Below are positions 1 through 64,000 of a stretch of DNA of 64,000 bases, in pieces. This DNA comes from Rhizophagus irregularis (Eukaryota > Glomeromycota > Glomeromycetes > Glomerales > Glomeraceae). The translations under genes and the position numbers were made by a program. The notes beneath the pieces were generated by a model, which searched no databases, was not told the origin of the DNA, and worked only from the letters and a program-made list of their open reading frames with translations. The DNA lies in assembly GCF_026210795.1 (NCBI RefSeq), contig NC_089458.1, positions 1,550,001 to 1,614,000 on the forward strand, given 5' to 3'. Position 1 is the first letter of the stretch; each line of letters opens with the position of its first letter.

Positions 1-434
1 TTTAAGATTAAAAGGTTTTTAAATAATTTTTAAGAAAATTACAAAATTTTAATTTTTTAATTTTTTTACTTTAATAAAATTTTTATTGACAAAATTTTAA
101 AATTTTGTTATAGTTAATATCAAATTAATATTTATTAAAATATTTATTATTTAAGTTAAAACTTTTGTGATTAATATTTTTAACTTTGATTAAATTATAA
201 ATTAGTATTTTAAATTTTAGTTAAACTATAATTTTGGCTAAATTAAATAATAATAATCACAGATAGTGATAATTACTACTGATAAAAATTAGTAATATTT
301 TATTTTATATAATAATATAAAATTATATTGTTTTTTTTATAAATATTTAATAGTTAAATTTTGATAAAATATATATTATTATGTATAGTATATTAAAAAA
401 AAATCTTTTTATATAATAATTATTTTTGTATATA

Positions 435-606
435 CAGTCAAACCTTAATATAGCGAACTCTTGATATAGTGAATTTTTCAGACAACTATAATAAATTTCC
501 CCTTGCTATAATGAATTAACCAATCAAATCTCTTAAAATCTTCACTATAGCCCTATAGCGAAGTTGAGGTCTGGAACCTAGGGATCGTTATAACAAGAGT
601 TGACAG
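435..606. mobile_element. pogo/Tigger-like MITE
   Basis: The left end reads CAGTCAAACCTTAATATAGC and the reverse complement of the right end reads CTGTCAACTCTTGTTATAAC. These are imperfect inverted termini of about 24 bp (roughly 17 matches), and TA dinucleotides flank both sides (433-434 and 607-608). CAGTCAA-type ends with a TA duplication are typical of pogo/Tigger elements of the Tc1-mariner superfamily. No coding capacity remains in 172 bp, so it would be non-autonomous. The family call is an inference from the termini alone. Confidence 0.55.
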
Positions 607-665
607 TAATTATAACATTTAGACTAATTTGTATAAATATTTTTGTATTGTATTACTTGTATTAC

Positions 666-1153
666 CTAGAGTTATGATCTATCATCCGTCATCTGTTAGA
701 TGAGTCAGATATCTGTCATATCTGTCATCTGTTAGATGGATCAGATATCTGTCATCTGTCGGATGAATCAGATGGATCTGATTTGACAGATCAGATAACA
801 GATTTATCTGCAAATGAAACAGATAATCTGAATCATCTGAACTTGGGTTAAGTGTAGAAATTTCATGGAATTTAGTTAGATTTAAATAAGTTAATTCTGG
901 TCAAATTTTAATGCCAGCCGGAATTATGTTTCGCAAATGTTAATTCTGGACAAGTTTTAATGGTGGCCAGAGTTATATTATACTGACCAGAATTAATAAA
1001 CTAGTTCCAAACTAAAAATTCAAAAAAGTTAATCTGTCAGATGAACAGATCATCTGGTTAGATAATCTATCATCCATCATCTGACAAGATCAGATGGCAA
1101 ATAAAATCTGGTCAGATGACAGATGACAGATGATCTTCAGATCGTAACTCTAG
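666..1153. mobile_element. 488-bp MITE with 6-bp target duplication
   Basis: The element begins CTAGAGTTATGATC and ends with the reverse complement of CTAGAGTTACGATC. A direct TATTAC lies on each side (660-665 and 1154-1159). Inside the termini both arms are packed with degenerate ATCTG/CAGAT units (about 680-840 and 1030-1135), so each arm can pair with itself and with the other. The centre (about 840-1030) lacks them. No open frame is present. I cannot place it in a superfamily. Confidence 0.75.
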
Positions 1154-1588
1154 TATTACCTATTATATATAGCTTAATTACATTATGCTTTTTTATAATG
1201 AAATAATGAATTATATATGCAAAATAATAGGTTAATGGTTAGTTTAATAATAATAAATTACATTTTTAATAATATTTTTTTTTATTTTGCAGTGCATTTG
1301 CAATTTTATTAAATGTAAAAGAAATATATATCAAATAAAATAATTATTTATAAAGATTATCTAATATTATTAAATTACAAACTATTTATTATATATAATT
1401 GTACTTTACATATGTATTGTTAAAAATTTGACTTAATAAGTAGATATTATATATATCATTTAGAATGAATTATTTTTAACCTAAAAGTCTATTTTTTATA
1501 TTAGGATTCACATATTTTTAATATTAATAATTAAATATAAATAGTTATAGTCAAATAAATTATTATAAATTATTTATATTACTTAAAT

Positions 1589-2014
1589 GGATATTGTTAA
1601 ATATCACCAGTGGTGATCGTCATCATATGTAAAATATTTTTTAAATTTTCAAAAATTTTTAACTGTGATATTATTCTAATTATAATATAAATATCATTAT
1701 TATATGTAAATTTATAGGTAGAACAAGTTTACCTTAGATTATTGTTATTTAGATAGTTTTTGAGAAAAATAGGAAAGTTTGATTTTATAAGCAAAATATA
1801 ATTTTTTGTTTTAAAAAAGATTTTTTTTAGTCAAAATTTCAAAATTTTAGTATGATTAGTATCTACTCAGGTTTATTTTACACATTTATTATTTAAATTG
1901 AAATTTTTGAAAAAAAATTTATGATGTGTTTTTTAACTCTGACCAAAATTATAATTTTCGGCTAGAATTAAGTGGTATGGTGATGATCACCACTGGTGAT
2001 ATTTAGCAATACCC
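1589..2014. mobile_element. MULE-type MITE with 9-bp target duplication
   Basis: The left terminus (GGATATTGTTAAATATCACC) and the reverse complement of the right terminus (GGGTATTGCTAAATATCACC) match over about 38 bp with few differences; both continue into CAGTGGTGATC. A perfect 9-bp direct repeat TACTTAAAT flanks the element (1580-1588 and 2015-2023). Nine-bp duplications are the hallmark of Mutator-like elements. The ends resemble those of the MULE at 58374-61769 (GG start, GGYAAT-like motif, paired TCACC/GGTGA words), so this is probably a deletion derivative of a related family. Confidence 0.8.
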
Positions 2015-2110
2015 TACTTAAATTTATAATTTTATAATTTAAAATTTAAAATTTTTAATATTAATTTTTAACTTTACTAAATTATACTACTGATATTTAA
2101 TACTATAATA

Positions 2111-2211
2111 CACAGGTCAAAAAGTAAAAAATCAGACATCAATCAGTCACCTGATTGGCGATCATCGATACATTTCCGATTGGTGCCTGATTTTTCACTT
2201 TTCGACCTGTG
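2111..2211. mobile_element. 101-bp foldback element
   Basis: Almost the whole unit is one inverted repeat. CACAGGTCAAAAAGTAAAAA on the left pairs with CACAGGTCGAAAAGTGAAAA read from the right, and pairing continues through ATCAGRCAYCAATC into a short loop. It is flanked on both sides by ATA, which is too short to prove a duplication. It is probably a MITE of unknown family. Confidence 0.6.
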
Positions 2212-2710
2212 ATAGTAAGTATAGTGGACATTCTTATATCATCTTACCAATCATTTATCAATCATATATTTGTATTTTGTTAAAAAAACTTAATTTTTAA
2301 AAGAAATATGACAAAATAAATAACTAGACAAAATGAAAAGCGTCATATTGTTATATAGCTTTGAATTATATGACGATTTGCATCATTTTTTAATTTTTAC
2401 GTTATAGATTATTGATTTGTAATTATTTGGAATTATCAACTTAAAATTGATGGCAGAAGGTGAATATTCATGACAGAAAATTAAAAATTTGCAAAATTAC
2501 TTTTTATATTATGTATAATTTATAACAAAAATAATGCAATTATATAACCCATAATGCAGAAATTTTATCAGTAATATCACAAACTTTAATGATTTAATGC
2601 CACAAAATTTAATTATCTAATGCTATGAAATTAAATAAATACCACAAAGCTTAAACCACAAAATTAAATCAATATCATAAATGCATAAAATTTAATAAAT
2701 ATATACTATA

Positions 2711-3607
2711 ATGCAAGTAAACTATATTTGACAATCACATAATGATGTTTCAATTTTCTGGTGCAAGTTTCATATCACGTGATCAGACATTGTCCAATAA
2801 AAAATAAGAATTTTTATATGTTACACTTAAGGTTGCTTGCCGAAACCTAGGGGTTTAGGCAAGATGGCGTTTCGCCGAAAAGCGAAATTCTGCCGAAACT
2901 ATATTAAAGTTATATTAAAAAACTGGTGAAACTTTGGAGAAAGGTGAAACTGCCGAAACTTATTATAAATGCCGAAACTGCCAAAACTCTACCGAAACTA
3001 TAATAAATCTATAGTAAAATTTTAACGAAACTAATCGTAGGATTTTGAAGAGGTTTAGACAAGCAACCTTAGTTACACTGTTTTGTACATAATAAAATGA
3101 AAAATTTATTCATTGAAACTCTTTATATGGTATTGTAATATATAGTGACCTTTTTTCCTAGGTATCTTACTAACTTGTTATCATTTTGTTTTACGTGGCA
3201 TCAGTAAAGCCAGATCAAAATTTTCTCATTCACGTGTGATGATTTTCTTATGAATCAGAAGGTTTTTTCATCGTTAAAGGAATTTTCTCATGATCAAATG
3301 AATGTGATAATTCAGACCAGTATTGAAATATCATAATTTTGGCCTGAATTATAAAAATTTTTGACCAATAAGATAGGGCACGTGTGATTCAATTTGTTTT
3401 AAATTTAGGCTGATCATATAAAAATCAGTTAGTTTTAATTGCCTATAACTTTTTATACAGATATTTTTTCAAATATCTGACCGGTAATTTGATAGTACTT
3501 GTCTTGAAGAATAAAATTACCAGTTTATTTTCTTTAAAATTTATTTTTTAAAATTTTATAAAATTTTTTAATACTACAATTTTATTGTTGAGTATAGTTT
3601 ACTTGCA
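2711..3607. mobile_element. Inverted-repeat element interrupted by a hAT MITE
   Basis: TGCAAGTAAACTATATTTGA near 2712 matches TGCAAGTAAACTATACTCAA read from the other strand at about 3607 (24 bp, three mismatches). The outer flanks share ATACTAT, but I cannot fix the exact target duplication. The element encloses the 244-bp hAT-like MITE at 2828-3071, which is therefore the younger insertion. Nothing coding is seen inside. Confidence 0.55.
2828..3071. mobile_element. hAT-like MITE with 8-bp target duplication
   Basis: The termini are inverted copies: TAAGGTTGCTTGCCGAAACC on the left and TAAGGTTGCTTGTCTAAACC from the right. A perfect 8-bp direct repeat GTTACACT flanks the element (2820-2827 and 3072-3079). 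Eight-bp duplications are characteristic of hAT transposons. The interior is built from repeated GCCGAAACT-like words and has no open frame. Confidence 0.78.
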
Positions 3608-3666
3608 CCATACTATTAATTTATGTTTGTTAATAAAGTTCTATATGAACTCCTTCATGAAATAAA

Positions 3667-3733
3667 AGTACTTTTAAAAATATATTGGCTCACAAGCTGG
3701 CTCGCAAGCTAATATATTTTTAAAGTACTTTTA
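3667..3733. repeat. Long perfect hairpin (foldback repeat)
   Basis: AAAGTACTTTTAAAAATATA is followed about 24 nt later by its complement, giving a stem of about 22 bp with a loop rich in GGCTCACAAGCT-like words. Those words recur inverted just downstream (about 3733-3745), and a weaker outer pairing of TAAAG(T/C)TCTA brackets about 3643-3763. It is probably the core of another MITE. Confidence 0.55.
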
Positions 3734-5108
3734 GCTTGTGAGCTGACTTGTGTAGAGCTTTATTTGTTGAATATAAATTTAAATCTAAAAAATATTAAAT
3801 AATAATACACAAACTTGTGTATTAAAAGTAAGTTTATTTGCAAAATTTAAGCATGTATTATTATGTAAAATTTATAAATAACAGCATGCATTATTCTATG
3901 TGATAAGATTGAATAAATGATTGATAAATAATTATCAAAATTGTGATAAAATGAGGATATCCACTATGCTATAATAGTATAATAATAGTGTGTTTTCATG
4001 AAAATTATAGTTTAAATTAAAGAAGTTACTTTAATTAAATTATTCAGTCACTCTAAAAATAGGCAGAAAAAGTTTTTTTATAGTATCAGAAGTCTATACT
4101 TGATAATCACCACATATTTTTATCTAGTTTTAAGGGGGATGCATTTATAGAGAGTTGACTGTATTATAATTATTAATTATAAATGATTTCTATCTATACA
4201 TAGATATTCAAATATGAATTTCTAAAAAAGTAAATTTTTTATATTAATTATTTAATGTTGGGTAGAATTAAATTTAACAAAAAATAAAAAATAAAAATTT
4301 TTTAGAATTAATTTTGATATTTTAAATAATTTGCAGAATAAATAAAAATACATATTGTATATTTTTTTAAAAATTATATTTATTAAAAAATTTTTTTTTA
4401 TAACTTTCTAATAAAGTTACATAATATATGTATAAATACCTAATGTAAATTAAGAAATTTTCTTAATTATGTTATTTATATAAAATAATAATAATTAAAT
4501 ATAAAAAATTTTATCTATTATTTCTATAAAAACTCTATGAAAATGAGCTTTTCACAAATCCATTTATGAAAAATGCAAATAATTTGATAAATTCTGTAAT
4601 ATAAAGTTATTAATTCCAGAAATATGAGCCTTTTACAGAAAAAAATTGAAATAAAAAAACAGATTGACTTTTTTTACAAAGTGGAAACATTAGAAATAAT
4701 ACAGCAAATAAGCTTGCAAAATTTAGTTTAGATTTAAATAGTTCTTATAATAATAGGTTTACCCATAGTAGTAATTTATTTATACTATTAGATTGTAAAA
4801 TATTTGCAAAAATCAAATTTGAAAAAAAATACAAAAATGTAATTATTATTCTTTTATGATTTTTTTTCTCTTCTTTTTGATTTCATTTTCAAATTCTTTT
4901 AAATTAAATTTTATATAATGCATCTAATTTCAATATAATTTTTTTATTAGTAAATTTAATTAATATATAATGTCAATTAAAGATGAAAATTATTTAAAAG
5001 AAAATATTTTAAAAATTTATTTTTGAAAATTTAAAAGAATCATAATTAAATAGAAATAAAGTTTTTTTTTTATAAATAAAAAAGTTTATAATTTATAACT
5101 TTTTATGT

Positions 5109-10929
<5,821 letters not shown>

Positions 10930-12403
10930 TGTTATATTCAAAGAACTTCGTCAGACGCAAAAATCAATATCAACGGCACGATCAAGAATTGAAAAAAAGG
11001 ATCTCAAAAGATGTTATACATAAATGATTTCAAATTTTATTGGACAAAAAATTGAATAATTTTGTGTAACATTAATTACTAATATAATGAAGCGCAATTG
11101 TAGCTATCAACTAGTTCGTATAGGAAATGATGTAAAAGAAAAAATATTTTTATGTTTATCTACAAAAATTACAAATATGAAAAGTGTTGATCGTGTCTAT
11201 TCGGTCATTACCAGTTACTTACTTATTTTTTTTTACCTTGGAAGTTTTTTGTTCCATCACTTTATGAGTAAAACAGATGATGTGATTATTATTTGAGATT
11301 AATATACAAAGAAGATTGAAATATTGAAACATCAAACATTTATAGTGGATGTATCCATTAATGAGAGATATTAAAAGAAACCCAAGTTGTACTTTTCTCA
11401 TTGTTTTTATACTCAATGAATTTTATTCAAAGCAAGCAATAGTAGCAATACGTCTCCTTGCGAATTAATAAGTGAAAATTACAGTATGATTTAGTTTTTA
11501 AGAATGTCTAATTACGATCAAATCATATTATAAATAATTAACAAACAAAGATAGATAATTTAGGCATATGCGAAAGTTTTATGGACATGGAGATGCTTTT
11601 AAAGCTCAAAAATTTAGACAATAATTTCCTCTGCCCAAACTAATTTTTAAATTATACCCAAGATATAATACCGTCATAATGTGGGCCAGAATATTTACGA
11701 TCATTATCTAGTGCGGAAAATCTTTAACTCTACCCTGATTACATACAATTTTTAATTGCATTGTCTCGTTTTTTTTTTGTAATTACGCCCGAATTATGTG
11801 ATATTTAAAGTTGTGCATTTAAATTTGATTCAAGCCATCCATTTTTGCTTAGTAAATATTTTGGATCAATCAAAGAACATTACCAGTTATAATATTTTTG
11901 ATTGATAAATTTTTTACTTTCATAGTTCTACATAGTTCTTTATTAAAGCTTCAAAGAAACGTAAATAATGATTGTCTAAACTTTTTTATTTAAAAAGATA
12001 ATTAAATTCTTTAAATAAGATTTATTTCTAAATTAAAAAATTAAAATTAAAAAGAAAAGAGAAATATTAATAATTAACTAATAAATAATATTAATAAGCA
12101 ATTAGATAGAATGATAGATGTGCGGTTGTATCTTATATACAATTAGTACTAATGCTATTGAATGACGTCGATGTCACAGTAAATTTGAATCCACATACAG
12201 CATACCACAAACACACCTCTTTTATTTTTATCACATACCAAATAATTAGAGAAATCATAGTATACTCTATTCCAATATTTCAATTCAATATTCAAAATAA
12301 TAAAATATATCATAAAAATTTATAACCCGAAAAATCAACCAACCTCTAATATTTCTTTGAATTAACATAAGGGTCGGTTTCTGATTTAAATGTTATGATA
12401 AAC

Positions 12404-12460
<57 letters not shown>

Positions 12461-12616
12461 CTCTTTGAAAACAATATAGTAAAATCAAATAGAAATAAAT
12501 TTGGTGGTACAAGGATAATACTGAATACAATTTAAATGCAAGGAAAAAGTATAAAAAATATATATAACTTAAAAGGATATGGTAGGTTAAATTATATAAA
12601 TACAAAATATCTAATT
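10930..12616. other. Intergenic region between eIF5B and the LDB gene
   Basis: This region holds the eIF5B promoter (just above 10929) and the 3' side of the LDB gene. Short frames near 11087-11416 look like chance frames in A+T-rich sequence. I see no RNA gene. The only distinct object is the poly-T tract at 12404-12460. Confidence 0.6.
12404..12460. repeat. Poly-T/poly-A tract
   Basis: A run of 57 nt that is all T except one C at 12415. Read on the minus strand it is a poly-A tract about 160 nt past the stop codon of the LDB gene. It could be a slippage microsatellite or the footprint of an old retro-insertion; no target duplication or retro-element is visible. Confidence 0.85.
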
Positions 12617-14444
12617 TCATGAACCTGTTTCCTGACGACTATTTTTTCTTGTATATTGTGGTTTTCGCCTTTTTTGCTTAGGCGTATCCATTTCTATGAT
12701 GCAAATTATCAATAAATGAAATCAAACATACAAAAACTTTTTTATATAGGAAATATTTAATAACTACATACTGCTAAATACAGGAGATGATTTAACAGAG
12801 GTTTTTGACGTCGGTGAATCTTTTATATTAGCATTGGATGTTGATGGCGATGGTGCTGGAATATCAGTATAATGCTGTTGTTCCATATTTAAATTTTCGT
12901 TTTTCTCTTTAGGTGTTTTAGCAGGAGGTTCAGGTGGAGAAGGACCTGGTGTTGGGGGAGTATGATTTGATTGATTTATAATTGTCTGTGATTGCTGTTC
13001 AGGGTTTGCTAAGGCATATAAAGTTACTATATGTATTTACACGTATAAAATTGAAAATTATAATTATAATTAGTTTAATTAAAAATAAATAAATAAATAA
13101 GTAATAAAAAATATTACTTACAAAGTGGACCCTTATTTGAAGATATACTTTTTTCTATTAAGTCGTGCAATGTCACTACACCTTCTGCTAACTATGATAA
13201 AGTTAATATTAATCATACGTTAATTACGTTAATTACCAGTTTTATATTCTGTTAAATTGACTTATTTTATACATACCTCTAAGCATCTTAAAGTTTTTAT
13301 TGGTATACCCATCGGTCCAATAGGACTCTCAGGTAACATCGTTTGTTGTTGTCGAGGAACATATTCCATATGCTTCTCTGTATTAAATTCAAAACAGTCT
13401 ATTTTTAAATGATGATTTAGTCTGACCTTTAATCGCCCTGACGCTACAACCTGACATAACAAAAGTTATAACATATTAATGATTGTATAATAAATCGAAA
13501 CTGTAAATAATTATTACAAAGTAATTTATTATACCCTTGATCCATCTTCATAATTATATATCAATGAAGCTTTTGCTTCAACTGTACTATTATATGCCAT
13601 GCAATTATTTGCTATACTAACGGGAGTAGTAAAATTCTCCTTTATGCTATTCATTGTTAGTTGTATTGACGTAACGCCTGATTCAAAATTTACTTGGAAA
13701 AACCTTGAAATTACAGGATTCGGTATATCTTTTATTACGAAAAATATTAATTAATATAACAAATTTAACAAATTTTGAATTTAAAAAAGATAATGGAAGA
13801 AAATAATAAGTAATTCTAACCAAAACTTCTACTTCCTCCAGCCTCAGGATTCCATAATCCATATATCATTCTTCCTTCTTCTGAAAAGAATTCCATTACT
13901 ATTCTTTTCCAATAAGCTATGTCCTTCTTGTTTACTGCATTCTATGATATTTAAATAGAAAATCAAAATTAATTTGTTTTAAATATAAAAAGTGTCAGTA
14001 AAAAAATGGTAAAGCTATACCTCGCCAGCCAAATATTCACCAAACAATAACACTCGTAAAATGCTTCTTCCAGATGGCCTGCTTTTGTAGCTTTTTTGTT
14101 AAATTTGGAAAAAAATGAAAGAAATATTTTTTTATGAACTAACCTCAGGTAAGAGACTGGATTCCGACTAAAAAAAAATAGTGTAAATTAAACTTGCAAA
14201 GTGAAAGTTTTCAAAAGAGCACAAAATAAAGGCATATTTACGTGATCGGGGGGGAAGGATTTTGACCCATTGGCATTTGTTGTAGTCTTTGGTTATTCAT
14301 ATTTGCTGTTAACATAGTAGGAAACCCAATTGGGTTTTGTGTCATTGCCAAGTGCATCGCTCTAGGGTTATTTGGCATACCAACCAAGCCGTTTGGAATA
14401 GTAATACCCCCGTTAGCATATGCCGCGGGGTTTAAGTTAGCCAT
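12617..14444 (-). CDS. LIM-domain-binding (LDB/SEUSS/PtaB-like) transcription adaptor
   Basis: A nuclear scaffold protein of the LDB1/SEUSS/Adn1-Mfg1-PtaB family, which bridges DNA-binding factors; fungal members control adhesion and morphogenesis. The model has nine exons: 14444-14242, 14167-14144, 14078-14021, 13941-13821, 13728-13535, 13450-13277, 13191-13122, 13008-12772 and 12693-12617, giving 385 residues. Residues 1-67 are a Pro/Asn/Met-rich tail. The conserved core follows: VSYLR, RPSGRSILRVLLFGEYL, and AYWKRIVMEFFSEEG with LWNPEAGG, typical of the family's dimerisation region, then a beta-rich half with FFQVNFESG and LKIDCFEFNTEKHMEYVPR. The tail from about residue 280 is Pro/Ser-rich and ends in a basic KQKRRKPQYTRK stretch that may be a nuclear localisation signal. 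The exon 3 acceptor is ambiguous by three bases (AAGCAG). Family call firm; orthology to a named fungal gene not tested. Confidence 0.85.
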
Positions 14445-17399
14445 TCTTAATATTGATTACTGCAAAAAGGTACGTTCCGGGAAAATGAACAATATAATTA
14501 AAAGAAAATTTTTTTACTTTCTGTTTTACTTGATCTAGTATATTGTTAAATTTACATGGAGCTCTCTTATTGCTTGTTTTAGTATAACAGTCACTGGGAC
14601 ATTTCAACGCAACGCCAATTACTAATTAAAAATTTTGTACTACGTAAATTAGCCTATCTTCTTATAGGCTAATTTTTTATTATGAATATGAACTTTCAAT
14701 AATATTCTATATTTTACATAACGCTTTTATACGACTTTTGACCTTTAAACTGAAATACTCCTGATAATAATTCTTCCCAAAAGTTTTTTACGATGAGTCG
14801 TTAATAAAGATGTATTGTTAAATTTGGTTAGTAGTTTATATATACGTGCTGAGAAATGTCTAAATTTGTAATCCTTTATTGAAAACGGTCTTTTTTTTAT
14901 AATTAATATTGCAATTAATAAAGCTGATTATTTATTATTTCGTTCTCGCTTTTTTCCTTACCAACAAATATTATGTAAAGTATAATTTATAGTATTAATA
15001 TTTTTATAATGAGGTTAGAAGATGATTGAAAGAATGTTGTTTTGTAATTAAATTTGATGGTCGATTCATTTTGCTCTCTTTATTTTAATTCTACCTCCCT
15101 CTTCTACGACCTCTAGAATTTTATAGGGTTTTTTTATATTTTGCTATTGTATGAAGTTCACTATTTTTTGCTCTTCACCTACTGTAATTCAATCTTCATC
15201 TTTATTAATAACAATTAAGCAATCTTTAGACTTACGTTCTAGATTCCAGAGATACAGCAAAAAACAAAAAACCGGTGATCTGGATTGCTTCAGATTTTGC
15301 AATTTTTGTTGTTAAATATATGGATGTTATGATATATAAAAAATTTTAGGCTTTTTGTTTTTTATTCTAAAAATAAACCTGGCTGCCATCAAATTTTCAG
15401 TAAATTTGATTTGGCATATTTTATAAACACTAAAATATTTATAATAAGATTTCAATAATTTAAATTTGAATTTGAATTTTTTCAACCATTATGATAAATA
15501 AATTTTGATTTCAATTTTCTTAACAACAAACAAATAATAGTAAGTTTTTATTATTGCATAAACAAAATTGCAAATTCCAATTGCACTTTTTGTAATTCAA
15601 ATAAATAAATATAGCTTTTAATTTAATTTTAAGTTATTTTATATTAATAAAATTTTAAGAAAAATATTTTTTTACATTTTATTATTAAAAACCTTTATCA
15701 CTAAATACATTAAGCAAATATATCTTTAATATTACTTAAATGAATTGATATTTTATTAAATATAATAATAAAAAGTAATTAGTAAAGTATAATTAATTTG
15801 AATATAAAAGTAATTTATTTATATTACATTTTTTAAATTTCAATTAATTTAATTATTTTAATATTGTATTTTTATAATTAATATTACACAGTTTTTTAGT
15901 TTAAATTACTATTAAAATATATTTTATAAATTGTAATATTGTATTAAACTAAAATTTAATTTTAACAAATTAAAATAATAAAAAATTTAAAAAAATTTAA
16001 ATTTTAAGACTTTAAAAGATTTTAAATATTTTTTATTTATATTGAATAAAAAATTACTTTGTATTATATTTCAGTAAATATTAAATTTAGAAAAATTATT
16101 AGATTTCTTTTATTAAAGGTATAAATTTTATTGAATTTAAATTATTAGTTATAGATTAAAATAGAAGTATATAGTTTAAAATTTTTTAAAAATACTTTTA
16201 AAATAAATATTAATTTTTGGAAAATTTTATATAATTAATAAATAAACTTTAAATGTAATTTATATATGCAGTTTATTTGTTTTATAATAAAATAGATAAT
16301 TTAGTTAATCAGATCTTTGTTATAATAAAATTTAATATAATATGAAAATTTATTATAATAAAATTATTTTATATGTATTTTATATCTACTGGTTTATATA
16401 AATTCTATCTATTATTTCTGCAAAAAACTCAAGCTTTTTACAATTTTATTTATGAAAAATATAAATAATATATAGTATTAATTCTAAAAATTTAAGCTTT
16501 TTACAGAAAAAAAATGGAATATAAAAAATGGATTGACTTTTTTTACAGAAAAATTTATTTTATTAAATAATATATAGTATTTTATTAGTAATTTTTGATA
16601 TAATAAGATTTTTTATGATAAAATTAGTATAATACTCTATTAAAAAGTTTTTTAATCAAAATTTGTTATAAAGTAAATGGGTTAGAATTCTACTTTATTA
16701 AAATACTAGTTAAATAATAATAATATAGTTTAAATATTAGTATATGTTAGTTATTATATTTAATAGGATTTAATATTTTTTGCATATGTAATATATCACA
16801 GCAAATTTTATATAATAATTTGCTAATCTTTACCAAATTTTCTAATTCTCAATTTTTTTTGATTTTTTTACATTTTTGGTGTAAACCTTTATGTACTTAT
16901 TGTACCACTTTTAAAATCTATATAGTATGGATATTTTTGCTTGCTTTACAATTTTATTTAATATATCAAAAAGAATTTAGAATACTGTTTTTGACTTTTA
17001 TATGTGGAATGCAATATTTTATAAGTGCAATAAAAAATAAAATCCTATATATTATTATAAAAATAGAAAAATAAATTTTTACTACTTCCTATAAGGGTAA
17101 AGTTAAAAAAAATATTAGACTAAATATTTTATTATATATAATTTTACCTTTTTTAAAAAAAAATCAGGTTTTTTTTTAATATTACTTAATCTGATTATCA
17201 AATGAATCAGTTCAAATCATTATTAACATAATAATATTTGTATAATAAATATTTATTATTTATAATGATAAGCCTCTTAAACAATTTTTGATTTTAATTT
17301 TATGTTGAAAATCTTTGCCAAATACTGTTCAGTTATTTGTCCATTATAACGAGAATTACTATATAATTAATTTTTTTTATAATTAATACTTTTTTTTGG
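14445..17399. other. Very A+T-rich intergenic stretch with dispersed repeat
   Basis: No supported gene. 14647-14676 is a short hairpin (AATTAGCCTAT with its inverted copy), which could be the LDB promoter's neighbour or a small terminator-like structure. From about 15350 the sequence is almost only A and T. 16405-16550 resembles 4505-4675 (shared words such as ATCTATTATTTCT, AGCTTTTTACA and GATTGACTTTTTTTACA), so both are relics of one dispersed repeat. Confidence 0.6.
16405..16550 (+). repeat. Dispersed repeat relic, second copy at 4505-4675
   Basis: Shared ordered words with 4505-4675: TCTATTATTTCT, AAAAACTC, AGCTTTTTACA/AGCTTTTCACA, TTATGAAAAAT, TTAATTC, TTTTACAGAAAAAAA and GATTGACTTTTTTTACA. 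Spacing is preserved although bases between differ, so it is a diverged copy of the same sequence and not simple A+T bias. No ends or target duplications are recognisable. Confidence 0.5.
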
Positions 17400-19110
17400 T
17401 TAGGTTGATGCTAAAATAAAAACGCTAAAAGAACCGTGCTATGATGGGATTGGGTACTGATCCATGCATGTTACAGATATGGATACAATTGAAAAAAAAA
17501 ATAAATTATTCTTATTCCCGTTGATGTATATTAATTTAATGGGATAAAAATTTTCATCAAAAAACACTCAACTATACTAAAATTTATTGCTCATCAAGAT
17601 CGTGTTGGTGTAGAAACTAAATATCTATAATGATTATTTCTTTGAAAATTTGGAATGTAGTATCCAATGCATGATGCTCGTAAGCAGCTTATTAGGATGT
17701 GATGTTGAGAATTTTAATTATGGCAAATATTAGAGTATAGGCACAAAGGTAATACACAAGTTGCTATTCCTGAATTCTATTCATCATCTCAAGATCCACC
17801 CGAAAATCTAATGTGCACGTGAATTGAAAGGTAAATCATATGTCAACTCCAATTCTTATTTAAGCAACAACAAAGCAATGGGTAATTATTAACGTTCGAA
17901 TAGTGCATGAAATTTATGAAATTTGAAGAATTTTAACAATAACATCCAACAGCTGCTATTTAGTTACCCAAAAGATACAATAAATTGCCACAACCAAATA
18001 GTTATTTACTATGTTTATTAAGTCATATATTAAAGAATTATCTTACCCAGTCACAAACGGATGGTTGAATCTGTTGTCATATGTAATGAAGTCCATGGTC
18101 TGCTTTTTTTACTTAGGTTACGTCCACTGGTCTGGCTAAAAGAGAGCACCTGACCAATTAATTGTCTTTGGTGTTAATAATGTATAATAATGTATGTATA
18201 TATTTAATATACTACATCTTCAATTATTAACAATCAAATTTTTACTAAAATGAGCATATAAAATTTATTGTAATATATTCGAGGGATTTTACTTATCTAC
18301 ATTAAAATTTGTTAGTAAAGATATTGTACCTGAATTTCATCCAAATTCTGGTGTAAAAACGCAGTTATCTTATGGGAAAAAGTTATATGATATTATTTTA
18401 AGTTATTCGACCCAGCATCAATTTCCTGAATTTTGATTGAATCCTGTGGAATTCGAAAAAAGTTGATGATACACATTTTCATATTGATTTCATCGCTGCT
18501 TTGAACAACCAGCGGATCGTCACGAGACTAAATTCATTGCCGGTAAACTACATCATTGGTAACTGGGTTAGTATGTTTAGAATTTAAACTTATTTTAGTT
18601 TTGTAGATTTAGCTTTTTTTTACCATTTTATATATTCTATTAAACCTAATTTATTATCTGAATTACGAAATAGAAGGGAGATTTGATATTGAAGACTTCA
18701 AGAATTCTTGGATTACTGGAAGTGACAATGTTATCATGCAGTGCAAGTATGTTATATGTATTCTTTCTGCGAGAGAGAGCGTAATAATATATCACATCCG
18801 TTCTTATATATAATGTTTATGGAATTATTTGATCTCAATACGTATAGATTATCAGAATTAATGAAATCGATTGTTAAGAAACCTATTCTGCCATATGTTA
18901 AAACTTTAACTTTAGAGATGGTTGTAAACGATCATAATGATGATGTAGAGGTAAATATAAAGGAAACTTTTTTTGGATCACTTAAACGAAGTAGTTAAAT
19001 AAACTAATTGTGTTAATTGTGTTGGTATCTTATAGGTTCCATATGTTAGACTTGTTACTAGCTCTAAAACAATAAATAATATACAAATTACAGAATCATC
19101 AGAAAGATGA
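17400..19110 (+). pseudogene. UBA1: Decayed ubiquitin-activating enzyme E1 (UBA1) copy
   Basis: No long open frame exists, but translating successive short frames gives the ordered landmarks of E1: KNRAMMGLGT then VTDMDTIEK (ATP-binding adenylation domain, 17429-17510), HKGNTQVAIP and YSSSQDPPEN followed by MCT at the position of the catalytic cysteine loop (about 17735-17822), LLFSYPKD, KRAPDQLIVFGVNN (about 18140-18180), NPVEFEK..DDTHFHIDFIAA and QPADRHETKFIAGK (about 18440-18545), and LSELMKSIVKK, LTLEMVVNDHNDDVE and VPYVRLV (ubiquitin-fold domain, 18850-19060). Frameshifts and stops separate them. An intron between DDVE and VPYVR with GTAAAT...TATAG ends survives, so this is an unprocessed gene copy and not a retro-copy. 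The N-terminal half is missing. Confidence 0.85.
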
Positions 19111-19461
19111 GTTTTTATTAACTAAAGTTCAAAAATGCAAAAATATTTGATGGATTGATTTATTATATTCATTAATAGTGTATCAACGCGTTACAATAAA
19201 AGAATATCGACCAAAGAACGTTTTTAAAATAATTACTACTTTGCTTGTCAAATTTTATAACTCGAGATTTCGAGATTTGAGAGAATATTGACATAAAAAC
19301 GCGAGTGATTTTAATGGATTTACATAATAAGAAATTTTGATCAAACTCGTAATACATTAATACATTCACATTACCACGAACACAACAAATCTGCATAATG
19401 GTTGATAAAAAAATCTTGGTTCAATTTCTTATATAAAAATAATTTTGATTTTTGTTTCTTT
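19111..19461. other. Promoter region of the ketohexokinase-like gene
   Basis: This stretch lies between the UBA1 relic and the next start codon. I see no further coding similarity. An upstream in-frame ATG at 19402 would add 20 hydrophobic and aromatic residues; I prefer the ATG at 19462. Confidence 0.4.
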
Positions 19462-20669
19462 ATGTCACAAGAAAAAAGTACAATTCCAGGGAATCACCAA
19501 CAGGTACCTTTAAAAGTCCTTGCTATAGGATCGGCATATGAAGACACGATCCTTTATGTTGATAAGTTTCCGCCTGAAGATGGTAAACAAAGAGCACAAA
19601 GAGTTGAAAAAAGGAGAGGTGGAAATGCGGGAAATACTTTAACTGTTTTATCTCAATTCCCTCTAACTCAGGGATATTTCATGGCTTCTATGGCCTCTAA
19701 AGATGCTTCGGCGTAAGTGTGCTTTTCTTAAAAATTCACAATCTCGAAAAGAACTAATCGTAACGTGATAACCATTTACAGATTTTTACTCCATGATTTT
19801 GAGACTCATAATATAAAGACCTCGACGTGTATATTTAGATCCAATGCTGAACTTGCACCAGTAGCTTATATTATATATGCCGATAATACAAGTTCACGAA
19901 CAATTATAAATTACAATAGGTAAATATCTAATTTAATTTTATATATGAAATAAATTATGAAATTAATGATTCCTGATTATAGTATAGATGAATTAACGTT
20001 TGAAGAGTTTAAACGTAAATTCGAAGCAGCATGTGTAGAAGAAGTAGATACATTAAATAACGATTTACCATTTAATTGGATACATTTTGAAGGACGTAAT
20101 GTTGTAGAAGTAGCGAAAATGATAGATTATATTGGTACAAAAGTTTGGCGTCCTAGAACTAAGATTAGTGTTGAATTAGAAAAACCTTATCGTAGAGGAT
20201 TAGAAACTTTGATGAGTAGAGCTGATGTTGTATTCTTTTCTAAAGTATTTGCTGAAGGTAAAGGATACAATCACGCTGGCGATTTCTTACAAATTATGAG
20301 TCCACATTGTAAAAATACGTAAGTAATTATCAGGTTTTTTTTTTAAAAAAAAAAAAAAAATTCTCGCTAAAAAAAATAATTTTTTTATTGGGATATTTAA
20401 GAGCACTTCTTTTTTGTACATGGGGAAGTTCAGGAGCTATGTGTTATAATAATCAAACGCGTAAATTATCTACGGAACCAGCATTACCAATACCAAGTGT
20501 AGTTGATACAGTCGGAGCGGGTGATACATTTACAGCAGGAGTAATTTATGGACTAACTCAAGGTATGACAACTGAAGGGTGTTTAAAATTTGCTTGCGAA
20601 TTAGCTGGTAGAAAATGCGCTCAGGTAGGTTTTGACTGTGTAGTAGAGAAAATGAGTAAATTATTTTGA
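19462..20669 (+). CDS. KHK: Ketohexokinase-like PfkB carbohydrate kinase
   Basis: Predicted cytosolic kinase that phosphorylates fructose or a related ketose with ATP. Four exons (19462-19712, 19782-19919, 19983-20318, 20402-20669) give 330 residues, close to the usual family size. The PfkB landmarks are in order: VLAIGSAYEDTILYVDKFP near residue 20, the GGNAGNT sugar-binding loop near 60, FNWIHFEGRN near 165 (a ketohexokinase-like signature), and VDTVGAGDTFTAG near 280, with the catalytic Asp in GAGD. The last intron holds a long A-run. The upstream ATG at 19402 would add an unlikely hydrophobic leader. Other PfkB kinases (ribokinase-like) are possible, but the FEGRN motif favours ketohexokinase. 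It follows the UBA1 relic in the same orientation and shows no functional link to it. Confidence 0.85.
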
Positions 20670-21593
20670 CTAAATAGTCAAGGAGATGAAATCCTAATTC
20701 AGGGAGTTGGCGTAAACAGTTTGATGTAAAAATGAAGTATTATAATATAAATTTCCTTGAATGTTAAGTATTTATTAATTAATTTAATATAGTTTGTACT
20801 TTTAAATATTTCTAATAAAAATATTTATTTATAATAAATAAAATAATTATAGCAAGTTCCCCATAATCAGAGTCTCTTCAGCTCATTAATAAATCGTTCA
20901 AATTGGATCAAGATTGAAAGGATTAGCAACTAAGTAATTTTACTTTATTTTAGTACGATTCTTCAATTTTTAAAAATTCGTAAGTATATAAAATATGATC
21001 ATTAAGATAACTTCAAGGTATTTTGGAATGAAAAAAATTAAATTTGATAGGATAAACATAACAAATAACATTATTATAATTGCCATGATTCGTTAATATT
21101 TCAAGCCACGTTTATTTTACGGAAAAGTTCGAGCATTTGCAAAATTTCATGTAATATGTTACTTTATAGCTCTGTTTTTTTATGAAGTTAAAGTTGTGAA
21201 ATTTTTCATTCTATAAAATAGGGAAAAGTTCGTCCTTTTAAGTTCCACAATCAGGAAATTTAATATTATGCCAGATTTTAAAACTAAGCTATCCACGTGA
21301 TCAATCAATAAAAATATTACTAAAAATACACAGGGTAGGAATTCTCACTTGACGCATTCATTTTGTTTTTGATAATTTCAACTGGCCTTAGAAACTTTTT
21401 TTGTAAACTTTTTTTACCCAGTAGTTTTTTTTTCAAAAAACCCAACTACTTGGGACGACTTCTACCATCAATATATATACTGAACAGTTAATATACCTGA
21501 ATACTTGGAGATTCTTTCAGTTCATCTCGGTTTATAAACTCTTTTTAACGTTTTTCATAAGGATTCTCACGGTATTAGCTTTTTAGCAATACT
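20670..21593 (+). other. Intergenic region and promoter of the Ndt80-like gene
   Basis: No gene seen. The stretch 21440-21593 is pyrimidine-rich with TATATATAC at about 21470-21480, 115-125 bp upstream of the ATG at 21594, and may contain the core promoter and 5' leader. Confidence 0.4.
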
Positions 21594-24168
21594 ATGAATA
21601 TTACCGAGGATAAGTGGCCTATTCATCAATCATCTCAAGTCCCCCCTTCTCCTCACCATCCACACTCCGATTTGTCTCCGCAAATGAACGGTATGCAAAC
21701 TGAAAACTTTATTCAATCTTTCACATATGACGGTCAAGCACCTCAAGGTCAAATTCATCAACAAATGTAAGTTATGTTAATATCTAAACCTCTTAAAATA
21801 AAAAAAAATAAAACACTCGTAGTTTTGTGCCGCGCACGTTTTTCAGTTATCAGTTTCCACATAGAACCCGCGTTTTATTTTGTGCTTCGTACAAACTGGT
21901 TTTGGTTATGCAAGTTGATGTTTCTTGTCGCCGCGTGTTACCTTACACACACTCGTTTATTTTTTTCGAAACTGCGTCTCTTCTCTTGTTGAACATTTCT
22001 AACGTGTCCTTGACTTAATTTTTTGATATCATATATATACACTAAACTAATTTAATATTGATATCGTAGGCCTGTCCATGACGGTAACAACGGTGCAATG
22101 TTCATACCACCAAAACAAGAGATTGATACGACGCCAAATAGATCGCAAAGCCAATATCAAAAGTAATTATCATTTAAGATTTTAATAAGAGTATATATTA
22201 AAATGTTGTAGTGTATTATGGTTTTAATCTTTCATTCGATCAATATGATGTTGATTTGATTTAGTTGATGGCAAAATTTACATTTAATTTATCGTATGAA
22301 TACATGCTATTACTAAACATTTAATTTATTAATTGGTGATTGTTTAGTTTTGTTTCAATGTCTGCTCCTGTGACTCCTACTACTCCCCGTCAGAATACTT
22401 CTCCAAATGGTACACCTATAACACCTGTTTCCGCACCACCAGAACGTAAAAATGATAACAGGCCAACGTTTACAACAAACTCATTTCACGCCACACCATT
22501 TCAACAACAAGCTATTAGGAAACGTAGAGACAACTCATTAGGGTTTCCTCCAGATGCTGGTCCATTCTTCTCCCAAACACAACAGCATTATAATTTGTAT
22601 AATATGGATAGAACTAATAGGTGCGATAAATTTGCCAATAAGTAAAGTCATTGATTTATTTAAGTTCTTTACAAACTTATTTTTCTAAATTTATTATTCT
22701 TTCCTTTGAATATTCTGTTATTCGTGATTTAACAGTTATAAACTTCGTATCAATTCAAAAGTTGACCGTGGATTCTTCTTGGCTGAAAATGATTGGACGT
22801 GTTATCGAAGAAATTATTTCCAAATTAGTAGTGCGTTTTCTTTAACAGGAACAAATCATCCTGTTAATGAACCGGAAATACCGTGTTTGATAGAAGTAGA
22901 AGGTCAATTTCATACAGTTACTCAATTCACGTTAGGAATTTCTGCTCGTGTTTCCAACAGCGATAAAAAAATCGAGTTGGTGCAACATACTCCGAAACGC
23001 GACAAAGGGCCACAGATGACTCCTACACCAAAACCTATTCGAGCGGGTGGTAACCTAAATCTTAGTTCTGTGGGAGCAAATACAAATATTGTTACTTTTG
23101 AACGTATTCAGTTTAAAACAGCTACTGCAAATAATGGTAAACGTCGTGCTGCTCAACAATATTATGTAGTTATGGTAGACTTATATGGCCATGTTGAAAA
23201 TGGTGAACCTTATAGAGTCGCGACAGCAACATCAGCGCCCTTGGTAGTTCGTGGGCGTAGTCCCGGACATTATGCTGATAGTCACGAGCGCTTTAATCCG
23301 ATTGGAATGCATCCAGCATTTCCCAACGATAATCGTCAACATATTACTTTTCCTGGACCAAATGGTGCTCCCGGTATGATGCCACCTGATTTCAATGGTG
23401 CTCCTTTCCCGGGACCTTATGGCCAGTATCCTCCATTCCAAGGATATCCCCCTAACGGTCCAATGCGCAATGATGCTATATCCTTAATGATGTCGACTGG
23501 CGCGCCAAATCCTACAGCTTCTCACTATCCCCCACAACATCCTCCACATTATATGGTTCAAAATATTCCAGAAACGGGAGAAACTCCCAATCCAGAAATG
23601 TATAATAATAATATGGACCCAAATAACTTAGAAGGTTCGTATTATTATTCAGGTGAAATTTTTTCGTTAATGAAATGCATTATTTTCTTATCTGATATTA
23701 AATTTATTTTATTTTTTAGTATCTACATCAGCGGCACCTACAACATTTACAAATTTTGAGGCACGATCGTCAGCTTCAAATTCTCCTGCAGCGAGTGGTG
23801 CAAAACCATATATGAAAATCGAGATTCCGCAATCATCTCATCATACGAATCATCCACTCACATCTCCAGTTTTTCATTCTCAGGAGTATGTGGAAAGTTT
23901 TGGAATGTATAACAACAACAATGCACATGCAACTACCACACATAGTGGAGGTTATCATTCAGATAATGAACGCAATGGATCAAATAAACAAAAGGATGAT
24001 ACTGAACAAAATTCTGAGAATGCTCAACAAAACCAATCTAGTTCACAGGTAAATGGTGGTGATAAGAATATCCAAACCAACAATACAAGTATGAATGATA
24101 GAGATTCTAAGTCACCTGTATCAATGAATGGAGAAAATACCGCAAAGTCCAATGCAAGATCAAAATAA
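21594..24168 (+). CDS. Ndt80/PhoG-domain transcription factor (VIB-1-like)
   Basis: A sequence-specific nuclear transcription factor of the Ndt80/PhoG family, whose fungal members control meiosis, nutrient starvation responses or heterokaryon cell death. Five exons (21594-21766, 22070-22162, 22348-22641, 22736-23652, 23720-24168) give 641 residues. Residues 1-185 are Pro/Ser/Thr/Gln-rich. The Ndt80 domain spans about 187-345 and opens with VDRGFFLAENDWTCYRRNYF, the family's best-conserved segment, followed by CLIEVEGQFHTVTQFTLGIS and a beta-rich core ending near YVVMVDLYGHVENGEPYRVA. After it come Pro/Gly/Met-rich and Asn/Ser-rich tails. The exon 3 donor could instead be GTGCGA at 22620, which keeps phase but drops about 7 residues; GTAAAG at 22642 fits the donor consensus better. 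Confidence 0.9.
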
Positions 24169-25440
24169 TTGTAACGAGAGGATGGATGAAGATAAAATGA
24201 CATAAAAAGAATGAGTATATGAGTATATTGAATAGTGATTTGCTTACTTATCTTTATCTCGATTCTTTAAGATCTAGAGTGATTATATCTTACTATTTCT
24301 TTTTTTTTTTTTGTTTTTGTTGAATCGATTGTTTGATGATTACTTGTCTGTTTATGAATGATGTTTTTTAATTGGATCTGAAATCAGGTCCTGTTGTGGA
24401 GTGATGAAACTCTACAATGTAAAGTTGATTTATGAAAGGCCGGCTTTAAAAAAAAAAAATATTCATAAATCGAATATGTTTATATTTTGGGTTTTAGAAA
24501 TAAAGGGGTTTGGGATTCGTGCGCTTTTTCAATTAGAGATAGAAAAAATTATAAAAAAAAAGAAAGAAATTGTTTTGTTAAGATTTTTTCAACACTTCTT
24601 TTTTTTGCATTATCATATAAATAATCTCTTTTCCAATCTTTTTTAATTATTATTATATTATTTATCCTTTTTTTATTATTATTATATATTACGATATATT
24701 AACCATTTGATTAGTTTTTTTTCTTAGGCATTTAGTTTAAGTTTCTAGTATTCTTTTTAAGTGTCAATCAACGATCTAAGAAAAAAAAAGGATATATAAA
24801 ATTATATTTATTCATCTTAAAAAATTTATCGCAAATTATTAAAATCTGATTCTCGTTTTAACCATCTTATTAAACTATAAATATATAAAAATAAAGTAAT
24901 AATATGTTATTTTAAACCTATTTTTTTTACATATTTTACATATTTTATATCAAAAATTAGGATTTCCCAAAATATTAAAATGGTATTACCAGGTAAAAAA
25001 ATTTGTTCACCATTAAATTTAAAATATAAAAAATTAATATAATTTGTTAAATAAAAAAATAACTTATTGAAAGTAAATTATTGATTATAATATATATTAG
25101 AGAAATATTACATAATATATATATAGGTTTACTATTAGTTTATTAGCAAACTTTTGGTATATATAATATATTAATAATTATTTTAAAATAATATAGAAAT
25201 TATATTATTATATGCAAAATTTTTTGTATTACATTAACTGCTCAAATTATTTTAAATTTCATAAAAAATACAAATCAATTATTAGTATTTGTATCATATT
25301 ATTAGTGAAATTACAAATTTCAAAATGATAAGCTATATGGCAATATATAGTAAAAATACAAGCAAATTTTTAAACAAATCGAATTTTTTGTGTAATAATT
25401 GTAAATGTATTGTATGTAATTGAATTATATATAAGTAAAT
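24169..25440. other. Intergenic stretch between convergent genes
   Basis: The Ndt80-like gene and ATG4 converge here, so both 3' ends fall in this region. It is A+T-rich, with a T-run at 24300-24312. No gene or repeat with definable ends is seen; the 81-codon frame at 24401 looks random. Confidence 0.5.
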
Positions 25441-28400
25441 TTACAAAAGTTCAAAATTTTCAACTACTACATGTGATGATCTATTATTATTATTATTAGT
25501 TTCGTTTTTATTAATTATGTTAATATTATCATCATTGCCAAGGATCTCATCATCATCTCCTTTAGTACTTATAAAACAATCATCCTCATCTTCTTCATGT
25601 GTTACAATATCTTCTAAGTCTTCTAAATCATCATCATCCACATCATCAACTGTCTCAATAATTATAGATGGCGATCTATCACTAAATTCACTAAGTGAAA
25701 CATCACTAAAGGATTTTTTCCTTGGCCATAATTTTGGGATAGGACACGCGTTCAATATAGTGAACAACGGAAATTGTGAATTTAACTAGAAGGGAAAAAA
25801 AAATGTAAATATATGTTTTAAAAATTTTAATCGTAACTTAAAAATTTTTATATCTACTTTTTCAATTCGAATGCAAAAATTATCAAAATCTTGAGAGCTT
25901 TGACATAAGAATCCCAACAACATAGAAGGGTCCATTTCTGATATATCCATCATCCTAACAATAGTAGAGTGGTAGTCCTGTAAAATGAAAAAAAAATATT
26001 TTAATATACTAACAGATTTTTATATATTTTTGATATTTACCTCAATCGGAAATTCCGGAGTTTTACTGAGATTTATAGCCGGCCGTACGAAGTGAGGATC
26101 AAGATACAGTAGATCGTCATCTTGAATAGAAGGAATGAACCCGTGTAAATATAAAAATTACCAAAGTTCAATATTACAATATGATAGCTTACCCTGAACC
26201 GCTACAAAATATAATGATCTACCAGGTCTACCGCCAGCAATCCCCAAAAATTGAGGGAAAGTAAACAATGCCTATTAATTTTTTCAAAAATGAAAGATCG
26301 TTCATTATAAATTTCAAACTTCCTTTTTCATCTATTTTCAACTCGTATATGGTCATTAAAATTATACCTTTAAGTTATCTGAATAACTTGGATTAAGCTT
26401 ATCTGTGCCCAACCTATTTTGTAATAAATACATTAATAAGAATTTTTTTTTTTGTTGCCAATTATAAATATTTAAACCAACCTCACAGAAAGTAAAATAA
26501 GAACCGGCTTCCATGGTTTCTGATCACCGATATCATGTTCTCCTGTTGCAGCATCGATTATTTCACTACGGTAAATAGTATTGTCTGTTGGTACATAAAT
26601 GGCTAAAGGACATTCTTTATGAGTCAACGACAATCGCCTAACAAATAAAGAAAGTAATAATAAATTAATTAAATCACTTTTAAATCAATCACGCATAGAA
26701 GATCAGAAACTCACTTCAATGCATGAGCAACAGTAGCCGGTCCAAACCAATCGCCAATTTTCTTATCCAATGACATTCCTACACGGGCAATATTATGGAT
26801 TGAATAATACTGTTCTGGCTCAGGCCCGTCCATAAACCAACGCAAAATCTAATAGAAATCAATCATATTTCTCGTTAAATTTAAAAGGAGAATAATAGCT
26901 AAGTTAATTCCTCCTTTCCAAATACCTTTCTATATATTAATACATCATGTTCCGTTTGTAACTTATGTAACCGCCAATCTAAAATAATTTTTTTTTTTTT
27001 AAAAAAAATAACTTTAATAATATATACACAAATAATTTATTTAATCATCAAACGACTATTTACCTCTTCCTAGCAATACCCATAAAAATCCTTGTGCTAA
27101 TAAACTTTGACCTGTTCTATGCATACAGCCCCATCCTGTATCTGTAGTGTGAAATGCAGGTTCAATTGGAGGAAATTCTTTTCGATAGCAACAAAATATC
27201 CTTGACTGAAAATCCAATAAAAAATCCAACAGTTTTTGTTGATTGGAATTTAATTGTCCAAGTGAATCAGGCCAATATAAACTTGTTGGAGTTGGGGGTA
27301 AAGACCTTACTGAACCTGTTTCCGTTGTTTTTTGAGGAACCCACATATCTGTTTGAATCGATATTATTGATCGATCTTTTTGTTTATCATTAGAATAATT
27401 AGAAACTTCAATGTCCTTAGGAAAGTTATTTTTGGGAATAGAAACTCCAGGATAATCCGATGAATTCGTCGATTCACGTGTCACAGTTTCAGCAGATATA
27501 TTATCACCGGATAGACCTCCTACATCTATGTCTTCAGAAGGTCTCGATATTGTATCACTACTGTTACTTTCATTTTCATCTTCTGAACTAAAACATATAT
27601 CTCCAAAACTTGATCGTTTTGAATCATCATGTAGATACTTTGGATCATAATCTGTTTCTGTTTCCATGTGTGGATAAAGTCGTGTTGAAGGTGAAGATTT
27701 AGGTTTCTCTCTACCAGAAAAGATGCTAAAAGTCCTTCTTCGAGGCTTTTTATCTTGAGAATTAGATCCCAAAAATTCTTGATTATCATATGAAGAATAT
27801 TTACGTAAAAGATTTGGACCCAGAGATAATCGTTTCGATTGATCAGAATTGTTCGTTAGTGACTCTGAAAATATCTCCTTTTGCAAATTGGATGATGATG
27901 ATGATGATCTTATTTCGTAATTTAATGAATCAGATATATCTTGTTTTCTATTAGAAGACAATGACCTTATTTTTTTACCAGGTAAAATACGACTATCATT
28001 TTTTGGAGGTGAAGATTCTGGAGTTTGTGATTTTTGATCTGGTGGTGGTGATCTACGAGAAAGTGAAAGCGATCTTAACCGTCTAATCACTCCAGGGGGT
28101 GAATTAGGTTTTGGTTTTGGTAATAAAAATAATCCTATTTGTTGTTGCTGCTGCTGCTGTTGTTGTTGCTGAAAATCAATTTCATGAGGAGCTTGTGAAA
28201 AAGAACGCGACTTGCCCAATTTATGAGTACGTATAAAATCATCGCTATGATGGCGTTCATGATTACTCTGTATATCATTATAATCCTCATCTTCTTCCGA
28301 TGAACCAAACATATAATTCAATAAGGATGATGCCCGTCCGCCTCGAGCATGTTCTCCCCTATCGGGTTTCGGGAGGTTAACCGTTCCACCGTCCTCTAAG

Positions 28401-29179
28401 TGGCACACACGCATTTACAGAATTGACTTGATCCAATTATACATAAAGTCAAGAATTGGGAACATTATATCAGGAGATCTTTAATTTTACCTGTAAATTT
28501 ATATTCTACTCCAAGCATCCATATTGATTCCGTCGAATAATTATGTTTCACTCTAGATCTTTCATCTGATTTCATGTATTGAATTAATCGCGAATTATAG
28601 AACCAATGACTTTTCATATATATATATAAATGAATGGAAAAAAAATGCATAACGGTGAATAAAACAGCAAATGAGAAATTTTTCCGAATCTTTTTTTTTT
28701 TTTTTTTTTTTATTATATTAACACAATTAATAATTTTTGGAAAGAAAAAAAAATTTTTTTTTAATTATTATCCGTATCTATTGTTTAATTTTCCGTTTTA
28801 GGAATCAAGTCAAACCTTAAAAAATTTTTTTCTAATATTTCAGATATATAAAAGGTCGAATCAAATCATTATCAACTAACCCAACTTTTTGTAAAAGTTC
28901 TGCAGAAGAATTATTCTTTGGCATATCATATTCATTTATTTCTTCCCCATTTATTTCTTCTGGTGGTGAGCCGGGTGTAAAAGGGCTTTGATTAGTTGAA
29001 GAAGAAGAAGATTCTTCAGCAGGTAAAGAATCTACAGAAAAATCGTCAACACTATCCCATTCTTCCGTTTGCCCTGTTGTCGTTGTCGTTGTCGTTGTTG
29101 CCATTGTTGTTGGTGACGATGGGGGAGTAAAAATTTTTATTGAGGGAGTAGTATTATTATTTGGTTGTATTGGTGACAT
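25441..29179 (-). CDS. ATG4: Autophagy cysteine protease ATG4
   Basis: Processes the Atg8/LC3 C-terminus and delipidates it during autophagosome formation. Eleven exons: 29179-28881, 28609-28491, 28395-27064, 26978-26926, 26848-26715, 26637-26482, 26413-26368, 26271-26193, 26120-26041, 25977-25858 and 25785-25441, giving 920 residues, about twice the usual ATG4 length. Family landmarks are [12 protein letters not shown] and [10 protein letters not shown] (about 101-138), then a Ser-rich insertion of roughly 380 residues containing a poly-Gln run, then [19 protein letters not shown] with the catalytic Cys (about 561), GRPGRSLYF, and YLDPHFVRP with the catalytic Asp and His (about 747 and 749). 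The C-terminus is very acidic and ends VENFELL, matching an LC3-interacting region; human ATG4B ends in a similar FEIL motif. A start at 29236 would add a hydrophobic 19-residue leader and is less likely. Confidence 0.93.
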
Positions 29180-30272
29180 TGTTAACTTTTGTTGTAAATT
29201 ATGTAACCAGTAATATACTAATAATAAACAAAACAAAATATAAAAAAAAATATGGGTTTTGAAATTAGGTTAAAAAAAAAAGGTTTTCTTAAAGAAAAGA
29301 AAAAAAAAGGATATTAACAAACTTTTCATCATTTCTTTTTTTTTTCAAAAAATTTTTTATTTTATAATTATCATTATCAATTCTATAAATGAAAATTGAG
29401 GGTGGCTTTGAAATAATAAATTTTTTTTAATATGAGTAACATGTGATCAAATTAGTTAATTTTATTAACCGAATCAATAAGTAAATCCAAATGCATAAAA
29501 AATTTTGCACAACGAAAGTGTGTTTTTGGAAATGTTTATATTAATTCGGAAATAATAAATTTTTTAAATTTAATACCTATTAGATAGATCAAGTGTAAAA
29601 ACGTATAAAAAAAACGGAATAAAGCCACAAAAAAATATAAAATTTGGGAGAATTTATTTATTAACGCCCAATGACATAATAAGTATTATACAACGATCCT
29701 TATTATTGATGATATCATTAAAGGACATTTTGTTTCCATAGTCCCCTCAATGGGCTAAATGGTTTCAAAGATTATAGGAGATTGAGATGAATATCATTCT
29801 TCTATCGTTTCAAATGACAAATTTGGATTACGGCTATTCCTAATAACAACACAAAGAAAATCATGATTTTTAACAAAAAAGGATATTCCTCTAAACGGCA
29901 TACCGGTGGTTTAGCGGATTGTTGGCACGTGACGAAGATTTCTCTATTTTCGTATCACAATGTCTCATTAATAGATAAAAACAAGTGCGATTAGATAGCG
30001 TAGCTGTCAAAATGCTGTCAAATTACCGGGCCGAATATGTATGTATATATTATAAATTGAGGAACCGTTGTAGAAAAATGATGTATAATTGTATAAATAT
30101 TCAATAAATATGTAAATATATACTGTACATATACAAAAAAAATATATATATTTAATTGAATTGTTATTAACTCCTCATCAAATATTCGAAAATTAATTAA
30201 TCACGCAATAAAATTTGAATAAATTTCAAGATTTGATTTTTTTAAATGATTAGAATTTAAATTAACTTTCAA
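29180..30272. other. Divergent intergenic region (ATG4 promoter side)
   Basis: Contains the ATG4 upstream region and, at its right end, the sequence before the 5S gene. A-runs and T-runs are frequent. No coding frame or RNA gene other than 5S is seen. Confidence 0.45.
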
Positions 30273-30389
30273 GTTACGGCCATACACAGTGAAAAGCACC
30301 GGAACCCGTCCGATCTCCGAAGTTAAGCCACTGATGGCCCAGTCAGTACTACGGTTGGGGACAACGTGGGAATACTGGGTGCTGTAACT
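30273..30389 (+). rRNA. 5S ribosomal RNA
   Basis: About 117 nt beginning GTTACGGCCATACACAG and ending GCTGTAACT; the two ends pair as the 5S helix I. Internal landmarks include CGTCCGATCTCCGAAGTTAA and AGTACTACGGTTGGGGACAA, the eukaryotic 5S internal control region (A box and C box), which serves as the Pol III promoter. The downstream T9 run is the terminator. It stands alone among protein genes, as dispersed fungal 5S genes often do. Confidence 0.95.
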
Positions 30390-30390
30390 C

Positions 30391-30399
30391 TTTTTTTTT
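30391..30399 (+). terminator. Pol III T-run terminator of the 5S gene
   Basis: Nine consecutive T residues begin one base after the 5S 3' end. A T-run of four or more is the usual Pol III stop signal. Confidence 0.85.
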
Positions 30400-31119
30400 C
30401 ACACCAAAAAGAAAACTCTTCTAAACCTTTTCATTCCTCGATATTTAATTTTTCAATTTTCCGTATTCAATAGATGAATGTATAATATAGTTGTTTTATA
30501 CCTTTGACCTAATATTTGCTTTTATATGATCATAATGATGAGAAGTTCTTTACATTAATGTTACATGAGAATAAAAATTTCCAAATTTCACATTCTTATT
30601 TTCAATTCTTTTCGAATAAGAACGATGGTATCAATCACCGTTTTCTATAAACAATATAAAAATTCTTATTTTAAAAGGAAAAAGTTATTATGTATCAATA
30701 GTAATAATCGTAAGCTAGCTGAATATAATATAATTCACGAACTAAGCAGCAGACGATTATTAAGTTAGAGTATTTACTCTATTTACTCCAATATCTTAAT
30801 CAATTATTAAGGTTTTCGAAAACAACAAATACTCATGAGCAAGTAAATGACCAATAGAAATTTTTATTCAATTGTTTCATACGTATATAATTATATTGAC
30901 AATTTGATCAGAGATAACAAAATTTTCTTGAGCTGAGAATGTATTTAAATTGGAGTATTGCAGATGTTTTAATGCACTCACAACATTTATTTATTATGAT
31001 ATACAAATAATATAAAAATTTAAGCTGAAAGCCGATTAATATTTGAGTAGTCATTTTTTTTATCCAAATTTTTTCGTCTCAATAATTCTATTTTGATCAT
31101 TCCGATGATGGATTGAAGA
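30400..31119. other. Spacer between the 5S gene and the Argonaute array
   Basis: No gene supported; the 67-codon frame at 30565 has no recognisable features. The last exon expected for the leftmost Argonaute unit is not found here. Confidence 0.5.
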
Positions 31120-32802
31120 ATTTTGCTAGAATTTACTCTCTGAAACAACGATAGAATAAATACGGTTTCTTCCAGTAGTCTGATAAAATGTTTTTAATAA
31201 TTCCTTAATCATTTCAACAATAACCAATTTGAACACGAATTGAAGCAGCATACCGAGATGCTTTGTATTCATTGAAGTAGTTCACAGCAACAATAGATGA
31301 GTATACCAGGAGCAGGGTGAGAAACAGATACACTCAGGATATTAGCAAAATATTGTTTTTTTTTTCTGATATATATATATATATATATTAAAACATATGC
31401 CTGCCCTGAATACATTATTTGGGTAGCAACATCAATTACTGTATTGTTCACGCACACCAATACCAGGAAACACAGACTTTGATCTAGTCAAGTCTAACCT
31501 TGAGCCTTGAGGATTACTGCTTTGTATGTTTGAAATATTCATTTTAGTATCTTAACATGTGGTGGCTAATTCTCTAATGAATTCTTGTATTTCTTCTTCA
31601 TTTCCAAAAACAACACATGTCTGTGCAACAAATGTTGCACTAGTTGGCAACTGTTTTATCCCTCAAATTTCATGAAACCAATATCTTGGAGAAGAAGGAT
31701 GATAATGTGATTTTGGAGCCATCTTCAGTTATTAGATACTCGAGAACCAAATTGTTGCAAATATGATATTGTCAATTTTATTAGCACGTGATTGAGGTAA
31801 TTGATAAATCTGCACATATATATTATATATTAGTTTTACATACTCTACTACATTACATAGTACTTCCATTGGTGAATATGTCTCTCCTCGGATAACAATG
31901 CAAGGAAGAAATGGATATTGTAATTGTACATTATACGTTCATAAAGCAGCATCGGTTTGATTACCAATCACTATCATCGAATGTAATATGGAGACTGGAG
32001 TATTAGTTAATAAATTAACGGTTTAAAGCCTTTTCATCATGTATGACATAAATTTTTAAATTCTTTAAACTTTTAATTTTAAGATCTTTAATTGATCTTT
32101 TATTGAGCAATTTTAATCCTATATTTATTAAATTACCACATTCATAAAAACCAGTATCATGAATATAAATATTTATTATCATTTTCCTAGGTGTTGGCTT
32201 AATAGATTGAAAATAAACCTCTACTTTCCACTAAGAGGTCGTGAACCCTGATTAGTACAAAATATTCTCCTACTCTTTTAAGCTTCATAGGGTTAATGCA
32301 TTAAGAGCCATAATACCTAATTAACATCAAAATTAGATTTAAGTAAGAGGGATATTAATTTAATTTAACTTGTTAAAAGTTTTTATGTTTTTTTACTAGT
32401 TTTTTTATGTTAGTGAACAATTTTCATTAATTAAGCTTACGATATCTTTTATATAAATTTTCAGCGAACCTTCTTAATTGAATTTAAAAGAACGCGGAAA
32501 TCTTCTACTCATTATTTGCATCATCCTCTGAAATAATTACATCTAAAATATGTATGTGTATAACCGAATGGAAACTGTTTGGCAGTATAACTTTACAACG
32601 CCCACCAAATACAGCTCTTACGCCATAAAATGATTTTTCTGCTATTTGAAAGTTTTCTATTAAAGTTAATGAAACAAGTGGTATAACTACAAAGTTATAC
32701 AATTTTAGGGTAAAGAAGAGCCGTTACTTCGAAACAATTTATTATAACTTTTATAGGACGGTCTATACGACTTAAACTAGGACGTTTAACAAATTCTGAC
32801 AT
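31120..32802 (-). pseudogene. Argonaute unit 1, truncated pseudogene
   Basis: Leftmost (3'-most) unit of the array. The start MSEFVKRP lies at 32802 and is recognisable, followed by decayed exon 1, a PAZ exon with frameshifts (about 31860-32300) and a decayed MID/PIWI exon (about 31130-31830) in which SVSHPAPG marks the first catalytic site, Asp being Ser (TCT). Exon 4, with the end of PIWI, is absent. Many stops and deletions. It resembles unit 2 most. Confidence 0.85.
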
Positions 32803-32950
32803 ATTATATTAGACATTTTTTTCGTTCCTTGATGTATAATTCATCTCAAAATATTATAATTTTATGGTTATAATCATAATGTGTGTCATTGAAATTCAAT
32901 CATTTTGTAAATTTAAAGATTAAACTGTAATAATTCAGTTATATTCAGTA

Positions 32951-33000
32951 CGAAGTTGTCAATCCACGAACAAACATTGAGGCATTGACACAAAATAAGA
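32951..33000 (-). promoter_or_regulatory. Decayed array upstream block, unit 1
   Basis: A weak version of the block found before the intact copies (words CCACGAACAAA, TTGAGGCA and TTGACA are recognisable), about 150 bp before the relic start. Confidence 0.4.
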
Positions 33001-33435
33001 TATGAATTTTTACGATTTAAGACAACGAAAATCAAAAAGTATAATGAATTCACATTTTTTTTTCTCTCTATTAAATGTTGTCCCTTCAATATTTAATTTG
33101 ATCCGGTCTAATTAATAATTTGGATAAGAAAATTTACTTAAAACTAAATAAAATAAGTAAAATTTTGATTGGTTAAGTTTTAGCAAATTTTCTAATCAAA
33201 TTTTTTAGTCTATTCTAATTATTTTGAGATTATTCTTTAACCTTTTTTTATTCGGTATATCATCAAAAATCTTACAATCGAAAAAAATTTTGTAATTCTA
33301 CAGCTTTATTGAAAAAATATATGCTACAAAAAGTTGAATTCTATAAACATGATATAAACTAATGATAATTCTGGAATATATTCACGAAATACAGTATCTG
33401 GTTATTATTACATAAAATACATAACCCTTAGTAGT

Positions 33436-36052
33436 TCAGGTTTTACAGTAGCATAACTGGTACCTCTTGCATTTGCAATGAAATCTTGTTCTACGACAAA
33501 CTAAACGAGCATAATACACTGATGGAACAATAGAAACTGCACGAGTGCATCGAGCAAAAGAATAGCACAAATTATATGTTAAGATTTGAAGTGCATCAGA
33601 ACTGAATCCATTTTCATCAAACAACACGCGATAATGAGTCGGACGTGAAGTCCCTTGCAAACTAGTGTGGCTTTGAAGATAAAAATCAAATCTTGAGTTA
33701 TTGTTTATTCGACTACCGTACCAGGGAGGCAGTTGCCTGCTCTGTCACCATCTTTTTTATCAATTGGAAAAAAGCGAGTGTGATGACGTTTTTGCGCAAC
33801 CACAAAGGTCACTTCAAGTGATTTGCATACAACTAAATGTTTATTAAGACAATTTAAGTAAAGCGTATTTGAAATCTCATTATAAAATGACGAAATAATA
33901 AATATATACTGTACCTTTTATTGCCTTGATTTCATACTATAGCATTGCAAGGAATTGGCCTTCGGAAACACCGTTTCGATAAAATAAAATACGTTCCGCT
34001 TTTCTTTCACAAGTCTGATAAAATGTTTTTAATAATTATTTAGTCATGTCTGCTAAATGACTAATAACTTCTTGTTGAACACGAATTGAAGCAACATATC
34101 GAGATGCCATTGCATCTATTGAAGCAGCCACAGCTGCAATAGATGGACGACTGGTATCACCAGGAACAGGGTGAATAACAGATGCACCCAATATGATGGT
34201 TGGACTCTCTGAAACGAAGAGCAATTGGCTTGGATTAATGAACGAATTCATACCACCAAGTTTAGCATTTATTTTAAGATAAACATTAACACAATATTGC
34301 TTTTTTATTGCAAACATATTCCTGCTCTGAATACATAGAGTAACAACACCAGTTACTGTATCGCCGACGCGTTTAATTTCGGCATCATATAATGATACAC
34401 CAGTGTTAGGAAGAATACATAAAATTAATTGAGGCTGTGCTTTAGCATCGTTTCCAGCCTTAAGCCAAACTTGCTTTAAAGAATTTTCAATATCACCCAG
34501 AAGATTAAAGTATTATATAGGTGGTTTCCTATTTAGAATATTCATTCCAGCATCTTGACATGTGGTAACCAATTCTCTAATAAATTTTTGTATAGCGCTC
34601 ATAGGAAAATCATTTTCACTTCCAAAAACAGTACATGCCCATGAACCAAGTTGTTGCACCAGTGGCAACTTTCTTATCCCTCAAATTCCATAAACCATTT
34701 CTTGGACTATCTCTAGAAGTAAGGTTATACTGTAATTTGGAGCAGGAAATATTCTTGCTTGAGTTATAGCCACCTCATTAGATACCCGAAAATCAAATCG
34801 CTGCATATAGTACTCATTTTGTTGATAATTAAGAATTCCGATACCTTGGTTAATTTTATTAGCACGTGATTGAGATGGTTGACAATCATACTGTATTTGC
34901 CGTGTCTTTCATTCAATTTGCGCATAAAAAGTTGTCCCTAACAATACACAATGCGTTAAAAATAATTTTATTCCATATTGATTAATATGTTGTTTTACAT
35001 ACCTCAACTACATTACATACTTCCAATGGTAAATAAGTTTCCTCTCGGATGACAATGCAAGGAAGGAATGGATGTTGTAATTGCATATTATATTTTCTTT
35101 GAAAGTATGAAGCAACATCAGTTTGATTACCATTATCATCAAATGTAGTAGTATTACTATCTGAAGTATTAGTTACTTTAGAAATTCTAAATCGGCGGTT
35201 TAAAGCATTTTCATCATGAGTGGCATAAATTTTTAAATTCTTTAAAAAATTTTCAATCTTTAGTCGATCTCTCTCTGAAATATCTCTAAGTTCTTCAATG
35301 GTCCTTTTATTAAGCACTTTTTTCACTATCCGTGTTAAACTGCTACTTTCATAAAAAGCGGTAGCATGAAAATCAATATTTATCATCATATTCTATTAGC
35401 CGTTGGTCTAATAGATTGAAAATAACCTTGCCAAGCCTCTACTCCCTCATTAAGAGATTGTGAACCCTGATTAGTACAAAATATTCACCCCGTCTTTTAA
35501 GCATCATTGATGGCATATGATGAATCAATACATTAAGAGCCATAATACCTAATTGACGTTAAAATTAAATTTTAAGTACTATTTTAATTGTGAAAAGAAA
35601 AATTATAAATATTAACCTGTTAAAACATTTAATGTCATAAGTCCACGTCTGTCAAGAAACATATTGATCTCTTCCATATGAATTTCAGCGACTTTCTTAA
35701 TTCTTATTTTAAAAATACGTGGAGGTCTTCTATCCACATTATTCGTATTATCCTCTGGCATAGTCACATCTGACATCTAGAGTATGTATATCACCAAAAG
35801 TAAACTGTCTAGAAGTATAAATATTTCCATCAAATACAACTTTTACCCCAAAAAAGAATCTTCTGCTACTCGAAAAATTTTTCTATTTAAAGTTGGAGGA
35901 ACTTCTGGTAAAATTACAATCTCATAATGGTAAACATTATTGAAAGGAAAATCTGTTATTTCGAAATAGTTTATTCTAAGCCTTATAGGACGTCCTAATT
36001 TATCTAAACCAGGACGTTTAACAAATTCTGTAAACAAAGATATTACTTCCAT
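33436..36052 (-). pseudogene. Argonaute unit 2, pseudogene
   Basis: All four exons are present but broken. Exon 1 starts [20 protein letters not shown] at 36052 and loses frame near 35860, where a base is missing after GATTCTTTTTTGGGG. Exon 2 has a stop after RPTANRI, then reads on as a good PAZ (34982-35389). Exon 3 retains ILGASVIHPVPG with Ser (TCT) for the first catalytic Asp and is interrupted several times. Exon 4 lacks the ITF segment and has a stop near 33710, then ends [13 protein letters not shown], where the catalytic His is Arg. Decay looks younger than in unit 1. Confidence 0.88.
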
Positions 36053-36200
36053 AAGTTCAGCGATTTGGCGAAATGGTTTCGTGATATGATTTATTCAGAT
36101 TTTATGGTTATGAACACAAATATAGTAAGTAAGACATCGATAATTCAATCATTTTATAAATTTATAAATTTCACGTCCAAAAAGTTTCAGTTATATTCGA

Positions 36201-36262
36201 TAGTAAATAGCAAAGCCTCACTAAGCCATAAATAAATATTGGGATATTGACATAAAATAAGG
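36201..36262 (-). promoter_or_regulatory. Array upstream block, unit 2 (diverged)
   Basis: CAAAGCCTCACTAAGCCATAA corresponds to the CAAAGCC(T)TATTAAGCCACGAA core seen before the intact copies, here about 150 bp before the ATG at 36052. The TATA-like half is not preserved. Confidence 0.45.
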
Positions 36263-36690
36263 AATGAAAACAGGATATTGAATTTTAATTTTTTGTGACT
36301 GTGTACTTGAATCAGCATTTATTTACTTAAATAAGTTAAGCATACTTTTTATATTGTCACCGGATTTGGCCTAATTAAACGTCAGTTTTAAAAAACCAAA
36401 AATTTTTTTTTTTTGCTCAGTAATTCTATTTTGATTATTTCAACGCGATTAAAATATTTTAACTAAGATTAGATAAAAAAATTTCGTTTTTTTCTTATTT
36501 TATAGTATTTGGTTATTTTTTAACTAATTTTTAGTATGACGCTGAAGTTTATAATCGAAAATTCGAAATATTTATTATAATTCTGTAACTTTATTGAACT
36601 AAAGTATGTGTCAAGAAAGTTGAAATTTACAAAACATGATATAGTAAACTATGTTAAATTCAAATATATTCACAAAATACTTTGTCATCT

Positions 36691-39421
36691 TTACGCAAAA
36701 TACATAAAATTTAGTAATTCAGACTTTACAACGGCATAACTTGCACTTCCTATACCTTCTAAAGTATCTCGATTGCTCCAATTTTCACCACTTACATGAA
36801 ATCTTGCTCTACGACAAACTAAACGAGCATAATACACTGGTGGAACAATAGAAACTGCACGAGTGCATCGAGCAAAATTATAGCATAAATTATATGTTAA
36901 TGTTTGAAGTGAGTCAGCATTGAACCCGTTTTCATCATATAACACGTGATAATGAGCCGGACGTGAAATCCCTTGTAAACTAGGGTGACTTAGAAGATAA
37001 AAATCAAATTCAAAAGGATGCACTACTGTTGTATCAACTACTGTACCAGAAGGACAGTTTCCTGTTCTATCGCCATCTCTTCTAGTGTCAATTGGGAAAA
37101 AGCGAGTGTGATGACGTTTTTGCACAACTACAAAAGTTATCGTTGGTTTATACTTCTCGTCAAGTGACTTGCATGCGGCTGAATATTTAGTAAGATAGTT
37201 TTATTAAGTAAAGCGTATTTGAAATATCAAATATAAAATGAATATATACCATTTATTGCCTTGATTACATTCTCTCGCACTATTAAAAATTGGTTTTCAG
37301 AAATACCATCTCGGTAGAATAAGATACGTTCTGGTTTTCTTCCACAAGTCTGATAAAATGCTTTTAATAATTCCTTAATAATTTCGGCTAGGTCATCAAT
37401 AACTACCTGTTTGCCGTGTTGAATACGAATTGCGGCAAAATATCGAAATGCTTTTGCATCTACTGAGGCAGTGACAGCAGCAATAGATGAGCGACCGGTA
37501 TTCTGTTCCCCAGGAGCAGGGTGAATAACAGATGCGCCCATTATGATAGTTGGACGTTGTGTAATAAAGGGCATTTGGCTTGGATCAATGAATGAATTCA
37601 TACCACCAAGTTTAACATTTATTTTAAGACAAACATTAGCACAATATTGCTTTTTTGCTGAAAACATATGCTTTCCTTGGATACACTGAGTAGCAACACC
37701 AATTACTGTATCGCAAACGCGTTTAATTTCGGCATACAATGGTGCACCAGTATTAGGGAGAATACATAAAATTAATTGAGGGTTAGATTTAGCCGAGTTT
37801 CCAGCCCTAACCCAAACTTGTTTTAAAGAATTTTCAATACCGCCTTGAGGGTTACAATGTTGAATAGGTGGATTTCTATTTGGAATATTCATTCCAGCAA
37901 CTTGACACGTGTTAACCAATTCTCTAATAAAATTTTGTATAGTGCCTATTGGATAATCTCTTTCACTTCCAAAAACAGCACATGCCCATGAACCAAGCGT
38001 TGCACCAGTGGCAACTTTTTTATTCTTTAAATTCCATAAACCATCTTTTGGAATGAAAGTATCCTCTTTAGAGGCAGGATGGTAATATAATGTTGGAGTA
38101 GGTAATACTCTTGCTTGAGTTATAACCATATCATTTGATATCTGAAAACCAAATTGATATATATACTCATTTTGTCGATAATTAAGAATTTCGATACCTT
38201 GGTTAATTGTATTAGTACGTATTTGAGGTGGTTGACAAGTAAATTCAATCATATCCGCCATTTGTCTTTCATTTAATTTGCGCATATAACGTTGCCCCTA
38301 GTAAATATAAAATACGGTTAAAAAGAAAAAAAATTTTCTTATACTCTGTAATTGAACATATGACAGTTTTATATACCTCAACTACATTACATATTTCTAT
38401 TGGTAAATAAGTTTCATTTCGTACAACAACGCAAGGAAGGAACGGATATTGTAGTCTTCTACCATACGTACTAAAAAAGTATGTAGCAATATCGATTTGT
38501 TGACCATTAACTTCAAATGTAGTACTAGAAGCTGAAGTATTAGTTAATTTAGAAATTCTAAATCGGTGTCTTGAAAAACGAAGAACGACAAAAATTTTTA
38601 GATTCTTTAAACATTTTTCAAGCTTTGTACGATCTCTTTCTTGAATCCTCCATAGATCTTCAACGGTACTCTTACCGAGTATTCTTACAACTAATTGTAT
38701 TAAGCTGCCTCTTTCATAAAAAGCAGTAGCATGTAAATCAATATTTATCATCATTTTCCTAGGTTTTGGTCTAATAGATTGAAAATATCCTTGCCAAACC
38801 TCCATCCCTCCATCAAGGAGTTGTGAACCCTGATTAGTATAAAATATTCTCCCTACTTTTATATGCTCCTTTGATGGTTTATGATGAATCAATACATTAA
38901 GAGCCATAATGCCTAATTAACAATAGAATAAATTTTAAGGAAACATTTTAACTAATTATAAAAAGAGAAACTATAATGAATAAATTTTAACCTGTTAAAA
39001 TATTTGATGATATAGAACAATCTCCGTTAAGAAATCTGTTGATCTCTCTCATATCAATTTCAGCGACTTTCCTAATTATAACTTTATAAACACGTGGAAG
39101 CATTATACCCACATTATTCATATCATTCTCTGGCATAGTCACTTCTAAATTATGTGCATCACCAAAAGGAAACGGTCTGACGGCATAAACATTTCTACGA
39201 CCATCAAATACAGCTTTTACACCAGAAAAAGAATTTTCTGCTTCTTGAATAATTCTTCTATTCGAAGTTGGAGAAACTTCTGGTATAATTACAATGTCAT
39301 AATGATAAATTTTTGGAAAAGGAAGATCCGTTATTTCGAAATAATTTGTTCGAACTTTTATAGAATGACCAACACGACCTAAATCAGGACGTCTAACGAA
39401 TTCTGCTATACTACTATCCAT
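36691..39421 (-). CDS. Argonaute unit 3 (predicted slicer-dead, S-V-D-R)
   Basis: Small-RNA-binding protein of the AGO clade. Four exons (39421-38992, 38912-38377, 38297-37250, 37178-36691) encode 833 residues. Exon 1 is the N domain, exon 2 linker 1 plus PAZ (FRISKLTNT...YPFLPC), exon 3 linker 2, MID and the first half of PIWI, exon 4 the end of PIWI to LLNFMYF at the C-terminus. MID residues that hold the guide 5' phosphate in animal AGO ([22 protein letters not shown]) are kept. The slicer tetrad is gone: GASVIHP has Ser578 (codon TCT) for Asp, GKQVVID has Val for the glutamate finger, FYRDGISE keeps Asp, and YYARLV has Arg for His. The frame is fully open, so it is probably still a gene. 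A noncatalytic guide-binding role is an inference. Confidence 0.92.
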
Positions 39422-39490
39422 GAATTGAATGATAAAAGTGAGTTAAGATAAAAAATTCAATTTTTAAAAAATATTAATCGATAGTATTAA

Positions 39491-39558
39491 TAAGAAATTC
39501 AAAGCCTTATTAAGCCACGAACCGAACCTTGAGGCACAATGGATTATATAATAGTATT
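39491..39558 (-). promoter_or_regulatory. Array upstream block, unit 3
   Basis: Plus-strand reading AAAGCCTTATTAAGCCACGA, then CCTTGAGGCACAATGG and ATTATATAATAG, 70 bp before the ATG at 39421. The same block, in the same order, precedes units 4-6. The ATTATATAAT word is a TATA-box candidate. Confidence 0.65.
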
Positions 39559-39717
39559 TTTAAAAAAATTTCCAACAAATCGTTTAAAATAAAATTTTTT
39601 TATTGATGCCAAAATATACTATATACTAGTAAGATATTCACAACTATAATTTTTTAATTTTTGGATAGGCTATTATTAATAAGTACTATTATAAATAATT
39701 TTGGTGCTTCATTAGCT

Positions 39718-42451
39718 TTACATAAAATACATAGTCTTTAGTAATTCAGTTTTTACAGCAGCGTATCTGGCTACTCCCGCACCTTCTGGAGTATCTGGAG
39801 TATCTGGATCGCTCCAATTTTCACCACTTGCATGAAATCTTGCTCTAGCGCAAACTAAATGAGCATAATACACTGGTGGAACAATAGAAACTGCACGAGT
39901 ACATCGAGCAAAATTATAGCATAAATTGTATGTTAATGTTTGAAGTGAGTCTGCATTGAATACATTTTCATCAAGTAACACGTGATAATGCATCGGACGT
40001 GAAGTCCCTTGCAAATTAGGGTGACTTTGAAGATAAAAGTCAAATTCAAAAGGATGTACTATTGTTGAATCAACTACTGTACCAGAAGAACAATTTCCTG
40101 TTCTATCGCCATCTCTCGCATTAGTTGGGAAAAAACGAGTGTGATGACGTTTTTGTACAACTACAAAAGTTATTGTTGGTTTATACTTCTCGTCAAGAGA
40201 CCTACATGCTTCTAAATATTTATTGACAATTTAAGTGAAATATTATTATAAAATGACTTAAAATATTAATAAATATATACCTTTTATTGACTTGGTTTCA
40301 TCCTTTAACACTATAGAAAATTGACCTTCTGAAACGCCGTCTCGATAAAATAAAATACGTTCCGGTTTTCTTCCACAGGTCATATAAAATGTTTTTAATA
40401 ATTCTTTAACCATTTCTGCTAAATCACTAATAACTTCCTGTCTGCCAGTTTGAACACGAATTGAAGCAGCATATCGATATGCTTTTGCGTCCATTGAAGC
40501 AGTCACAGCAGCAATGGACGGACGACCCATATTCTCTGCACCTGGAGCAGGATGAGTAACGCTAGCACCCATAAGGATAGTCGGGCGCTGTGTAATAAAG
40601 GGCATTTGGCTTGGATTAATGAATGAATTCATGCCACCAAGTTTAACATTTATTTTAAGACAAACATTAGCACAATATTGCTTTTTTACTGTAAACATAT
40701 GTTTTCCCTGAACACATTGAGAAGCGACGCCAATTACGGTATCGCCAACACGTTTAATTTCGGCATACAATGATACACCAGTATTAGGGAGAATACATAA
40801 AATTAATTGAGGTTTAGATTTAGCCAAGTTTCCAGCCTTAACCCAAACTTGTCTCAAAGCAGTTTCAATACCGCCTTGAGGGTTACAATGTTGAATAGGT
40901 GGATTCTTATTTGGAATATTCATTCCAGTATCTTGACATGTGGTAATCAATTCTCTAATGAATTTTTGTATAGCACCCATTGGATAATATCTTTCACTTC
41001 CAAAAACAGCACATGACCATGAACCAAGCGTTGCACCAGTGGCAAATTTTTTATTCCTTAAATTCCATAAACCATCCTTTGGAATGAAAGTATCCTCTTT
41101 AGAAGCAGGATGATAATGTAATGTTGGAGTGGGTAATACCCTTGCTTGAATTATGGCCATTTCATTGGATACTCGGAAACCAAATTGTTGCATATATTCA
41201 TTTAGTCTATAATTAAGAACTTCGATACATTGGCTAATTTTATTAGCACGTGATGAAGGGGGCTGACAAGTAAATTTAATCATATTTTCCGTTTGTCTTT
41301 CATTCAATTTGCGCATATAATGTTGCCCCTAACAAATAATACACAAGTTACATTAAAATAATTTTTTTTCATATTTGATTAGTATATTCAGTTAGTTTTA
41401 CATACCTCAACTACATTACATACTTCCATTGGTAAATAAGTTTCCCTTCGGATGACAATGCAAGGAAGGAACGGATATTGTAGTCTTTTATTATACGTAT
41501 TAAAAAAGTATGTAGCGATATCAATTTGTTGACCATTAACTTCAAATTTAGTACTAGAAGCTGGAGTATTAGTTAATTTAGAAATTCTAAATCGACGTCT
41601 TGAAGCAACTTCACCACGGTGAGTGTCGAAAATTTTTAGATTCTTTAAACATTTTTCAAGCTTTGTACGATCTCTATTGTGAATCCCTCTAAGATCATCA
41701 ACGGACTTCTTATTGAGTTTTTTTGCAACTAATTGTACTAAACTATCACTTTCATAAAAAGCAGTAGCATGTAAATCAACATTTATCATCAGTTTCCTAG
41801 GTGTTGGTCTAATAGATTGAAAATATCCTTGCCAAACCTCTACCCCTCCACTAAGAGATCGTGAACCTTGATTAGTGTAAAATACTCTCCCTACTTTTAT
41901 ATGCTCCTTTGATGGTTTGTTATGAATCAATATATTAAGAACCATAATGCCTAATTAACATTAAAATAAATTTTAAGTAAAGGAAATATTGCAACTAATT
42001 GTAGAAAGAAAATTATAATGAATAAATTTAAACCTGTTAAAATATTTGATGATATAGACCCACGTCCGTTAAGAAATCTGTTGATCTCTTCCATATTAAT
42101 TACAGCGACCCTTCTAATCATTATTTTAAAAGTACGTGGAGTTCTTCCACCCGCATTATCCTCTGGCATAGTCACATCTAATGCTTGTGCATCCCCAAAA
42201 GGAAACGGTCTGATGGTATAAACATTTCTACGACCATCAAATACAGCTCTTATACCGGGAAAAGAATTTTCTGCTACTTGAAAAATTTTTCTATTCAAAG
42301 TTGGAGGAACTTCTGGTATAATTACAATGTCGTAATGGTAAATATTTGAGGAAGGAAAAGCTATTACTTCGAAATAGTTTGTTCTAAGTCTTATAGGATG
42401 ACCTACACGACCAAAATCAGGACGTTTAACGAATTCTGTTATACTAGCCAT
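39718..42451 (-). CDS. Argonaute unit 4 (predicted slicer-dead, S-E-D-H)
   Basis: Four exons (42451-42034, 41950-41406, 41328-40281, 40211-39718) encode 834 residues with the N, PAZ, MID and PIWI order of eukaryotic AGOs. The phosphate-pocket motifs [16 protein letters not shown] and [10 protein letters not shown] are intact. In [14 protein letters not shown] has Ser577 (codon AGC) for the first Asp, while GRQEVIS (Glu), [11 protein letters not shown] (Asp) and [12 protein letters not shown] (His) are normal. Only one catalytic residue is missing, which in animal AGO2 is enough to abolish slicing. Exon 4 shares [15 protein letters not shown] with unit 5. Confidence 0.92.
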
Positions 42452-42530
42452 TATTTGGACAATTGAAAAATGAGCTAAGATATCAAAAAAATTCGATCAA
42501 TCGTATGTTAAATACAAAAAGTTCCAATAG

Positions 42531-42600
42531 ATAAGAAATTGCAAAGCCTTTTTAAGCCAAAAACCAAACCTTGAGGCACAATGGATTATATAATAGTACT
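42531..42600 (-). promoter_or_regulatory. Array upstream block, unit 4
   Basis: ATAAGAAATTGCAAAGCC, TTTAAGCCAAAAACC, CCTTGAGGCACAATGG and ATTATATAATAGTA in order, 80 bp before the ATG at 42451; nearly identical to the block of unit 3. Confidence 0.65.
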
Positions 42601-42767
42601 TTAAAAATTTTCTAACAAATCGGTTAATATACAGTATGTATGTTTGTCAAATTATAATATTTATTTATTTATTTTATTTTATTTCTATGTCAAATTATAA
42701 TAGTAAGATATTCATAACTATGATTTTTATTTTGTAGATAGATTATTAATTTGGTGATTTATTGGCT

Positions 42768-45460
42768 TTACATAAAATACATAACTTTTAGTAATTCAGC
42801 TTTTACAGCAGCATATCTGGCTACTCCCCCCGCACCTTCTGAAGTATCTGGATCGCTCCAATTTTCACCACTTGCATGAAATCTTGCTCTAGCACAAACT
42901 AAATGAGCATAATACACTGGTGGAACAATAGAAACTGCACGAGTGCATCGAGCAAAAACATAGCACAAATTGTATGTTAATGTTTGAAGTGAGTCTGCAT
43001 TGAATCCGTTTTCATCAAGTAACACGTGATAATGAGTCGGACGTGAAGTCCCTTGCAAACTAGGGTGACTTAGAAGATAAAAGTCAAATTCAAAAGGATG
43101 TACTATTGTTGTTTCAACTACTGTACCAGAAGGACAATTTCCTATTCTATCGCCATCTCTCGCATTAATTGGGAAAAAACGAGTGTGATGACGTTTTTGT
43201 ATAACTACAAAAGTTATTGTTGGTTTATACTTCTCGTCAAGAGACTTGCATGCTTCTAAATATTTATTGACAATTTAAGTAAAATATTATTATAATGACT
43301 TAAAAGAATAATAAATATATACCTTTTATTGCCTTGATTTCATCCTTTAATACTATAGAAAATTGGCTTTCTGAAACGCCGTCTCGATAGAATAGAATAC
43401 GATCCGGTTTTCTTCCACAGGTCATATAAAATGTTTTTAATAATTCTTTAACCATTTCTGCTAAATCACTAATAACTTCCTGTCTACCAGTTTGAACACG
43501 AATTGAAGCAGCATATCGAGATGCCTTTGCGTCCATTGAAGCGGTCACAGCAGCAATAGATGGACGACCCGAATTTTCTGCGCCTGGAGCATGATGAGTA
43601 ACGCTAGCACCCATAAGGATAGTCGGGCGCTGTGTGATGAAAGGTACTTGAATTGGGTCAATAAATGAATTCATGCCGCCAAGTTTAACGTTCATTTTTA
43701 GACAAACGTTGGCACAATATAGTTTCTTTGCTGCAAACATATGTTTTCCCTGAACACATTGAGAAGCGACGCCAATTACGGTATCGCTAACACGCTTAAT
43801 TTCGGCATATAACGGTACACCAGTGTTGGGGAGAATACAAAGAATCAGCTGAGGTTTTGATTTAGCCAAGTTTCCAGCCTTAACCCAAACTTGTCTCAAA
43901 GAAGTTTCAATTGGACCCTGAGGGTTACAATGTTGAATAGGTGGATTCTTATTTGGAATATTCATTCCAGTGTCTTGACATGTGGTAACCAATTCTCTAA
44001 TGAATATTTGTATAGCGCTCATAGGATAATCTCTTTCATTTCCAAAAACAGCGCATGCCCATGAACCAAGCGTTGCACCAGTGGCAACTTTCTTATCCCT
44101 CAAATTCCATAAACCATTTCTTGGAGTGAAAATACTCTCTCTTGAAGTAGGATGATACTGTAGTTTTGGAGCAGGCAATATTCTTGCTTGAGTTATGGCC
44201 ATCTCATTAGATACCCGAAAATCAAATTGTTGCATATACTGATTTTGTTGGTAATTAAGAATTTGGATACCTTGGTTAATTTTACTAGCATGTGATTGAG
44301 GTGGACGAGTAAGTTTAGACATATTTGCCGTTTGTCTTTCATTCAATTTGCGCATATAACGTTGTCCCTAACAAATACACAATGCGTTAAAAAAATAATT
44401 TTGTTCCATATTGATTAGTATATTAGTTTTACATGCATACCTCAACTACATTACATACTTCCATTGGTAAATAAGTTCCACTTCGAATAACAATGCAAGG
44501 AAAGAATGGATATAATAATTGTATATTATATTTTCTTTGGAAGTATGAAGCAACATCAGTTTGATTACCATTATCATCAAATATAGTATTACTAGCTGAA
44601 GTATTAGTTACTTTAAAAATTCTAAATCGGCGGTTTAAAGCATTTTCATCATGAGTAGCATAAATTTTTAAATTTTTTAAACATTTTTCAAGCTTTGTAC
44701 GGTCTCTATCGTGAATCCTTCTAAGATCATCAGCGGACCTCTTATTGAGTATTTTTACAACTAATTGTACTAAACTATCACTTTCGTAAAAAGCAGTAGC
44801 ATGTAAATCAACATTTATCATCAATTTCTTAGGTGTTGGTCTAATAGATTGAAAATATCCTTGCAAAGCCTCTACCCCTCCACTAAGAGGTCGTGAATCT
44901 TGATTAGTATAAAATATTCTCCCTACACTATTAAGTGTCGTTGATGGAACATGACGGATCAATATATTAAGAGCCATAATGCCTAATTAGAAATTTAATT
45001 AAGTAAGGTGATATTACAAAAATGATGTTATAATAAATAAATATTAACCTGTTAAAATATTTGATGATATAGAACCACGTCCGTTAAGAAATCTATTGAT
45101 CTCTTCCATATGAATTTCATTGACTTTCTTAATTCTTATTCTAAAAATACGTGGAGGTCTTCTAATCGTATTATCCTCTGGTAAGGTCACATCTAATGTA
45201 TGTACATCCAACGGTCTGATAGTATAAACATTTCTACGACCATCAAATACAGCTCTTATACCATAAAAAGAATTTTCCGCTATTTGAAAAATTTTTCTAT
45301 TCAAAGTTGGAGGAACTTCTGGTGAAATATCAATGTCGTAATGATGAATATTGGAGGCAGGAAGATTTGTTATTTCGAAATAGTTTGTTCTAATTCTTAT
45401 AGGACGACCTAAACGACCTAAACCAGGACGTTTGACGAATTCAGTTATATTAGCCATCAT
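42768..45460 (-). CDS. Argonaute unit 5 (predicted slicer-dead, S-E-D-H; mosaic PAZ)
   Basis: Four exons (45460-45049, 44982-44441, 44367-43323, 43255-42768) encode 828 residues. [10 protein letters not shown] carries Ser573 (AGC) for the first catalytic Asp and also His for the following Pro; Glu, Asp and His of the tetrad are present in [16 protein letters not shown] and YYAHLV. MID phosphate-pocket motifs are intact. Exon 2 is a mosaic: up to about 44690 it matches units 4 and 6 ([15 protein letters not shown]), then it switches to the sequence type of pseudogene unit 2 ([33 protein letters not shown]). The start is ATGATG; either ATG may be used. Confidence 0.92.
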
Positions 45461-45540
45461 TTAGACGATCAGAAGAATAAGATATTAAAAAAAATTCAAT
45501 CAATTGGTATGTTTATTGTTTAAATATTAAAATATCAATG

Positions 45541-45600
45541 ATAAGAAATTGCAAAGCCTTATTAAGCCACGAACCAAACCCTGAGGCACAATGAGTATTT
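45541..45600 (-). promoter_or_regulatory. Array upstream block, unit 5
   Basis: ATAAGAAATTGCAAAGCC, TTATTAAGCCACGAACC and CCTGAGGCACAATG in order, 81 bp before the ATG at 45460. The ATTATATAAT half of the block is missing here, unlike in units 3 and 4. Confidence 0.6.
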
Positions 45601-45753
45601 TTTTTTAAAAGATTTCCACAAATTGTTCAACTAACATTTTTTTTATATGTTGTCAAATTGTATTTAAAATACATCTATAATTGTTATAAGACTTTTGCAG
45701 CTATACTATTAATAAGTACTGCAAATATAAATAATTTTAGTACTTTATTAACT

Positions 45754-48462
45754 TTATATAAAATACATAGTTTTTAGTAATTCAGATTTTACAACACCAT
45801 AACTGGCACTTCCTACACCTTCTGGAGTATCTGGATTGCTCCAATTTTCACCACTTGCATAAAATCTTGCTCTACGACAAACTAAACTAGCATAATGCAC
45901 TGGTGGAACAATAGAAACTGCACGAGTGCATCGAGCAAAATTATAGCACAAATTGTATGTTAATGTTTGAAGTGAGTCTGCATTGAAACCGTTTTCATCG
46001 AGTAATACGTGATAATGAGCCGGACGTGAAATCCCTTGTAAACTAGGGTGGCTTTGAAGATAAAAGTCAAACTCAAAAGGATGTACTATTGTTGAATCAA
46101 CTACTGTACCAGAAGGACAATTTCCTGTTCTATCTCCATCTATTCCAGTATCAATTGGAAAAAAACGAGTGTGATGACGTTTTTGCACAACTACAAAAGT
46201 TATTGTTGGTTTATATCTCCCGTCAAGTGACATGCATGCGTCTAAATGTTTGTTGACAATTTAAGTGAAATATTACTATAAAATGATTCATAATAATAAT
46301 AAATACATACCTTTTATTGCCCTGATTTCCTCATTTAATACTATAGAAAATTGACCTTCTGAAACGCCGTCTCGATAGAATAAAATACGTTCTGGTTTTC
46401 TTCCACAGGTCTGATAAAATGTTTTTAATAATTCTTTAACCATTTCTGCTAAATCACCAATAACTTCCTGTCTGCCAGATCGAATACGAATTGAAGCAGC
46501 ATATCGAGATGCTTTTGCGTCCATTGAAGCAGTCACAGCAGCAATGGATGGGGTATTCTGTTCTCCAGGAGCAGGGTGAGTAACATCTGCACCCATTATG
46601 ATGGTTGGACGTTGTGTAATGAAGGGAATTTGGCTTGGATCAATGAATGAATTCTCGCCACCAAGTTTAACATTTATTTTAAGACAAACATTGGCGCAAT
46701 ATATTCTTATTGCGCGCATTATGTGTCTGCTCTGAATACATTGCGTAGCAACCCCAATTAATGTATCGCAAACGCGTTTAATTTCGGCATACAATATACC
46801 ACCAATATTGGGAAGAATACATAAAATTAATTGAGGCTTAGATTTAGCCGAGTTTCCAGCCCTAACCCAAACTTGTCTTAAAGAATTTTCAATACCGCCT
46901 TGAGGATTACAGTGTAATATAGGTGGATTTCTATTTGGAATATTCATTCCAGCATCTTGACACGTGTTAACCAATTCTCTAATGAAATTTTGTATAGTGC
47001 CTATTGGATAATCTCTTTCACTTCCAAAAACAGCACATGCCCATGAACTAAGTGTTGCACCAATGGCAACTTTCTTATTCCTTAAATTCCATAAGCCATC
47101 TTTTGGAATGAAAGTATCCTCTTTAGAAGCAGAATGGTAATGTAATGTTGGAGCAGGTAATACCCTTGCTTGAGTTATTGTCATTTCAGTAGATACCCGA
47201 AAATCAAATTGTTGCATATACTCGTTTTGTCGATAATCAAGAATTTGGAGACCTTGGTTAATTTTATCAGCACGTGATGAAGGTGGTTGACGAGTAAATT
47301 TAATCATTTCCGCTATTTGTCTTTTGTTCAATTTGTGCATATAACGTTGTCCCTAACAAATATTACACAAGTTACATTAAAAAATAATTTTAATCCATAT
47401 TGATTAGTATATTAGTTTTACATACCCCCACTACATTACATATTTCCATTGGTAAATAAGAATTCATTCGTACAATAACGCAAGGAAGGAACGGATATTG
47501 TAGACTTCTACCATATGTATTATTAAAGTAAGTAACAACATCGATACGTTGACCATTAACTTCAAACATAGTACTAGAAGCTGGAGTATTAGTTAATTTA
47601 GTAATTTTAAATCGGCGTCTCGGAGCACTTTCACCACGATGAGTGACATAAATCTTTAGGTTCTTTAAACATTTTTCAAGCTTTACACGATCTCTTTCTT
47701 GAATCTCTCTAAGATCTTCAACGGACCTCTTATTGAGTATTTTTACAACTAATTGTACTAAACTATCACTTTCATAAAAAGCAGTAGCATGTAAATCAAT
47801 ATTTATCATCAATTTCCTAGGTGTTGGTCTAATAGATTGAAAATATCCTTGCCAAACCTCCACCCCTCCACTAAGAGATTGTGAACCTTGATTAGTGTAA
47901 AATACTCTCCCTACTTTTAAATACTCCCTTGATGGTTTATGATGAATCAATACATTAAGAACCATAATGCCTATTTAACATTAAAATAAATTTTAAGTAA
48001 AGGAAATATTTCAATTAATTGTGAAAAGAAATTATTTTAACCTGTTAAAATATTTGATGATATAGAACTACGTCCGTCAAGAAATCTATAGACCTCTTCC
48101 ATATTAATTTCATTGACTTTCTTAATCTTCATTTTAAAAATACGTGGAATTCTTCTACTCGCATTATCCTCTGGTATAGTCACATCTAATGCTTGTGCAT
48201 CACCAAAAGGAAACGGTCTGATAGTATAAACATTTCTACGACCATCAAATATAGCTTTTATACCATAAAAAGAATTTTCAGTAGCTATTTGAAAAATTTT
48301 TCTATTCAAAGTTGGAGGAACTTCTGGGGAAATTACAATGTCGTAATGATGAATATTGGAGTCAGGAAAATTTGTTATTTCGAAATAGTTTGTTCTAATT
48401 CTTATAGGACGACCTAAACGACCAAAACCAGGACGTTTGCCGAATTCAGTTACATTAAACAT
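45754..48462 (-). CDS. Argonaute unit 6 (predicted slicer-dead, D-E-D-S)
   Basis: Four exons (48462-48042, 47970-47426, 47352-46311, 46241-45754) encode 831 residues. This is the only copy that keeps the first catalytic Asp ([10 protein letters not shown], Asp578, codon GAT), with Glu in GRQEVIG and Asp in [11 protein letters not shown]. The last residue is lost: [12 protein letters not shown] has Ser (AGT) where the catalytic His should be. Phosphate-pocket motifs LYAEIKR, TQCIQ and [10 protein letters not shown] are intact, but the insert that follows is divergent ([14 protein letters not shown]), and GGENSF replaces GGMNSF. PAZ is of the same type as unit 4. Fungal and plant AGOs with His replaced by another residue can retain activity in some cases (Asp at this place), but Ser is not a metal ligand I would expect to work. 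Confidence 0.92.
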
Positions 48463-48550
48463 TATTTGGACGATTGGGGAAATGGGTTAAGATATTAAAA
48501 AATAAATTCAATCGATTTGCATGTTTAAATAGTATTAAAAAATTCAATCG

Positions 48551-48612
48551 ATAAGAAAACGCAAAGCCTTTTAAGCCACGAACTAAACTTGCGGATTATA
48601 TAACATTATTTT
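48551..48612 (-). promoter_or_regulatory. Array upstream block, unit 6
   Basis: ATAAGAAAACGCAAAGCC, TTTTAAGCCACGAAC and GGATTATATAACATTA in order, 89 bp before the ATG at 48462. The GAGGCACAA word has been lost between them. Confidence 0.6.
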
Positions 48613-48724
48613 AAAGATTCCCAATATATAATAATGAGATTTTCATATTTATGATTTTCCTGTAACTAGACTAGTATTAATAAGTAATATATATATTTAT
48701 TTATATATAAAATAAAATATAAAA

Positions 48725-51018
48725 TACATAGCTGAGATTTTACCGCAGCATAATTGACTACTGGGTCGCTTCAATTTTTAACATTTAAGTGAAGTTTTGC
48801 CCTACAACAAACTAAATGAGTATAAGATACTGGTAGAAAAATAAAAACAGCACGAGTAAAGGAATAGCACAAATTGTATGTTAATATTTGAAGTGAGTGA
48901 ACTCATTTCATCAAATAACACGTGATAATGTGTTGGACGTGAAATCCCTGGGTGACTTAGAAGACAAAAGTCAAGTTCAAAGGATGCACTACTATTGTTT
49001 CACCTACCGTACCAGGTCAGTTTCTATTTTATCAGAATTTTCTTTATTTATTGGGAAAAAACGAGCGTGATGGCATTTTTGTACAACTACAAAAGCTCAT
49101 AGTAAATGATCTGTAATTTACATCAAGCGAATGACCACGCAGCTAAATATTTATTTAAAAAATGTTAATAGTGTTTGAAGTATCAATTATTTACAAAATA
49201 TAAATATACCTTTCATTGCATTTACCTCATTATTTATTTAGCACTTGAGGGAATTGGCTTGAGCTCGATAGAACAAAATACGATTTTTCTGGTCTCAGAG
49301 AAATTTTTAATAGTTCCTTAGCCATTTCGGTCAAATCAATCACTAATAGTATTCTGACTGGCAGTTTGAACGCGAATTGAAGCAACACATCTAGATTCTT
49401 TTGCACATATACTATATATATGTATATATCGTAAAGCAACAATAGATAGACGAACTAGTAACCCATTATTATAGTTGAACGTGTAATTAGAATATTTGAT
49501 TTGGATTAATGAATGAATTCGTATCACAAAGTTTAACATTTAGTTTAAGACAAGCATTAGGGCTTATACATGCGCCTGCTCTGAATACATTGATAGCGAT
49601 ATCAATTACTGTATCGCTTAATTTCGACATACAATGGTACACCAGTATTAGGAAGAATACATAAAATTGATTGAGGCTGTGCTCTAGCCGTATTTCCTAG
49701 TCTTAAGCCAAACTTGCTTTGAAGAATTTACAATGTCACTTTGAGGATTACAGTGTTGTATATGGATTCCTATTTAGAATATTCATTTCAGAATCTTGAA
49801 CATATTGTAATAATTTTCTAATAAATAATTATACAGCTACAATCAGAAAATTAATTTATTTCCAAAAACAGCATATGAACCAAGGGTGCACCATTGGCAT
49901 CTTTTTTATTCTTTAAATTCCATGAACCATTCTTTGAAATGAAAGTGTCCTCTTTAGAAATGTGTCATTTCACGAGAAATCCGCAACCCAAATATTCGTT
50001 TTGTTGATAAATAAGAACATTGATACCTTGTCTAATTTTATAAGCACGTATAATTGATGATTGTCGAGTAAATTCCATCATTCAGCCGCATATGATGTTG
50101 TCCCTGTGAACTGTTAGCTTAAGTGAGTAAAGATTAGTTTTACACACCTAACTACATTACATACTTCCATTGGTAAATGAATGACAATGCAAAGAAGAAA
50201 CGGATATTGTAATGTATGTTATATGTCCTTTGAAAGTATGAAGTAACATTGGTATAATTATTAGTATTAAAAGCTGAAGTATTTGTTAATATAAAAATTC
50301 TAAATTGGCGGTATAAATTTTCAACATGTGTGGTATAAAAAAAAATTCTTAAGCTTTAGGTGATCTGTATCTAAAATCTTCAATGGACCTTTTATTTAGT
50401 AATTTTAAGACTATTTATATTAAAGTAATTAAACTATCAATATTTATCATTCCTCTAATAGGTGTTTACCTAATAGATTGAGAATAACCTTGCCAAGCCT
50501 CTACTTCCTCATTGAGAGGTCATAAACCCTGATTAGTACAAAATACTCTCCCTGCCTTTAAGCGTCGTTGATGGTATATACAATAAGAGCCTAATTAACG
50601 TTAAAATTAAATTTTATGTAAAGGAGAACTAATATTGCAAAAGGAAAGCTATAATGATGAGTATAACTTTAATATGTCAAAATATTTGGTGATATAGAAT
50701 AATTTCCGTCAAGGAAGCTATTGATCAATTCAGTGACTTCTTAATTCTGATTGAGTTACATATAAAGTAGCCGCAACACTAAAAGGAAACTGTTCAACAG
50801 TAAAAATATTTCTAAGACCATCAAATACAGGCCATACATCTCCAAAATAATCATATGCTGCATAAAAACTTTACTACTCAAAACTGGAGTAATTGCAATG
50901 TCGTTATGATAAATATTTGAGGAAGAAAAAGATATTATTTCGAAATAGTTCTAATTTTTATAAAACAACTTATACTACCTAATCCAGAACGTCTAATGAA
51001 ACCTGTTACACTAAACAT
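48725..51018 (-). pseudogene. Argonaute unit 7, pseudogene
   Basis: Rightmost (5'-most) unit. It starts MFSVTGFIRRSGLG at 51018 and shows fragments of all four exons in order, each with deletions: exon 1 remnants to about 50680, PAZ exon about 50150-50590, MID/PIWI exon about 49210-50105, and exon 4 about 48725-49145 with KLCYSFTRAV- and HLVC-like remnants. The first catalytic site is deleted (the frame runs TIIMG then unrelated residues). It is shorter than the intact units by about 400 bp. Confidence 0.85.
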
Positions 51019-52889
51019 GGCGAAATAGGTAAGATGTTAAAAATTTAACCTATTTGTAAATTTTAAATAAAAAAAATTTCAATCGGTAATGTTCAATAAG
51101 AATTGCAAAAGCCTCATTAAGCCACGAATTAACATATTAAGATTGAAAAACAGATATAAAAATAGATAATACTTTAAATATTTTTGTTAGAATATGACTA
51201 ATTTTAATTAGCTTAGCCACAGGTGGACGGGTAAGCAAAAATAAATGTCCATCCGAGAATAAACTACAAATCAAAATAAAAAAAAAATTTTTTTTTTTTC
51301 TTAAAATGAAATGTTATGTGTAGATAGGAGTCATAATATATTTTTATGAAGAGTAATGATTTCCAAATGTGCGTTTGTAACTGTTTTTTTTCTGCTCCGC
51401 CACTTACAACTAGATTTCTTTACTTCCAAAATAGGAAAAGTGAAATTGGGGAGGCGTAACAACCCGATATGTCAACAAAATTTACGGAAGTTAATAATCA
51501 TTTGATTACAGACATCCTACAAACACTCGTGCCGAAAATGCTGAAATGATCGGTTGTAACGTATTGGCTTATCTGTGGTCTGTGGATGCCTTTACCTTGC
51601 TTTGAGTTAAAGCATCAGTTTATGTCATGGGAAATCGGAGAATTGGGATATATACAAGAAATCAAATAGCTATATAATTTTTTAAAATAAAATGAATAAA
51701 ATGATAGTTTTCACAAATTAATTTATTTAGAATATTCTTAAATGATTAATCCTTGTTCATGAAAAATTGAAACCGATCATATAACTTATTTTATGGAATG
51801 ACAGTTTCATAAATAATGTGGCCGAAATATCCGGGTGTGCCTTTGACATTATGTAATTACATTATGTAACTATTTGAAATCATTCAATATATATTCCCAT
51901 CTGAGAAATTCAAAGATATTAATTACCGAAAAAAAAAAAGATTATTTGACATGGCAATTATAATAAAAAACGTAAGCAACGAAACGAGGAGTATCTTATG
52001 AGAGCATATTATTAAAGGTATGTTTTTCTTGTAATGAAAGTGGAAATTATATTCCGTAGTAATATTTTCTTTATCACAATGAAATAAATATTTATATCAA
52101 AAACAATTCAGTAGTTAACTATGGACGTTGCATATTATTTGCAGAAATTTATGGCGCAATCCATCACACTAATCCTTATTCTTTGTCTTGCAGTTACACT
52201 TGAGTTTGATCCTAATTATTATATTTTTCATTGAGTTTGATCATCCCAATCATCAATGTCCATATATGTACTGTATTTAATTTACCTAACCCCTTAAATG
52301 GCTAACTCCTAACCCTAACCCACATTCCGATATTTATCGGACTTTTTAATCTCAATTAATATGCAACTGAATAGATAATTTAAATAAGGTACATAAAAGA
52401 AAGTTCCTGAATAATTGGCTTTTTTTTCTTTCTTTTCAATTAGTATAAATAATATAATTTTTATACAAATATGGTGAATCTTTAGAAAAATGATCAACAT
52501 AAGTGGTTAACAATGGTGTAACAAAAATTAAATTAATAACCTAGATTGATAAAATTCTTTGTCTTCTAAAAAAAAATTAACATTTTACACAAGTAATCTA
52601 GTGTGCTTATTCAATCTTACGTTAAATTCTTAAAACTGACTTTAATGTTGTTACTCATGTATTTGTTACGCGAAATGAATCATGTTGTTAGAATTTTCTT
52701 TTATTTTATTCTTTTTTTCTTTTTTTTTTAATTAATATAAACAACAAAAGGTTATAAATATGATTGAAATTTATAATTTTTTTTTTCTTTTAAAGAAAAT
52801 TCCGCGTTATTTATATTTATTGCATTCATTTATATAAAAATATATACACATATAAAGAGTAAACGCAAAATAATAAAAATTCAATCACG
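51019..52889. other. Spacer right of the Argonaute array
   Basis: 51094-51140 holds a diverged form of the array upstream block (AATTGCAAAAGCCTCATTAA, GCCACGAATTAAC). Beyond it no gene is seen. 52306-52321 reads CTCCTAACCCTAACCC, two telomere-like CCCTAA units, too short to mean a fusion. 52830-52865 is A+T-rich with TATATAAAAATATATAC, a candidate core promoter for the gene at 52890. Confidence 0.5.
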
Positions 52890-54369
52890 ATGGAAGGTTC
52901 AAATTATTATGCACCTGGAGGAATGAATAGTGGTCGAAGAAATGACAATAGATATCAACAACAGCAACAATATTCGTATGAAAGGCCAAATCTATCTAAA
53001 GAACATCAATTGTTTCAAGAAAGTCAGTTACGTAATAATAAAAACAATAACAACAATAATGGTGTCTATAATTATGTTTCTCATCTCTCTCCTGGTAATC
53101 AACCCTCAATTTATCCTCCTCCATCGTTACAAGATCAACATAATATTCACAAATCATCACAAATGAATATGATGCAAAATCATCAATTTCCTCCATCCTC
53201 AAATAAACCTTATAAAGAATATCCTCCATCATCGAATAGGCCTTATAATGAATTTCCTCCATCATCAAATTATCCGATTAACGGAAATATTTCCCCATCA
53301 ACACCATATAATCATTTAATGCCATCACCAAATTTTCCTCCGACAAATAAAATGATTAATGAAAGACCATCCCAACCATTACAAAATAAAGGAGAATTCT
53401 CTAAATTTCCTCCACCACCGTCGTATAATCAACTGAAACCATCGTCAAATTTTCCTTCATCAAGTAATAATGAAAGACAAAATAAAGGAGAATTCTCTAA
53501 ATATTCTCCACCACTATCATATAATCAAATGCAAATGAGGCCATCACAACCATCACAAAATAAATATTATCCATCACCGTCATATAATCAAATACCATCG
53601 TCAAATTTTCCAAATAACCAAATACCCCCGCAATCGAAAATTCAACCCCCGTCATATAATCAAATGGTGACACCATCGCCAGGAATAACAACGTTAAATC
53701 CTAACGATAGATTTTCTCCAAATCCACCAATAAACCTACATAATCCGTCTCCAAATCCGATACCGAATCCTTCGCCGATTACACCACAACAAAATGAAAA
53801 AAATGATGATAAAATTCAAGGTCAAGTTGATCATTCTATTCCTTCAGTTGAGAGAAGTTTAACGCAACTTACTAGTCTAGAACAAGTGTGGGATATGCCT
53901 TTAGTTAATGATGGAAAACCAACTTGGAAATTTTGGTTTTGCAAAATTTTTATTATTTTATTAATTCTTTCATGTTCAAGTATTGGTGTATCAATAAAAT
54001 TAACTCTGAACAATTTGGGTATTGGATCCAGCGGACTTGTAGGAAGTAATGAAACAAATAATGAAAATTGTAATGTTCCTCCAGATTGTGGGAAATCGGT
54101 AACGTTTTATTATTATAATTTATTTTCAATACTTTTTTATAATTAATTTTACCTTTTATTAATATGTAATTGTCTTACTTGATAATAGCAAACTTTATGT
54201 ATAGGACTTGACGGTTGTTTTACTTGTCTTCCATTTGTAATTATTAAATCTTTTATTTTTTTTTTTTAAAAAAAAAGAATATATATATATAATCATTTAT
54301 ATACTAAAATTTTTCACTTTTTTCTAGTGTCCATTAGATGGTAAAAAACCCTCCAAAAATAACAGCTGA
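52890..54369 (+). CDS. Pro/Asn-rich single-pass membrane protein, unknown function
   Basis: I do not recognise a family. Exon 1 (52890-54098) and a proposed short exon 2 (54328-54369), joined by GTAACG...TTCTAG in phase 0, give 416 residues. Residues 1 to about 300 are low-complexity, rich in Pro, Asn, Ser, Tyr and Gln, with repeated modules such as FPPSSNYP, YPPSSNRPY and SYNQ. About 330-347 contain SLEQVWDMPLVNDGKPTW. A single hydrophobic segment, FWFCKIFIILLILSCSSIGV, lies at about 349-368. The short C-terminal part is Cys-rich (CNVPPDCGKSCPLDGKK) after splicing. No signal peptide, so a type II or tail-anchored-like topology with a long cytoplasmic tail is likely. Without the intron the frame ends at 54146; the spliced form adds two extra Cys in a sensible context. 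Confidence 0.7.
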
Positions 54370-57300
54370 CCATGGATAAATGAGGTTAAATTTTTACACT
54401 TAATATAAAATATTGTAATAATAATTGAATACAAATATAAATTATAGTAATTTACATAGATTTAGAATAAATTTTATTAATTACGAGTTACTGTATACAT
54501 AAAATACGCGAGAGAAAAGATTTATGTAGTGTAAATGTTAATAAACTCTTGCCACAAAAAATTTTTCCGCGGGTTTCGGTAATTGAAATAATAGGCTGAG
54601 ACGGTAACAGTTTAATAAAATAAGTTTAAATTATCAAATTTGTCTTTTAATTAAGTGGTGTAACAAATAAAAAAAAAACTCGGTAAATTATATAATCATA
54701 AACAAAGGGTTGAACGCGGGTGTATTCCTATGGTTACGCGGAATTGAAGTTTAATTAACACCTCTTTTTTCCGAGCCAATGAATGACAGTTAAGATTACT
54801 ATGAAGGAATAAATCATGGACATAGGAAAATATCGTTACGATCGAAGTAAGAGAAATAAAAAAACATTTCACTAAAATCAGTGTATTCAACATCACCGTG
54901 TTTTCATGAAAGAAACTTTCGAAAGGTTGTCAACTCGTAATATTGGAACATTGACAATAATGAATGATATTGCAAATTAATGAATTCGCTGTAGAAATGT
55001 TTACTTTATTGGGGAATATTTTGTTAAATAAAACTTTATTATAATTAGATCCTTAAACAAAGTAATTTGAAATGAATTTAAAGTATTAGTAGTCTTTTAT
55101 TGCCGTAAAAATTAGAGATTTTAAAATTCAAATTACAGTAATTAGAATATTATCCTTATATTATTTGACAGGTATAATGCTAATATGAACTTTACTAAAT
55201 TTGAATATAACATTACACTTCAGAAAAGTTAAAAAATTATCCTTTTTATAATTATTTTTAAATAAAGATGTTTAGATGTTTAAGAATATTACTTTATTTA
55301 TTTGTGTAGTTTATTTAAATTCTATATATAAAGTTTATATGAGTAAGGTATTTACCATAGTGCCCTACTGCCATTTAATTTTAATAACTAAGGTAGTATT
55401 TCTTTTATCTAAATTGATTGAAATATATAATCATGTATTTTTCCTAAAAAAAAATCCCAATTTTTAGGAATTCTACACAATTCTAAATATAATCATGTAT
55501 TTTTCCTAAAAAAAATTCCTAATTTTTAGGAATTTTACTGAATTAGAAAATTTTTTTTAGGAAAAATATATGATTATTTGAAATATTTGAAACTTATGAT
55601 AAAAATGATTCAATACTTTAAGTATTTTAAATCATAACATTCAATATAAATGGTATATAATTTTAATATATTAATAATATTTTAACTTATACTACTCCAA
55701 ATAATTTTATATTTAATGTATCCATAAATAAAAAAATAATAGAAATAATAGAAGCAAAGTATTATTGGAAAAATATGAATAGCTGTATTAACTAATACTG
55801 GCTTTGAATCTGTTTAAAAGCTTTTAATATAACATGTAATATCATTAATTGTTCTTATAAGTTGATATGATAGGATTTAAATCTAATATTATTATAATTA
55901 TAATTGGTAAAAGTATTGGTATACAAAAATTTATAATGAAATTATGAAAAAATTGTTAGATTTATATAAAAAACATGAAAAAAATAATTAAAGAAATAAA
56001 TAAAATTTATAATAAAGTATATTATTAAGTATTATTAATATAAATGGTGCAAAATTAATTAGATTAATTGGCTTAAAAATTATTATTTGTGAAAAAGTAA
56101 AAAAGTATTAAAGATTCATTTTTAATTCTATTAATAAATATTAAAAGGTATGATAAAAATGCAGTATATTATTAAACCAAAATAAAGAAAATTATATTAA
56201 AATTTTCAAATAAGTTATATTTTATTTATTATTTAAAATATATTGTATATTTGTCTATTATATTTTATTAATAATTTATACAAATTATATTTTTTCATTT
56301 ATAATCTAAAAATTTGAAATTTTTTATTTGAAATTTTGGTTTAATTAATTTTAATTAATATGCAAAAAAAAAATTCTAAAAATAGACTTTATTTTTTTAA
56401 TTTGACTAAATAATAATAAATAATCATTTAATAAAAATAAAAAAAACAAGTTTTTTATACTAAAAAAGCTTATTAAAAAGTTAAAAAATAGTATCAATTA
56501 AAGATTAATATAAAAACATTTACTAATTATTTTAAAATAACTAAAATAATGTAATTTTCTAAAAAAAAGAAAAAAATACCCTTTTACTTTTAATAATTAA
56601 TTATATTTTAAAATTTTTAAAATAAATAATAATACAAAAAGAAGTTTAAAATTTTAAAATTAAATAATTTTATTTTTAATTATTTACTGTATAATAAATA
56701 ATAATATTACAGATATAATAAAATTTTAACTTATTCTATTCCTGGCTTTTTTCTTGAACATGAAAATTATATTAAAAACTCATAATTATAGTTAAAGATG
56801 AGAAAGAAAATAAATTAATTAAACAATCATTAGCAAATTTTAAATTAGTTATTTTTAAGATTAATCATATTGAATTAGTCACTAATTTTACTTTATACTA
56901 CTTTTTTTTTTTTTGATAATTGCAGTACATTTACAAATTTATTAGTATAATATTAGCAATTATACAAAGGTAAAAAATTATAAACTATACTAATATTATT
57001 AATTTATAAACCATTTGTTATTTCTCTATAGAATCTTACATATGCACTTTTAGGTGGTCATAATAACTAATCAGATAGGCAACATATAAAATGCATTATT
57101 TTAATATATAGTTCTGATATCTTTATTTAGTAGATCACATTATACCACTTTTTTATTATTATAATAATTAAGTATTATTATATATATTAAATATTTATAT
57201 ATAAAGAAAATACTATAAAAAATTTCTAAGAAATTAAAAAATTTCAAAAGAAATTCAGAAAAATTTAAAATAATAGAAATAAAACTAAAACTAATAAATT

Positions 57301-58373
57301 TTATTAATATTAGTAAAATTTTCCAGAAATCTAATACATAAAAAAATTTTAAAATTAAAAAACTTTTTTAGTTTTACAAGAAATCTTTTTGTTATTTAAT
57401 TGAAAAATTTAATTAGTAAAATCTAGAAAATTAAAAATAAAAAAATAAAATTTATATATTTTACTATTTTTATCTTATATAGAATATTTTTTTTATACTT
57501 TTAAAAAATATTAAAATAATAGAGTGAATTTATTTCTTACCTAAAGTAAGATTAATATTTTTTAATTCTTAAATCATAAATTATCAAAAATATTAATAAA
57601 AATAGTATTTAATATTTATAACCTTTTTTATTAAAATATTAAATAGATTTGTAAAACAGGTTAAATTACTTATAAATTATAATTTTAAAAATTATATTAA
57701 ATTTTATTTTTTTAAAAAAAAATTTTCATTAAAAATTATTATTCTTTTTTTAAAAATGAATGGCAAATAATTAGTATAATATTATTTTTATATATTAAAT
57801 TTAAAAGAAACATAAGAAATTATCTGAGTAAAAAATATTTTTTTTTATATTTTTATATTTTATTAATTTTATATTTTTTAATAAATATATATTTATTTAA
57901 TATTCTGCAATCCATATGAATCAAATTTTTCCTCTAAAATTCAATTTGATTTAAACTTAATTTGACTTTCAAAAATAATTATCTTAGGATTTAATGATCC
58001 AATTTCAATGATTTTTTTTTTAATCGATAGCTCTTGTTATTCTGATCAAAATAAAAAAGATCATTAAAATCAAACTATTAAATCAAAAGTTATTCACAAA
58101 ATACGTTTTTATTTTTTAAGAATAATTAAGGTCACACTATATCATGAATTGATTTGTGCAGAACATTATATTTATCTAGTAATTTAGAAAGTTTAAAAAA
58201 CTATAATATATATAGTATATTATAATTAAATGCTTTATAATTAGTTTTTGATTCTTATATAAATTATAAATTAAATTAATTAAAAAGTTTAAAATTATTA
58301 AAAAAATAGATTAAACTGAATTGTTATAAAAATAAAAAAAAATTATAGCTGCAATTATATAATTTAAAATAAA
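54370..58373. other. Gene-free A+T-rich stretch
   Basis: No supported coding frame; the 63- to 66-codon frames near 54696 and 55276 lack any recognisable feature. It holds the foldback repeat at 55427-55577 and, at about 56915-57055, a diverged copy of the repeat at 1280-1425 (shared TTGCAGT(A/G)CATTT, CTAATATTATTAA and AAACCATTTGTTAT-like words). Confidence 0.6.
55427..55577. repeat. Foldback element with partial tandem copy
   Basis: ATAATCATGTATTTTTCCTA starts at 55427 and again at 55489, and its inverted copy ends at 55577, giving terminal inverted repeats of about 29 bp around 55489-55577. The first copy is a direct duplicate lacking the right arm. The interior repeats AATTTTTAGGAATT. 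A small MITE is likely. Confidence 0.65.
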
Positions 58374-61300
58374 GGATTAATTTGAAAATAACCGTCGGTA
58401 AAATTCACCAAGTGGTGAATTTCACCATATGGTATGTTTTACCATGATTTTCATATTGCATTTAAAATTTAAAATTTCGTAATTAAATATTTTATGGTGA
58501 TATTCATCATTTGGTGAAATTCACCTGATTACATAACACGTGATTTAGTGTAATTTACCCTAGTAAAATCAAAAACGCCATTTTTCTTTTTTTGTTTTTT
58601 CGTGCTCTTTCTTTAAAGAAAAATCTTTCTTTTATTAGCAATGGATATCTTTGATTTGCACCCAATTTTAACATTTCAAGAAGACAATATGGAACTAGAT
58701 TTACTTTGTTCTAATAGTTATAATAATAAAATGAATATCCATGCTCTTTCCAAATTTTTTAATAATAATGTGAACCTATCCAAACCTTTTAATGAAAATT
58801 TTTCAGATACGGATCTTTTGTCATATTTTGAAACATCTTTTAATGTTGATTTTACTGATCATATTAATATTTCACCAAATCCCAGAGAAGTTAATATTTT
58901 AGCACTAAATTCTGAACCACTTTCTAATGACAATTTTACCAACATTAATATTTCACCAAATCCTGAACAACTTCTTGATAACAATTTTTTTGAGTTAACT
59001 TCTAATATAAATTCTTCTAATAATTATCAATATAATCTCACTGTGGGTGATTATTTTGATGATTGGTCATCAGTTGATGCATTTATACATAATTATTGTT
59101 TAGAACGAGGATTTGGTTATCAAATTTGCTGCAGTGATAAAGACAAAGATCCGAATGACTTTACCATCTGGTGTAAGTCATATAAATGTTACATCAAGTG
59201 GTTGTTATGAAGCTCGAAAGGTAGTTGATCATACGTTACACCGATTATGTGGTACTATAAAGACCAACTGTGAATGGTATTGCAATTTCACATTTTCAAA
59301 ATCAGCACAACATGTGAAATGTACTATTTTAAAAGATGTACACAATCACGAAATAAATCCTGCTCAAGTATCTCATGTTATTGCCAGATATCGGCGTTTT
59401 AGTGAAGAAATGATACAAGATTTAAAGTTCTTTATGGATTGTAAAGTAGCGCCTATTACACAGTTAGAAATACTCAAAAAAAAGTATCCAAAACACGTAT
59501 TTTACAAGCAAGACGTTTATAATGCAATTTATAAACTACGTCAGGATAATAATGAAAAGCTAGATACTACTTCATTACTTGATATTCTTTTTGAGAAAAT
59601 ATCTCAAGATCCACGTTGGAAGATTTTTATTCAACATTCTGAAAGTGAAAAACGATTATTTAACAAGAACTGTATTTGCGATTTTCTGATGTAGTGTTAA
59701 ACGATAATACATGTAAGACAAATAAATATAACATGTATTTAAGTGTCTTTATGATTAAAGATAACTATGGAAAATTTAGAAATGTTGCAAACGCCCTTGT
59801 AGAAGATGAATTAGCGTCTACATACACCTGGATTTTACAATGCCTTATGAAAGTAACTAACAATATTGCGCCAAAGGCTTTTTGGACGGATTCTGAGCCA
59901 GGATTAATTAATGCTGCTGCACATGTTTTTCCATCAACACCTCATTTCTATTCCCTTTTTCATATTCGTCAGAATATAATCAAGCACCTCAAAACTAAAA
60001 TACAAAACTTTAATGATTTTATTAAAGTTTTTTTATTCATGCAGAAATGCATTAAGTGTGGAAATTTTTGAGCAGCGTTGGGAATCAATGATAAAAAAAT
60101 TTCCTGAGTGTGAGCGTTATATGACTAGAGCATTATACGCTAATAGAATTAGTTGGACAAAAGTATTTGCATCATTCCAATTTAATGCTGGAATACAGAA
60201 TACACAGAGTGTGGAGTCGTTCAATAGCATTATTAAAAAATCTCTTAACAATGCTAGTTCCCTTTGTGATATTGAGGAAGCTATTGACAAAAGGCATGAA
60301 GAAGAAATTAAATATTGCAAATTAACGGATATCAAGTCATTATATACGACAATTGGGTTTCCACACCTTTCTTCTCAATTTTTTTCAAGCATTGATAGGG
60401 TTATTGTTGAGTTTTTACCATCACTTATATTATCAATGTAGCAGTTTCAAATTTCACAAGCATTTACCTATGAGGGACAATTAACATCTTATTTATCTGA
60501 GGTATGTGTTAGTATATTTGATATAATGTATTAAATGCAGCATTTACTGATAGTTTATTTCATTTATTATAGGATTTATGTTCTAATAACACTATAGAAG
60601 ATAATTTTATAGAAGATGTGGTTGATGAACCACAGACGACATTAAAAGCTTTATTAATTGATATGAACACATTAAAGATTGTTGAAACATGAAAAATTTG
60701 TCGAGTAGGTGGTCTTTCCCATAAAGACAATCTTGTAGTTCTTTTTGATGATAGGACGCATCTATGTACTTGTGTAGAGACAATCACAAAAGAGATAGTA
60801 TGTCAGCATTTCTGGAGAGTCATGCTTTATTCAAATATGGCAAAATTCCATATCAGCATCATACTCATCAGATTATATAAAGATGAAATTTTGATAAAAT
60901 TAGACGAAGCTCTTGAAAAATTGCCAGTTTTTACAGCAATAGAACCGCCTACCAATAATACAACATTACCTCATGAAGTGAATTTTACTCTTCAAGGATT
61001 AAGACACATTCAACAATCTGGTTATAAAGAAAATGTTCAGCAAATAGTTCCTCAGAGAAACCGATTTGGAGTAGCATTCTCAACTGCTAAAACAGCAATT
61101 AATGTTGCTTTAGAAACTAAAAGTGATAATGAGTTAGTTCAATTGTTGAAAGATTTTATTTCATCTAAAAAAAATCGTAATGGTGGTGTAAGAAATAATG
61201 AGAACAATCAAGATAATAATGAAATTGTTCCCTTATAACAATGTTTGATTGATGAAGTTACGGATCCTCATGTTACTAAGATTTGAGGAGCTCCATGTAA

Positions 61301-61769
61301 AAAAAAAATCAAAATCGCTATAGAGATATCAAATAATAAAAGAGTGATGCGTGAAATTACAAGTGAAATTAATAATAATGTACAGAATATTAACGAAACA
61401 TCAAGGCAACAACGCAAGTGTTTATCATGTGGGAAGGCTGGTCATTATCAAAAAAAATGTCCAAATCGATGTTGATTAATGTATATATGTTGGTATAATT
61501 ATTAGAAGCAGCAGTAGCGGTAATTTTATAGGTATCGTGTAAATACGCAAAAAAATATGGCGAATGTAGGGTTTTATAAATTTAAACGTAGTTTCATCAT
61601 TTAGTATAATAAAATTTCAAATATATACGTTTAATTAATAAAATTGCCTTTATTATAAAATTTTGTATCACTAAAATTGCGATAAATTAAAAATATGATG
61701 AAAATTTACCGATATAGTAAAATTCACCAATGTGGTGAATTTCACCACCGATTAGCGTTAAGATTGCCC
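58374..61769 (+). mobile_element. Mutator-like element (MULE) with TIRs
   Basis: The ends are inverted and align as CGGTAAAATTCACCAAGTGG...TATGGTA on the left (58395-58433) against CGGTGGTGAAATTCACCACATTGG...TATCGGTA from the right (about 61709-61752). Outside these, both termini begin GG(A/G). The flanks read TTAAAATAAA and TTAAAAGAAA, a 9-10-bp target duplication with one mismatch, as expected for MULEs. The element is about 3.4 kb and carries one transposase relic. The exact outer ends are inferred from the flanking match. Confidence 0.8.
58641..61475 (+). pseudogene. FAR1-MULE-SWIM-CCHC transposase, frameshifted
   Basis: Transposase of the MULE above. Domains in order: an Asn-rich leader; a FAR1-type DNA-binding region (ERGFGYQICCSDKD, SSGCYEARK, CEWYCNF, VHNHEI); the MULE catalytic core with the first Asp in VLNDNTCKTN, the second in FWTDSEPGL and the Glu in QSVESFNSIIKK; a SWIM zinc finger CTC...VCQHFW; and a C-terminal CCHC knuckle CLSCGKAGHYQKKC. 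All catalytic and zinc ligands are still readable, but the gene is broken by a frameshift near 59195, a frame change near 59690, another near 60050, and stops near 60441, 60690, 61238 and 61284. Some of these could be unspliced introns (for example near 60500-60572), but not all, so it is probably inactive. Confidence 0.85.
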
Positions 61770-64000
61770 TTAAAAGAAATATTTACCAAATTATAGTATA
61801 ATAACATTAAATAAAATTTTTTAATATTCACCCCCCCAATTTACTGTATATTATATAGTATTTTGTATAATAAAAATTTTAATTAAAGGTGGACAAATCA
61901 GCCCATATGATAAGGGCAGTGATATTTATTACGTAATATTCATTTACTATAAGCTTATACCCACCCACCCCCATGTAATATGAAAAATCTTACATTACAC
62001 TTATATGTTATATAACTTTCAAATACCCTTCCACTCCCTAAAATATTATGTAATAAATGTCACTCCCCTAAGTTTAACTATATAATATAATGTTAGAAAG
62101 AATAGTAGAATTTTGTTTTAAAATTTTTACAATAATATTATATATTTACTAAATCTAAAAGTTTTACCTATAACCTTATTTAAACTACTCATAGTAAATA
62201 AATTATTAGTAAATTTTTTTATTTTAAAGTAATTAATTATATATAATTAAATTTAAATACTGAATTTTCAAAAGTTAGTTTTAAAAATGTTTTTTTAATA
62301 TTTTGACTTTGATACTAAAATCCTAAAAGTAAATTATAGTTTTAGCATAAAATTTTTCAAATTTTAAAATAAAATTTTAAGTTATAGATGGTAGATTGAA
62401 AATAAAAGAAAAAAATATATTAAGATAAAATTAATAATATATAGAATTTTAATTAGATCAGGTTTAGTAAAATTTAAATAAAGTAAATTTGAAGATAATT
62501 TTTTTTTAAAAAAAAAAAAATTAGGTCAAATTAATTGATAAATCTGATCTGAATTTTTTTTAAATTAGGTTAGATTAATTTGAAATCTGAAAAAAAGTTT
62601 AAGTTAATTTGAATCTATTTAAATTAATCTATAATTTAAATATTTTCAAATTAATTTAAAAAATTTTTTATATAAGAATATTTACTAATAATTTTTAACT
62701 TCTCTTTTTATAGATTTTAAATCAAAATTTGGAATTTAAGATGAATAAGTGTTTTTAAAAGGAAGTGGACTGGAATTTTTTTATATAAAAATATTTACTA
62801 ATATTTTTTAACTTCATTTTTTTGTAAACTTTAAACTTAAATTTGAAACCAGAATTTAATATTATAGTAAAAATAAACTTTTAATAAAAAGTTATATAAA
62901 TTTATATATATTAAATAATACATTTTATTAAAATATAATATATCTATTATAGTAATGTAACAAATTACATTATATCTTTAAAAATAATTATAGTTATATT
63001 AATTCAGATTTCTAAATTTATAATTTATAACTTGTAATATGGCAGATTTTTATTAAACATAATATTAAAACTGCAATATTTTTTCTCTACTTTATTAAAA
63101 TTAGTTTTAGATTAATAGGTTATTTAAGATATATCATTGTTATTTTTATATTATTATAAAACCACAAATCACAAAATTATAAAAACTGAAAATATCTGAA
63201 TGGAATTATGAAATTTGCTATCATCTGGTTTATCGGTAATCATTCAACCAATTGAAAGAAGTTAAAAGGTTAAAAAACAATAATATTATAAACTCATAAC
63301 ATAGTCATACAAATAACGTCTTGGATTTTTATCAAAAAAAACTTTAATGCAGAAAAAATAATTAAAAATCATTATTTTTGATTTATATTAAATTAAAAAT
63401 TATTAATAAGAATTTTGGATGGTTTTTAGCTAAATAAATCTCTAATATAAATACTTTATAATTTTTAAATATAATTAATATAACTTAGTATTATTAAATT
63501 TAATTTAATACTATATATAATTTTTTTAACTTATTTATCTATTTTAATTTTAATTAGTAACAATAATTAATTGTTACTACTAATAATTTAATAATATCAT
63601 ATTTGAAAAAAAATATAAAAATTATTAGTAATTTAAATTTTTTTTAAACAGTTCTTTATTTTTTTATAATATACTATTATGTAATAATATATAGTTATAA
63701 TAATAAAAACTTTTTATATATATTTTTTGTTATTTCTATTATATGAACTTTTTCTATAAATTATATGAGGTTTTTAGAATAATAAAATTAAATTGGAATT
63801 TTGTATTTTAAAAAAAATTTTTGGAAATTATTAATAATCTTTGACTTTATGATTTTTTTTAATCACTTTGTTAATAATTTACTAATAATATATGTTAATT
63901 ATAAACATTTTTTTATTGTTTATTTTAAATATTAAAGGAGGAGTTAATAAAATACTACAGTTTAGTGGAAATAAAGAAAGTAAAGTCTTTTTGTATATAT
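61770..64000. other. Gene-free A+T-rich end of the window
   Basis: Apart from the small MITE at 61914-62068, I see no genes, RNAs or repeats with definable ends. The sequence is dominated by A and T runs. Confidence 0.6.
61914..62068. mobile_element. PIF/Harbinger-like MITE
   Basis: GGGCAGTGATATTTATTACG on the left pairs with GGGGAGTGACATTTATTACA read from the right; the match continues through TAATATT. TAA lies on both sides (61911-61913 and 62069-62071). A 3-bp TAA/TTA duplication with GGG-starting ends is typical of PIF/Harbinger (Tourist) MITEs. The interior contains C-runs such as CCCACCCACCCCC, unusual for this window. Confidence 0.65.

Follow-up and report, generated by a model that had tools for sequence, protein, structure and literature searches.

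The stretch of Rhizophagus irregularis DNA analyzed here (the window, 64,000 nucleotides) contains four intact tandem Argonaute genes, U3 to U6, on the minus strand between positions 36691 and 48462, with the wrecked units U2 and U1 downstream of them in the spliced gene models. At a probability of about one half, we favor the reading that U3 to U6 are protein-coding, slicer-deficient Argonautes of the AGO clade, which arose as tandem duplicates from a DEDH Argonaute related to locus L005 and which would work without cutting if they are expressed. The array appears to have lost predicted target cleavage at least twice, and changes at strictly invariant MID-PIWI positions seem almost confined to the catalytic residues. 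This combination of a broken cutting site with a largely kept small-RNA-binding half suggests silencing or competition without cutting. The units are as follows.

45754..48462, minus strand: unit 6 (U6), intact Argonaute, 831 aa, D-E-D-S (gene model, AGO2 alignment, residues); exons 48042-48462, 47426-47970, 46311-47352, 45754-46241
42768..45460, minus strand: unit 5 (U5), intact Argonaute, 828 aa, S-E-D-H (gene model, residues); exons 45049-45460, 44441-44982, 43323-44367, 42768-43255
39718..42451, minus strand: unit 4 (U4), intact Argonaute, 834 aa, S-E-D-H (gene model, Pfam, residues); exons 42034-42451, 41406-41950, 40281-41328, 39718-40211
36691..39421, minus strand: unit 3 (U3), intact Argonaute, 833 aa, S-V-D-R (gene model, Pfam, residues); exons 38992-39421, 38377-38912, 37250-38297, 36691-37178
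33408..36031, minus strand: unit 2 (U2), pseudogene relic, S-E-N-R (gene models)
29891..32805, minus strand: unit 1 (U1), older Argonaute relic (gene models; 3' part not reliably modelled)

The initial annotation had placed four intact Argonautes in the interval 36691-48462, which the spliced models bear out: the interval runs exactly from the stop of U3 to the start of U6, and each gene opens with a start codon, is divided into four exons by three GT-AG introns of 66-83 bases, and ends in a single stop. A Pfam scan of U3 and U4 found ArgoN, L1, PAZ, L2, MID and Piwi in this order, all six above the cut-off, with Piwi E-values (3.3e-96 in U3, 1.3e-102 in U4) that are not those of chance matches. 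Residues 9-802 of U6 align to human AGO2 (4ola) with E=5.1e-198 in HMMER. By these domain assignments (U3 and U4 by Pfam, U6 by the AGO2 alignment), the units are predicted to be eukaryotic Argonautes of the AGO clade.

The HMMER alignment of U6 with human AGO2 served as the reference for the catalytic tetrad (D597, E637, D669 and H807 of AGO2). The corresponding residues are S578-V620-D652-R790 in U3, S577-E619-D651-H788 in U4, S573-E615-D647-H784 in U5 and D578-E618-D650-S788 in U6, which agrees residue by residue with the tetrads SVDR, SEDH, SEDH and DEDS read previously. In this alignment, none of the four has the DEDD/H tetrad of a slicing Argonaute. The altered codons are listed below.

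37530..37532, minus strand: U3 codon at AGO2 D597, Ser, TCT
37404..37406, minus strand: U3 codon at AGO2 E637, Val, GTA
36823..36825, minus strand: U3 codon at AGO2 H807, Arg, CGT
40561..40563, minus strand: U4 codon at AGO2 D597, Ser, AGC
43603..43605, minus strand: U5 codon at AGO2 D597, Ser, AGC
45886..45888, minus strand: U6 codon at AGO2 H807, Ser, AGT

That all units share one ancestral loss was rejected because U6 retains the Asp, and because the Ser codons belong to different codon families on different haplotypes (TCT in U2/U3, AGC in U4/U5), which makes at least two D597S events in the array. Together with the changes of H807 to R and S and with E637V, these events argue for the earlier proposal that cutting was lost in different ways. 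Across the genome, Ser replaces the first catalytic Asp in what may be four separate lineages (U2/U3, U4/U5, the kinase-linked L004, and L033), each replacement needing two base changes; Ser is not the sole replacement in the genome, since the decayed fragment L035 has Asn. Human AGO1 (DEDR) and AGO4 are guide-loading members of the AGO clade with poor or no slicing and a changed fourth residue. The fourth residue of AGO1 is Arg, as in U3, but the human AGOs keep the first Asp, whereas three of the four array units have Ser there.

The guide 5'-phosphate pocket, which we take to consist of the AGO2 residues Y529, K533, Q545, K566, K570 and R812, has all six equivalents in each of U3 to U6, in line with the initial annotation, which had described Tyr, Lys, Gln and Lys residues and the C-terminal PIWI Arg as retained. 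The MID part of the pocket lies in U6 at:

46666..46791, minus strand: U6 5'-phosphate pocket, Y510, K514, Q526, K547, K551 (same set in U3, U4 and U5)

This residue set (Y-K-Q-K-K plus the PIWI Arg) is that of an AGO-clade Argonaute; in the relic U2, Q545 is replaced by L.

The catalytic changes were set against 67 MID-PIWI positions that are unchanged across 21 DEDH loci of the genome (4 catalytic, 63 other). Among the four catalytic positions, one is changed in each of U4, U5 and U6 and three are changed in U3; of the 63 others, none is changed in U4, U5 or U6 and one in U3. Tested singly, U4, U5 and U6 each give p=0.06. At 95% conserved sites, where 3/79, 0/79, 1/79 and 2/79 other positions are changed in U3, U4, U5 and U6, the p-values are 0.0009, 0.05, 0.10 and 0.14, respectively. 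In the family-wide tree, the catalytic sites changed 4, 5, 4 and 5 times compared to a mean of 1.70 at 121 other deep sites (p=0.003), although 26 of these 121 had just as many changes; the six pocket sites changed 0 or 1 times each. The deep sites were chosen independently of the array, with L004 outside the defining set, U2 outside the event count and U1 not in the tree. The idea of a specially protected guide pocket was rejected: the remaining invariant MID-PIWI sites are conserved to a similar degree.

Codon models were fitted segment by segment, as the segments yield different topologies, several of them weakly supported, for which reason a single tree for the whole gene was rejected; U1 was excluded from all codon analyses. 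Within the array, omega is 0.29 in MID (2dlnL 17.1 versus omega 1) and 0.32 and 0.31 in PIWI, all significantly below 1, compared to 0.75 in N-L1 and 0.57 in PAZ, of which N-L1 alone is indistinguishable from 1. Terminal-branch estimates for codons 441-840 are 0.20 (U3), 0.35 (U4) and 0.32 (U6), that for U5 having run to its bound, while the N-terminal lobe is near neutral (pairwise omega 0.60-0.93; branches U3 0.96 and U6 0.81). Pairwise PIWI values of 0.24-0.33 in the six array pairs are close to the 0.13-0.23 of the five DEDH pairs compared, but pairwise omega alone cannot prove present-day function, since pairs with the proven relic U2 give 0.31-0.35. Background omega values involving L006 (0.01-0.07) were distrusted because of synonymous saturation (pairwise dS above 8 for U3 to U6 and L005 versus L006). 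Neutral evolution over the whole proteins (dN/dS near 1), which the initial annotation had named as evidence against its proposal, was not found: whole-gene omega is 0.34-0.43 in the six array pairs, with lnL gains of 19-39 over omega 1. That proposal, that selection maintains guide binding, holds as far as purifying selection on MID is concerned (0.29, in a test named beforehand), but not for guide binding in particular, as PIWI is as constrained as MID and both N-L1 and PAZ, which shape the Argonaute channel, with PAZ holding the guide 3' end, are near neutral. In the PAZ domain of U3, the residue matching AGO2 H271 is Leu, which, like the near-neutral N-terminal lobe, counts against the favored reading.

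A possible but less probable explanation is that the array is a birth-and-death nursery of dying duplicates, whose open copies are young or conversion-refreshed and non-functional, and whose catalytic changes are early hits before the fate of U1 and U2. Both relics stand in the same array, U2 with 13 disablements in one model (nine frameshifts and four stops; 8 + 4 in a second) and U1 with 14 frameshifts in both models (five stops in one, seven in the other), and the N-lobe omega is near 1. Other broken-tetrad loci also look relaxed in MID (omega 0.90 for L017-L033, 0.66 for L015-L032), and expression evidence was lacking, in the available part of a 2019 study, for a five-member species-specific AGO group (PMC6399891) that may, by a link of our own, correspond to this array. 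In addition, a MID tract of U5 is identical to the DEDH locus L005 over 69 codons, a mark of gene conversion, which can refresh frames. Nevertheless, U3 to U6 have no stops or frameshifts, the disabling mutations that mark a pseudogene such as U2, whereas neutral simulation gave means of about 5, 10 and 13-14 premature stops per gene at 0.05, 0.10 and 0.15 substitutions per site. Compensated frameshifts were examined as a source of the odd MID patch of U6 ([12 protein letters not shown]) and of a PAZ patch of U3, and were not borne out. The invariant-site changes that hit catalytic residues and hardly any others, and the MID-PIWI omega significantly below 1, down to 0.20 on the U3 branch, likewise speak against simple decay.

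It is unlikely that the units are decoys that hold guides solely to keep them from slicing AGOs such as L005, thereby tuning or blocking RNA interference: the retained pocket, the lost catalytic residues and the MID-region sequence exchange with L005 would fit, but a bare guide sink has no obvious need for a PIWI as conserved as MID, and PAZ is relaxed although it is the holder of the guide 3' end. More speculative still is the idea that selection repeatedly made catalytically dead, guide-bound MID-PIWI modules, in which the four lineages with Ser for the first Asp and the freed N-PAZ lobe of the array would make the array the eukaryotic equivalent of inactive prokaryotic Argonautes of the short or long-B type; L004, slicer-dead and linked to a kinase, would then be a variant that carries an effector domain. 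Least probable of all, some units may still cut; U6 in particular may not be fully dead. This cannot apply to U3, U4 and U5, in which D597 is absent, but U6 keeps D, E and D, has none of the 63 other invariant sites changed, and differs at what may be the least strict position, the fourth, which is naturally His or Asp in eukaryotic AGOs (DEDD/H in the available parts of PMC4245922 and PMC6284064). However, a single step separates the AGT codon of U6 from CGT (Arg) in U2 and U3, and U6 may thus descend from an Arg form.

Under the favored reading of slicer-deficient but working Argonautes, U3 to U6 would load small RNAs that carry a 5' phosphate and would pair with targets, exerting their effect through occupancy or through recruitment of RdRP amplification, decay or chromatin factors; alternatively, they would compete with slicing AGOs for guides. 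Such a mode of action would resemble that of nematode WAGOs as currently thought. The genome contains 11 RdRP matches (E at most 8.2e-90) and thus encodes an amplifying partner. We modelled 44 Argonaute loci in this genome: the window supplied 6 units, L001-L034 gave 35 models, and 3 were fragments. The DEDH tetrad is absent in 9 of 27 near-full-length, undamaged models, a count in which minor lesions can be masked by the aligner as short introns and the gene ends of L loci are unchecked. In the tree, which comprises this genome's AGOs and no WAGO sequence, the array units adjoin L005; the disabled or partial L021, L022, L023, L024 and L034 and the fragments L035-L037 were left out, and L028 was drawn but excluded from the state-change count.

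Argonaute families are unusually large in arbuscular mycorrhizal fungi (PMC6399891, PMC12477606, as far as available). The accessible text of PMC6399891 gives Rhizophagus 40 AGO-like genes, 25 of them complete, with one species-specific group of five, and places no R. irregularis AGO in the nematode WAGO group; that of PMC8647823 describes expanded families arranged in tandem, and MULEs next to AGO genes. These Rhizophagus and Gigaspora expansions (PMC6399891, PMC8647823, PMC7082362) probably concern the same or related species and, in the available text, do not treat catalytic residues: 'slicer' and 'DEDH' are absent from that of PMC6399891 and PMC7082362, and 'slicer' and 'catalytic' from that of PMC8647823. 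Among the literature matches listed, all available in part, none described a loss of slicing in mycorrhizal fungi.

Phytophthora AGO arrays and the WAGOs are precedents for the array. The Phytophthora clade 7 array (AGO3/4/5/8/9) is, in the available text of PMC6284064, likewise a lineage-specific tandem set, with five AGOs, from a filamentous eukaryote that associates with plants; its catalytic residues are variously lost (part of the AGO9 group has Ser or Asn in place of the first Asp) and its MID residues kept better than those of PIWI, the authors leaving function versus pseudogene open. It belongs to the oomycete AGO II clade and is therefore an independent case; in contrast to our array, several members also vary in MID, and that text contains neither the phrase 'purifying selection' nor a count of independent losses nor a control at other invariant sites. 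The WAGOs of C. elegans, according to the part of PMC4245922 available, are a large lineage-specific expansion without the tetrad, act downstream of primary Argonautes and share their genome with RdRPs; the absent or broken tetrad of their definition is also seen in U3 to U6. However, WAGOs form a separate clade and bind 5'-triphosphate 22G RNAs, whereas the array keeps monophosphate-type pocket residues and adjoins a DEDH AGO. At least the array members among the tetrad-broken AGOs are still under selection in MID and PIWI. If the units work, the expansion would be more than a set of extra RNA cutters and would include a second, non-cutting tier as in worms, fed by RdRPs. The SEDH unit U5 and the DEDH locus L005 form a matched pair with almost identical MID, which makes a direct comparison of slicing, guide choice and function possible.

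Across the R. irregularis genome (146.7 Mb in 32 contigs; the window is G000:C30:1550001-1614000), units were modelled with a purpose-written spliced aligner that used intact paralogues as queries. Spliced alignment gave six Argonaute (AGO) units, U1 to U6, in a minus-strand direct tandem array with a period of ~3 kb, and these models confirmed the array coordinates of the initial annotation. U1 (14 frameshifts and 5 stops) and U2 (9 frameshifts and 4 stops) are relics; U3 to U6 are complete four-exon genes with GT-AG introns. Residue numbers are those of human AGO2 (4ola), to which U6 was aligned with HMMER (E=5.1e-198) and in which the slicing-type tetrad is DEDH.

Catalytic tetrads of the intact units, AGO2-aligned residues
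U3: S-V-D-R
U4: S-E-D-H
U5: S-E-D-H
U6: D-E-D-S

Every letter agrees with the broken tetrads first read from the sequence alone. The claim that the guide pocket is kept also stood: Y529, K533, Q545, K566, K570 and R812, which we take to hold the guide 5' phosphate, are all present in U3 to U6 (6/6 positions unchanged). The accessible text of PMC6284064 names a Y-K-Q-K set for MID. The genome yields 27 near-full-length models free of disablements. DEDH is present in 18 of them and absent from nine (U3 to U6 and, elsewhere in the genome, L004, L015, L017, L026 and L032, the change in L026 to DDDH being mild). Only L018, itself DEDH, lacks a complete pocket; the other 26 have one.

We give a probability of about 0.5 to U3 to U6 being functional slicer-deficient Argonautes. 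Judged from their residues, all four seem capable of binding a 5'-phosphorylated guide, and U3 to U5 at least seem unable to cut; residual slicing by U6, which has kept D-E-D and carries Ser at H807, is very unlikely. The proteins would bind guide and target and recruit partners, and the genome's RdRPs (11 matches with E at most 8.2e-90, among 62 exon-level matches) could form the second half of an amplification system like that of the nematode WAGOs, which have no such tetrad and work in secondary silencing (PMC4245922, in its accessible part).

Whole-gene pairwise omega among U3 to U6 is 0.34-0.43. We also took dN/dS separately for MID and PIWI, a check proposed in the initial annotation, and for the other segments. 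MID is under purifying selection, as that check asked, but PIWI is held equally tightly, so that selection on guide binding in particular is not supported.

Segment omegas on the array branches (own topology per segment; 2dlnL against omega 1)
N-L1: omega 0.75, 2dlnL 2.0
PAZ: omega 0.57, 2dlnL 6.6
L2: omega 0.33, 2dlnL 17.7
MID: omega 0.29, 2dlnL 17.1
PIWI, two segments: omega 0.32 and 0.31, 2dlnL 15.5 and 24.3

Topology-free estimates for the six array pairs agree with these values (N lobe 0.60-0.93, MID 0.09-0.37, PIWI 0.24-0.33). On terminal branches, codons 441-840 gave 0.20 for U3 (2dlnL 32.9), 0.35 for U4 (5.6) and 0.32 for U6 (9.0), the U5 estimate having run to the bound and being uninformative; N-lobe values were 0.96 (U3), 0.81 (U6), 0.62 (U5) and 0.32 (U4). 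The pairwise set comprised 19 pairs, with L016-L026 saturated. Five DEDH pairs (L006-L007, L009-L030, L010-L031, L012-L027 and L001-L002) ranged over 0.18-0.56 in the N lobe, 0.15-0.58 in MID and 0.13-0.23 in PIWI. Broken-tetrad pairs outside the array look to be under looser constraint (N lobe, MID and PIWI: 0.59, 0.90 and 0.56 for L017-L033; 0.70, 0.66 and 0.48 for L015-L032). Because PIWI is constrained like MID, binding of guide and target with recruitment fits better than a bare guide sink, and a pure decoy role is improbable. Omega alone is no proof of present function, since pairs with the dead U2 still show low PIWI values (0.31 with U5, 0.35 with U3).

At 67 MID-PIWI positions invariant across 21 DEDH loci, U4, U5 and U6 depart once each, at a catalytic site in each case, and U3 departs at three catalytic sites and one other (Fisher, catalytic against other invariant sites, p=0.0003 for U3 and p=0.06 for each of the others). 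At 95%-conserved positions, other changes number 3/79, 0/79, 1/79 and 2/79 in U3, U4, U5 and U6 (p=0.0009, 0.05, 0.10 and 0.14). Since broken tetrads were the reason for picking this finding, another test was run on deep sites defined independently of the array, at which L001-L003 share one residue that at least 75% of the other clade also carries (L004 was excluded for its broken tetrad). On the family tree, changes at the four catalytic sites numbered 4, 5, 4 and 5, above the mean of 1.70 at 121 other deep sites (Mann-Whitney p=0.003). The catalytic sites do not stand alone in this, as 26 of the 121 also changed at least four times. None of the six pocket sites changed more than once. Within the array, 3/4 catalytic and 9/121 other deep sites vary (Fisher p=0.003).

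The first-Asp codon is TCT in U2/U3, AGC in U4/U5, GAT in U6 and GAC in L005, a DEDH relative of the array. By their flanking codons these genes form two haplotypes, U2, U3 and U6 against U4, U5 and L005, and Asp therefore became Ser at least twice in the array. Outside it, L004 (AGT) and L033 (AGC) also carry Ser; each of the four origins required two base changes. Among 41 rows, 34 have Asp at this position and 7 have Ser, and none shows a replacement reachable from Asp by a single base change; Ser is nevertheless not the sole outcome, since the decayed fragment L035 carries Asn. At H807, CGT (Arg) in U2/U3 and AGT (Ser) in U6 differ by one step, which suggests a probable Arg ancestor for these three units. 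A tree of 35 rows requires six or more changes of the DEDH state (gains and losses pooled, L028 uncounted). Slicer loss looks more like decay in the related loci L014, L015, L017, L032 and L033: four of the five carry Asn at D669, and all have VSK in place of GVSE.

Because AGC is common to U4/U5 and TCT to U2/U3, slicer loss seems to predate both splits, the U3, U4 and U5 frames being retained afterwards. Neutral simulation, counting stops only, gave ~5, ~10 and 13-14 premature stops per gene at 0.05, 0.10 and 0.15 substitutions/site; pairwise dS among units is 0.28-0.47, and none of the four genes has a premature stop. This open-frame argument, which bears against U3 to U6 being dying or conversion-refreshed duplicates, is weakened because gene conversion lets letters pass by exchange. 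U5 and L005 share 69 consecutive identical codons (455-523, L005 numbering) and differ at 7/130 over codons 455-584, the stretch ending just before catalytic codon 585; the tract is likely ectopic gene conversion, as judged from this identity.

Identical tract
U5 exon 3, window 43323-44367, minus strand; partner L005, G000:C12:4193900-4198300, on another contig

Functional slicer-deficient proteins explain least well that the N lobe is nearly neutral and that in U3 the PAZ residue aligned with AGO2 H271 has gone from His to Leu. We consider dying or conversion-refreshed duplicates a possible but less likely alternative.

This kind of array and slicer loss is already known. In the accessible text of PMC6284064, AGO genes of Phytophthora clade 7 form tandem arrays in which tetrads are broken, some with Ser at the first Asp, and MID residues are better retained; the authors are undecided between function and pseudogene. 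What is new is that the case is fungal and independent, that Asp changed to Ser repeatedly, and that a conserved MID-PIWI half contrasts with a drifting N lobe. The accessible parts of the mycorrhizal AGO family papers (PMC6399891, PMC8647823, PMC7082362) do not treat catalytic residues. PMC6399891 gives, in the part available, 40 AGO-like genes for R. irregularis (25 complete) and five complete species-specific AGOs without expression evidence, two with close identifiers; this group may be the array of this window.

On the array's low-coordinate side lie an NDT80/PhoG-type DNA-binding protein (22728-23759, plus; E=5e-41) and a peptidase C54 (ATG4-type) start (27056-28414, minus; E=2e-17). About 10 kb from the array, 58617-61238 (plus) holds pieces resembling a MULE-type transposase, presumably so from a SWIM-like cysteine pattern; two tested pieces had no Pfam match. 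MULEs adjoin AGO genes in R. irregularis (PMC8647823, accessible part). A search of the literature for 'intein' with the single spelling 'eIF-5B' found no paper. An open frame at 7482-9209 (minus) contains GHVDTGK, followed immediately by an intein-like insert (Hom_end_hint E=2e-27, plus a weak homing-endonuclease match). We take GHVDTGK to be the motif of an eIF5B/IF2-type GTPase.

Kinase-linked Argonaute loci elsewhere in the genome
L004: G000:C28:1777700-1784200, 337-5817, minus strand, tetrad SENR
L007 and L038: G000:C15:501800-510500, L007 tetrad DEDH

L004 and L007, Argonautes from different deep clades, share a ~460-aa region ahead of the AGO in the same open frame (35% identical, E=6e-68); the AGO frames of their sisters, L002 and L006 respectively, begin without such an extension. 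The L004 frame includes a protein kinase domain; at L007 one occupies an open frame immediately upstream. A weak match of L004 to fungal MACPF-like proteins stays below the cut-off, and the L004 kinase carries HGN where HRD is usual.
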